Shown here: piece after piece, positions 1 to 64,000 of the stretch
Position numbering within the stretch: the first letter of the stretch is position 1
How the letters are laid out: every line of letters begins with the position of its first letter
NCBI GenBank assembly: GCA_035236585.1
Contig: CP141135.1
Location: 1,336,001 to 1,400,000, forward strand
Direction of reading: 5' to 3'
From: Warburgia ugandensis
Taxonomy: Eukaryota > Streptophyta > Magnoliopsida > Canellales > Canellaceae
Length of the DNA: 64,000 nt
Program-made: the position numbers and the translations under genes
Notes under the pieces: generated by a model
What the model saw: only the letters and a program-made list of their open reading frames with translations
Database searches by the model: none
Told to the model about the DNA's origin: nothing

Positions 1-636
1 TCTGTCTGGAACTCTGTGTCCTTCCAAACCGAGGGGAATGATAGAGTCCCTTTACAAGAATATTTACTTATTGACAGTTCAGGTGTCATGGACTTGCATT
101 GCAAGGCTCGTGACCAAAGCTTACAAGCTACATGGAAGCCCTATTCACCTTGTGGATGTGGCCCAAGGGACTTCGGCCGTATTCTTGGATCTGTGGAACA
201 AGACCCGTATCCAGAAAGCCTAGTTTCTAGAGAATTCCTTGTAAATATCTAGATCTTCTGTAGTAGTCTAGAATACTCTAGGAAAATGGTGGAGTAATCT
301 AGAAAAAGTAAAGGGTTCCAAAAGATGATCTAGACCGTTATTGTACTGACACTTGGAATAATCTCGACCATCCATTGAGGAGGTGGATGAGAGAGAGCAA
401 GTATATATAGGGGTTAGCTCCTCCTTTGTAACTCAACTCAGTTAAGCTCGATTCATTGGAGGTAATTGAGTAAGTCCCTTTCTGAGTTCTCTTAAGTTCT
501 CTCATTGCTTTTATGGGTGAGTAAGTATAGCCCCATCAAGTAAGAGTGGGGGTTGAAGGCTAACTTGTGCTTAGCAAGGGAGTTGCGCACAAGTGCCGCA
601 TGGGTTTAGCAAAGGTGAAACTGCGACCCCGTGACA
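1..636 (+). mobile_element. LTR-like sequence, 3' end of an LTR retrotransposon
   Basis: This stretch looks like the end of a plant retrotransposon LTR. It has a TATA-rich promoter-like core near 400-410 (tatatatagggg) and a typical LTR tail in which a 'gcgcacaagtgccgcatggg' block precedes a terminus ending in ccgtgaca at 636. A short open frame at 38-223 precedes it, but I do not recognise the peptide. No primer-binding site, polypurine tract or second LTR is visible, and the left boundary may be outside the window or near 240. It could be a 3' LTR or a solo LTR. The class is a judgement from general sequence style, not from a protein domain. Confidence 0.4.
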
Positions 637-3600
637 TCAGGACTACAAATGCTGCAGAATTCTAACATTAATTTTACCAATTTGGGGCATCATATTTGAG
701 CAGTATATTTTCACATATTTCCATGGCTCCATGATTTGCAATAGACTCTACTGTGTCTGAGGAATTTGTAGGTTAGGAAAATCTCATAGCTTGGATTTCT
801 AATTGCTGGATTTTAAAACATAAGGCTGTTTTCCCTTACAAATAAACCATGAGTCCTAATATATATGAAAGTTGAATTAAGAATAAGGCTTTAAATTATT
901 GTTTTTCATAGCTTTGAGCACTCATTCTTATTCCTTACCGTGATCTCTTCTTCTTTTGATGCACTTTGTTGCATTGGCAAGCCAATTTCAAGTGTAAGAC
1001 AAGTACATGCACAGGAAACATGTTTCCTGCATAGTAGCAAATCATCTCTCAGAACCAAGAATGCCCTGCATGGATGTGCGTTATTATTTAAACATCTACA
1101 GCATAAATCTTCGAGTCGTGGGTATTTCTTCTCTTTCACTTAAACTAATGTAGATTGAGCATTGTATAAGTCATGCAGATTCTCTTCCATGATGCAAGTC
1201 CAATAGTGAAATTTTGCATGTTGGATAAACTCTGCCTGTTTGTAAACACTAAATTTTCTGTATTACATAAGGTCCATTGGAGGCAAGATTGACTATGGGC
1301 ATTGATATTGAGCACAGAGAGGAAGAAACAATCAGTTAGAAGCATTTTTTATGTAAATTAAGCTGGTGAATATGATCTCAAGAAGAGGGACAAGGAGTAA
1401 CTGTAGCTAAGTCCAGCTTAGACAAGATAATTACTACAAGAAGTACATGTTTTCTGCAAGAATTACTTATGCCAGATGCTCACAGCCTGTTCTATGACAG
1501 CTGAAGTGCAAGTACCATGCCAGTCCTCCACTCTACAACCAAGCTCATAACACTTCGTGATTGTCATTTCATTGACAAGCTAAAAATGTTCAAAGGAAGA
1601 TTTAATCTCACAGGCCTTTTACAACATATTCCGTTTAAATTCAGTGGCTATGGGTATTTCTATGCTTTGAATTAAATGTTGGGTGGCTTGAACACTACAT
1701 AAAAGTTACTGATGTAATCATGTAACACATTTTGGGACCAATACAACTGAGTTGACTCTCATCTCGTGACTGATCATTTGTCGCTACTCTCCTCTCTCTT
1801 TCTTCTTCATACGTGTGGACCATCTCTATCAGGTATGATAATGGACAGAGGCATCTGTACTGACAAAGACATCTTATGACCTATGATATTGGTAAACAAA
1901 GTTGTTTATCAGTGTGTAACAAGAATATAGGATGCCCCACAAATATATTCCCAGTCTTTCATGTGACTAGATAGATAATTTTTTATGTAGAATAAAGAAA
2001 ATATGTTAAAAAGTGAAAAATTAGTTAACTATTTGGGAGAGAAGCAAATGTCAATATCCAACCATGTTAACATGTGAGTTTGAAACCTGCATGCATGGTT
2101 AAAAGACCTAAAAATGTTGCCAGGCTTCTTCTCTAGCCTATGATCAAATTCAAAACTCCAAAGAATGAAGGGAACTCTAGTTAAAGGGCTGTCCTGGTGA
2201 CAAATTTCTGTTCTGCATAATGAGCGGACAACAGGAATTCAAAACATCTTACTGAGCTGTCTAAAGCATTTCAAGGTAAAGAACGTTTATCGCCACATAA
2301 TATCAAATATGCTATTTGTGCTTTACAATGTTGATCTAGGTAGAAACACAGCCAAAGTATATTGCCAAAAATGGAACCAAAACATGTCTCTTAACTCCCG
2401 AAGAATGAAAAAGAAGTCCGCTTGGCTCATGCTCTAGGTAGCCTCAAGGAAAGTAGATACTAAAAGGTGTGAAATTTGATATCTAAAGGCAAAGCATCAT
2501 CTGTATGACCAATGGCAGAAGGAAGCTGTTTGGATCAAGCTCTAAGTATGTCACTGACCAAGTAACTTCCACAACTAGGCAAAAAGAGAAAAACTAAAAA
2601 CAAGATCAGCTTTCACATTTTCCCAATCAATGCTCAAAATATGTATTGTGGTCAGTCTATTACTGGGAAGTGTGAGTCACTGGAGAAATTTCCTTCATTG
2701 GACATATCTACATGTAGGAGAGCTTCTCAGGTTACCAACCTGCAGTGCATCTTATATGGGGAAGTGTTCTCATGAATGTACATATTTCCTTCATAGCCAG
2801 ATACTTCGTAAAACATGGATGGTCATTCACAAGTATACTAATAACCCAACTGTTGTTTTTGCCAGTGTCTCCACTAGGGTTTCATATTCCTGCCCATGTA
2901 TAATCCAAGGCTTGAACATAGAGAGGATTCATAGGGAAGAATCCCTTTCAGTATTCAGATGCTTCTTGTTTTGATGGGAATGTCCTAAATGAATGTGATG
3001 TTTGCTACTGGGGGAGATCATTTCCGTTGAGGGCTTGGGGTGAAAATGAACCTGCCTTCCCTCACTCTTTTCAACTTCAACTTTCACGAAGGTTGGGCAT
3101 TTGACTAAATCAAAGGAGGAAATCATCAAAGCTTTACCCACATAATAGTGTATTGAAAAACTTAAATGAAATAGAAGTTTTTCAACTCCTCAGTGGTATC
3201 AAAGTTTACAAAGAGTACTGTGGGACATTGTTATAAATCAAGGGCAGATGACTGGTGTTATTGCTTGGTTACACAACTCTGGGCCAAAGTGTGTTGACTA
3301 GCCTTTTTACTATGCAGAGTTGGTAATTAGAAAACCCTCTTGCCTTCCTTTTTTCACTATCCCTAAAAGTGTAAATGAACTGAGTCTAGTAGTCGGTGCA
3401 GGAGGACTCTCAGGCCGACTTCTTCTAATTCCTCTTCCTGCTTTTCCCTTTCTATGTATCTGCTAAAGTACTGAAAGACACGCCATTATTTCCTCATTCC
3501 AATCACATTGTTGTCCACAGAAAGAAAATATCGAAACTGGAAACTAAGCCATGGTTTTCGTGTGGAAACAATATAGACACAGAATCAAACCTTGTGTCAT

Positions 3601-3888
3601 ACCAGACAGAGATAGAGTCTGGAAACATGGACAGAGAAGAGAAGGTGAGATTTGAACTAGAGGTTAACCTTAAAAAAGGAACTACAAACAGTTTAATTAA
3701 CCAGTCCAATGACAAGGTGATATTCCCATGCCTATTGTAAGAGTGCGGTTATGCCCGAAAATATGTTAGGATCTCTTAAACAAAAACTTGATGATACCAC
3801 ATGAAGATACTTCTAGGCACATACATACCTTTGGAATTCCAAGCAGAGGGTGGTGAAACAAGCTGGACAACTGAACATGACATCAGAA
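637..3888. other. gene-less AT-rich stretch
   Basis: I see no convincing gene here. The open frames present (for example 906-1139 minus and 2630-2974 plus) have no recognisable domain, no splice context and no compositional change, and are probably chance frames. Confidence 0.6.
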
Positions 3889-5216
3889 CTATGGCATTTC
3901 GTTTTCATACATACTCAGTTCATCTTCGTCATCCAAATTCGGATCACAGAACTCCGGCTTTACGGAGATAGTCTATTTCATCATCCTCAGAAATTGAGAA
4001 AAAAATTAGATTAACAGAATCAAAAAGTAATTTCATCTACAAATTCATGACAAGTGATTTTATTATCACCATGGCAACCACTTTTCTTGACTACTGCCAA
4101 CCAAACAAAATAATGAGATCCGCAATGCAAATAGTGGTCAGCCAATGTAACACTAGTAACTTTCCAACTATTAACAGTACAATCTTTGTTTTGGTAAATA
4201 AAACTACTATTTCAAGGAAGGAAGAATAGATCCAAGAGAAAAATAGAGGTTTACATATCTAAGTTACCAGAGCAGGAAATGAAAACAGAAGGGGGAAATG
4301 AGCAAGTTGAGTTGGAGGAAACAAGAATTGCTAACAAAATCAATAAAAATTTATAGAAAATTACATAAATTTATAAAATGATTAAAAAAAATACATGGAA
4401 TTGGGGTGAACTTTGGTTTGCCCCACATGGGGAAGAATCCTGCAACTACATGTGCAGAAAACTTACAGTGCCTTACATATTCCTGATCTCTTATTCCTCT
4501 TCCCACCAAGCACCAACCTCGAACCCTGCATCTACTTTCACATGTGCCCTTAAGCCACTAAAGCAGTGCCTTACACATTCAACAGCCCATTAACAAACTC
4601 TATAATTGCCTTCCTTAAAGCTGCAATTTGGGCCACTCTGATCACAGTTGCATGCAAACTACTGCAATTTAGAAAGCCCAAAACTCCATTAGAACTGCAA
4701 CTTATAAACAAAACAATCAAATGGGTATCACAGAAACAACGAAACAACCACACTATATTTATATGGGTACTAAAAACTCAGAAATTGGGCAAAGCCCCTG
4801 AAAATGCACCAAAATTAACTGGAATTTCAGCTTGGTATTCAGACCCATCAAGCATATCCACGAAAAATATAATACAATATCAAATCAATGTACTTAGGTG
4901 AACAATTAAACAGGAAAACAGAAACAGTATATTTGGCACATGGATAACAAACCAAGGATTGATTCATCCATGGATTTCCAGCTCTAAACACAAGAAGAAA
5001 TACTTAACATATGTTTTAAGGCTGCAAATAGCGGGGAAGAAAATCACTACCAATGAAGAACCCAATTCTTGCATTATTATTACAGTGCCAAACAGGAAAT
5101 AATGTTTTACCTATTTCCTGCTGATCAGAAGGCAACTCCACGGCTTCTTCTTTCTCTTGCTCTCTGGACTCCGTGTCTTCAAACTTCACTCCCGATGCTG
5201 CAGTCTTTCAGATGAA
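3889..5216 (-). pseudogene. two-exon gene fragment, possibly EAPP-like N-terminus
   Basis: On the minus strand a TATA box at 5217-5224 is followed by an acidic, glutamate-rich open segment ending at a GT donor near 5111; it reads VKFEDTESREQEKEE and ends with SDQQEIG. A second exon-like segment at 3889-3985 follows an AG and begins DDEIDYLRK. After one extra A it continues in another frame as PEFCDPNLDDEDELSMYE and then stops. The acidic D-P-N-L-D-D-E-D-E-L context resembles the plant E2F-associated phosphoprotein (EAPP) family, but the zinc-binding C-terminal half of that family is absent. No ATG is seen in the first segment. I read it as a truncated, frameshifted fragment. The family name is tentative. 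Confidence 0.3.
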
Positions 5217-5224
5217 TTTATATA
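5217..5224 (-). promoter_or_regulatory. TATA box of the minus-strand fragment
   Basis: The minus strand reads CCTATATAAATTC here. It lies about 30-60 bp upstream of the acidic open segment described for 3889-5216, the usual spacing for a plant core promoter. It is a sequence match only. Confidence 0.4.
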
Positions 5225-5225
5225 G

Positions 5226-6727
5226 GCCGTTTGGCAAGCAAAACTAGAAGAGGGGCCCACTTTTCTTATTGATCCAAGCCGTCCGTGTTCAAAACAGAGA
5301 GCTAAGCTCTGATTGGTTAGGATTTCTGTACATGACAACGACAAGGGCTAAGATCATCTAGAAGGGAGAATTTACAAGGTGGGCTCAAGTTCTTGGGTGA
5401 TCGAAACCGTTTATCTCCTTCCATGCATCAGCCACTAAACTCTCATTTGGCCAAGTACATATTGGGACATTAAAGGCTATATCAATCAATGGAGAAGATC
5501 TTCTCAGACATGCCTACCAAAGATACTGTACGGAAGATGAATGGTTAGATCACCAAGATATTGACCCCACTTTTTAATTTGATTGATATGGGTTTTAAAT
5601 TTGGTGGCCCCACATTTAAAGTCTTTGAATCAGACCAATTGAGACATTGTAAAATTCAACAACTTATACTGTAGGTCCCACTAATACAAAGTGGGCCCGC
5701 TGTTGGCTGATGTGGGTGATGCATCCCGTGCCCACACCTATGATCTCTTACAAACAGACCAATAGGCAGGGCTGTCAATGGATCTAGAAAATCAAATGGG
5801 TCTTAAGAATCCAATTCAATTGGAAGTAGAGATGGGCCTAAGGTTAAGATCCAATCCAATCAGAGTACAATTTTTGAGATGAACGGGTCAGATTATCCTA
5901 ACGGGAATCTTCTTCATTGGGCCATCAGCATAGCATTTCTCATGTAATTTTGTACAAGGGAACCATTGGATGTGCTTAGTTTTCAATCATCTCGTTATCA
6001 AGGTATGTGCTACTGAATGGATGGTTATGATCAGTTAAATGTGAGGGCCCATTGTACGATAACAGGTCAAAAGTGGTGTCTACCGTAGAATAATAGGTCA
6101 TGCTACTACCCCTGTGTGCTATTGAATGGATGGTTATGATCAGGTAAATAAGGTATCGCAATGAGTCCAGAGATGAATAAGTGTGAAACTTTTGATTTTA
6201 AACGAAGAGTTACCGTGGATCTTATCTAGCTTATCTATCCAACGGTGAGGATTGTCTTGTATAAGTGAATCTTTCTAACGTGGATTGTCTTATCTTGGGA
6301 TAACCATATCCTAGATTTCATGGTTCATTTTCCCGTTTTAAGACATTCCGGGCCACCCTCCTAATAATAGTATACGTCAGGAAGATAATTTCTTAATCTA
6401 ACAAGGGGTCCTATCATTTCTTAATCGGAACCGTACGTGTTTTCTGTTGATGATCCTAGCCATTATCATTAAATGTATACGTCACGAAGATAAAATCTTA
6501 ATGAAATAGAGGGCTAAGATCACCAATTGAATATGACCCACCTAAGCAATTGTTCCAGCCAAAATGATTTAGGAGCGCCTAAAGTAACTCATTTTGTAAA
6601 CAACAACTTAACAATCTCCATATTTGGATGATCAGATCCATTGATTATGTTTGACTTGAGCTAGATTAGGTAGATGGCGAAATTCCAGCAGCTCCGTTGC
6701 TATTTTCACGGTTCGAATTCTATGACC
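5226..6727. other. gene-less stretch
   Basis: No coding region is supported. It contains the short direct repeat at 6006-6149 and otherwise ordinary AT-rich intergenic sequence. Confidence 0.6.
6006..6149 (+). repeat. 35-bp direct repeat, offset 109 bp
   Basis: The 35 bases at 6006-6040 recur at 6115-6149 with two visible mismatches; the shared core includes gaatggatggttatgatcag. It looks like a local duplication. No function is evident. Confidence 0.7.
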
Positions 6728-6732
6728 ACCAG

Positions 6733-9362
6733 TGTAATGACTCTAATTTTGTAACATTTAAAATCCCAAGTTAGCAATGAAAAGTTCAGTTTTTGAAGAT
6801 AATGGCATTTTGGTCATTTTACTATTTACCTTGACTGAACCCAGAAATTTGGTCCTGAAAATGATACCATTAGGTGCGTCTCGGAAAAAGGAATCCAACA
6901 AGACCAAAATCACCCAAAACGGAGTTAAAATGAGCAAGTTATAGCCCTTTGAAGTTCAGGGGCAAAAATGTAATTTTTACTAAAAACGGATTTAGCCTGC
7001 AAAACATGGGGGCCCGTTTTGATACGGGCACCCTTCATCTTCAACCCCCTAGAGGGTTCTAGAACGGCGGTGATTGGAGAAGAAATCACCGCCATTCAAG
7101 GGCGGTGAGAGCCCCCTCCAAAACCCTCTTATAGCTCTATAAATAGAGCTCTTGGGCGCCTCTAATGGCAGCCCAAAAGCTTGAAGAAAACCCTATTTTG
7201 AGAAGCAACCAAGAGAAGAAACGAGGAGAAAAACTCAGCAACGAGTTAGGTATGCCTAAGATCCCTCAAAACCCGTCTCAGTTTCCCTAAGTTTTTGCAT
7301 GAAAAATCATACAAAATAGAGCCCTGGAGAGTCACCAAGGACCTAGGGACGATCCCTAGACCGCACTGGTTTGACAGGGTCGAACCAGGGCGTCCTGAGG
7401 ACGCCCCGGTCCCCCAACGAATGAGACGTTCCAGACGGAACGAGACGCGTCGACCGCATCTGAGAGAACCAAACAGGTGCGTCCGTGGACGTGCCCGCAA
7501 AAGGAACAGACGAGTGGGAAATCTAGCTCGTCTGCAGACGCGCACGCTAGGGCGCATGCAGCTGACGCGCAGCGCGCTAGCGTTCCAAGATTTCCGCTTC
7601 TTAAAGCCCGCCAGGCGCAGGGCGCTAGCATTCTGCATTTTCACTCTTAAGGGCTTTATGCACACCTGATACTAAAAAGCTTATAACTTGAGATTTAGAG
7701 CTCCGATTGAGACACCGCAAAAAGTGTTGTGTCCGTGTCGACAATGTGGACACACCAAAATTATAAAATCCCTGATCAAGGCCCAATCAAAGGTGGGCAT
7801 GACCTTTAGGATAGAATGGTAGCACATGACCGCTAGACCCTTGGAAAACTGATGATACCAAGGCCCAATTAGAGCCTTAAGACACCCATAGGCATAGGGA
7901 TGGACCCTTAATGCCTAAGTAATAAGACCAACTACTCTAAAACCTATATAAGATAAGTCAAACTAACCTTGATTCCCCAAACCATGTTCAAGAGCATACG
8001 AGGACAAAGGGGTTTGCACGACCTAGCCAGGTAGGTGCTCTATCGCTACTAGACTTTTAAATAGAGCTATGATTGTTTTGAATGCATGTTTTAAGTATAA
8101 GTTATATGATTTGATTAGCATAACTTAATCTTATAAACGAGTTCAGCGTACATATGATAAATGCTTTATACATAGATATGTTTTGCAAATAATTGCATAT
8201 ACATTATGCATAGATATGTTGTGCAAACAATTGCATACATTGTATGATTTGTGAGCATTGAGTTCTCGAAAAATTGCATGTCCTTGAAGGTTACCAAAAG
8301 ACGTTAGAGTGCCCAAAAGACGCTCGATAGGCAGTTGTGAGGGTCAAGCAGTTGTGAGGGACCTAAAGAGGACAGGTTTTGAAAAAGAGATGTTTTTGCT
8401 TGTTTGATCGTATATGATTTGGGCTAATAAGCTCGTGGGCGTTATGCCGAGAGGTTGGGGTGGCCTCCCAGCCTCTACCACTACTAGATGGATTGGGTAC
8501 CACACCCAAAAAGGGCATGTCCCTACGTCAACTGCATGTGGTACAGGGGGCTACCACTGGTGTCACGGCACTGGGTCGATGTGTCATATGCCCCGTGGAG
8601 GCTATGACACTGTGTCCCTAGGTACCCGGGGACCACACGGCAGTGAGGTCATGGGCATAGTTGGACCCTATGGTTTTATGGGCTTATTTGCATTGCATAT
8701 GACATGATATGAGGTTGGTCGACCATACCATACTAGATATTCATGAGTTGGATTCAATGAAGCATCTTATGCATATCATAATGTTATGATATATATATGA
8801 TACTTTCGATTTGGATTATGTGATCCTTTAAGTCGTTAGTATTTCGGTTTGACAATGGTTTTTAATTCCGATCTTGAACATGAGTGTTCAACCATGCACA
8901 TGTCTTGAAAGAGCATATGATTTTAAATATCTCATGCATTATAAAACTAGTAGTGATGGACTCATACTGAGTATAGTATATACTCACCATTTCCTTAACA
9001 TTTTTCAGAATAATTCCATCAATGAGTAGAGGACATCTATGTTAATGCTACGAGCAAGTGAATAAAAAAGTAAACAATTATACATGTAAGTAAATTCTCA
9101 ACCCTTTGGACATGTATTTGTATTTATTTACAGTTGGGTCAGGTCTTTAGATCGGATAGATCTGGGGGAAAACACTTATGATTTATAAAGCTTTTCAAAA
9201 ACTACCTTGGTTGTTGTGAAAGCAAATGACACTCGGGGTTTTCAAATTGAATTTCAAATAAAAGATTTTTCTGCTGCATTGCATTGTTTTTCAAATAGGG
9301 ATCCCTCCTTAGGAATTTAGATTTACCATTTAAAAATGCATGAGAAAACCCGGGTCGTCATA
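6733..9362 (+). mobile_element. solo LTR of a Ty3/gypsy-like retrotransposon
   Basis: The element starts TGTAATGACTC and ends GGGTCGTCATA. These are imperfect inverted termini of the style common in plant Ty3/gypsy LTRs. It is flanked by a perfect 5-bp direct repeat ACCAG at 6728-6732 and 9363-9367, so the empty site can be read directly. Length is 2630 bp. Inside are a TATA box at 7138-7144 (ctctataaatag), a short GC-rich hairpin (caccgcc/ggcggtg) just upstream of it, and a GC-rich transcribed-looking segment at about 7360-7640 whose open frames on both strands are probably non-coding. No internal retroviral genes are present, so this is the product of LTR-LTR recombination. The family assignment rests on LTR style only. 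Confidence 0.8.
7138..7145 (+). promoter_or_regulatory. LTR core promoter TATA box
   Basis: The sequence tataaata lies in a local ctctataaatagagct context inside the solo LTR. It is the likely U3/R promoter of the former retrotransposon. Confidence 0.55.
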
Positions 9363-9417
9363 ACCAGTTTAGACGGACCCAACTATACCGCTGCACCAAA
9401 GTATATTCAAAATATTA

Positions 9418-9418
<1 letters not shown>

Positions 9419-9452
<34 letters not shown>

Positions 9453-12250
9453 AGACTTTATCCCAATTAAGGGTCGACCACATGAATCTTATTCCTCCAT
9501 TCCACTATTAAATACCATGGCTTCATTTAGTCCCAAAGTTTTTAAATCTTTCCTCACCACTTCTATCCACGTTCTTTTGGGCCTTCCCCTTTCCCTTTTA
9601 GAACCTTCAACTTATATTGCCTCACTCCTTCTAACTGGTGCCATTGTTGGCCTCCTTTGAACATGTCCAAACCATCTAAGTCTAATCTCCCTCATCTTGT
9701 TACCTATTGGTGCTATCCCTAAATTTTCTCTAATATTTTCATTTCGAATTCTATCCTTTCTTGTCTTACCACTCATCCATCTCAACATCCTCATTTATAT
9801 GATACTCAGCCTATGAGTATGATGTTCCTTAACTGCCCAACACTCTAATCCATAGAGCATGGCCAGCCTTATAGTCATCCTATAGAATTTTCCCTTTAGT
9901 TTGAGTGGCACCCGCCGATCACATAAAACACCCGATGCACATCTCCATTTGTTCCAACCCGCTTGGATTCTTTAGGTAACCTCCCTCTCAATCTCTCCAC
10001 TCTCATGGATCAATGATCCTAAGTATCGGAAGTGGTCTCTCACGGGGACCTCTTGGTTATCAATCTTGACTGGTGCTCCACTCCTACTCTCCTTGCTAAA
10101 ATTACATTCCATATATTCTATCTTAATTCGGCTAATTTTAAATCCTTCTGATTCTAATGCTTCTCTCCATAACTCTAGCTTTATATTTACACCCTCCCTT
10201 ATCTCATCAAGTAGGACTATATCGTCTGCAGATAGCATGCACCAGGCAATCTTCTCATGCAGATGTTTTGTTAACTCATCCATAACTAATGTGAAAAGGT
10301 ATGGCCTCAATGCCAATCCTTGGTGCAATCCGACAGTGATAGGAAAATCACCAGTCACGCCATTAGTGGTCTTAACATTTGTTACTGCTCCCTCATACAT
10401 ATATTTAATTATGTCTATATACTCCTGAGAAACCCCTTTAATACCCAACACCCTCCATATTAACTCTTTAGGGACTTTATCATAAGCTTTCTCTAAGTCA
10501 ATAAAGACCATGTGTAGGTCTTTTCTCCTCTCCCTATATTTCTCTACTAATTGTCTTAGTAAGAAAATAGCTTCCATGGTAGACCTCCCAGGCATGAAAC
10601 CAAACTGATTCTCCGATACACTTGTTTCATGTCATAGCCTCTTCTCAATCACTCTTTCAAAAAGTTTCATGGTGTGGCTCATAAGTTTGATCCCTCGATA
10701 ATTAGTGTAGCTCTGAATGTCTTATTTATTCTTATAGATTGGTACAATAGAGCTTTTCCTCCACTAATCAGGCATTTTCTTTGATTTTATAATCTTGTTA
10801 AACAACTTGGTCAACCAAACTACCCCAATATCTCCCATATGCTTCCAAACCTCTATTGGTATACCATCAGGCCCCATGGTCTTTCCTGATTTCATCTTTC
10901 TTAAGGCCTCTTTTACTTCAAGCATTCTAATCCTACGTTCATATCTATAATATCCAGTGTTATTTAAATTTATAGTATTTTCAATCCTTATATTCTCAGG
11001 GCCATTGTCATTTAACAATTTTTGAAAGTATATTTCCCACCTTTGTTTGATCTCATCATCTTTGACTAATACCCTTTGATCATCGCTTCTAATACACCTA
11101 ACATGCTCTAAGTCCTTACTCTTCTGTTCTCTTACTTTTGCAAGTTTAAACACATCTTTCTCACCTTCTCTCGTTCCTAGTCTATTATAGAGCTCATCAT
11201 ATGCTTTAAGTTTAGCCTCACTTACTATTCTCTTAGCAACGTTTTTGCATTCTTATATTGTTCATAGTTTTCATTATTTCTAATCTTTTGTCATGCTTTA
11301 AAACACATCTGTTTTTCTTTAATAACTTTTTGCACCGTTTCACTCCACCACCGTATTTCCTTTGCTAATAGCCTTTTACCTTTAGATACTCTTAAGATAT
11401 CTTTTGCCACTTGTTTAAGGGACTCAGCCATGTTAGTCCACATGGTATTTACTTCTGTTTTATAGTTCCAGTTTCCTTCTACCATCAACTTATTTTTGAA
11501 TGAGGTTATTTTCTCTCCTTTTAAGTTCCACCACTAAGTTTTTGGATGTGTATTAAGTTCAGTTCTTTTACTCCATATTTTGATATGAATATCCATAACC
11601 ATTAACCTATGTTGTGAGGTTAAACTCTCACCAGGTATCACCTTACAATCCTTACATATAGATCGTTCATTATTCCTAAGTAGAAAAAGTCTATTTGGCT
11701 TTTATGAAGTCCACTTTTGAAGGTTATTAAGTGTTCATCCCTCTTCTTAAAGAGTATATTTGCAATGGATGGGTTATATGACAAAGCAAAATCGAGAATA
11801 TTCTCCCTCATCTCGTTTCGTTCACCTATACCATACCCTTTGTGTATTCTATCATATCCTTCCTTATCTTTTCCTACACGACCATTTAAGTCTGCTCCTA
11901 TAAATATCCCCTCAGTGTTGGGAATTTCTTGCATGACTCCCTCCATATCTTCCCAAAACTGTCTCTTAATTATATCTTGTAACTCTACTTGTGGTGCATA
12001 TGCACTTATAATATTTATAATCTGCTCTCATAGAATCATTTTTATTATTATAATTCTATCACTGATTTTTTTAACGTCCACAACTTTATCCTTTAATTCC
12101 TTATCCATTATTATTCCTACGTCATTTATATTATTTTCCTTTCCTATGTACCATAATTTATACTCATCTATTTCTCTAGCTTTAGCCCCTTTCCACTTGG
12201 TTTCTTGGATACAAGCAATAGATTCATTCAGTGTGGTTAAAAGCAGCAAA
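9419..12250 (-). mobile_element. degenerate RTE-clade LINE, 5'-truncated
   Basis: The minus strand encodes endonuclease then reverse transcriptase in several frames. At 12028-12303 is an AP-endonuclease start with the motif IACIQETKW. At 11638-11946 the endonuclease continues (FIGADLNGRVG). At 10764-11153 the RT begins with GPDGIPIEVWK. At 9972-10595 the RT core has [27 protein letters not shown] and the catalytic box as LSADD (family form F-A-D-D). At 9612-9794 is a C-terminal [11 protein letters not shown] segment. The 3' end is a (TGA)n tail, seen on the plus strand as repeated atc at 9419-9451, next to the conserved tail cccaattaagggtcgacc. Several frameshifts and stops mean it is dead. 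The 5' end is truncated at the start of the endonuclease. Confidence 0.9.
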
Positions 12251-12325
12251 ATTAACAAACTCATATACAGTAGTATCGTGAAAATAGAACATAAATACAT
12301 CATGCAATATGTGATATGTGATATA

Positions 12326-12514
12326 AAAAAAAGGGCTGCCCTGGTGCACGAAGCTCCTGCCTATGCAGGGTCCAGGGAAGGGGCGGACCATAAGGGCCTA
12401 TAGTAGGCAGCCTTACCTTGTATTTGCAAGAGGTTGATTCCACGCCTTGAACCCGTGACCTCAAGGTCACATGACGATAACTTTTACTGTTGCGTCAAAG
12501 CTCCTCTTCAAACA
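12326..12514 (+). mobile_element. Au-family SINE copy 1
   Basis: This is a full-length tRNA-derived Au SINE: aagggctgccctggtgcac at the head, ttgaacccgtgacctcaagg in the middle and a tail ending near caaagctcctcttc. It is flanked by a 12-bp direct repeat atatgtgatata at 12314-12325 and 12515-12526. The middle block contains the B-box-like GAACCC element of the internal pol III promoter. Confidence 0.9.
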
Positions 12515-13770
12515 ATATGTGATATATGCACCTTATTTGTCTTGTAAAAGCTGTGTTTGCTTAATTGAAGAAATATACTGCTGAACTATGACACACAAGT
12601 GCAAACCCAAAAGCTCGTATAATGATAAACAAACAGCCATTTAAAAAGTAGATTTTCACATTCCAAGAACTTTTCATTGTTTCAAGGAGGATTTTTTTAT
12701 TATAAAAAAACTGAGGTAGTTTGCCTAACCCCAAGGGAGAAAAAAAAAAAACTAACTAACTAACTAAGATTGGAAAATGATCTCTGTTTTTATGATTAAC
12801 TAACAATAATATAATAACAATTTATAAAAATCATTAGGATCCTTGTTTTAAAAACTTGGATTTTTAAAATAACCAAAGATATAACTCAAATAAAAGCATT
12901 TATTTCAAAGTCCCGAGAGTCATTCAGCCACAAAACTACAGATTTAACGGCAAAATGAAATCTCATTTCTACCAAAAATCCGGCAGAGTCTCCTCTGTAT
13001 TTTGGACCATTGCACATAACACGTGCAATACAAAAATCACCTGATAAGACAATATAAGACACAATAATTGGGAGACTCAATCTTCACGCCCAACCACCCA
13101 AGACAAACATGATTTTCAATAAAAAAATGTACTAATAGTGGATAAGAAAATCAACTCACGACAAAATACCCAGGATCCTTCCATACAGCCATCACCTCCA
13201 ACATGAATTCATATCCTCACATCCAGGTCACATTGCAATTTATATTAAAGTACAGTATATAAACAATAACTAAAGCGAGGTTCTAAACAAACCTTATCAT
13301 CTCTGAAATGTCTTCAATGTTTTATTAGGAACTGCATCACTTTTTGCTTGCTCTATCAGCACGTCCACCTATTTCAACTCTTTATATCTGCTTGTGTAGG
13401 CGATTCACATTCAATAACAAATGAAATAAAATCATATGGCGTAGAGTATCAAGATATAGTAAATCTCATAAGATAAAACATGTACGAGGCACATTAAATA
13501 GTCAGACGTCCATGCTGACTAACACATGAAAATCATAAGTTTGGACAAATCAATATCAAGTCAAACCATTACAACATGCAAGGCATGAGATAAATACGTG
13601 AATATACGTCCATCAAAATAATGAAAATCTATGTCCATTGAATAATGTAATGCGTGTTAAAAATTAACAGAACATCGTGCATAGTCAAGCCCTATGAGTG
13701 TCTCAACTACAGTCATGACAACATAAGCTTGATTCTCAGTACTTTCCACTTTTACCCTTTCACTCACAAT

Positions 13771-14031
13771 GGGGCACTCAGGCACTCACGAAAAGAAGAA
13801 TTCAAATCCCGCTTTCACCTTTTTACCCACTTGGGGCACTCAGGCACTTGCAAAAAGATGCGTTTCAATCATGCTTTCACCCTTTCACCCCACACGGGAC
13901 ACTCAGGCACTCACGAAAAGACATGTTCCAATTCCGCTTTTACCTTCTCACCCACGTGGTGCACTCAAGCACTCACAAAAAGACGCGTTCTAATCCTACT
14001 TTCACCCACACAAGACACTCAAGCACTCACT
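13771..14031 (+). repeat. 62-bp imperfect tandem repeat, five units
   Basis: The anchor gggcactcaggcactcacg and its variants start at 13771, 13833, 13896, 13958 and 14012, giving spacings of 62, 63, 62 and 54. Each unit also carries a tttcaccctttcaccc-like block. Overlapping open frames in three frames are side effects of the repeat. Confidence 0.85.
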
Positions 14032-15834
14032 GGGGGGGATGCATCCCATCGCAACCTCAATTATCCCAATTGACAAAGCATAGAAACTCTCATGGATAAC
14101 AATCTCAATAAGATCTGATCAAAGACATGGTAGTGTACCATCAGTCATATGTTAAACTATATGGCTAAATCATGTATGTCCATATGTCATAATATCAACC
14201 ATATATAATAAAGGAATTTTCATGAAAACACGATAATGCATAATTGTTTTTTATAAAACCAATTGAGAGAGTAATTCAATATATCAACATCATGCATCGA
14301 AAATTAATGTATAACATCCTCAATAATCAAATCGATGCAACTGAAATATACTAGAAACCGTGCATAAATTATGCACAAAAGAAGTAGCAAGCATATGAGC
14401 AATACATGTTGAAAAATGATGTCATGCAACATGAGAGAGTATAAAACTCACAATTAAAGCTTCAAATAATATGTCATGATTCAAGAAATCATGGAAGAAT
14501 CCTAAATATGATCACCTTCCTTAGACGAAGAACCACTCATTTGTACCTCTCAAGTTTTGATAAGACTCTAGTCTAGCTCAATCGCCTCAATACACGTACA
14601 TGCATACACATCACATTCAGATCACACTTAGAATCAAATTCATCTAACTTGGACTCTTAATTATACAACACTATGCTTTTGTTATTCTAATATGTAATGT
14701 TCACAATAATCTAATGACTCATAGCCCTGAAATCTCAAGGCGGCTCGCCCTAAATAGCTCATAATTCTAATCATACTCAATCGGCATACTAACAATCATT
14801 AAATTATTATTCTTAATTGTATCATTTCATATCTCAGAGGCTCAGATTATATCAATCTTGGGTAATTTATCAATTAAATCAATTAATCAAGTATTATGAT
14901 ATGGATATCATGCTCAATCGTATTTAATTACAGTTAGATCAATCCATCAAATGATTAAGATAGTAATCTTACCTTGTACAAGTTAATCTGAATAACATAC
15001 AATTGTCTGATTGGTCGAATCGTCCACCGATTGCCTTAATTGTGCTCGATCATCAAATCTCCATGCTAATCTCATCAAAATTCCTCACTTGATCGCCCTA
15101 GATCGCATAACACTTTAGTAATTCAAGTTAATTAATCCAATAAAGAATTCTAAACGGTTCGGATCATCAATTTTGATCTAATTTCATACCTTGATCTTCA
15201 GTTGATCTCAGTCATTAATCACGATCAGCTAAATTATCTCCATAAACGCTTTAGACCCCACATTCTTATATAGATCCTTGATCTACACTTCATGAGGGTC
15301 ACTATAGACTACTTAGATTAGAAAAACGAAGTCAGATCATCATGGATTAGATGATCTAATCTCTTATCAAAGATCAGGTCAAATCGATTGCTAGATATTC
15401 CTTGATCGAAAAATGGGAAGATGAGTATTATTTCCCGTATTGCTAGGATTACGGGGGTACTCTCGGATCTCCAAGATTCTTCCTAGGTTGTCCATAATCA
15501 AGCATCAAAGTTCAAGGGTCCAATGGGTTAACTGAGTCAGTGGAAGGGGAGACAATGGAAGGTGGGGGAGGAGGCATTGGTGGCTGCCAACCACCACCTG
15601 CCCGACCGTAGGTGAGAGAAAAACAGAGGGGAACTCAACCCCTGACACGCCGGGCGCCTAAGTAAACCTGCCCCGAGTTTTTGATTGACACTGGAGAGAG
15701 AAGGGAACCCAGAGGAGGGGAAAAGGTCACCGGGGTTCCCTGTGATGCCAGTGAAGAAAAGAAAACCCAATCTAGGTTCCCTATCAACGCAAGAGATGGA
15801 GGGGGTGTGGGGTGTGGAACCACTATCGAAAAAG

Positions 15835-17291
15835 GGCTACGCGCCAGTGAGAAATCCAATCTGGGTTATCTGTCCACGCCGGAGAGAAGGAGGGGAAGGA
15901 TCGACGGAGAACTCTCTGTCATTGGAAAAAGAGGGCTCCGGGGTCCGCGCCAGAGAAAAGGAGGGGAAGGATCGACTGAGAAACCTGATTAGGGTTTCTC
16001 TCTATTGCTGGAAAAAGAGGGCTCCGGGGAGGGGGAAATCAAGAGAAAGGGGGTTATCCCTGCACTAGTGCCGGTGATTCCTGGTGGCAAGAGCTACACC
16101 CTAGAGCCAGAAGGATCGTGGGCCAGCAGTAGGAGGGGAATGGGGAGATCGGAAGGGGGAAAGGGTCTTTTTTTTTTGGGTCGCCGGGTTTTTCGGCAAC
16201 CCTCCTCTTCCTTTCTAGTTTCAGCTACACAACGTGGGGGAGGAGGGGCATGCGACACATGGCTCAGCTGTCGCATCGCGTGCGTCAGTCCACTAGGAGG
16301 TGTCAATATCAAACTTTGACCTCCTCTAAATTAGTAAAACTTTTGAGTTTTTCCACCCCGATCTCCATTTTGCCAAAATTAGTGTTGTTGAGATCGTATC
16401 GATGCGTACGTTCCAAATTTGATAATCCAAAGTCCAAATTTCAAGCCCATAAAGAGGTCATTTTCATAAACTTAATTTCCATGAAATTTAATTCAAATTT
16501 CTTATCCCCATTATAATTATAATTTAAAATCATGGAAAATGACCTAAATTTTATAGAGGTAGTCGAAGGAAACCCGATTTGAGTTTCTTTTCATCATTGT
16601 AAACAAAGAGGGTTCTGGGGTGAGGAACCACTGCTGGAAAAGCTTGATCGGAAAAGGGCTATGCGCTAGTAAGAAACCCAATCTGGGTATCTGTCTACGC
16701 CGGAGAGAAGGAGGGGAAGGATCAATGGGTTTCTCTCTCTCACTAGAAAAAGAGGGCTCCAGGGAGGGGGAAATCAAGAGAAAGGGAGTTTTCCTTGCAC
16801 TAGTGCTGGTGATTCCCGGTGGCATGAGCTGCATGCCAGAGCTAAGAGGATCATGGACCAACAATAGGAGGGGAATAGGGAGATTGGAAGGGGGAAAGGG
16901 TTTTTTTTTTGGGTAGTCGGGTTTTCCAGCAACCCTCCTCTTCCTTTCGAGTTTTAGCTACATGACATGGGGGACGAGGGGCATGCGACACGCGGCTCAG
17001 TTGTGGCATCACGTGTGTCAATCCATTAGGAGGTCAATATGAAATTTTGACCCCCTCTAAATTATAAAACTTTTGGGTTTTTCCACCCCAATCTCCGTTT
17101 CGCACAAAATTAGTATCATTGAGATCGTATTAACGCGTACGTTCTAAATTTGATGATCCCAAGTCCAAATTTCAAACCCATAAAGATGTCATTTTCATAA
17201 ACTTAATTTGTATAGAATTTAATTCAAATTTTTTATCCCTCATTATAATTATAATTTAAAATCATGAAAAATGACCTAAATTTTATAGTTG
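15835..17291 (+). repeat. large tandem duplication, two units offset by about 735 bp
   Basis: The segment ending at 16556 (gacctaaattttatag) is repeated with its equivalent end at about 17291. Shared landmarks include gccggagagaaggaggggaa (about 15880 and 16700), gggggaaatcaagagaaagg (about 16031 and 16767), a homopolymer T run followed by a tcgggtttt block, and the AT-rich tail. The two units differ by many substitutions and small indels. Unit 1 also has an extra internal partial repeat near 15890-16010. Confidence 0.85.
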
Positions 17292-17799
17292 TTACAATAA
17301 CAAATCCATGAGTTTTAAGGATGAGAAGGCTAAGTTGGGACTAGAACTGATTTTGGAAAATCAGTATTTTGAGCATGCTAAAACAAATTGGACTTGGAAG
17401 GTTTCATGGTACATATTGGCATGCTTAGCAAGGCCTAAAAACTGTTACTTTCATCAATATATGTCTTGACAAAGAAACAGCTCAAGCTGCCTGAGAACTA
17501 AACTACTGAAACTGTATTCATGTACTAGTACAGTTTATATATACTCTTCTGAGAGTAGTTTGACAGACAATGGAACAGAGAATTGATATTGTTGCTACCT
17601 TCTCATAATGGGATTCAGAATCCAGAAATCATTTTTTTTTTCTTTTTTCTTTTCTAAATGAACCACATAAGACGAGAATTCATTGCCTACTTCATATAAC
17701 TAGCAAGAAGTAATTCAATCTCAAATATATAGCTTGTCGGGCATATAGGGATGCGTTGCATAATTCAATCTCGGAAGCAAAGCACTGAATCAGAACCTA

Positions 17800-20720
17800 G
17801 GTGCAGTGGTAAGTGGACATGGGTTCATGCCATGGAGATCGAGAAGGGCGCTGGTAAAAAGGATATCTCAAAAGCATAAGATTCGTATTGCCACATGAAA
17901 TATAAGGACATTGACAGGTAAGTGTTTGGAGTTAGTAGACACGATAAAATGTAGGAGAGTCAACATCGCTTGTATCCAAGAAACCAAGTAGAAATGGGCT
18001 AAAGCTAGAGAAATTGATGGGTATAAATTATGATATGTAGGAAAGGATAATAACATAAATGGCATAGGAATAATAGTGGATAAAGAATTAAAGGATATAG
18101 TTGTGGACGTTAAAAGAATTAGTGATAGAATTATAATAGTAAAACTTGTTCTAGGAGAGCAAATCATAAATATTATAAGTGGATACGCACAAGTAGGGTT
18201 AGAAGATATAATCAAGAGATAGTTTTGGAAAGATATAGAGAGAGTCATGCAAGAAATTCCCAACATTGAGGGGATATTTATAGGAGCAGACTTAAATGGT
18301 TATATAGGAAAAGAAAAGGAAGGATATGATAGAATACACGGAGGGTATGGTATAGGTGAATGAAATGAGATGGGAAAAACTATCATCTATTTTGCTTTGT
18401 CATATAACCTAATCATTACAAATACACTCATTAAGAAGAGAGATGAACACTTAATAACCTTTAAAAGTAGACTTCATAAAAGCCAAATAGACTTCTTTCT
18501 ATTTAGGAATATTGAATGATCAATGTGTAAGGATTGTAAGGTGATACCCGGTGAGAGTTTAACCTCACAACATAGGTTAATGGTTATGGATATCCATATC
18601 AAAAGATGGAGTAAAAGAAATGAACTTAATAGGTATCCAAAAACTAAGTGGTGGAACTTAAGAGGAGAGAAAATAACCTCATTCAAAAATAAGTTGAAGG
18701 TAGAAGGAAACTGGAACTATGAAATAGAAGTAAATACCATGTGGATTAATATTGCTGAGTCTATTAAGAAAGTGGCAAAAGATGTCTTAGGAGTATCTAA
18801 AGGTAAAAGGCAATTAGTAAAGGAAACAGAGTTGTTGAGTGAAATAGTGCAAAAAGTTATTAAAGAAAAACAGATGTGTTTTAAAGCGTGGCAGAAGACT
18901 AAAAATAATGAAAACTATGAATAATATAAGAATACTAAAAAGGTTGCTAAGAGAATAGTAAGTGAGGCTAAATTTAAGGCATATGATGAGCTATATAATA
19001 TGATTAGGAAAAAGAGAAGGTGAGAAAGATGTGTTTAAACTTGCAAAAGTAAGAGAATAGAATGGTAAGGACTTAGATCATGTTAGGTGCATTAGAAGTG
19101 ATGATCAAAGGGTATTAGTCAAATATAATGATATTAAACAAAGGTGGGAGATGTACTTTCAAAAATTGTTAAATGAAAATGGCTCTGAGAATATAGGGAT
19201 TGAAAATGCTATAAACCTAAATAACATTGGATGCTATAGATATGAACGTACGATTAGAATCGGTGAAGTAAAAGAGGCTTTGAAAAAGATAAAATTAGGA
19301 AAGGTCATGGGGCCCGATGGCATACCAATAGAGATTTGGAAGAATATAAAAGATATTGGGGTAGTTTGGTTGACCAAGTTATTTAACAATATTATAAAAT
19401 CAAAGAAAATGCAGGATGAGTTGAGCAAAACTCTATTGTACCAATTTATAAGAATAAAGGAGACATGCAGAGTTGCACTAATTATCAAGGGATCAAACTT
19501 ATGAGCCATATTATGAAACTTTTTGAAAGAGTGATTAAGAAGAAGCTACAGCATGAGATGAGTGTATCGGAGAATCAGTTTGGTTTCATGCTTGGGAGGT
19601 CTACCATGGAAACTATTTTCTTATTAAGACAATTGGTAGAGAAATATAAGGAGAGGAGAAAAGACCTTCACATGGTCTTTATCGACTTAAAGAAAGCTTA
19701 TGATAGAGTCTTTAGAGAGTTAATATAAAGGGTGTTGGGCGAGAAAGGGGTTTCACGGGGGTATATAGACATAATTAAGGATATGTATGAGGGAGAAGTA
19801 AAAAATGTTAAGACCGCTAGTTGCACCAAGGATTGGCATTGAGTCCATACCTTTTCACGTTGGTTATTGATGAGTTAACAAAACATATGCACTAGGAAAT
19901 TCCCTGGTGCATGCTATTTGCAGATGATATAATCTTAATTGATGAGACAAGGGAGGGTGTAAACACGAAGCTAAAGTTATGGAGAGAAGCATTAGAATTT
20001 AAAGGATTTAAAATCAGCAGAACTAAGACAGAATATATTAAATGCAATTTTAGCAAGGAGAGTAGGAGGGGAACCCCAATCAAGATTGATAACTAAGAAG
20101 TCCTCGTAAAAGACCACTTTTAGTACTTAGGATCAATGATCCATGAGACTAGAGAGATTGAGAGGGAGGTTACCCAGAGAATCTAAGCAAGTTGGAACAA
20201 ATGGGGATGTGCATATGGAGTTTTGTGTGATTAGTGAGTGCTGCTCAAACTAAAAAGAAAATTCTATAGGATGGCTATAAGGCCGCCCATGTTCTATGAA
20301 TCAGAGTGTTGAACAGTTAAGGAACATTATGCTCATAGGATGAGCGTCGCAAAAATAAGAATGTTGAGATAAATGAGTGGTAAGATAAGAAATGATAGAA
20401 TTAGAAATAAAAATATTAGAAAAAATCTAATGGTAGCACCAATAGATAACAAGATGAGGGAGACTAGACTTAGATGGTTTGAACATGTCCAAAGGAGACA
20501 AAAAACGGCACAAGTTAGAAGGAGTGAGGCAATGTAAGTAGAAGGTTTTAAAAGGGTAAGGAAAAGACCCAAAAGAACATAGATAGAAGTGGTGATGAAA
20601 GATTTAAAAATTTTGAGACTAAATAAAGCCATGGTACTTAAAAGAGAGGAATGGAGGAATAAGATTCATATGGTCGACCCCTAATTGGGATAAGGTCTTG
20701 ACAACGACGACGACGACGAC
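17800..20720 (+). mobile_element. degenerate RTE-clade LINE, longer copy
   Basis: This is the same family as 9419-12250, on the plus strand and more complete at the 5' end. From about 17895 the frames read endonuclease (NIACIQETK, then GIFIGADLNG near 18275 and KSQIDFFLF near 18480). Then come the linker with CKDCKVIPGESLTSQHRLMV (18523 on), the RT with GPDGIPIEIWK (about 19312), [20 protein letters not shown] (about 19590), VFIDLKKAYDRV (about 19675) and the catalytic MLFADDIIL (about 19911), and a C-terminal ETRLRWFEHVQRR segment. It ends with the conserved tail cctaattgggataagg and (CGA)n at 20702-20720. Stops and frameshifts break it. No target duplication was found. Confidence 0.9.
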
Positions 20721-20770
20721 TCTAACCTTGCATTCCAAATGAGTCCATTAGCAACTCCATAGCCAGCAAG

Positions 20771-20788
20771 GTCTTGACGATGATGATG
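20771..20788 (+). mobile_element. 18-bp RTE LINE 3'-end stub with target duplication
   Basis: The 18 bases gtcttgacgatgatgatg match the extreme 3' end of the RTE family. They are flanked by a 21-bp direct repeat (20750-20770 and 20789-20809) with one mismatch, both copies ending in atagccagcaag. This is best explained by target-primed reverse transcription that stopped almost at once. Confidence 0.75.
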
Positions 20789-20809
20789 AGCAACTCTATA
20801 GCCAGCAAG

Positions 20810-21624
20810 TTCAGAGCTTGTCCCATAAATCAGTTTGCAGTGTAAATAATGGATCACTATAACTCCAAAAAACAGGATCAAGGATGACCAAGTAATTGGC
20901 ATGTGAGCACAACATATGAGATACGGGAGATTGCTTTCTGTATGCATTTGCTTAAGGGACAATCTGTTACTGTCTACTTGGGCGATAAGATGAAATCCCA
21001 ACATCACAATCCTCACCCTTTAGGTTATCAGCCCTGTTAATTAGACAGCACGATTGGCTCTTCCTAAAGAAGCATTTGCCAAACTCCGAAATTAAATTTA
21101 TCTAGTTTTTGCATCTAGGTAATCAAGAAAGCAGCCATTGCTACAACATCACAGTCCGTCGTTCTTCTTCCACGATCATGGGAAGAGCCCTCGCAGTCCG
21201 TCGTTCTTCTTCAACAATTGTGGGTCTGTTTTGCGTCGTTCTTCGTTCTTCTTCAACAATTGTGTATTTTTGCTATTTTACAAAATTTAACGGTGGAAAG
21301 TTAGCATAATGGCATTTTGGCAAACTTTTGGAAAAACATAATGGCAAATCGGCAAAATATTAAAATGTATGCATATTTAGGCAAAAATGTCAAAACTGAG
21401 CGGCAAATGGGCAAAAAGCCCTTTTTTTAAAAGATGTTTTTCTTCTTGTGAGAAACCGCTGCCGTTTATTTTATTATTATTATTAACGATCGTAATCCGA
21501 GATAAATGTACTGGTAGCCCGCGCGACACCGTAAAAATGTCACCGCGAGCCATACACAGTGGACATTGACATCGGTATACTTGGCTGCTTCTCCACTTCT
21601 CCAGTTCCTTGTAAAGGGCCGAAG
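20810..21624 (+). promoter_or_regulatory. NBS1 upstream region with a local repeat
   Basis: This is non-coding DNA before the NBS1 start. The segment 21148-21268 contains three diverged copies of a tcgttcttcttc-acaat unit. A clear TATA box is not obvious. Transcription probably starts within about 100 bp of 21600, but the sequence does not show exactly where. Confidence 0.4.
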
Positions 21625-24600
21625 ATGGTTTGGGGTCTGTTTCCGGTCGATTCTCCCCCTGGTAAATCTTCTTTTCCTCTTTTTTCTGTTTCCTTTCTAC
21701 TTCTTCATGGCCAGAATATTTCCTGCTTCATCTTCTGCAAGAGAGCGTCTCGATTGTATTGAAAATGGGTTGAAAATTAGGTGATTATGCTGCTTGTTCA
21801 GTACATTATGCCGATTTGTTCGAATTCTCGTCTATTATGTTTCTCTGGCATAGGTTTGTACTAATGCAGTACAGCTGTAGTGGATGCAACAGGAATTCTG
21901 CTTCCCTAAATAGTTGTGGGTACAAGGTTCCTGCAGTTGCTGGAGAATAATCGGATAAAATTAGTTGGCAGTTTTCTTTTGTGGGATATTTTTGTTTAGA
22001 TTGCTACATGAACATCATTGGTTTTTTTTATAAAAACCCTTGTAAATATCATCATTCCTGTAATACGAGTGTTTCCCCGAAGGTAAATTTTAGGCATTGG
22101 GGCAGTTTTTTCCGCTATAATTAGGTCGAATTTGTTGAAGTATCCAAGTTGACTTTGGATCGATTTCATTAAAGTTTGGGTTCGTCATGTTTCTCTCGAA
22201 TGGTTCGTCTCATTCAATAAAGCTGTAGTATGAAACTTGAGTTCTGTTTGCCTAAAAGGTTATGTGTAAGAGGGAGAGGAATAAGCAGATGACACTTGGA
22301 AGCAATTGTGCTTTCAGGGATAGATTAGTTTGGATGCTACATGAACATCACTCTTTTCTTATAAAGGGCAGCCCCCGTGACCTTAAGGTCACATGATGAC
22401 AACTTTTACCGTTGCGCCAAGGCTCGCCTTCAACATGACTCTTTTCTTATAACCTTGTAAATATCAGGGTTACTGTCATAAAAGTGTTGCCACAAAGTGA
22501 ATTTGGTTCCAAGAGTTGAATCTCGATATAACATTCTATTTTACTTGAATAAATCAATTGCAGCACATATTAACTACTTCAACTTAAGAATTCAACATTT
22601 TTGAAGACGTCTATGGATTCTGAATCAGTTATGAATTACTAGTGTACTTGTGGTTCTGTAAGGAACTGCCAAATTAGGAAAACCAGGGATGTGGATTCAT
22701 TTACTGAAGTTGATAGAGTATATGCACCTAATTGCATGATTTGGACATTTCTAAAGATCCTGAATTTGAACTTTGTAGATCATTCTTGTTAATGTTTGTG
22801 TAGCTCCCATTAGAAGGTGGATAGATGTGGTACATATAAAGGACTACTATGGTGGGGAGCTGTGCCCTTGGGATAAAGCATCATTTCTTGCTTTTATATA
22901 TGTGTGTGTATGTGTTGTTTGTTGGAGTATATGAGTATGCTCACTTTTTTGTCCTATTTGTGCTGTTGATAGTTGTTGACTATGTTCATGTCTTCCTTGG
23001 TGTGATTGTTATGGCAGGTGCACAGAAGTACTACTTCTTCTCCAAAGGAACATATAAAATAGGTCGAAAAGGTACATGACTATTTTCAGAATCCTTATGT
23101 TCCAGATAATTTGTTACATATCTTTTCCTGTCTCGCAAAGTTGCATTTTTCTCGTTGAATCCTTGAAGTAGGGACAGATGCCAGCGATGGAGCTTTTTGA
23201 GGTGCCCTTTTTGTTCTAGTTGCTTCTTTCTCAGTGATATGGTGCTTATGGTTAAGATAAAGTTGGTGCATCAATTTGTTTAGCTTGGAACGTAATCACA
23301 GTTTTCATAAATTTATTGATTGCTTGAAGGAAGATAATTATGATTCTCAACAAAGATCATTTTAGATTGCCATGACAAGATTCATGCATAACTTAGTTAT
23401 GTGAAATAGCTTGATTAATTGGCTGACTGTAAAGGATCTAATATGAGATAATTACTGCATGTTGTGTCTACATGTGCAGCACATGCTCATTGTTGAGATT
23501 AGTTAATCTTAGTCCTATCTTTTTATAGGATGTGATGTCATAGTCCATACCGACAGAGGAGTTTCCCGACATCATGCCGATCTAGTTTTTGATGGCATGG
23601 TTTCTCGAGGTCCTCTACAGGACACATCTGCTAGTTTCCTCTCAGGTGTTCGTATCATAGATCATTCCAAATATGGCACATTCATAAACAAAGAAACAGG
23701 GTCAAAATCAGTTCTTGAGATGAAAAATAAGGAGACAACTCTGAAGAATGGGGACCTGGTATCATTTGGTAATGCAATCTTCAGGTGACTGCATACTTTT
23801 ACCTATTATCTTGGTAACATGGGATCTAATTTTTCATTACTAGTGTTCTTTAGCTGTGTCTTGATGCTAATACTGTGTATAACTTCTTTTTTGGAATCTC
23901 TGTGTCAAGTATCTGTTTTTTCTGTTAATTGATATCCTTCCTGCAGGTTTTCTTATGTTCCACAGATATATTTCATCCATTGCTCAAAGCCTCTACAACG
24001 GAATCCACCCCTTCGAGACATTATTTCAGCTATTGGTTAGTTTTTGTTTCCTTTATGACTTTAGGCAATTGCTGATGAGACAGTTTAATGTTTCTGGGAG
24101 CACCCACTCAATCCCAATATTCCTACCAACATATCAAGACAAACTTTTCCAATTGCTCTATTGGTTTAATATTGTCTGGAAACTCTTAGTCATTTCTAAT
24201 TACCCTACTACTTTAAGTTTTTTTTTTACTGTTGTATCAGTTTGGTCTCTTGGCCACTGCAACTGACAAAGTTTGAGAGGAAATTGATCCAAATGGCTAA
24301 GTGGCATAGTAAGATCATCTAGCTTGGATAAGGTTTATTCTCTCTTACAGCCATTTAAAGTGAGGGAACATAAAGTTCATGATCTCTATCGACCTGGAAG
24401 GTCATCAACTTGGGATCCCCAAGGCGAGAATATGTTTCAGTTAGAGATAAGTATGGAAGTGAGAGCTTAGTGTTTCTTCGTGCTGGTAGATAGTTGGGTT
24501 CTGATAAGGCTGAAGCATGCACATTCTGATATGTCATTTTATATGCAGAAGGCTGTCATTGGCGTTAGTTGATGACAGAAGGGAATGCCAATGACCAGAG

Positions 24601-27600
24601 GCTGCACGCATTCTATTTGGAGCAGTCAGCAGTGGGGACCCAGTAGTTACCAGCAGCTTTTGTTCACTAATTATCTATTTAAACTGAAGGTGTTATTTGA
24701 ACAATTTGCTGCCCGACAAAGTTAATGCTGGATAGTGGATACATGTATAAGAGATTTGGGCTATGAAATCTGTATGCTAGTTGTCTGAATCCAGTGTGAG
24801 GGCCTTTTCTTCTTGTCACTTCTTCAGACATCTTTGAGGTGTTATTTTCATCCAGTGTCTCCGGTGCACGTGGAGGCAACTTAGATAGGGAATTAGCTTA
24901 GGATGTACCTTGATTATCCATATGATAACAATAATTCGGCTTCTGAATTTTCAGGATGTCGACCTGGTTGCTTTCATCCAAGACTAAGGAAATGGTGGAC
25001 CTCCTGGATTGGAAGGACACCTGACTATTCGTCCCTATACCCTGGTTATTGACCTCAAGTCATGGTTCGTGTATTGGTCACTTCTAGATAGTATTGGTCC
25101 TTTGATAGGGTTCATGATTTGCTCTTTTCTATTTCCAAAAAGTGTGAGACTTTTACTTACCAAATTTACATGCTTCTATATATGATTTCATGCCACTTGG
25201 TTAAATAGCTTCAATTAACTATCTTGTGCAATTTCTTTCATGTATATCCATGATTGTCTGCTTATTCTGAAGTCTTCTCTTTGCCTTTAAGACATTCTAT
25301 TTGTTGTTGTGATTTTGTATGCTCTTTTTTTTTTTTTTTTTTTTTTCTTTTGAAGTATAAGTATGTAACTTACAGATGATCAAAACTCTCATTGTATAGG
25401 AGCATGCACTACTGATACCTGGAATCCAGGATGCACCCATGTGCTTGTGGACGAGTCCACGCCAGTCACAGACGAACTGATTGATGCTATTGTTCAACAG
25501 AAACCTGTTCTTCTGGTTGATTGGGTTAAGGTATACCCTAAGCCAATCAATTTGGAAGAGTAGGGTTGGTTTCTTCTTTTTGGTGCTAGGGTGGGGTTGG
25601 TCTCATCTAACAGTACTTGCCCTTGAAACACTGTTTGTTTAACTAAACTATTACTTCTGCATTATTTGGATTCTGTGCATGTACAGATTCTCATCAGCTG
25701 ATTGACTGATTTCAGGTTTTGGCAGAGAAGACCATTTGTACCGAAATCCCAAGCTACAGCCTGTAAGTTTGTATATGATACTGCTAACAGATAGGAGTTA
25801 GTCTGGCTGGTTTTCTTTAAAAGGGCAGCCCCGGTGCATGAAGCTCCTGCCTATGCGGGGTGCGGGGAAGGGGCGGCTCACAGTGGCCTAAATTAGGCAG
25901 CCTTACCTTGCATTTTTGCAAGAGGCTGATTCCATGCCTTGAACCTGTGACCTCAAGGTCACGTGACTACAACTTTTACCATTGCGCCAAGGCTTCCCTT
26001 CTTTGGCTGGTATTCTTTGTAAAAAAGGGCAGCCCTGGTGCACAAAGCTCCTGCCTATGCGGGGTCCAGGGAAGGGGCAGACCACAAGGGCCTATAGTAG
26101 GCAGCCTTACCTTGCATTTTGCAAGAGGCTGATTCCACGCCTTGAACCCATGACCTCAAGGTCACATGACGACAACTTCTACCGTTGTGCCAAGGCTCCC
26201 CTTCTGGCCGGTATTCTTTGTATGAACTAAATATCACACTAACTATCATCAAACATAATGATCCATGAATTGAGGTTGATAAACTAATCTATGTTTCTTT
26301 GTTTTTTCAGGTACTTTGCTAACTTGACACTAGGAGGAATGTCAGTCAAGATTGTGGAACCCAAACTTCGAGAGAACTGTCTAGCAGGACATACTTTTCT
26401 GCTGGGGGAATTACATTTGGTGATATTTAAGATTCCTTTGGTAGGTTTGATTCTTAAAGTTCTTGTTCTGATCTAATTTATTTCATGCAGTACAAATTTG
26501 GGGATAAATTACAGTCGTTACTTGAGATGAGCAGTGCGAAGGTTATCACTGTTGATGATTTTTGTTCCAGTAGCCAAGTGAGTGACTCCTTTGACTTACC
26601 CCTCCCATACTGTTCTGCATATTAACATCCATTAAATGTTAGTGTAAAATTTTTTATGCAATGCTTATGAATTTACATAAAATTATATGTTCTTGGAGCG
26701 GGTGTGTTAATGGTAATTGAAGGTGCACCTGATCTGGAGTTTTGTAGATACCACTTTGTATGTCTATAAGGTGAGGTGGAATTGGAAGGGATAAAGTTTT
26801 GAGAGTACATGTGGATGAGTCGACTCCTGTATATCTCAAGCTTCCTGCTCTTCCTCAGTTAGTATTTGAGAAGCACTGCCATTTGCTAGATCATTCTGAT
26901 AGATTCGGTGAGGTTTCACTGGGGTTGGTCCTCTCATCATGTCTTAAGGAAGCGATGACTTTTAGTTGTGACCTTCTTATAATACAATCAGACTTTGTTC
27001 CTCTTCCCATGATGATGCTGGAGTTAGGTCTTGGATCCAAGCAGAACCTTACGCAACTCCTTTACCCTAACCTGGCGAAGTGTACGCTGCTGTCTATGCA
27101 TTGGAAGAGGTTCTTCAAGATCATAGATCACCTAGGATTCAAGTTTTTCGTTGAATGGCTTGCCACCCAAACATTAATTTCTGGGACTTGTTGAAAAGAA
27201 AGCATTACATATTGGTTTATAGGTGCATTGTTTGTGAGGTGAACATTGGGACTTGTCTCTTTCATTGCTCAAGAAAGAGAAAATTTTGGTTGGGAATACT
27301 AATGTTCTTTATGCTATGTAGGTTTTCCCTTCCTCTTTCATTGTCCTTCTTGAAAGAGACTGGAGTCATGATTGCTTTTGCAATGGTGTGCCATCTGGTA
27401 TAAGAGAGATTGGAGTAGTTGTTTTTTCTTTTTAATTCTTCTATTTTGAAAGTTAGAGACTGGAGGAGATTAAAAAAGGGCAGCCCGGTGCACAAAGCTC
27501 CCGTGTATGAGGGATCCGGGGAAGGGGCAGGCCACAAAGGGTCTATGGTACACGTCTTTATCTTGCATTATTGCAAGAGGCTGTTTCCACGCTTCAAACC

Positions 27601-28367
27601 CATGACCTCTAGGTCACACGGCGACAACTCAACCATTGTGCCAAGGCTCCCCTTCTAGACTGGAGGAGATTAGAGGATAAAAATACAGCCATTCAACTCA
27701 ACTGTTAGCAGAAATTATCTCCTTTCAAGGAATCTATGCAGAAAGCATTTGGGATTTCTAAGTTTAAGAACTTTATAGAACATGAGATAAACCATCTATT
27801 ATCTAGAATTTGGAGGAGATTCCTCCTGTCTATTATCTAGAGTTCAACTTTGGTGGTGCCTTCGCTAGAAATGTGTAGCTGGTAGTCTTTTATTTCCGGG
27901 AACCATCTGGGAGTGGTGACAGCTACTTTTTATAAACCAGTCAGGCTACTAGGATTCAGATAAAGCAGAGTCTGCTCACTGGTCTTAAACTCTTTTACTT
28001 GATCACAATGCCAAATACTCTCATAGGGGGATGTCCTGTATTTATCTTGGGCCAATTACTTTTGCGCTGACACTTGCTACCTTGAATGACAAAAGAGGAG
28101 ATTTTTGTGGTTGCAATGATTTTGGTTCAGTTTATGATTCAACCTTCAGATGAGTTAGTAGACTCCCACATAAATAAAGTTTCCACAGAGAACTGTTGTA
28201 CAGGTGGCATTCTCTGCTGTGATTCTTAGCCTGTTCTTCATTTTCTGTGTTCTGTTATTTACAGCCTCAAAAGTATTGATGATATACTAGAATGATGTCT
28301 GCTGCCAATTACATCTCAAAATCAACTCTAAGATAAGGTTTATAGGTAGTATGATTTTATTGATATC

Positions 28368-28409
<42 letters not shown>

Positions 28410-31115
28410 AGACCTTATCCCAATTAGGGGTCGGCCACATGAATCTTATTGATATCTGTTATAGGAAATTATGTGGACTGTTGTCACAGTTATCCGCTTG
28501 AAGATTTATACGTTTGGCAGAACTTTTGTGGAAGATTTATTGATGCAACTATTGACTGTTCTCTAAAATTTCTAGACTTTGGAAGCCGAAGTGAACAATT
28601 CTGTGCTGCTAGTTGCCTCGTCAGGATCAGCGAATGAGTTCAATCGCTTCCACCAGCTCAATTCGTTGTCAAGAGTAAATGAGCTGAAGTTGCTTGCCGC
28701 CATCTTTAGTGGCCATTGGGATCCGTTGGTTGTGGAGACGCCATCAAGTAAGTAAACATATCTTATAACACTGTATCCTTTACATAATGGGTTCACTCTT
28801 ATACTCATCCAGTTTTTGTTGCAATTGGACGTCAATAGCTGGATCTGTAAGGTGACCAACAAAGCTGTGACATTAGCTGCTATTTCTTAAATGGTGAAAT
28901 CTACTTCAAAGTTCTATCACTTGAAGTTTCAAATGCTTCAACATTGTTGGAGTATGTATCTGAGGTAGTTGACTAGTTAATTCTTGGAAATTTTGGTCTC
29001 CTTAAGCAATTAAAAAGTGTTTGATTGACTTAACTATACTGCAGCATACCAATTAAATGGTTTGGTGGCCTAAACACTTGTAAAGAAATAGTTTAGGTCA
29101 TTCAACAAGTAGGCTGAACTTATCTTCTCCTTTCCCATATTCTTCCAAACAGATTATTAGATTTATGTGTGTTTTGTGTCTATGCATACCCTGAATTCAA
29201 GTGAACTGCTCGTCCATCTAAGTGATCCATGTTGGCCTCCAGGACCACCATCAATTGGGGGCATGTGCTCAGAATCCCTTTCCCCAAACTATCAAAGTTG
29301 CATTGACACATTCTGCACCTTACCGCTTGACTAACCTGCTCCTTACGATGCTTCTTGTTCCTTTGCAGTACTGGTCTCTTCTTCCCAATCCACCACTGAT
29401 GAGACTATAGTAGCAGATTCTGATGTGGAGATAGATACTGCTATATCTAGCCGCGGTGCTGTAATTGTGCAATCAGAAGAAACCAAAAAATGTGAGCAGA
29501 AAAAGGAGATGCCTGCCGATCATGTTGACATTGTGGCAGATGAGGTGCAGGTTTCAAGCGTCAAGATTGACAATGGCTGCATTATAGAAAGAAGAGATTC
29601 GAAGGAGATGCCTGCCGATCATGTTCATATTCTGGCAGAGAATACGAGTGTTCAAGGCATCAAGACTGACAACTGTTGTATCATAGAAAGAAGGGACAAA
29701 AGTGATGATACTGAGACATCTGGGCACCAAAATTCAGATATCATTTACAGTCAAAATTTGATTGTCAGAGACATCCCAGGGAGTATACTTCAGTCCACTG
29801 AAAAGAGTGAAGTAGTCAACTTCAAACGCTTTAGAAAGGTATATTACTATATGCATTAATAGTTTGGTTGATGATCCATCTCCATATGCGTGGTATCATT
29901 TTTGGCATTTTGCACTGGTATCTTGCATGTATTACTTTTCCAGTCATAGTAGTAAATGCTTGCAAATCAACTAGGACATTAAACTAGTCTCAAGGTGATC
30001 TGACCAGTGCTGTTTGCAAGATAAGTGACTTTGAAGTTTGTTACCGTAGAGTCACCACTAGATCCCTGACCATGATAAATCTTGAACGTTGTTCGTTTGC
30101 TGGGTCAAGTTTTCACATTTTTCTTGAGTCAAAACGTAATTGGTGGCAAGAACTTGTGTGGAGGATTGATTCATTGAGTTGAGTCAGATGCACTTGGACT
30201 TAATCAGCTTTTAAAGTGGGCTCTGTCGTTATATATACATTTAATTTCATGCCTTTTTAAGTGTTTGTTTACAGATTTTCCACTTCACATGAATTTTACT
30301 ATAAGTTCTAACATTACTTTTCCTGTTGAAATGGAGTCAAATTGGTACTTTTGTCTTAGTTTGAATAGGACCTTGTATTTTTAATGGCTTTTACTGTTTA
30401 AATGACCCTACAGAAGGAGTTTCCATCTGGGAATAGCTTCCAAAATCTCATTCCGTTCTCCAAATACCCGTACAAGTAAGAACTATTCCACTTTATTTTG
30501 TTCCTATGGTCTATTAGAAAAGAGAGAAACTTCTGAAGGAACTGCAAATCATGATACTTAACATCATTTCTGCGTGTCTGACTTGCTGACAGAGAATGTG
30601 ATCGTGAGGGTGAAGAAGCAGAGTATTTAAGAGCAGAGAAGAAACGAAAGCAACTTGAAGCCATGGCAGAAGACCTGTTCAACAGTGAAAAGGTAACGCT
30701 AAATGAACTTTCCTGATTCATCTGTGACACAGTGAAATGTAATCATATGTCTATAGTTCAAAATATTTTTGCTGTCAGCCAATCAGCTAGCATGCCAGAC
30801 CACACGTGAAATGTTTTCTGTTGCTCTGTAATTTCCATGAAACAGCTTGCTTTTCAGGTCTTCTTGTTTTCGGTCCATAATGAAATGATAGCATGAGATT
30901 TTTTTTCCACCTGAATCCCGTCTCACTTTCAAAAAAAATATTCAACAATGCAAAAAACTTACAGCTTGAACAGAACCCATCAATAAACTATTAACTTTGT
31001 GTTCCTTTATTTTATTGTTCGTTCATTTACATTCAACCTTCTGTGCAAACTCCATCAGGTCAAGCGACGTGGAGCAGCTGGTACATCGCTTCGTGGTCTC
31101 CTTGCTCGTGGCTGA
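21625..31115 (+). CDS. NBS1: NBS1 (nibrin), MRN complex DNA-repair protein, 13 exons
   Basis: Exons read from GT-AG borders: 21625-21661, 23018-23071, 23529-23784, 23947-24035, 25400-25530, 25716-25762, 26311-26419, 26491-26577, 28576-28747, 29369-29838, 30414-30475, 30593-30692, 31059-31115. They join in frame to 1671 nt (556 residues, close to the Arabidopsis protein). NBS1 is the sensor and adaptor subunit of the MRE11-RAD50-NBS1 complex in the nucleus. The start MVWGLFPVD is the conserved plant start. An FHA domain spans about residues 17-125, with the phosphothreonine-binding GRKG, GVSRHH and YGTFIN motifs. Two BRCT repeats follow from about residue 140, with CTHVLVDEST and VLLVDWVK. The middle (exon 10) is disordered and carries a 33-residue tandem repeat at 373-437. 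FKRFRKKEFPSGNSF (exons 10-11) resembles the MRE11-binding region, and the C-terminal MAEDLFN resembles the ATM-recruiting motif. Introns contain SINEs and a LINE stub, none touching an exon. Confidence 0.95.
22365..22433 (+). mobile_element. Au SINE copy 2, internally deleted
   Basis: Only the first dozen bases of the element (aagggcagccc) and its 3' part (cgtgaccttaaggtcacatg to ggctcgccttc) remain, joined within a CCC run. It lies in NBS1 intron 1. An 18-bp direct repeat with one mismatch (catcactcttttcttata / catgactcttttcttata) flanks the 69-bp copy, so it still has insertion-type ends. Confidence 0.85.
25819..26001 (+). mobile_element. Au SINE copy 3 (left of a doublet)
   Basis: This is a full-length Au SINE in NBS1 intron 6: aagggcagccccggtgcatg at the head and ggcttcccttc at the tail. 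It is preceded by tggctggttttcttt, and a near-identical sequence follows it (tttggctggtattcttt), which then precedes copy 4. Confidence 0.92.
26020..26204 (+). mobile_element. Au SINE copy 4 (right of a doublet)
   Basis: This is a full-length Au SINE with head aaaaaagggcagccctggtg and tail aaggctccccttc. It is followed by tggccggtattctttg, the third occurrence of the target-like sequence that borders copy 3. Confidence 0.92.
27473..27656 (+). mobile_element. Au SINE copy 5 with perfect target duplication
   Basis: This is a full-length Au SINE in NBS1 intron 8 with a perfect 16-bp direct repeat agactggaggagatta at 27457-27472 and 27657-27672. The intact duplication suggests it is one of the younger insertions here. 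Confidence 0.93.
28369..28445 (-). mobile_element. 77-bp RTE LINE 3' stub with target duplication
   Basis: On the plus strand a run of cat/atc triplets is followed by cttatcccaattaggggtcg and catgaatc, the conserved 3' tail seen at 9419-9490. A perfect 12-bp direct repeat ttattgatatct flanks it at 28357-28368 and 28446-28457. It lies in NBS1 intron 8 in antisense orientation. Confidence 0.88.
29503..29700 (+). repeat. 99-bp in-frame tandem duplication in NBS1 exon 10
   Basis: The codons starting KEMPADHV at about 29503 recur 99 bp later at about 29602. Each unit ends with CIIERRD, giving two 33-residue protein repeats with diverged centres (DEVQVSSVK versus ENTSVQGIK). The period is a multiple of three, so the reading frame is kept. 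Confidence 0.85.
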
Positions 31116-31361
31116 AATGCTTATATTATTCTCCTCCTCCAGTGTAAATTAAGTTAAACAGATCCAATGTTAGCTCTTTTGTATGTATCTGAAGTAATTC
31201 AGGGTCATGCAAGTTTTTCTGAGTAGTCCTTTTGAAAAGAGAACTTATATTCATCTGTTATATTTGCCTTACTCCATTGTATCAAATTCCTTTTTGAGCT
31301 TTTATGATACATAACCAACAGAAGGCAACTCTGTTGTTCATTGAATAATGCTCAACAGTTG

Positions 31362-31444
<83 letters not shown>

Positions 31445-31549
31445 ATGATACTTAACCAACAAACCCAGACAATGCTACTTGACCAACAGAAGACACCAAC
31501 AAACCCAGACAATGCTACTTGACCAACAGAAGACAACTTCCTCAACAGT

Positions 31550-31620
<71 letters not shown>

Positions 31621-31687
31621 ATGATACTTAACCAACAAACTCAGACAATGCTACTTGACCAACAGAAGACAACTCTTCCTCAACAGT

Positions 31688-31727
<40 letters not shown>

Positions 31728-33676
31728 ATACTTAACCACCGAAGACAACTCTATTGTTCATTGAATAATGCCCAACAGTGTCTCTCTCTCACACAGTGGC
31801 TCGGTCTCAGAAATGAAAACTGATCTTGGATTTGAGTCGATCACACCTCATTGATCAAAGGCACAAAAGAATTCAATTATCACTCAAATGGTGATTCAAT
31901 GTCAACTGTTTTCGTTTCAATGATGATCAGATCATTGCAAATACTAATGATGAGGATGGTGACGATGATGATAGTTGTGAATCTAGTCTTATTAGTAATG
32001 GCGATACTTGAGTGCGAGACACAGGATGATGTCGGCCTTATGGACGTGATTCAGGACTTAAATTTAATAGAGGATTGAATTTTCAAATTGAAGATCAACC
32101 CGGTCGATGGGCTGCGTGATTCATCTTAGAAGCTTTGTTCGGACCCACCCATATAGCATTGATGTAATCCAGCCTTTCATTTGATCGTCTCTATCATGCA
32201 GATGTGAATGATGGTTCCAAATGTCTGATCACAAGGAGCAGTCGTTTCATTACAACGGGTAGAGACTACGTAGGCAGGCAAATGTACCAATAGGACCCAC
32301 TTTCCTCAGTTATCAAAACCACCTTGGTTCTAGTCCATGCCATCGATGATCCATTTACCAAATTACAACCCATCTGGTGACTCTAAGCCTCTTACTTCTA
32401 GCCTTCAAAATGTACCATAAGCACCACAAATCAAAGGCTTATAATCATGAAGACGGTTGATCACTTTTATGCTTCTCGCACCAAACCAAGTGAGTGGTTG
32501 TGATAATTGAATTAGTGGGTCCCAGACTTTTAGTTTAGCTCACTAATTTTTAAGTGAAAATATGTGCATGTGAGGAATGATATATAGTGCACGACACTAC
32601 ACCCTTACACTCTTTTTGGCCAACAAATATATAGTGCAGTTGTTTGTAAACAACTCAGGCATCCGTCAACAACTGTCTCATGGAGTTGCTTGCAAACAGC
32701 TTGGTATCTCTTCTGTCGTATGCTTGGTCACAGGTTCGAGCCACTGCTTTCCTCATTGGCCGTGGTTAAGATTTATGAGCATTTGCGACGAGTGATTTGC
32801 TCTGTAATTCTTTGCTTGTAATAAAGGGAAAAAAATAAAGAAAGAAAAAACTTGGGGCATTCTCTCGCGTGGTGGCGAGAGCTATAAAAATCACTGTCTC
32901 ACCCATTCAAAGAAAAGCATTGTAGGCCTCAATTGAGCATGATTAGCTTCCAAAACTATGCAGCCTGAGCACGATGGATGAACGCTGTAATACACGAAAA
33001 CAAGGATTCCTCTACCATATATACTGATGGTTCAGGGTAAAAGAAGCAAAGATACAGATTCATGTTCTATGATCAATGGTTAAAAAATGTTCGAACAGCA
33101 TATTTTCAAATCATGTTGTCCTACAAGGTGAAGTTCCAGAGGATGAGTGGCTCAGATTATGCAGAAAAATTTAAGTTCATGGTGCAAGCTTTTTTCCCCT
33201 TCCCATGGTATCCCTATCAAAAATAGGAAGTGAATACTACATTGTAATTCAGGTTTCAACTGCTGCCCGAGAATTTCAGGAAATACAATCTATGAGGAGA
33301 AGCCACACTCTTGCATGATCCAATATATGCTCCCTTGCAATCTCAGAATCATTTACAGAAAAAATAACAGAAATGTATGTCCTGTCATTTTAGAGTCAGT
33401 AAGTATTTCAGGAAGTGCAAGCATACAGCAACACAAGCATGGTGACCAAAAATGACCATCAAGTGTATTAGACCCGAGAGCTTGTTACTACTAATCTCAT
33501 GAAATCCTCCGTGGGTTAACCATCTGAACAATCAATGGAGGATACAATTACATTCTTTTGTCAGAGTGTTTATCAAGGAAAGGAATAAATAGATGATACA
33601 TGCACCTCAACATTGTCATCGGAATTTCTCTTCGCCCAACCCTTCTACAAATAGAAAAGGTAGGTCAGTATTCCAT
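31116..33676. other. intergenic region between NBS1 and thioredoxin x (convergent genes)
   Basis: This is the shared 3' flank of two convergent genes. It holds the CT/CA microsatellite cluster (31364-31727) and no coding region I can support. The frames at 31519-31728 are microsatellite translations. Confidence 0.6.
31364..31727 (+). repeat. compound (CT)n-(CA)n microsatellite in a higher-order repeat
   Basis: Long CT runs start near 31364, 31554 and 31690. The first two run directly into CA runs. Each is separated by a copy of atgatacttaaccaacaaac followed by cagacaatgctacttgacc and an agaagacaactt unit. The microsatellite and its spacer have thus been duplicated together about three times, just past the NBS1 stop codon. 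Confidence 0.9.
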
Positions 33677-36600
33677 CTAATTGGCAGCCACAGAGTCCAA
33701 CAGTGAATCTAGATATTCTTTCAGCTTAAGCTTTGTCACTGCACCTTCTCTTCGGCTGTGAGGAATCTCCTTCCCATTTTTGAAAAGAATTAGAGTCGGC
33801 AAGCCATAAACTTGGTACTTTTCAATCAGTTTGGGATTTGCATCGTGATCAATCTTCACAATCTTTAATTTGTCCTTGTACTCCTGAGATTGACAGAAAT
33901 CAATGCAAATGTATTTCAGAGCATGTTAAAATGTCCATAAAGTTTTTCTGAGGGCATTCTGATAACTGTTGGTGTGAATTCAATAAGAACAACATGCTTG
34001 CAAATGAGATTATCACATTGCCAAGGAGATAACTAATTGGTAAGAGAACAAGAATGAGTCCTGCTGCCTAGATCACATAAAGAGAGCTGAGATGGCTTTA
34101 AAACTTATGTTAAAAAAACAGGACTGAACATCTTCCCCTAAACTACTCTGCTTCTTTAAACCTCACCATTCTATATGAAGATAACAAACAACCTCATGAA
34201 CACTAAACAACAACACCTCCACCCTTTTACAACCAGGGTATATCAATGATAAAGAATAGATGAGTGGCTAAAAGGAAATGCAGAATGATGCTAAAAGAAT
34301 GGTCTGAAAAGTTTTGACCGCACTGGAATGGAAAGTACCTACTATCTTTTCCCAAGGCTCCAAGGTTAATGTGCTGAAAGCATGCAAACGAACACTTGCA
34401 GGAGAGGCGTACGATTATTCATCATATAAACAGATATTCATGATATGCACATAAAGTTTTGTTACTTGAAGAGCACGGTTGAGGCTAAAAGAACAAATCA
34501 CGATGGAAACCACGACCTCAAGAAGCAGAGCTCAATAAATGCACTTGTAAACAGAAATATAAAGACAGCAAACTAAATGGGACAGGCAAACACAATAATG
34601 GCTTCATGATTTTAGTTATATATGAGAGCATGTAAGCACTTTTTCATGCTCCCCCTTTTCATTCCACCTTTACACGTGAAAAGAGACCCATCAATACCAA
34701 AAATGTTTGATAAGAAGCTCTTATGATGTCTTACAAGCCATATGCAGCAGTGGAGTGAAGAGGTTAAAACATGAAGGTACAAAGACTATCTCATGCTGCA
34801 ATATATCATGCTTCATAATCATTAAGCCTTTGACGTGAAGCTCTAATGAGTCCCATGTCTGTTGAGACCTTCGAAGAAGTGAATCGATCACTGATTCTTG
34901 TGCCTTAAATCAGTGGTTCCTCTCTTCCGCATTACACATCACTATTTTAAGTTTCACTTGCGCTTCCAATCCTTTCTAGTTTGCACAATCCTGTTGCTGA
35001 CATTTTACATTTAATGTCAGTGAAGTGATGAACTACTCTGCATATCCAAACAAATTACCATCCCGAGTTCCTTCTGAATGACCACCACAGTTGCCACAAC
35101 TGGAAGTGATGGGACAAGTAATGCAGGAAGGAAGCAGTTCCAATATGTGTAGAGGAAGGAAGAAAAACCACTACAGAGGAGATGCAAAGCAAACAAGAAA
35201 CATGTTCAAACATCAGGAGAATAGAACATGAACAGTGTGGAAAATGCCAATAAAAGTTAATTAGAAGCACTAAAACAAATGATGACATCTAATATGGTGG
35301 ATGAGGGTTTCTCAAATGGGAGATGGTTAAAGTAGCTTAAGGAGTGAGGTTATGTAGGTCAAGGTTACCAGTAACCTGTGAATTTCTGATGTCGTGATTA
35401 CAGTGTTCCAAGTTTAACTCCTAGGGAGTAGATTTGGAGTTGAACTGTGTACCACAGCTTACCATTAGCAGACAACCAATTATCAGGAAACTTCTATCCA
35501 TTTGGAACTTGATAATGATTTTTTTTCTAGTGGTACAGCAAAGAATTATGATGCAAACTGTCTACTAATCTATTATCCTAATTTCTCAATCTACTTGAAA
35601 TATCCCCAACAAGGGAGAAAGTGCCACCTCGAACCTCTGACCAAGCATAACAACGACAGACACCGTGTTGTTTGCGACCAGCTGTGCTAGACAGCTTTTG
35701 GCAACTTGAAGTTATAAAGATATTCTTTTTGAGCACATTTAGGAGCATGACAAGTTTGAAATTAATTTCTGTGGCATCATCAAAAGAAAAAAATTTCTTT
35801 AAAACAATAATCATCTAAATAGGAAACACGTTAGTAATTAAGGGAAAAAGAGCTTTCCAATCTTATAGGAAGTTTCTGGTAATTACGATTTGCACTAAAA
35901 CAAACCTTGCCAATGACCCAAATACTTTCTAATCCTATTGAATAGAAGATTACACATAAATTTCAGGAAAAGTGGCTGCTTCTTTTTCTTGTTCTTTTTT
36001 TTTTTTTTAATTGTTGTGAGGGAAGATAAGAATCAAATTAAAGACAACATCATACAAAGGCAGAACTTCACGGAATCTTTCAGAATAATTATGACCAAAA
36101 AGTTCCTATTCTGAAAATGCATATCAAATACTTCTGAAATTTCTATCATTTGACCTCCAATATTTTCTCTACAATCCAGAATATTTTCTTTTAATGAGGC
36201 AAAATTTCCAACATGAAGAATTTCAGATGCATTAAAAAGCAAAATTTCAGATGTTTTTCAACATGTTTACTTTGTAAAGGTGCAAACTCTACAGCATGTT
36301 TCAGAATAACTGTGAGTACCCAGTTTTTACGTCTGAAACTTGAGTTATTTCAGCAAAATGATTTTCATTATAATAAAAAAAGAGGGAAAATTTTCATTTC
36401 TGAGGTCAAATTTCCAACCAACATTAGCAATTTCAAACAAATTTCAACATGTTAACAGTATGAAGATCCAAATTTTCCACTGCCAGAAACAGTACAAGGA
36501 CAGAAATCTGAGAAGAATGCAGACCTCAGAAGCCCACTCAACAACTGGGGAGATCAATCGACAGGGCCCACACCAATTCGCTACGAACTCCACAAGAACA

Positions 36601-36854
36601 GGAACTTGAGAACCTATAACCTTCTCCGAGAATTCGCTCTCATTGATAACTGTTACTTCACAGCTTACAGAGAATCTCCGCACAGAATAACGAAGCTTGG
36701 ATTTTAACAGCCGAGATCTTCCCACCCACTGACTCTGTGATCGGAAAAGGAGATTGTTTGGAGGGTGGAAATGGGCGGAGGAGATTTTTCTGATGGATGG
36801 TGATGAGAGTCGAAATGGGGTAGTGGGTTTGGAGATGGTGCTGGTTGTTGCCAT
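33677..36854 (-). CDS. TRXX: thioredoxin x, chloroplast
   Basis: There are two exons on the minus strand: 36525-36854 (110 codons) and 33677-33883 (68 residues plus stop). They join at a phase-0 GT-AG intron of 2641 bp to give 178 residues. The first ~65 residues are Ser/Thr/Arg-rich with few acidic residues, typical of a chloroplast transit peptide. The mature part has the redox-active WCGPC at residues 94-98, the buried-acid context of the thioredoxin fold, and the cis-proline in YGLPT at 136-140. [11 protein letters not shown] and [15 protein letters not shown] are characteristic of the plastid x-type, which supplies electrons to 2-Cys peroxiredoxins in stroma. The length is close to that of Arabidopsis TRX x (about 170). 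It is convergent with NBS1. Confidence 0.93.
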
Positions 36855-38302
36855 GATTGGGAGTGGGGAGAGAAGAAATTGCGCTGCAGGGATTGATTTT
36901 CTACAATTTATGGAAGATGGGGGAAATGGTGGGAATTTGTGGACTCGTGGAGGTGGAGAATTGGATTATCTGAACCCATTATTTGACGACTCTGGATTTG
37001 GCAAGGAGAATATGGGTAGAGGCTGTGTGGCTTTCAGCCTTTGGTTGGGAAGAGAGAGGGCGTGGGGGGAGGGGACCCACATCGAGTATTTACTCTTTCA
37101 GTAGCTGTAGATTCTGATCTGATTGAGATAGCATGTGGTGTCTGCAAGTGAAGTACAGTTGCAAAGCACCTAAATGTCAACGTGAGATGCAGATCATTGG
37201 CGATAAAAACATGGATCGATCGATCTCGGATCATAATTATTATTAGAATTTTGATTGGTGGATCCTACGATCTCAAATTGATTTGATCAATATTTGATCA
37301 CTTAAGAGGTCTTCCTTGTGTTATGGTGCTAGAATGCCTTTGTTCAATTTAATTTAAAATTATATCTAATCAATTTGATTATCTTCACAATTATTTTCCT
37401 TTTTTTTAAGTATAAGTTCTGATTTCTTTAGGATCAAACAAAAAAGAAAACTAATCATTCAAGTATCAAAATTTTAAAAGGGGCGAGAAGAATGTCCTAT
37501 CAAAGTAAATAAAAGTGATGAAAAATATTTAAAAATTAAAAAATAAATAAAGTCACGACACTTAATAGAATAGAATCGAAGAATAAAATTCATCTAATTG
37601 GACCTCAAAACGGAAGAAAAAAAAATAAATTAAAAGCTATTGAATGGCCTAAGATAGAAGACTACTATCAACGTGTAATCATTATAGATTAAATATTTAA
37701 ATATTATGAGATCTAAAAGTCTCTCCCTCTCTCTCTTGGCCATACACGCACGTGCACCTGCCGGTTACTGTCTACTTTGAGCTGTCATGTTACGTTCTTT
37801 GCTTGCCTATTTTATATTATTCTCCAAGTTAACTTTTTCTAAACTAGTTTACTAAAAAATAAAAAATCCTTTTATACTACAATATATTTTGCGCTGGCGC
37901 ATTGCCTTGTCTTATTATATTCTTTGCTTAATTCATATTTAACTGATATATGCTTCTGCAAGTTGTTGCTGTATGATTTTGAGGTCACAAGTTTAATACA
38001 TGACTCTTTCAATGCGAGTTAAGGTTGTGTACTATTAACCCTTTGAAGGAGCTTCATACGCAAGACATTTGTTAGTATTATATTAGATGATTAAAAGCGA
38101 AAAATTCCTATGCCACTATTGTAATAGTAAGTAGTTTTCTTATTATATTGTTTTTTGTTTTTGATGTTAGATCTAAGATGGTCTGAAATCCGGTGGGATC
38201 TGAACGAACTAGATCTCATTGAGCCGTTGATCATATATTTAAGAATGGCTAGTAGAATTGCACAAATAAGACAATAATAGTAGGACAAATACAAAACACT
38301 AA
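36855..38302. other. thioredoxin x upstream region and intergenic DNA
   Basis: The first few hundred bases are the 5' flank of the minus-strand thioredoxin x gene. No clear TATA box could be fixed. The rest is AT-rich and I see no gene in it. The open frame at 36754-37104 plus is antisense to exon 1 and its promoter. Confidence 0.5.
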
Positions 38303-38368
38303 GGGGGGTTTATTCAATTGCACATGTTAGGCGTTTTTGAGATATGCCGGCATATCTCAAATGTGCAC

Positions 38369-38578
38369 GTTATTAAACTACGATATTTTCGGCATATTTG
38401 AGATAACGGGTTTATTTAATTGCGTTATCTTCCGCACATTTGAGATATCGAGTTTATTTAACTCTGATATCTTCGGCACATCTGAAATATCAATTTTATT
38501 TAATTGCGATATGTTACGCATATTTAAGATATCAGCTTTATTTAACATATGGAGGAGCTGATATCTTTTGCGTTTTGA
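38369..38578 (+). repeat. 42-bp subterminal tandem repeat, left end
   Basis: The anchor ttatt(t)aa recurs at 38369, 38411, 38453, 38495 and 38537, exactly 42 bp apart. Units share a gatatctt-cgcac-atttgagatatc pattern with a small palindrome. Such repeats next to a terminus are typical binding sites for a DNA transposon's own proteins; that role is inferred. Confidence 0.85.
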
Positions 38579-40202
38579 AAATATGCCAAACCATTTTTAC
38601 CGTGTAAACATGCCCTTAGTTTAGTGAGAGAAAATACGATTTCAACCTGCGTTTTCTAGTGAGAGAAGAGAAGCAGGGGGAAACCCTCATCTTCGTTCTA
38701 AGGTTTCAAAGAAACCCTCATCTTCGTTCTAAGGTTTCGGCGAGAACCCCTCAGTGAAACCCTCATCTTCGTTGTCTGGGCTGCATCTTCGTTCCAAGCA
38801 GGGAAGGAAAGCCGTTTCTGTTGCTCTCCTCTTTCACAGTTTGATTGCTTCCCTTGCCCTCTCTCTGCTTCGTTTTTCTTCGCTTCTCCATTTCCCCCTT
38901 TCATTCTCTTCTTTGTCCCTCTCTATTAGGTTTCATTGAGAACCCCTCGGTGAAACCCTCATCTTCGTTGTCTGGGCTGCATCTTCGTTCCAAGCGGGGA
39001 AGGAAAGCCATTTACATTTGCTCTCCTCTTTCACAGGTATGAGGTGAGAGTAATTCAAAGAAAAAGGAGTTGTAGAGGATTAATGACCTTAGAAGAAAGT
39101 ATATGATGGAGCAATTTTAATATTTCTTCGAATTAGAGGAACTTAGACATTTAAATTGTTATTTAAGATATTGTTGGACATGTAGGAACATTGTATTTAT
39201 TTTGTATGGTAGCTTATTATGGATTAAATAGATAGTTGTGGATGTGATAGTGGATCCTATATAAGCTCTTATTGTATAAATTATTTTGAATGTATGAGAA
39301 GGTTTTTGCTAGAGATACCCGGGTTTGAAGAAATGGTATTTGAAAAACAATGCATGTGATATTTTGTTTTTTCATAAATGTTTTTTAAAAAGAATTCCAA
39401 GGGTACCCTGACATTTTCAAAAAATATTTTTAAGGAAAACTATTTCAGAAAAAAACGAGTCCTTAAGGTAGAGATAGAGTTGGAGTTTGTTTCGTTGCTA
39501 TTGGAGAGTTTTAGCTACATTTTAGGAGAAAGAGTATAAGGAGATGTAAAGAACATATTTGAGGTGATTTTTTGAATAATATAATTTGCTTCTTATCATA
39601 GTTTTTCTTTGCTTCACAGTTTGCTGGTTTTTAGTTTCCTCTGTTTTGGAGAAAAGCATTGGAAGGCCTAAATTGGAGAGAGATATATCAACCTGGTTTG
39701 CAGGTAACATCTTAAACACACAAATTTTTCCCTTGGGATTAGTTTTTAGAGCTACTGCATATCTGTTTGTTTGCTGATAATTATCCTTTAAGACTTTATT
39801 GTGGTTAGTTGCATGAAGCTTTAGGTGTCAAAGCAACAGGTGGCTGTTGAAAATCTTTTATATTCTATCACTTTTTCTGGCCTCCCCAGGCCTATTGAGG
39901 TCTTTTTTTCATCCCTTTTAAACCCTAACTCATAACTCTTTAATAATCCTATACTACATTATATGTTTGACTATAAATCTACCCTTTCCCAGTCCTAAAT
40001 GCCTACAAAATCCAAAATCCATCAAATCCTTTTTGCTTTTACCCATACACCTGTTGTACAAGGCCCAAAACCCTTCATATGTCCATTCCAATTCTAGGTA
40101 AAACCCAAAACACTCAAACTCAGATGCTATCTTATTATGAAATGCCTCCCAAACCTCATAAAGTTTTTACCAAATAGAAACCACAGAGATTCCAACTAAG
40201 TC

Positions 40203-41476
40203 ATGGAGGAACTAGTTCAAAGGCAAGAGGCAAATCTGAAACGGTTTCAACAACAAATTATGGACACAATTGCTGTTCAAATCCAAACTACCATTATGAT
40301 GCAATTTCAAACCTCAGTCTTAATCAGCATGTTGCTCTCAACCTCCTAGAAACCATGAAGATAGGCATTTAAACCTGTCCAAAAAGGTCGAGCTATTCAA
40401 ATGATCAAAATTAGGGAGAATGGCATGTGCATCAAGAATGGCATGTGCATCAACTACATCTAAATCTGGTACATTGACCTCCCTTTGAACCACAATAAAG
40501 TTGTTGGGATGGAAGTGTAAATGAAATTCCAGAATTTTTAGGTGGTGTGCCAGATAACTTTCACAATTGGGTCAGAATTGTTGAGGACACATTTCAGCAA
40601 GGAAATTCCAGCTACTAAAAGGGTTGCTCTTGTCGTCATCTGAATCTGAGGCTGGTAATAACCACTTGGTGGCAATCTTTAAAATATCAACACAAGCAAT
40701 ATTTTAAACCACCTCTTACAGATTAGGATGAATTAAAAAGGCTCATGAAATGGGGATTTTTACCATTCAACAATCAACATACATTGTATGACAAATTACA
40801 GAAATTATCTCAAAGGGTCGGAAATGGTGCAACAATATACCGAAGAATTCCATAATCTCCTGGTCCATAATCAATTGGGTGAAAGCCCTACAGTAGTTTT
40901 ATACTGCATGTAGACCATAACTTACATATCCATCGCTCATGCTAAAGCTTTAGAGGCGGAAGGGATTAAGAAGTCCAATTCCTTTCATTCTGCGGTCTTT
41001 GCCAAAGTAGTTATCTTTGCCACTCATGAATGAGTTTAAGGATGTTTTTGTTGAGGAATTACCTCTTACTTTAACACCTTTGCACAAGGGACAATATTGT
41101 ATCAATTTTGCTTGAGCTAAGTCTCATTTGGCTACTTATGCTTCCAATTGGCGGTGTCGACAAGAATCAAAGAAGCTGAAAAACCAAAGACAAGCAGCGA
41201 AGATTAGATTCTTGTCCTTCAATTAGGAACCATGGCCGAGTTCCAATTCTTTTTCAATATAGATTCGGATGTTCCATGTATGAAACGGGCAAGGAAATCA
41301 GATTGTTGCCTTCTTGTTGAATTGGATTATATTCGTATCAGTGTCTTTATTGCATATCTTTATATATATGTTCGTTTCCCTTGATAAAAAATTGCATATG
41401 TACTTTGCAATAAGTGAGTGATCTCCAAAGATTTATTTGGGTCTTATATGTTGAGAAGTTTTCTTCAAGTGGGAGA
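40203..41476 (+). pseudogene. deleted Ty3/gypsy gag-pol fragment, left arm
   Basis: Broken frames show a retrotransposon gag. One reads MEELVQRQEANLKRF, the next EFLGGVPDNFHNWV near 40532, and a later one the capsid-like LYDKLQKLSQ. At about 41032 they jump to the start of a Ty3/gypsy polymerase, NEFKDVFVEELPLTL, with no protease or zinc knuckle between. Near 41465-41476 is a purine tract (aagtgggaga) followed by TGTAGGAGTTG, which looks like a polypurine tract and LTR start. It is a dead internal-deletion derivative carried as cargo inside the arm. Confidence 0.65.
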
Positions 41477-42582
41477 TGTAGGAGTTGTCAACCAATGGAC
41501 TTAGGCCCGAGTAAATAGGGCATTCTAAACCTTGTTTGGTTCTATTCTGTAGTCACTGATTTGATATATGATATTATGTGGTTAATTGTAGTAATCTTCT
41601 AAAAGACTGTCATGATTCTTGGAATATCTTGTAATAAAGGGAATAGTTATATATATAAAATGTTTGACTTGTTATTTGGTCAATTGTTATAGTTTCACTT
41701 TAGTTACAGTCGATAAAGATTGCCATGAACTTTACTTCTTTTTCATGTATTTCCAACTTCACATGGAATATTGTCTCCATGTTCAGTTTGGTCTTGATGT
41801 GATTGATGGAAAGAAACCTGAGGATATGCTTTTGTTACTAGCTTCATGTAGTATATTTTTCAGCTTTTCCAATATCTTCCCTGTTTCCATTTGTATACTT
41901 TATGGTAAGTGAGAATTCACGTGGAAGCTTCTGTAGTAAGTAGTAGCTGGTCTCCATACTAAAGAAACTTCCAAAATGTATCATTAATAGATTATGTATA
42001 ATTTTCCTTATTGATAGATTATGTAGAAGTTCATTTATTTCCTTTTAGTCATCAAGCTTTGACACTAGATATGAATCATGTTTATTTGACATTATATTGA
42101 AGCATCATCCTATAAGCAACATTAACTTACCTGGTGTTCCTGGTAAGATGATAAAGCATGCATTTTAAAATAATCGGCTTATTGATTCTTTGAGAATGAT
42201 TCTGACATAGGATCCATCTTACATGTTCTCTAGATCTGCTTAATCCCTTAGAAGATGATAAAATGGTGCCAAAAGTTGAGTCTTTTAGATGGATCTATCC
42301 CTGGTTAAACATATCCTTTGCCACAAAGCAACATGTTGCGGCCTTTTAAATTTGTTGGTCTAACCACGTTGTCAACGATGTTTCCTATTTGTAAAGCACA
42401 ACTAAAAAGCATCATGTTGAAAATTTGTAACAAGATTTATTCTAAAATTCAAGTTGTAGAGTCCTGTTTGATAGAATCCATAGGGAAGAAGTAGAGGTAC
42501 CTTTCATCCATATATTGATCCTTCAACTATATTATTTTTATGCATCCTCTTATTGGTATGATATATTGGAGACATTTTTCGG

Positions 42583-43726
42583 ATGCCACGCAAAAGAAAG
42601 GAAAGAGTCCCTGTGACACCTAGTCGTATTCATGCCGAAGATATGGACAATGTGTATGAAGACATTGTTGATGGAGACAAGGGACCATACAATAAATGGA
42701 CCAAGGAACAAGAGGACTTTATCCTTGAAACACTTTATGATGAAATCATAGAGGGAGAATCATCGCAACGGGGGTATGCCAAAGGGTGTGGTGATCGAGG
42801 GTGTTGCTTCGCTTCAAGAGCGATTTGGAGTTGATTTAACAATGAAGCAATTGAATACCAAAATACGACTTTTCAAAAGCAAGTACATGACGCTTGCAAA
42901 GTTAAGGAATGGAGACTCAGGATTAGGGTGGGATGCGAGAGAGAAATTGCTTCCTTGCAACCCCGAGAGATCATGAACACCCACCTCAGGAGTAATGCAC
43001 CACACCAATTCTATAATAATATATGTCAGCTTTACAATCATGTTAACAAATGTTTGTGTACGTACAGTCGAATCCAGAAGCTCGGTGCTTATTTGGGAGG
43101 AATTTATGGAATTATGACCACACAGACGGTGTTTGGGGGAGCATTGCCCTTAGGAGAATTTTCCTCGAGGATTAATATTTGTAGATGATGAAGGACTTCT
43201 TCGATCGAGAATGGGTGGCGATCAATATACACACCCGAGTTGAGCAAGTATACGAGACCCGATATGCCAAATGTGGATGTTGATGCATTTTACTCTCATG
43301 ACTCATATTATCGGGAGGAAGGCGAAGGGGATAATGATGAATTGCACACACAAGAACCATGCGGAAACCTCCCCAACCCCAGATATGCCGAGAATACTTC
43401 CACAACATCATCCTCAATTCCCTCCTCAAAGTCGGTTAACCCACGGCGAGCGAGGACAAAGGGAAGCAAGCTGCTCAATCATCATCCTCAACATGCAATG
43501 ATCATCCTCCATTAATTGATCCTTCCATTATATCAAGGTTGGAACGACTTGCGAGGCATAGACAACTCCTCATGGATGGCTTGCATTGGATTCTTTGGAG
43601 CATCGGCCAGAGATGGAAAAGGTTAAGGCATATAGTATTCTCCAAAAAACGGATATAGGCTTCAGGGAGGGTTTTGCACGTTGGTCGCAGGATTGGCAGC
43701 TCTTGTATGTTAGGATGCACCTATAG
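42583..43726 (+). pseudogene. Harbinger ORF1 (Myb/SANT-like protein), left arm, frameshifted
   Basis: It starts MPRKRKERVPVTPSR, a basic nuclear-type start. The Myb/SANT-like core WTKEQEDFILETLYDE follows at about residue 46. The frame breaks at about 42752 (relative to the right arm) and continues as VDLTMKQLNTKIRLFKSKY in another frame. A second exon-like part from about 43072 (MPNVDVDAFYSHDSYY) ends at 43726. In PIF/Harbinger elements this ORF1 product binds DNA and helps the transposase enter the nucleus and act. Several indels make this copy inactive. Confidence 0.8.
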
Positions 43727-43979
43727 GTGTTTGGTGTTTGCAGAGAAACTATTTTACTTGAATCTCTTTGGTGTGTATTTATATTGGACCTCTATACGCC
43801 ATATTTATTATGGTTAGACATATAGTATTCGTACATTGAGTCAACGAAGTGTGTATTTATATTGGACCTCTTTACTTCTATATGAATGATGTTGTAATAT
43901 GCATATTACAATTGAAAATTTCCATGGTTATAAAAGTTGATTAATCGCATGTAACGCATCACATGTGTATACTATGCAG

Positions 43980-44767
43980 TTCACATATGTGCTTGCTGGC
44001 TATGAGGGAGTGCGCACATGGCCCATCTTTGAAAGAAGCTCATACAAGACGAGGAGCACCGTTGGCAATTCCTGGCGGTAACTCCATTATGTGTTTACAT
44101 TAATACATTCTAGCTAGGTCCTCGTTCCTTAATCGATGCACTTATGGTACAGAAAATACTACCTAGTTGACGGTGGTTACGCAAATAGGCAACAATTTCT
44201 TGCCCCATATCGAAAGACTAGGTATCATCTAAAGGAGTTTGCCCAGGGAATGCAGCAACCACAAAATGCTGGGGAGTTATTCAACCTTTGACATGCAGTG
44301 CCGGAATGTAATAGAAAGAACATTTGGTGTTCTAAAGGCGGATTTCCCATCCTCAAGACTGCACCCCCCTTTTCTATTAGGATACAAGTTAATCTTGTCA
44401 AAGCATTATGTGCGTTGCACAATTTTATGCGCCAGGAACGCATTGACGATACGTGTTTGGAAGAGGAGATCAGAGACAATCATGAGTCTCCAATCTCCAA
44501 TGACAATGAAGGCAATATGTTCAACAATGATTCAGAGGATGAAATTGTCAACGATGTAAACTTGGGAAGGGTGAATGCGGTATGCATGTGTTGCATGAGG
44601 ATGAGATGGAGTTGCGGGGTTTACAAACACTCATAATGAGCACAAACAATTCACGAGAGCACGTCGATGCGTCCTACCCCGAGGCTGCTCGTCGAGATCT
44701 TCTTGCTTGGCGTGCTTCCATAGCACAAAAGCGTGGTTTGATTATGTTCATAGAAATAACCGAGTAG
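43980..44767 (+). pseudogene. HARBI1-like transposase C-terminus, left arm
   Basis: Exon 43980-44077 is the equivalent of the GSAHD segment but is scrambled by indels, so the second catalytic aspartate is lost. After a short intron, the part from about 44153 reads YYLVDGGYANRQQFLAPYRK, then VIERTFGVLKA with the third acidic catalytic residue, and ends near 44767 with RRDLLAWRASIAQKRG. Frameshifts occur at several places. The N-terminal part with the first catalytic aspartate is absent. Confidence 0.8.
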
Positions 44768-44919
44768 ATGTGCCTTCTGTGCCCAAAAATAATGTATTGA
44801 AGCTTTGATTTAGGATGTATTATGTGGCTTGCTTGATTTAATTGATGCTTGAATGCTTATTTGAATTGTATCTATTGCTAATAGCTCAAAATATATGCAC
44901 ATGATATCTTATTGCGGGA

Positions 44920-45303
44920 ATGGATGAAAACCCCACCCCTTATGTGCATGTGGCCGGGGGCCTATGCTGTTGCTCCAAGTACGGTCGAAGCCCAATCGTG
45001 GCAAGTGGTACTTACGTTGTCCTGCAAACGAACAACATACAAGATGGTTTATGTGGCTTGATGAGTACGTGCCGGTTGAATTACCACCCTTAACACCAAT
45101 TGGGACGACAATGCGCCAGCGGGAACGGTGGGATGGGGGATTCGATCAACATGTGGTGTCGACGCCCACTATTGCATTACAAGATGGAGTGTCTCCCTTG
45201 TATTTAATGCCCCATCCTCATCATTTAATGTAGTAGCATATGTCCTTGGTGGACTTGTACTTGTAATTCTCATGCTTGTGATTGTGCCTTTGTTTATGTA
45301 GAA
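44920..45303 (+). pseudogene. GRF-zinc-finger-like membrane protein, left arm, frameshifted
   Basis: The start MDENPTPYVHVAGGL agrees with the right-arm copy, then one missing base shifts the frame within the cysteine-rich part. The downstream frame from 44964 reads SKPNRGKWYLRCPANEQ and FMWLDEYVPVELPPL. It loses the hydrophobic tail through another indel near 45190. See the intact right-arm copy. Confidence 0.6.
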
Positions 45304-45346
45304 CTTATTTTCTAACTTTCATGCAATAACTTTTGCTTGTAGTCAT

Positions 45347-45492
45347 ATCGGGGTCTTTGTCATGGCTGAGAGAGGAAGTTGATAGCATCGAACCAATCAA
45401 CATTCATACGGTCACACACACTCAAATACGTTATATGAGATAGAAAAATTACCAAAATGTAGACATTGTTGGAAATCGCAATTAGAAGGTAG
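45347..45492. other. 146-bp loop of the fold-back, made of flank-derived pieces
   Basis: The loop begins with a direct copy of the sequence found at about 52616-52651 outside the right arm (atcggggtctttgtcatggc and onward to gaagttga). It continues with an inverted copy of 52528-52606 (from tagcatcgaaccaatc to ccaaaatgta). The last ~30 bases (gacattgttggaaatcgc and onward) have no partner I can find in the window. Confidence 0.85.
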
Positions 45493-45537
45493 ATGACTAC
45501 AAGAAAAAGTAATTGCATGAAAGTTAGAAAATAAGTT

Positions 45538-45927
45538 CTACATAAACAAAGGCACAATCACAAGCATGAGAATTACAAGTACAAGTCCACCAAGGACATA
45601 TGCTACTACATTAAATGATGAGGATGGGGCATTAAATACAAGGGAGACACGGTCGCTGCCTCCATCTTGTAATGCAATAGTGGGCGTCGACACCACATGT
45701 TGATCGAATCCCCCATCCCACCGTTCAGGGCGCATTGTCGTCCCAATTGGTGTTAAGGGTGGTAATTCAACCGGCACGTACTCATCAAGCCACATAAACC
45801 ATCTTGTATGTTGTTCGTTTGCAGGACAACGTAAGTACCACTTGCCACGATTGGGCTTCGACCGTACTTGGAGCAACAAAGATAGGCCCTCGGCCACATG
45901 CACATAAGGGTGGGGGTTTTCATCCAT
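45538..45927 (-). CDS. small GRF-zinc-finger-like protein with C-terminal membrane segment
   Basis: This is a 129-residue open frame. Residues about 18-50 contain SKPNRGKWYLRCP and TRWFMWLDEY, matching the N-P-G-R-x-F/W-Y-x-C-P and F-x-W-x-D-E core of GRF-type zinc fingers, although the expected first cysteine pair is not in frame. The last ~23 residues (about 106-128) are a strongly hydrophobic membrane segment. Many plant GRF-type proteins combine this finger with a tail anchor. It lies downstream of the transposase on the same strand, as a third gene of the element, which is not a standard Harbinger component. It may be captured host sequence. Function unknown. Confidence 0.55.
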   Translation of the reverse strand: MDENPHPYVHVAEGLSLLLQVRSKPNRGKWYLRCPANEQHTRWFMWLDEYVPVELPPLTPIGTTMRPERWDGGFDQHVVSTPTIALQDGGSDRVSLVFNAPSSSFNVVAYVLGGLVLVILMLVIVPLFM

Positions 45928-46121
45928 TCCTGCAATAAGATATCATGTGCATATATTTTGAGCTATTAGCAATAGATACAATTCAAATAAGCATTCAAGC
46001 ATCAATTAAATCAAGCGATCACGTAATACATCCTAAATCAAAGCTTCAATACATTATTTTTGGGCACAGAAGGCACATCTACCGGTTATTTCTATGAACA
46101 TAATCAAACCACGCTTTTGTG

Positions 46122-46875
46122 CTATGGAAGCACGCCAAGCAAGAAGATCTCGACGAGCGACCTCTGGGTAGGACGCATCGACGTGCTCTGTGAATTGTTT
46201 GTGCTCATTATGAGTGTTTGTAAACCCTGCAACTCCATCTCATCCTCATGCAACACATGCATACCGGCATTCACCCTTCCCAAGTTTACATCAGTGACAA
46301 TTTCATCCTCTGAATCATTGTTGAACATATTGCCTTCATTGTCATTGGAGATTGGAGACTCATGATTGTCTCTGATCTCCTCTTCCAAACACGTATCGTC
46401 AATGCGTTCCTGGCGCATAAAATTGTGCAACGCACATAATACTTTGACAAGATTAACTTGTATCCTAATAGGAAAGGGGGGTGCAGTCTTGAGGATGGGA
46501 AATCTGGCCTTTAGAACACCAAATGTTCTTTCTATTACATTCCGCAGCTGTGCATGTCGAAGGTTGAATAACTCCCCGGCATTTTGTGGTTGCTGCATTC
46601 CCTGGGCAAACTCCTTTAGATGATACCTAGTCTTTCGATATGGGGCAAGAAATTGTTGCCTATTTGCGTAACCACCGTCAACTAGGTAGTATTTTCCTGT
46701 ACCATAAGTGCATCAGCGATTAAGGAACGAGGCATCTAGCTAGAATGTAAAAATGTAAACACATAATGGAGTTACCGTCAGGAATTGTCAACTGTGCTCC
46801 TCGTCTTGTAAGAGCTTCTTTCAGCACGGCAGCGTCATGTGCAGACCCCTCATAGCCAGCAAGCACATATGTGAA
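46122..46875 (-). pseudogene. HARBI1-like transposase C-terminus, right arm
   Basis: Exons 46776-46875 and 46122-46696 are joined by a GT-AG intron in matching phase. They read FTYVLAGYEGSAHDAAVLKE (second catalytic D), DGKYYLVDGGYANRQQF and RNVIERTFGVLKARFPILK (catalytic E), followed by VLCALHNFMRQE, the typical DDE_4-family C-terminal helix. A frameshift changes the last ~25 residues, and the upstream ~250 bp contain no exon for the first catalytic D. It is about half a transposase: DDE folding is not possible without the missing part. Confidence 0.83.
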
Positions 46876-47129
46876 CTGCATAGTATACACATGTGATGCG
46901 TTACATGCGATTAATCAACTTTTATAACCATGGAAATTTTCAATTGTAATATGCATATTACAACATCATTCATATAGAAGTAAAGAGGTCCAATATAAAT
47001 ACACACTTCGTTGACTCAATGTACGGAATACTATATGTCTAACCATAATAAATATGGCGTATAGAGGTCCAATATAAATACACACCAAAGAGATTCAAGT
47101 AAAATAGTTTCTCTGCAAACACCAAACAC

Positions 47130-48274
47130 CTATAGGTGCATCCTAACATACAAGAGCTGCCAATCCTGCGACCAACGTGCAAAACCCTCCCTGAAGCCTA
47201 TATCCGTTTTTTGGAGAATACTATATGCCTTAACCTTTTCCATCTCGGTCAGATGCTCCAAAGAATCCAATGCAGTCATCCATGAGGAGTTGTCTATGCC
47301 TGCAAGTCGTTCCAACCTTGATATAATGGAAGGATCAATTAATGGAGGATGATCATTGCATGTTGAGGATGATGATTGAGCAGCTTGCTTCCCTTTGTCC
47401 TCGCCGCCGTGGGTTAACCGACTTTGAGGAGGGAATTGAGGATGATGTTGTGGAAGTAACCGGGCTATCGGGGGTTGGGGGAGGTTTCCAGATGGTTCTT
47501 GTGTGTGCAATTCATCATTATCCCCTTCAGCTTCCTCCTGATAATATGAGTCATGAGAGTAAAATGCATCAACATCCACATTTGGCATATCGGGTCTGTA
47601 TACTTGCTCAACTGGGTGTGTATATTGACTGCCACCCATTCTCGATCGAAGAAGTCCTTCATCATCTACAGAAATATTAATCCCTGAGGAAAATTCTCCG
47701 GTGGCAATGCTCCCCCCAAACACCGTCTCCAGGTGGTCATAATTCCATAAATTCCTCCCAAATAAGCACCGAGCTTCCGGATTCGACTGTACGTACACAA
47801 ACATTTGTTAACATGATTGTAAAGCTGACATATATTATTATAGAATTGGTGTGGTGCATTACCTGGAGGTGGGTGTTCATGATCTCCGGGGTTGCAAGGA
47901 AGCAATTTCTCTCTCGCATCCCACCCTAATCCTGAGTCTCCATTCCTTAACTTTGCAAGCGTCATGTACTTGCTTTTGAAAAGTCGTATTTTGGTATTCA
48001 ATTGCTTCATTGTTAAATCAACTCCAAATCGCTCTTTGAAGCGAAGCAACAATTCCCTGATCACCACACCCTTTGGCATACCCCCTGTTGCGATGATTCT
48101 CCCCTCTATGATTTCATCATAAAGTGTTTCAAGGATAAAGTCCTCTTGTTCCTTGGTCCATTTATTGTATGGTCCCTTGTCTCCATCAACAATGTCTTCA
48201 TACACATTGTCCATATCTTCGGCATGAATACGACTAGGTGTCACAGGGACTCTTTCCTTTCTTTTGCGTGGCAT
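47130..48274 (-). pseudogene. Harbinger ORF1 (Myb/SANT-like protein), right arm, nearly intact
   Basis: This is the better-preserved copy. Exon 1 is 47863-48274 with WTKEQEDFILETLYDE and the trihelix-like run MKQLNTKIRLFKSKYMTLAK. Exon 2 is 47130-47786, encoding SNPEARCLFGRNLWNYD, an acidic histidine/proline-rich middle and RLERLAGIDNSSWMTALDSL near the end. The intron is about 76 bp with GT-AG borders. One extra G near 47890 shifts the last eleven codons of exon 1 relative to the NPEIMNTHLQ frame that would join exon 2, so it is probably a pseudogene. The layout (SANT domain, then a C-terminal region beginning W-N/D-Y-D-x-L-E) matches plant Harbinger ORF1 and its domesticated relatives. Confidence 0.82.
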
Positions 48275-49381
48275 CTGAAAAATGACTCCAATATATCATA
48301 CCAATAAGAGGATGCATAAAAATAATATAGTTGAAGGATCAATATATGGATGAAAGGTACCTCTACTTCTTCCCTATGGATTCTATCAAACACGACTCTA
48401 CAACTTGAATTTTAGAATAAATACTGTTACAAATTTTCAACATGATGCTTTTAGTTGTGCTTTACAAATAGAAACATCGTTGACAACGTGGTTAGACCAA
48501 CAGAATTTAAAAGGCCGCAACATGTTGCTTTGTGGCGATGAGTCGATATGTTTAACCAGGATAGATCCATCTAAAAGACTCAACTTTTGGCACCATTTTA
48601 TCATCTTCTAAGGGATTAAGCAGATCTAGAGAACATGTAAGATGGATCCTATGTCAGAATCATTCTCAAAGAATCAATAAGTGATTATTTTAAAATGCAT
48701 GCTTTATCATCTTACCAGGAACAGGGTAAGTTAATGTTGCTTATAGGATGATGCTTCAATATAATGTCAAATAAACATGATTCATATCTAGTGTCAAAGC
48801 TTGATGACTAAAAGGAAATAAATGAACTTCTACATAATCTATCAATAAGGAAAATTATACATAATCTATTAATGATACATTTTGGAAGTTTCTTTAGTAT
48901 GGAGACCAGCTACTACTTACTACGTAAGCTTCCACGTGAATTCTCACTTACCATAAAGTATACAAATGGAAACAGGGAAGATATTGGAAAAGCTGAAAAA
49001 TATACTACATGAAGCTAGTAACAAAAAGCATATCCTCAGGTTTCTTTCCATCAATCACATCAAGACCAAACTGAACATGGAGACAATATTCCATGTGAAG
49101 TTGGAAATACATGAAAAAGAAGTAAAGTTCATGGCAATCTTTATCGGCTGTAACTAAAGTGAAACTATAGCAATTGACCAAATAACAAGTCAAACATTTT
49201 ATATATATAACTATTCCAGCTATTACAAGATATTCCAGTAATCATGACAGTCTTTTAGAAGATTACTACAATTAACCACATAATATCATATATCAAATCA
49301 GTGACTACAGAATAGAACCAAACAAGGTTTAGAATGCCCTATTTACTCAGTTCAGAAGTCCATTGGTTGACAACTCCTACA

Positions 49382-50642
49382 TCTCCCACTTGAAGAAAAC
49401 TTCTCAACATATAAGACCCAAATAAATCTTTGGAGATCACTCACTTATTGCAAAGTACATATGCAATTTTTTATCAAGGGAAACGAACATATATATAAAG
49501 ATATGCAATAAAGACACTGATACGAATATAATCCAATTCAACAAGAAGGCAACAATCTGATTTCCTTGCCCGTTTCATACATGGAACATCCAGAATCTAT
49601 ATTGAAAAAGAATTGGAACCTGGCCATGGTTCCTAATTGAAGGACAAGAATCTAATCTTCGATTCATTTGTCTTTGGTTTTTCGATTCTTTGATTCTTGT
49701 CGACACTGCCAATTGGAAGCATAAGTAGCCAAATGAGACTTAGTCGGAAGCAAAATTGATACAATATTGTCCCTTGTGCAAAGGTGTTAAAGTAAGAGGT
49801 AATTCCTCAACAAAAACATCCTTAAACTCATTCATGAGTGGCAGCATAACTACTTTGCAGCACTGCAGAATGAAAGGAATTGGACTTCTTAATCCCTTCC
49901 GCCTCTAAAGCTTTAGCATGAGCGATGGATATGTAAGTTATGGTCTACATGCAGTATAAAACTCTTGCAGGGCTTTCACCCAATTGATTATGGACCAGGA
50001 GATTATGGAATTCTTCGGTATATTGTTGCACCATTTCCGACCCTTTGAGATAATTTCTGTAATTTGTCATACAATGTATGTTGATTGTTGAATGGTAAAA
50101 ATCCCCATTTCATGAGCCTTTTTAATTCATCCTAATCTGTAAGAGGTGGTTTAAAATATTGCTTGTGTTGATATTTTAAAGATTGCCACCAAGTGGTTAT
50201 TACCATGACGACAAGAGCAACCCTTTTAGTAGCTGGAATTTCCTTGCTGAAATGTGTCCTCAACAATTCTGACCCAATTGTGAAAGTTATCTGGCACACC
50301 ACCTAAAAATTCTGGAATTTCATTTACACTTCCATCCCAACAACTTTATTGTGGTTCAAAGGGAGGTCAATGTACCGTATTTAGATGTAGTTGATGCACA
50401 TGCCATTCTTGATGCACATGCCATTCTCCCTAATTTTGATCATTTGAATAGCTCGACCTTTTTGGACAGGTTTAAATGCCTATCTTCATGGTTTCTAGGA
50501 GGTTGAGAGCAACATGCTGATTAAGACTGAGGTTTGAAATTGCATCATAATGGTAGTTTGGATTTGATCTGCAATTGTGTCCATAATTTGTTGTTGAAAC
50601 CGTTTCAAATTTGCCTCTTGCCTTTGAACTAGTTCCTCCATG
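49382..50642 (-). pseudogene. deleted Ty3/gypsy gag-pol fragment, right arm
   Basis: This is the mirror copy of the fragment at 40203-41476, with the same gag-to-polymerase deletion and the same purine tract. Its presence in both arms shows that the retrotransposon fragment was inserted and deleted before the arm was duplicated. Confidence 0.65.
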
Positions 50643-52251
50643 ACTTAGTTGGAATCTCTGTGGTTTCTATTTGGTAAAAACTTTATGAGGTTTGGGAGGC
50701 ATTTCATAATAAGATAGCATCTGAGTTTGAGTGTTTTGGGTTTTACCTGAATTGGAATGGACATATGAAGGGTTTTGGGCCTTGTACAACAGGTGTATGG
50801 GTAAAAGCAAAAAGGATTTGATGGATTTTGGATTTTGTAGGCATTTAGGACTGGGAAAGGGTAGATTTATAGTCAAACATATAATGTAGTATAGGATTAT
50901 TAAAGAGTTATGAGTTAGGGTTTAAAAGGGATGAAAAAAGACCTCAATAGGCACCGGGGAGGCCGAAAAGTGATAGAATATACAAGATTTTCAACAGCCA
51001 CCTGTTGCTTTGACACCTAAAGCTTCATGCAACTAACCACAATAAAGTCTTAAAGGATAATTATCAGCAAACAAACAGATATGCGAGCTCTAAAAACTAA
51101 TCCCAAGGGAAAAATTTGTGTGTTTAAGATGTTACCGCAAACCAAAGTTGATATATCTCTCTCCAATTTAGGCCTTCCAATGCTTTTCTCCAAAACAGGA
51201 AACTAAAAACCAGCAACCGTGAAGCAAAGAAAAACTATGATAAGAAGCAAATTATATTATTCAAAAAATCACCTCAAATATGTTCTTTACATCTCCTTAT
51301 ACTCTTTCTCCTAAAATGTAGCTAAAACTCTCCAATAGCAACGAAACAAACTCCAACTCTATCTCTACCTTAAGGACTCGTTTTTTTAAATAGTTTTCCT
51401 TAAAAATATCTTTTGAAAATGTCACGGTACCCTTGGAATTCTTTTTAAAAAACATTTATGAAAAAACAAAATATCACATGCATTGTTTTTCAAATACCAT
51501 TTCTTCAAACCCGGTATCTCTAGCAAAAACCTTCTCATACATTCAAAATAATTTATACAATAAGAGCTTATATAGGATCCACTATCACATCCACAACTAT
51601 CTATTTAATCCATAATAAGCTACCATACAAAATAAATACAATGTTCCTACATGTCCAACAATATCTTAAATAACAATTTAAATGTCTAAGTTCCTCTAAT
51701 TCGAAGAAATATTAAAATTGCTCCATCATATACTTTCTTCTAAGGTCATTAATCCTCTACAACTCCTTTTTTCTTTGAATTACTCTCACCTCAAACCTGT
51801 GAAAGAGGAGAGCAACAGAAATGGCTTTCCTTCCCTGCTTGGAACGAAGATGCAGCCCAGACAACGAAGATGAGGGTTTCACTGAGGGGTTCTGAAACCT
51901 AATAGAGAGGGACAAAGAAGAGAATGAAAGGGGGAAATGGAGAGGCGAAGAAAAACGAGAGAGAGAGGGCAAGGGAAGCAGCAGTCAAACCTGTGAAAGA
52001 GGAGAGCAACAGAAACGGCTTTCCTTCCCTGCTTGGAACGAAGATGCAGCCTAGACAACGAAGATGAGGGTTTCACTGAGGGGTTCTGCTGAAACCTTAG
52101 AACGAAGATGAGGGTTTCTGCTGAAACCTTAGAACGAAGATGAGGGTTTCCCCCTGCTTCTCTTCTCTCACTAGAAAACGCAGGTTGAAATCGTTTTTTC
52201 TCTCACTAAACTAAGGGCATGTTTACACGGTAAAAATGGTTTGGCATATTT

Positions 52252-52461
52252 TCAAAACGCAAAAGATATCAGCTCCTCCATATGTTAAATAAAGCTGATA
52301 TCTTAAATATGCGTAACATATCGCAATTAAATAAAATTGATATTTCAGATGTGCCGAAGATATCAGAGTTAAATAAACTCGATATCTCAAATGTGCGGAA
52401 GATAACGCAATTAAATAAACCCGTTATCTCAAATATGCCGAAAATATCGTAGTTTAATAAC
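52252..52461 (-). repeat. 42-bp subterminal tandem repeat, right end
   Basis: This is the mirror copy of the 38369-38578 repeat in the right arm, with the same 42-bp spacing and the same ttaaataaa anchors on the plus strand. Confidence 0.85.
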
Positions 52462-52527
52462 GTGCACATTTGAGATATGCCGGCATATCTCAAAAACGCC
52501 TAACATGTGCAATTGAATAAACCCCCC

Positions 52528-52660
52528 TACATTTTGGTAATTTTTCTATCTCATATAACGTATTTGAGTGTGTGTGACCGTATGAATGTTGATTGGTTCG
52601 ATGCTATGAACTTCATATCGGGGTCTTTGTCATGGCTGAGAGAGGAAGTTGAATCCAAGT
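52528..52660 (+). other. flank segment copied into the fold-back loop; exon-like
   Basis: One frame stays open from before 52558 to a GT donor (tccaa|gtaagg) and reads MNVDWFDAMNFISGSLSWL followed by REEVES. I do not recognise it. Both halves of the segment recur inside the fold-back loop (45347-45463), one inverted and one direct. Confidence 0.4.
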
Positions 52661-52789
52661 AAGGTGGTAGTGTCTTTCTAGTTGAATACAAGTTTCTCTT
52701 ATTTCTTTAACCTTATTACTTTGGAGCTAATGGATCATTATTGAATTTATTCAGGTTATTTGATTTCTCCGTGTTTGGGATTTTCTGTA

Positions 52790-52997
52790 GACATTTTCAA
52801 TGGCACACCTTTGAGAGGTCGATTAAGTGATGGAACATCTACAATGAACAAATGGATATATGATGGACTTGAGCAGGTTTTAGCATATATGATGGTGACA
52901 TCGAGTGCAGTGGCAGAGATATTGTACTTGGGTTACAAGGGTGATCAGGATGTATCATTGAGTGAAGCTTGCAGTTCTTATGGGAAGTTCTGCAGTA
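52790..52997 (+). pseudogene. CASP-like (CASPL2-type) protein fragment
   Basis: An open segment reads [18 protein letters not shown], then [18 protein letters not shown] and SSYGKFCSK. This matches the third membrane helix and second extracellular loop of plant CASP-like proteins of group 2, where a helix with D-Q-x-L-x-Y precedes E-x-L-Y-L-A-x-K-G-D and a W-S-x-x-C-x-S/Y-F/Y-x-x-F-C loop. Only this part of a four-helix protein is present, so it is a gene fragment. Confidence 0.6.
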
Positions 52998-53179
52998 AGA
53001 TGAAGATCATTTAGCTTTTCTTCTCTATCTATCTTGTTTTGGTTTATCATGAATTTTCGATTCTGTTCTCAAAATGCCTCAAACTTACCAAAATCATTTT
53101 GTCAGTAGTCTATTGGGGGAGAGGGCCACTTCATCTTTTAACATTTAGCAGCGGATTCCCTCTTTGCTTGTGCAAGCAG

Positions 53180-53990
53180 GTGATGTGCACAGAATATATT
53201 GAAGAGAGAGCTGCTTCAAGCATTCATCAAGGACAGGAAGTTTTCAGCTCTTCCCAAGATTACTCATGTACTTGCTTCTCCTTATTGGTAAGTTATAGTT
53301 AACACTGTGCCAAGGTCTTAATTCTCTAGGATCATGTTAGTCATCTTGTATATGTTCATTTGAAGTTCTTACCAATCAAATCCTTTTCAGCAAATAGAGT
53401 GAAGAAGTTCTTTCGTCACTGAAACCTTGTCATTTTTCTAAAACATGAGCTTCAACATTCAATATATCTTTTATAATGTATTTCTCTCTCTGCTATGATC
53501 TTCTCTCGCACATCAACGTTCTAAATACAAACTCTTAACCATCAAATTCAATATCCTAACCCAATTTTCCAATCGCCTGAATATGTTAGGAAAATGTACA
53601 ATTTACTAACAGGTTCTTTTCAATTTTATTTGTCTAAAAGGTTAAGGTTATCACAGTGGTGTGGTCTATGCAAGAGTGATTATCTATTTGACTAGGCAAT
53701 TGGGTTCTCTTCAATGCAGCCGACCTTAACTATCTGGGGAGAGGATGATCAGATATTTCCCTTCGAATTGGCTCACGGATTAAAAGGCTGTTTTTAATTC
53801 TGTTGGATTCATTGTGGTCCGTTTCTTCCTTTTCCTTTCCTCCATGATGTGTGCTCATATTAGAAACTTTATAGGCATCTTGCGGAGAATTCAAGACTAG
53901 TAATCATCAAGCATGCTGGTCATGCTGTCAATCTTGAGTAGCCCAAGGAGTTCTGCAAATATTTGGAGTTCCTCATCGACAACTCTCCCC
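53180..53990 (+). pseudogene. alpha/beta-hydrolase C-terminal gene fragment
   Basis: Three exon-like parts with splice-type borders are seen. The first, 53180-53287, begins VMCTEYIEER and, after a 2-base slip in a GA run, continues LLQAFIKDRKFSALPKITH. The second, 53720-53788, reads PTLTIWGEDDQIFPFELAHG with the catalytic aspartate region. The third, about 53874-53990, reads HLAENSRLVIIKHAGHAVNL with the catalytic histidine, then has a stop codon where the family has lysine or glutamine. The nucleophile elbow and all N-terminal exons are missing. It is a truncated pseudogene of the plant alpha/beta-hydrolase family. Confidence 0.75.
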
Positions 53991-55484
53991 CCCCCCCAAA
54001 AAAAGTGTTATAAACAAGAAGGTATATTCATCTCATTCTTTCTGCACTTCTTTGTCAACATTTAAATGTTTTAGATGTTATAGCTTGTGGGTGACAGGAT
54101 GCAAGAAACAAGGAAGGTTTGATTATGCATTTCAATCAACGCTGGGAGGAAATGACATGTACAGCATCAAGTTGTGGCAATTTCAGAAGGAATCCTTTTG
54201 TTGTAGAATTGAAATACAGGAGACTGAATTGAAGGTGGCTATTCAATGATCACGCTCGCAGGTGATCCCTGCCTCTGCTGCTGCGGGACCAATTTCAATG
54301 TGGATCTGTTGTTACTTCAGTACTTTCTTCAAAATACGGAATCGGAGGGAGCTAACAGTGTAGCAGGTTCCTTTGTGAATAAGAATTGCTGGATTAATAC
54401 AAGACCATGGGCTGAAGGGAAGCCCATCGAGAACGTTGCAATTTTGAGCTGAGAATTCCATTGTAAAACTTGAAAAACTTTTCATGAAAATCATTTGTAC
54501 GGAACGCATTCTTATCAAGCAATGAAACAAAACCTTCTTGGGCATTGGAGGTTTGCTAAGAATTAGCACAGGCCAAAGAAAGCTTTAGCAGCTCACTCTA
54601 AGGATGTCACATGTATGCAGTGCATATATTGATGATGGGTGTATTCATTCACAACAATGATATCCTGATGGAGCTTGAGGGAAGATCAACGCTATGTTTG
54701 AATGTCCCCATGCTCCATTTGACCTCACAAGTTTAAGCTAATCATCATCATCCACAAGAGTGGATGTTTTACTAACGTAATCAAATAACTGAGTGCTTAG
54801 AAAGTGGTAGGGTTTTTATTGCCATCTTTGGGAATTAGTTCAACAGTGACCCATTTCTTCTTTGTAGCAGTAAAGTCACAGTGAGAAAGGCAGCAAGGCT
54901 CGCACTGAATGGATGGCCATAACTTCCCAGTCAATAGAATGTGGGGCATGAAAATGGGTTAATTTCTTAGGAAAGGCAATTTCCTAGCCACTTTCCAATC
55001 AATTCTTATTTTCATGTTCTAGAGGAGAAACGAATTTGCTGAAAAATGAGGGCTTGATTTCCAGCTGGAAATAGATTTCCATGTCAAAACAAACAACGAA
55101 AATCATGGGAAGCTAGAACCTGACTTCCATTTCCATTTGTTTCCATGCGGTCCTGCTAACCAAACAGGCCCTACGCATGTCCCACATGCATGGTGCAGTC
55201 TAATAACTGAACCCACAACTTAAAACGTAAGTATGCGTCCATTTGATATTTTTTAATGTAATTTCATGATTATACTAGACAATTTCATGGGATCTCTTAT
55301 CCTGCAAGTCCCAGGTGAGAGAATCCTCCCATGCACTGCACTAGAAGGCTTTCATGTGGATTGTTCAAACATTAAACAGATCTCTTTAGCTAATTCCCCT
55401 GCTCAAAGAGACTGAAATCTGTCAAGTTAACAAATGTGAGCAACGACTACTACAATTCATCCACTTGATCACATTGCTAGAAGG
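53991..55484. other. gene-less stretch right of the hydrolase fragment
   Basis: A C run followed by an A run lies at 53987-54004. Open frames at 54052-54452 have no recognisable domain. I see no gene or clear element. Confidence 0.55.
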
Positions 55485-55811
55485 GCCCTTACAGCCACAA
55501 CCCACTTCCAATATTATTAGAGAGGATTCAGACAGTAAACAAGCTTTTGAGCTCTTCAACCAAATGCCACATATCTCAGATATCACCAAAGATATCACCA
55601 GAAATATCACCACAGATATCACAGAACAAATGCCACATATCTCAGATATCACACAAGATATCACAGAACAAATGCCACATATCTCAGATATCACACAAGA
55701 TATCACAGAACATATGACACATATCTTAGATATCACAGAAGATATCGCAAGAGATATCACAGAAGATATGCCAACAAAAACGCCTAACATGTGCAATTGA
55801 ATAAACCCCCC
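55485..55811 (-). mobile_element. solitary terminus of the fold-back family (non-autonomous)
   Basis: The right end, cgcctaacatgtgcaattga followed by ataaacccccc, is the same as the right terminus at 52527 and is followed by TAA, the expected target trinucleotide. Inside is a 42-bp-period repeat: caaatgcc-acatatctcagatatc units at 55627 and 55669, a variant at 55711 and an earlier one at 55561. No left terminus is found upstream, so the left boundary is approximate. The repetitive open frames on both strands (DIT or ISE/VIS-rich) are products of the repeat. Confidence 0.8.
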
Positions 55812-55930
55812 TAAGATTGGAGCTAACATACGTAAAGAGTATTTAAACTTTGAGAGAGCTCTTTCCATGCTATTTATATGATGAAATCAGTAAATGAATG
55901 CAATAGCCTAAAACACTAGTACGAAATGGA

Positions 55931-56110
55931 CAGGACAGTCATAGTGTATGAAGCTCCCGCGTATTGGGGGTCGAGGAAAGGAGCGGATCACAAGGGTCAA
56001 TGGTACACAGCTTTACCTTGCATTTTGTAAAAAGCTATTTCAACACCTTGAACCCATGACCTCAAGGTCACACGATGACAACTTTACTGTTGCATCAAGG
56101 CTTCCCTTCT
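55931..56110 (+). mobile_element. Au SINE copy 6, diverged
   Basis: Recognised by tgaagctcccgcgtattggg, ccttgaacccatgacctcaa and a tail ending ggcttcccttct. The head is heavily mutated (ggacagtcatagtgta). Possible flanking repeat gaaatgg is weak. Confidence 0.85.
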
Positions 56111-56162
56111 ATTAATATGAAATGGAAAGTACACAAATATTCACTCACACTTGATTTGCTAT

Positions 56163-56313
56163 AAAAAAAAGGGGCAGCCACGGTGCACAAAGCTCCCGCT
56201 TATGCAGGGTCTGGGAAAGGGGTGGACCACAAGGGCCTATAGTATGCAGCCTTAACTTATATTTTTGTAAGAGACTTTCCATGCCTTGAACCCGTGATCT
56301 CAAGGTCACGCGA
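56163..56313 (+). mobile_element. Au SINE copy 7, 3'-truncated
   Basis: The head aaaaggggcagccacggtgc and the middle ccttgaacccgtgatctcaa are present. The last ~30 bases of the element are missing. The flanks atttgctata (left) and atttgccata (right) may be a degraded 10-bp target duplication. Confidence 0.85.
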
Positions 56314-58085
56314 CAATAACTTCATTTGCCATAGAATAGAATAAATGACCTCAAAATCTGCATAATTGGCAACAAAATAGAGAATAGATAAGTACCTTAT
56401 GATTTAACTAGTTGTAAGAATCACAAGAACTGGACTACTAGTAGTTGAACTTACTTTGAGAGAGCCATTGTTGTGCTCGCTGTGATTCCACACCTCTTCC
56501 TTGGCCATTTAACTTGTAAAAATACAACGTAAGATTGTCTATTCTAGGCTCTTGTGTCTGTTCCTTCTCCAAACTCCGCATAGGTAGGAGATGTGTGCAC
56601 CGGAACTACCCTTTATTTAGATTAATATTTACAAATCCAAGTTTTATAGACTAGACATTGATCCATTAGTCTCTGCCCAACCCAAGTTCCAACTCAGTTT
56701 GGCTGGATCACAGCCATAATTTAACCAAACAAAATATCTCTATAAGATTGGGACGCCACGTCCGAAGAAGTCGACACCCTATTTTTTTATACGTGGCAAT
56801 TCTTTTTAAAATATCTAAGCCATTCATCTCATTTGACAGATCAAGAATTGGTAATCAATGATAAATCAGTGGTTGTAATTTTCAACTCAAATATTTGAGG
56901 GGATATTTAGTTGTCTGCGACTCAAGCCTGTGACGGAACGCATCGAGAAAGATCCTGAGTTGTCTACGACGAACTATGTTAGATCAAATATAAAATGAAA
57001 AAAAAATAAAACTAAGTACATGAATGAAGACATTAATACTTTGATTCTTCCTTTAGAGAACTTGTAGTCATGAGCAAACCGGCTTGAGAATGGGAACTGG
57101 TCTGAGGTCGTGGTGGTTTCCCGACCAGTTCGAAGGTGACATGCACTAAAACTTATTTTTTTTTTTGCACAAGCAAAAATTATAAAACAAATCACTCAGA
57201 CACACACTCCTCAATATAATCTCTGCCTCAAAGGAAAAAGCGGCAACTCGAATCTTCGACGGACCTGAGCACATGCCGGGAGGACGCCGAATTCTCTCCT
57301 AGGCTAGATACTTGTTGGCACGCTCTCTAGTCAATTAATGATACAAAGAGCAGTAGACACTTAATGATTCTTAAGGTCAAGTTTGGTGTGCAATCCACTT
57401 TGCTTTTCTTCAGACAAAAAATCACTCATTGATTGACGAGAAAAGCTGATAAGAAACCCGACTCTGATCCGACCGTTAAGCCGTTTGGATGATTCATCTC
57501 CTTCGTCTAAAAGACATCAATCCTGTGGATAACAATAATTGATTTGGTTGGTCCAATAGCCTAGATCCACCCCTTCCAAATTGACAATTTTCAAATAAGA
57601 AGAGATGGCGAAAACTGTTGCATCTAATCACAGGACAAAATCAAACTTGGTTTGAGTGGTTTGATTTGATCCTTCTTTGCATTTGCTGCTAATCTCAACC
57701 CTTCAAAAAAGAGTGTTATAGAGATTAGATCCTAAATAGGATTATCGGCAGTGCGTGACATGAGCAGACGCACGCATGGACGCTAGTTGGAAAAAGGTGT
57801 TTTGTCAAAAATGCCATCCAAACAGCAATCAAACGCACGTTCCACACACACGTGATGATTATATCTCGCGACAAATCACTACGTTCGTGGATATGTAATC
57901 CGATGGTGGAGCTTAAATGGATGATTAGTCAATATTAGAAATGAAGATAAGTTCTTAAATTGTTTTCCTTTAATCTTAACTTTCCATTTAAAAATGTATG
58001 GATTCCATCGATCGCAATTCTATATTTCTTGTTTATAAAATGCAAGATGAATTATGTGGTCCGATTTGCTACCAAATCTAAGATC
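56314..58085. other. gene-less stretch
   Basis: AT-rich intergenic DNA with no supported coding region or element. Confidence 0.5.
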
Positions 58086-58790
58086 TGGTCGATCTAAACC
58101 ATTCATTTTCTTGGTCTTATCTCAAGTCTCTAATCTCTAAAAGATTTAAGTTTGTAGCTTAGAACAACAGAGGCTAGGCGATCAATTGATGTACGAGATT
58201 TTGTTGATCCGGACCATTCATTTTTTAATCCCATCTTTAGTTTCTAATCTCTTATGCTTTGCTTATAGTGTTCATCTCTAGGAACTTTTGAGTACTTTTC
58301 AGTCTTTAACTTAGAAGAAGAAAGGCTAGGATTACCCAAAGGACTAGATCTTTTTCATCGGAGCCGTTCAGTCTCTTATTTCTATGTTTAGACTCTGAAG
58401 CTTTTCCTGTGTCTTTAGGAACTGGATTCCTATTAAGTTTCTGATTAGAGAAGCTAGGGTCAACCAATGAACAAGATCCTAGGGCCTAGAACACGAACGG
58501 CTCTTATCACCAGAAATGAACAAGATTTTGTTGATCCAAACCGTTCATTTTCTTACTTCCAGACGGAGTCTAGGATCAACTAATGGTCAAAATCTATAGG
58601 TCCCAGAAGAATGGCTCGGATCACCGAAATTAAAAGATTTTGTTATCTTAACCGTTTATTTTCTTAATTCCATCTTAAGTCTTTGGAGCTTTCATGGTAT
58701 CTTTATATTTCTGATTACATCAACAAAGGCTAGGATGAACCAATAAGCACGATCTTTAAGCCGAAGGAGATGAACGGATCGGATCACAAA
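58086..58790 (+). repeat. degenerate tandem repeat upstream of the RING gene
   Basis: A block of the form gattttgttgatccaaaccg-ttcattttctta-tccatctt recurs with variations near 58086, 58197, 58344, 58527 and 58637. Copies are separated by a gctaggatcaaccaat-like block. Spacing is irregular (about 110-180 bp). It ends about 300 bp before the RING gene start. Confidence 0.65.
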
Positions 58791-58853
58791 ATCTATCTCT
58801 CTGGAAGATCTAGTCCATACCATTTGATCTGATTTAGTGGGTGAAAATCATCT

Positions 58854-58861
58854 AATTTATA
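58854..58861 (+). promoter_or_regulatory. putative TATA box of the RING gene
   Basis: The sequence tttataaa lies about 235 bp before the ATG. It is followed by a CT- and GA-rich stretch that would form the 5' UTR. It is the only good TATA match in the proximal region. Confidence 0.4.
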
Positions 58862-59090
58862 AACAGAGTCGGTGAACCGACGGCAAAGATTTAGAGAGAG
58901 AAAGAGACGACTTCCCTTCCAAAGTTCTCTTCGTTTTTCTTGGCGTAGAAAAGAGAAAAGGAACCCCAAGTCCGTCTCTGTCTCTATCTCACAACCGTCG
59001 GCCTGCCTTTTCTTTCTATCATTAATCCTCATTTACCAACCCTCTTAATTTACTCCCCACACCCCTCTCCTTGGGTTCTCGCCGGGAAAC

Positions 59091-60173
59091 ATGGCTTCCG
59101 CCGGAACCCCAGTTGGCCCCACTGCCGCAGGCCCACAACCTTATTTCTGCTACCAATGCAATCGGACAGTCTCCATTACTCCATCTCCAACTTCCGACCT
59201 CGTTTGCCCTATTTGCAATGATGGATTCCTCGAAGAAGGCGAAAACCCTAACCCTAACCCTAACCCTAATCCAAACCCCAATCCCTTCTTTTCCTCTTCG
59301 GATTCCTTCTCCGGCTTCCCTTCCCCCTTTTTGTCCGGCCTCGCCGGATTCCCCCTCCTTTTCTCCACCTCCGGCAGTGTTAATCTCCAAAACCCCTCTG
59401 ATATCCCTGGAATCTTGGGGCCGGAGATCCGTCACCGGTCATCGGCTACTGGCGCCGATCCGGGTGGATTCGATCCACTCATCTTCCTCCAAAACTATTT
59501 GCAGGAGATGATGGCCGGTGGTGCCAACATCCAATTCGTCCTTGAAAATCCTTCGGACAGCGGTTTCCGCCTCCCGGCGAACTTTGGCGATTACTTCATC
59601 GGCCCTGGGCTTGAACAATTGATCCAGCAACTTGCTGAGAACGATCCAAATCGATACGGGACACCGCCGGCCTCAAAATCGGCAATTAAAACTCTGCCGG
59701 ATGTCAAAATTACCGAGGCTTTGCTCGCTTCGGATTCAGCACAATGTGCGGTTTGTAAGGATACGTATGAACTGGGTTCGGAGGCAAAACAGATGCCTTG
59801 CAAACATATTTACCATTCCGATTGTATTCTGCCGTGGCTAGATTTGCATAATTCGTGCCCGGTTTGTCGGTATGAATTGCCTACAGATGATCTGGATTAC
59901 GATCGGCGAAATCAGGGGCAGAATGCTCCAGGGAATCAGAGTTCACAAGCAGGTGCGGATTCTGGAAGTGGAGGAGCAGGGCAGGGGAATTCGCCGGGGG
60001 CGCGGACTGGAGAAAGAAGGTTTAGAATCTCCCTGCCGTTTCCTTGGTTTGGTTCTCGGGCGGAAACGAGCAACAGTGGTGATGGCAGTAACAATAACGA
60101 TGGGAATGCAAATTCGGGCAACCGAGGAAATAGAGATACCGGGCCGGAGGCGAGGCAAGAAGATTTGGATTGA
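59091..60173 (+). CDS. RING-H2 E3 ubiquitin ligase with N-terminal zinc ribbon
   Basis: This is a single-exon, 360-residue protein. An N-terminal zinc ribbon uses Cys20, Cys23, Cys39 and Cys42 (FCYQC and VCPIC). A low-complexity linker has an Asn-Pro run at residues 52-65. The RING-H2 finger has Cys219, Cys222, Cys237, His239, His242, Cys245, Cys256 and Cys259 (CAVC, PCKHIYHSDC, CPVC). The C-terminal tail is Gly/Ser/Asn-rich with a RRFRISLPFPWFGSR motif. This is the layout of the plant RING1-like/RDUF group, soluble E3 ligases that transfer ubiquitin from an E2 to stress- or defence-related targets. The specific substrate is unknown. The ATG at 59091 gives the conserved zinc ribbon; all eight zinc ligands are present. 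GC content is higher than in the flanks. Confidence 0.93.
   Translation: MASAGTPVGPTAAGPQPYFCYQCNRTVSITPSPTSDLVCPICNDGFLEEGENPNPNPNPNPNPNPFFSSSDSFSGFPSPFLSGLAGFPLLFSTSGSVNLQNPSDIPGILGPEIRHRSSATGADPGGFDPLIFLQNYLQEMMAGGANIQFVLENPSDSGFRLPANFGDYFIGPGLEQLIQQLAENDPNRYGTPPASKSAIKTLPDVKITEALLASDSAQCAVCKDTYELGSEAKQMPCKHIYHSDCILPWLDLHNSCPVCRYELPTDDLDYDRRNQGQNAPGNQSSQAGADSGSGGAGQGNSPGARTGERRFRISLPFPWFGSRAETSNSGDGSNNNDGNANSGNRGNRDTGPEARQEDLD
59246..59269 (+). repeat. telomere-like (CCCTAA)4 inside the RING coding sequence
   Basis: Four perfect CCCTAA units are followed by degenerate ones. In the reading frame they code for the Asn-Pro repeat. This is the six-base telomere-type unit, not the seven-base plant unit CCCTAAA. 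Confidence 0.9.
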
Positions 60174-61094
60174 GAAGCGAAGGTATAGTTCCTTCTTGTT
60201 GTTTTTTGTTACTTACAGTTTTGATTTGTATATGTTTCTTCATGCTGGAGTTATATGCCAATCAAACACTTGTATTTGCAAAGACTTCTTTGAATCAAAT
60301 GAGATGCTATCTTTTGTTGTTGTTGCCGTTGATTTCTCATAGATCGTGAATCTTCTTATGAAGAAAATTCCCAGTTCATGCACCTTGTGTTGTTTAAATT
60401 AGTTATTGGAAACATTGACTTTATGTCAATAGGTTCGTGCTTTATAATCCACAATTTGAATGAGAGTGAATGGCATGAAGTATCAATCTGAATTTGGAAA
60501 GTTTTCTGATACTCCTGTCATCTAAGTCTTGTATTGACCAACTGTGTACTCTTTAAATGTAAATGAAATTTTGTGATCTCAATCTGCTAACAACTACGCT
60601 AACCATCTTAAATAGCCTATTTAAAGGGTTAAAGAATTTGGGGACCCTAGTGTTGAACCATTGTTTTGTTAAAACATAGAATTCATATAATTGAGATTAT
60701 GTTTTGTTTGACTCTCTGATAATGATTATAAAATGGTATGCAGTTAGTTCCTTTGGTATCCTCCTAGTTGTATGTTAAATTGTTGGCATGCCTCGCAAGG
60801 GCATTTTAATTGTGCTCCCAAATGTGCCTTTTTGGAATCTCTTGGATGAATGTAACTTGCATTCTGTACTTTTAGTATCTGCGGTGCTTTGTCTGCAAGA
60901 TAGATTCTTGTGTGTTCGAAGTAGATGTTCCTTCTTCTTATTCTTCTACCTACATGCCAAATTCAAAATGGATCCATGTGTTCGCACAAAGATATGGTCC
61001 CTTCAGTGGTACTTGATGTTGTTCGCATGCACATGTTTGTTGTAGCAAGATGGAGTTTATGGTGGGTGTGGAATGGAGGATGTCATAAGTACTA
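60174..61094. other. RING gene 3' flank, no gene seen
   Basis: This is probable 3' UTR followed by AT-rich intergenic DNA. The open frame at 60788-61045 has no recognisable domain. Confidence 0.5.
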
Positions 61095-61100
61095 GTTTAC

Positions 61101-61865
61101 CTCTATGTAGTTAGAGGCACGCCTAGACGCTAGGCACACATACTGTGCCTGAATTTTGTGAAGTCGCAAGGGTTTCAGCCACCAGTGCCTAGTTGTGTCC
61201 CTGGGGTGTGACTAGAGCCTATGTTCAGGTGTGCTTCCGACGCCTAGGTGCAGATGACGAGTTGTTAAAGTCCCAAACTGCAATTCTTTTCATTTTTTTG
61301 ATCTTCCAATCCTATTTTCTATTCTCTTGAGAGCTTCTACTGTGGAAATGACCGTTCCTCTTCAAGCTTTTACAGATCTAAGGGAAGAAAAGATATGGAT
61401 TCGTGAATCTTCCACCTAAAACCCTATTTTTCTGAAAAAAACGTAAAGTTCAGTACCATTTCTTTTTTTCTTTTTTGGCTTACTTTATTATTATTATTAT
61501 TTTTATAATATATCTTGATGGTTTCTCAATCTATAGGTTGAAGCAAACATTCTATTTGATTTTCTTGTTTGTTTGCTATAGATTAACTTCTTTTAGGTTT
61601 TTTTTTTTTTCACTGTTTTTGAAAAAACAGTTATAGAATTTTGAAATAACTTTCATTTTTTTACATTTATTCCTTCGTACAGAATTTCATTCACATACAT
61701 AGCTTCCATAGAAATTGGCATGTTTGAGTAATATTTCATCATAGAATTATGTTTCTATGTTTTTCTTACTCTTTTGGGATTTTTGAATTTTTATAATTCT
61801 TGATATTTATTTTTGCTTCTCGTGAGCCTAGGCCCTCTAGGCTCCATGTGCCTCTAACTACATAG
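61101..61865. mobile_element. 765-bp TIR element (non-autonomous DNA transposon)
   Basis: Perfect 18-bp inverted ends ctatgtagttagaggcac (61103-61120) and gtgcctctaactacatag (61848-61865) border the element. The 6-bp sequence gttTAC (gtttac) occurs just outside on both sides (61095-61100 and 61866-61871), a probable target duplication. Subterminal parts are rich in gcctag/ctaggc palindromes and the centre is AT-rich with no coding region. The superfamily is not clear; a 6-bp duplication does not match the usual 3, 8 or 9 exactly. Confidence 0.8.
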
Positions 61866-61871
61866 GTTTAC

Positions 61872-64000
61872 ACAATAGGATAGTCCCTGTAAAATAGTGC
61901 ATAAGAAGGTAATAGGCCCTCTATAGTCTTCCTAAGCAAGTACTATTATCATGATGGAGCTTTTATGTGCCTAGAATGTAACAAGTTTGCAAGTTGAGTA
62001 ATTTTATTTTTATGATTAATTCATGTGGCTCATTTTTATTGTGGATGTTTTTCTAATCTCCATTTTCTTTAGTTAGAAATGCGTGAATATCGCCATCTTG
62101 GGGATTTTTGTTTGTGTGGGTTCCATGGAGTTGTTTGCAGCATTCATGGAGTGACAGCCTAGCGGTGTTATACATGCCTATGGAGATGTAGGAGGCTAGC
62201 ATGTTTCGTGGACTAATTATGAGTTCTTAGTAATGAAGAGAGCAGAAGTATATACTGTGGTCAAAGTAAAGTATTGAAGTATGTCCTTTTCAGTGTAACT
62301 TTGAAGAAATATAGTTTGCAAGACATTGATAAAGGTGCAAGTTATGTCTTCCATGAATGTCCTTCGGGAAGCAGCAAGAGACGTAGATTTTTTGTTGAAT
62401 CATCTGTGTTCTGTTTTCTCGTAAAATGGTTCCTTTAGTATATAGTTATATCTATTTAACACATCTAATATGCAATGCCTTTCAATTATGTGAGATATTC
62501 TCTAGTGTAATGATGATCATGATAACCTGAAGACCTCTTTCTCTTCTCTTGGCTTTACTAGTGAAATGTGCAGCAACAAGCACATAAGAGAGGGGGAGGG
62601 GGTGAGAAGAAAGAAAGAAGAGGATAAGAAAGGACATGATATGAGAGGAAGTATGAATGTGAAAGATTCGGGCTTTGGAACTGACCTGAATGGAAGTAAA
62701 AGTAAATTAGAATATTAGATTTTACCCAAGGTCCTCAACCCCAATCGTAGACTTTTGGCTGTGGCTTTCTTGCTGGCCCTAAAGTAGGAGCTCTTTGCTT
62801 TACGTACAACATGCACATATGGTTAGTTTATATTACTTCAGACATTTGGCATTGTGACTTAAAAGTCAGCAAAAGAGCAGTTACAGTATATTTAATATCA
62901 GAACTGAATTTGAGAATTATTTTCTTTTCCTTCTTTCTTCAAAATTTTCTGAAACAAGTCTCTTTTCTAATGCCCAGTAACTGGTACACAAGGCAAGTAT
63001 AATAACATAAGCTTTGCACTCTTATTGTAATGGTTGCTTTGTACAAGTAGTGCGACAGAAAAAAGTAGGATTTTGGAAGCATAATGAATGATGGACCAAA
63101 TGATGTGGACTCCCCTTGGCTGATGTCATCAAGCTCAAGTGGTTGTTCCTAAGAAAGGAACCAAAAGGTTTTAGGGGAGAGAGTTGAATTCTTTAGCAAC
63201 ATGACTGGGAACATTAGTTTTTACATTTGGCTATTGTGGAGACAGAAAATGGCTATTATCCTTATTTCATTGATATTGGGTCTTAATTATAAAATATCCC
63301 GTTACTGTTTTAAGAAGTGCTATGTGCTTTCCACTCTTGTTGATCTTTTTCTTGGTGGACTTTTTCTCTCTTTAGGTTTTAGGTTGAATTACTGCAAAAG
63401 GTGTCAATTAATATGGAAAAGTCGAACTATATCCTCACAGCATTTTGAGGGCTAACTGCGAAATTTACTGCATTACTGAAGTAACCTTTAAGTCTTTATG
63501 ACTATTGAATTGGTGATGGGTTTCTTCTGCGATTGTTATTAATTTTGGATTAGTACAGGCACCCCATATTTCTTCACATCTTGGTAATATGAGGCGTGGG
63601 TGGGGATAAGTGGTGAAATGATATAGATGGAGGGAGAGGATCTAGGGCATGCCAGTCAGCTTGTTACGTCAAGTCTTTTTATGCCTTACATTTGTTTTGG
63701 GGTAGGAAGAGGTAACACTGACATTTTGGGAGGAAATCAAGAGATATACCGTGCCGTATTGGAAATTTTATAGTTTAGTCAGAGGAAGAGGATTTTCACC
63801 TAAGATCAATATGGAGGAGTCGGGATTATGGAAGTGGTCTTTTGTGGCAGAACCTGGAGATGAGGAAGACATCTCATGTATTAACCTTCCGTCTTTTTTT
63901 TTTTTGCTTCAATATCTTTATTTCTTGCTTCTTCAAGATAAAATAATTGAATCTTGAACCTGAATGGCCTATTCTTGTTCTTATCCTTTCTGGCTTTCAT
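61872..64000. other. gene-less stretch at the right edge
   Basis: AT-rich DNA with short chance frames only. I see no element, RNA gene or coding region that I can support. Confidence 0.5.

Follow-up and report, generated by a model that had tools for sequence, protein, structure and literature searches.

Within the window (the whole 64,000-nucleotide stretch of Warburgia ugandensis DNA that was analysed), a transposon of the PIF/Harbinger type harbours its own left 8 kb a second time, internally and in inverted orientation. The rearranged element occupies 38303-55811 (17,509 bp), with exact termini at both ends and the flanks CACTAA and TAAGAT. It is best explained as one damaged, non-autonomous copy of a young transposon, and the inverted internal copy is probably a repair accident. 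On balance, we lean towards a break inside the element, at which a fragment cut from its sister by transposase was captured. The parts follow each other in the order E1-7982, E8099-8138, E8093 back to E1 in reverse and E8014-11302, where E is the coordinate along an ordinary, 11,302-bp copy of the element (see the table). This order, the matching TAA flanks, a deletion shared by both arms and the microhomologies described below are all read in the assembled sequence.

Table. Features of the rearranged element, in window coordinates
Feature	Position	Strand	Remarks
Whole rearranged PIF/Harbinger-type element	38303..55811	+	TAA either side; exact termini
Left terminal inverted repeat, 37 bp (E1)	38303..38339	+	30 bp matched exactly at 38303; perfect over 37 bp in copy c13
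Left arm, E1-7982 minus 872-bp deletion	38303..45346	+	Arm and ordinary-copy alignments
Shorter Myb/SANT-like counterpart, left arm	42562..42834		
872-bp deletion point, left arm	43974..43978	+	5-bp overlap at breakpoint
Junction A	45343..45382	+	TCAT overlap, E8099-8138, fold-back at GAAGTT into reverse copy
Inverted copy, E8093 back to E1	45375..52527	-	Right arm 45493-52527 plus loop part from 45375
DDE transposase C-terminal part, right arm	46122..46712	-	Second D and E motifs retained
Same 872-bp deletion, right arm	46877..46881	-	Alignment to ordinary copies
Myb/SANT-like reading frame, right arm	47666..48295	-	PF12776, 28.6 bits, cut-off 23.6
Inner terminus E1, closing inverted copy	52498..52527	-	Exact match
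Junction B	52527..52528	.	Terminus E1 fused directly to E8014, 0-1 bp overlap
Unduplicated right part, E8014-11302	52528..55811	+	Alignment to ordinary copies
CASP-domain reading frame	52745..53014		In unduplicated right part
True right terminus of element	55782..55811	-	Third exact terminus match

The two arms are joined by a single reverse-strand BLAST alignment (45493-52528 against 45346-38302; 7102 columns, 81 gaps, E-value 0.0) at 96.6% identity, bearing out the initial annotation, which had described an inverted duplication of a Harbinger-type element, with 38303-45346 repeated at 45493-52527 and 7 kb per arm. The arms measure 7044 and 7035 bp, in agreement with the reported 9-bp difference. 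The spacer between them is indeed 146 bp long but is not a loop of unique sequence: 52527-52655 repeats 116 of these bases, and the remaining 30 belong to the interior of the ordinary element. The start of the inverted copy (45375-45382) overlaps the forward piece E8099-8138.

An identical 30-bp terminus is found at 38303 and, inverted, at 52527, confirming that the same terminus closes both outer arm ends, and a third exact match lies at 55782-55811. In ordinary copy c13, the terminal inverted repeats are perfect over 37 bp. The flanks are TAA and TAC when the element is taken as 38303-52527, and TAA and TAA when it is taken as 38303-55811. Given this mismatch and the third terminus, 38303-52527 cannot be kept as the limits of the element, and the earlier picture of a fold-back transposon with 7-kb terminal repeats has to be abandoned, since the palindrome is internal to 38303-55811, the unit with a target duplication. 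Among 7 other copies inspected, 6 have TTA or TAA on both sides (including c15, in which the first terminal base is altered), and the seventh, c17, has TTA and TTG. That no second terminus exists at the inner ends, 45346 and 45493, is correct, because the ordinary element just runs on there.

Ordinary copies in the same 1.12-Gb genome represent a PIF/Harbinger-type element of about 11.3 kb. TTA/TAA target duplications, terminal inverted repeats, a DDE transposase (in ordinary copy L014) and a Myb/SANT-like second gene were all found. The transposase counterpart at L014:634-1269 matches PF13359 (DDE_Tnp_4) with 50.5 bits, and DDE_Tnp_4 is above the cut-off in two reading frames of that copy; the first D motif is missing from both window arms. 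The CASP-like fragment has 78 matches, element copies and any host genes taken together. For comparison, 10 other copies were fetched, none of which has an inverted self-match >150 bp. The arm alignment took c9, c11, c13, c15, c19 and c21, with c9, c13, c15 and c19 as the reference; c21 was kept out of the reference, having approximately 2.1 kb (window 39043-41125) replaced by approximately 1.5 kb of unlike sequence. Copies c17 (large internal deletion) and c23, c25 and c27 (divergence or rearrangement) were excluded from it, and the right-part alignment comprised the window, c9, c11, c13, c15, c17 and c19.

The common origin of the arms is indicated by an 872-bp deletion that removes much of the N-terminal half of the transposase, including the first catalytic D. 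Among 40 scored matches, only 2 span it, the two arms of the window element, and the 38 others lack it; both arms therefore come from one deleted copy, and two different family copies are unlikely as their sources. Shared substitutions (14) were dropped as proof of common origin, as many are at CAG/CTG; it is the deletion that carries the argument.

Sequence is uninterrupted across both breakpoints in the ordinary copies (c13 and the alignments of others), and breakpoints E7982, E8014, E8099 and E8138 all fall inside 157 bp. At junction A, a 4-bp microhomology (TCAT, 45343-45346) leads into the short forward piece E8099-8138, and the fold-back takes place at a 6-bp inverted repeat (GAAGTT at 45375-45380) with 31 bp between the repeat halves. 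At junction B, the inner end matches the terminus to the base, for which the chance is approximately 1 position in 8,000 under random breakage. On the reading that we favour, a copy with the 872-bp deletion would have sat at this TAA site and broken at about E7983-8013. A fragment, perhaps of its sister, perhaps of the homologue or of this very copy once excised, would have been released by a transposase cut at E1 and a break near E8138, where its 3' end may have folded back at GAACTT...GAAGTT to give a hairpin-capped end. Once opened, the hairpin would have been joined to E7982 through the TCAT overlap, and E1, as the cut end, to E8014. In the accessible part of the source, foldback inversions are documented at inverted repeats of 3-15 bp, among them one of 5 bp with a 35-bp spacer (PMC10622511). 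No particularly stable DNA hairpin was found at the turning point (fold z 0.07 versus shuffled sequence), so that the hairpin step is read from the junction letters alone. We count in favour of the preferred explanation as a whole that 76-80% of right-arm 24-mers, and 66-68% of left-arm 24-mers, are exactly present in c13, c15, c19 and c9; counted against it is the lower right-arm sharing with c11 (0.53), c21 (0.50) and c17 (0.38), and with c23, c25 and c27 (0.03-0.05).

A whole second copy might instead have been put in, inverted, at E8014 by transposase, its far end being later deleted together with E7983-8013. Such self-insertion, as in double Ds of maize, is rather unlikely, even though transposition gives an exact terminus at the inner end without further assumptions. 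The inner terminus is adjoined by TAC, whereas most other termini inspected have TTA or TAA; with TAC on the right and the left flank absent, a target duplication would have no counterpart here to be compared with. In addition, the forward piece E8099-8138 requires an additional inversion, and, given the shared 872-bp deletion, the inserted copy would in any case have to be a sister or homologue.

The differences between the arms bear on whether the palindrome could be an artefact. Of 155 arm-arm differences, 105 lie within 3 bp of CAG/CTG, and 88 of 130 left-arm events are at CWG versus 18.5 expected. Changes such as GCTG to CTTTG and CAG to CGAG recur (among the events listed, 70 of 110 for the left arm and 62 of 62 for the right arm). 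About two thirds of the arm differences thus look like base-calling errors, which we take to arise at CHG-methylated cytosines, a pattern typical of nanopore calls. A direct statement of this cause was not found in the literature searched, including the accessible part of a review (PMC7501810). Since most differences are of this kind, the 96.6% identity does not date the event, and divergence dating of the arms was dropped. In the arms, 79 and 43 of 164 CAG/CTG sites are altered, and 24 altered sites coincide versus 20.7 expected if independent, 7 of them with the same letters. The unduplicated right part of the window element is clean (6 CWG events for 95 sites). We considered this error pattern as proof of hairpin-driven methylation of the arms and rejected it: levels are as high or higher in c11, which has no inversion (108 of 164 sites altered), and in the right parts of c9, c11 and c17 (48, 43 and 54 events, respectively, for 95 sites).

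That the palindrome stems from a fold-back long read, or from two alleles or copies joined in error, we regard as improbable. The assembly does have the systematic CAG/CTG differences described above, and fold-back reads occur in ONT genomic data: the accessible part of one study gives about 0.55-0.6% of reads and quotes rates of 1-4% and, for tumour data, of up to 20-30% (PMC12870357). Moreover, the shared deletion alone does not exclude an allele join, because two alleles of this locus would both carry it. However, the mirror produced by a fold-back read would extend into the left flank past 38303, while here it ends exactly at the terminus, and beyond it the rest of the same element continues to the matching TAA. 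Overlap joining cannot work over the 0-6 bp of homology at the junctions. If one locus had been read twice, altered CAG/CTG sites should be shared, yet they coincide as if independent, an argument that is silent on two alleles.

A search for the same palindrome centre at other loci, as suggested in the initial annotation, returned the full junction A at 1 of 40 scored places (of 170 candidates), the one in the window. Likewise, junction B was found nowhere else in the 1.12-Gb genome among 40 scored of 955 candidates. The 40 scored places for each junction give no sign of a mobile palindrome. Other copies had no inverted neighbour at distances of up to 30 kb (0 of 39 places from the junction A list and 0 of 28 from 30 of the 40 deletion-match rows), in a check that is blind to inverted copies without the queried stretches. 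A true fold-back transposon at 38303-52527, mobile via two identical 7-kb ends, is hardly credible: it has one and the same intact terminus at either outer end, usable by transposase in principle, but the arms do not reach both ends of a unit with a target duplication, as the flanks mismatch (TAA/TAC), the proper right end is 3.3 kb farther on, at 55811, and neither junction is at any other scored place.

As had been proposed, the arm geometry suits a hairpin RNA: the genes of both arms point towards each other across 146 bp, so that a transcript running through from either arm would fold into a long hairpin RNA. Such RNA could be a source of siRNAs that match the ordinary copies, the mechanism proposed for maize Mu killer. 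One may speculate, with considerable doubt, that a master silencer of a recently active Harbinger family has arisen naturally here, as a single copy, with read-through across the centre producing a several-kb hairpin and siRNAs that methylate the 11.3-kb copies. If true, a transposase-dependent repair accident would have given the family its own off switch, similar to Mu killer but in another superfamily. In any case, the window locus is a named place to look for siRNAs.

Double Ds of maize consists of one element inverted within another of the same kind. The window element also has an inverted same-kind element inside, but here no target duplication is visible at the inner junction, where one flank is gone, and there is no second right end. 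With the plant PIF/Harbinger superfamily, the family studied here shares TTA/TAA target duplications, the DDE_Tnp_4 transposase and the Myb/SANT-like second gene. Its terminal repeats are perfect over 37 bp (copy c13), compared to 14-25 bp in autonomous plant elements according to the accessible part of PMC2213677, and the window copy lacks half of the transposase and has the 8-kb inverted copy inside. Yeast fold-back inverted duplications at breaks or forks, as far as the available parts of the sources describe them (PMC10622511, PMC10766183), likewise turn at a short interrupted inverted repeat; here, by contrast, the inverted piece has a transposon terminus at one of its ends, and the product is enclosed in a chromosome, within one element.

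It has been proposed that silencing of a transposon family can begin with an inverted duplication of an autonomous element, and Mu killer (Muk) of maize, derived from MuDR by inversion and able to silence its family, is the known case (PMC3440606, accessible part, here and below). Each Muk half runs from the terminus to 1.298 kb into mudrA, and its centre resisted sequencing. Both Muk and the window element are internally deleted derivatives of an autonomous DNA transposon, with two partial transposase copies facing each other in an inverted duplication and, at both of its outer ends, the same terminus, next to the transposase gene (PMC3440606). Muk is a Mutator derivative that silences its family, whereas the window locus is PIF/Harbinger-type and known from sequence alone; its arms are 7.0 kb long, compared to Muk halves ending 1.298 kb into mudrA, and the remainder of the element has stayed in place, true right end included. 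In contrast to the Muk centre, both window junctions are readable, so that a comparable product in another superfamily can be followed base by base, with an exact terminus on one side and microhomology plus fold-back on the other. This gives the origin of silencing inverted repeats a concrete model, namely break repair with a transposase-cut end.

The window compared with itself gives one long reverse-strand match, 45493-52528 (right arm) against 45346-38302 (left arm), with 7102 columns, 96.6% identity and 81 gaps; the arm coordinates in the initial annotation are correct within a base or two. That annotation had read the palindrome as a giant fold-back transposon. The inverted duplication is real, but its bounds are not those of the mobile unit, since it sits inside a transposon, 38303-55811, and is not the transposon itself. 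Immediately beyond the right arm, 52527-52614 matches 45462-45375, within the "loop" between the arms, at 98.9%. The whole element is 17,509 bp long and is preceded by CACTAA and followed by TAAGAT, giving TAA on both sides. The host element is young and of PIF/Harbinger type, and the inverted duplication is internal to it. A thioredoxin-domain reading frame (36444-36965, minus strand, 41.4 bits) starts approximately 1.3 to 1.4 kb from the element's left end, with the palindrome on its upstream side. The window also holds a second inverted pair, 9450-12216 and 17968-20701 (86-89% identical), which has strong opposite GC skew and flanks a direct repeat, 15992-17288.

To describe the ordinary element, ten relatives were taken with both flanks from the 1.12-Gb assembly (14 contigs; the window is C10:1336001-1400000), and each was compared with the window. 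Six are nearly full-length (11.17-11.31 kb, rough ends) and have the same termini as the window element, the first 30 bases of which have 43 exact copies in the genome (control 0). Ordinary copies run from the left arm through the "loop" sequence (reversed) into the sequence of window 52527-55811 and the right terminus. We numbered the ordinary element E1-E11302 by copy c13 (C10:8859726-8871027), which has perfect 37-bp terminal repeats and TTA on both flanks. A CASP-domain gene is represented in the family by its C-terminal part, both in the window (52745-53014; 36.5 bits) and in ordinary copies. The reading frame of this fragment stays open from end to end in the window and at four further places, and across residues 1-84 at another, among 78 matches taken together, whether element copies or host genes. 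In copy c21 (L021-L022), the counterpart of window 39043-41125 is swapped for approximately 1.5 kb of unlike sequence, the rest being nearly identical, and copy c27 resumes at the same point, window position 41126. For the copy at C3:11091719, an exact terminus at 11111398-11111427, if its own, lies approximately 11.6 kb beyond the expected place, which would suggest a nested insertion.

Exact termini of the window element and reading frames of the family (E, position in copy c13)
Feature	Window position	Strand or direction	Accession	Basis
30-bp terminus	38303	+		exact
30-bp terminus	52527	-		exact
30-bp terminus	55811	-		exact
Myb/SANT-like frame		E1 to E11302	PF12776	Pfam match
DDE_Tnp_4 frame		E1 to E11302	PF13359	Pfam match
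GRF zinc finger frame		E1 to E11302		Pfam, weak, below cut-off
CASP-domain fragment		E1 to E11302	PF04535	Pfam match

In these coordinates, the window element reads E1-7982, E8099-8138, reverse E8093 to E1, and E8014-11302. Between E7982 and E8014, where 31 bp of the element are absent, it thus contains its left 8 kb again in inverted orientation, and the inner end of this copy bears a 40-bp scrap in forward orientation. At the junction of left arm and scrap, TCAT is common to E7979-7982 and E8099-8102. Between scrap and reverse copy, GAAGTT (E8131-8136) meets GAACTT (E8094-8099), a 6-bp inverted repeat with 31 bp between; the reverse copy then ends on the last base of the terminus, followed by E8014, with an overlap of at most 1 base. 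A 241-base query over the centre found it whole at the window locus alone among the best 40 of 170 candidates, the other 39 carrying ordinary interior only, and a 211-base query over 52527 found that junction whole at the same locus alone among the best 40 of 955, the other 39 carrying the right part only. A DNA fold test found no unusual hairpin stability at the fold-back site. Copy c27 (L027-L028) contains a tandem duplication of 313 bp (99.7%), a breakpoint of which, near E8026, falls close to those in the window; the stretch around them is possibly fragile.

Both arms lack the same 872 bp of ordinary copies (at 43974-43978 and 46877-46881), a segment encoding a large part of the transposase's N-terminal half, first catalytic D included; the second D and the E survive with their surrounding motifs. 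When the best 40 of 404 candidates for a 201-base query over the deletion point were scored, two matches, the arms themselves, spanned it and 38 were one-sided. Because the deletion is common to both arms and spanned by no other scored match, the arms descend from a single deleted copy, be it as sisters, as alleles or from that very copy, and not from two different family members that met.

The most likely origin is break repair with a transposase-cut end. The captured piece ends on one side in an exact terminus, which suggests that transposase cut it free there; its other end would have been a broken 3' end that folded back. Because all four breakpoints of the 11.3-kb element cluster in a 157-bp stretch, the target break and the fragment break were probably a single event, most simply between sister chromatids. 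In yeast, fold-backs are reported at naturally occurring 3-15 bp inverted repeats, including one in wild-type cells at a 5-bp repeat with a 35-bp spacer (PMC10622511), and inverted junctions are described at 2-14 bp repeats (PMC10766183). The main rival, self-insertion followed by deletion, accounts for the exact terminus; however, the letters next to the inner terminus are TAC in place of TTA/TAA, and it demands extra steps for the forward scrap.

Private substitutions number 116 in the left arm, 68 in the right arm and 185 in c11, compared with 10, 10, 14 and 21 in c13, c15, c19 and c9, respectively; these four copies contribute to the majority, which depresses their counts. The mosaic c21 has 1008. 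Under a strict rule, the unduplicated right part of the window element has 2, and that of c9, c11 and c17 has 60, 38 and 55; a looser rule gives 12 events in the window element, 6 of them at CAG/CTG. Events at CAG/CTG far exceed expectation in the left arm (88 of 130 versus 18.5), the right arm (54 of 81 versus 12.2) and c11 (154 of 245 versus 31.4), with CAG typically becoming CGAG or CGG, and GCTG becoming CTTTG. Between the arms, 105 of 155 differences lie within 3 bp of CAG/CTG; the remaining 50 include many single-base indels in runs. Differences between copies cluster at CAG/CTG too: in a comparison of both arms with five ordinary copies, 4% to 66% of 164 such sites are altered per row. 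We read most arm differences as base-calling errors in an incompletely polished nanopore assembly, at what we take to be CHG-methylated cytosines; a literature search found no published statement of such miscalling as the cause. The clustering at CAG/CTG between copies is possibly an indirect record of CHG methylation, left by such errors. With most differences read this way, 96.6% is probably a lower bound on true arm identity, from which the event cannot be dated. With error-rich copies that lack any inversion also present, the CAG/CTG pattern cannot be taken as a mark of transcription or silencing. Altered sites coincide between the arms 24 times, versus 20.7 expected for independent calls, with the same letters in 7 of the 24; this near-chance coincidence speaks against one locus read twice, not against two alleles. 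One left-arm patch, 44008-44134, matches the right arm (86.6%) and all ten fetched copies (best 88.4%) poorly.

The Pfam-matched frames run right in the left arm and left in the inverted copy and thus face each other; transcripts running past the centre would fold into a hairpin. Arm stretches identical over at least 24 bp total 6,075 bp (longest 331). Exact matches exist in c13, c15, c19 and c9 for 76-80% of right-arm 24-mers (left arm 66-68%), falling to 38-53% in c11, c21 and c17 and to 3-5% in c23, c25 and c27. Inversions and nested insertions have been described in Medicago Harbinger-like elements (PMC2213677), so rearranged copies as such are already known. Our literature search (Harbinger with inverted duplication, Mu killer, trans-silencing hairpins, gap repair with filler), with most subscription journals outside it, found no Harbinger derivative of this kind among the papers listed, judged by title and abstract start. 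The closest comparison is maize Mu killer, described as an internally deleted MuDR with both ends from the transposase side and two facing partial transposase genes; the same paper cautions that effective Mu killer plants made short antisense RNAs incapable of large hairpins (PMC3440606). In the assembled sequence, the window element has the same plan and is of the Mu killer kind, with unusually legible junctions.
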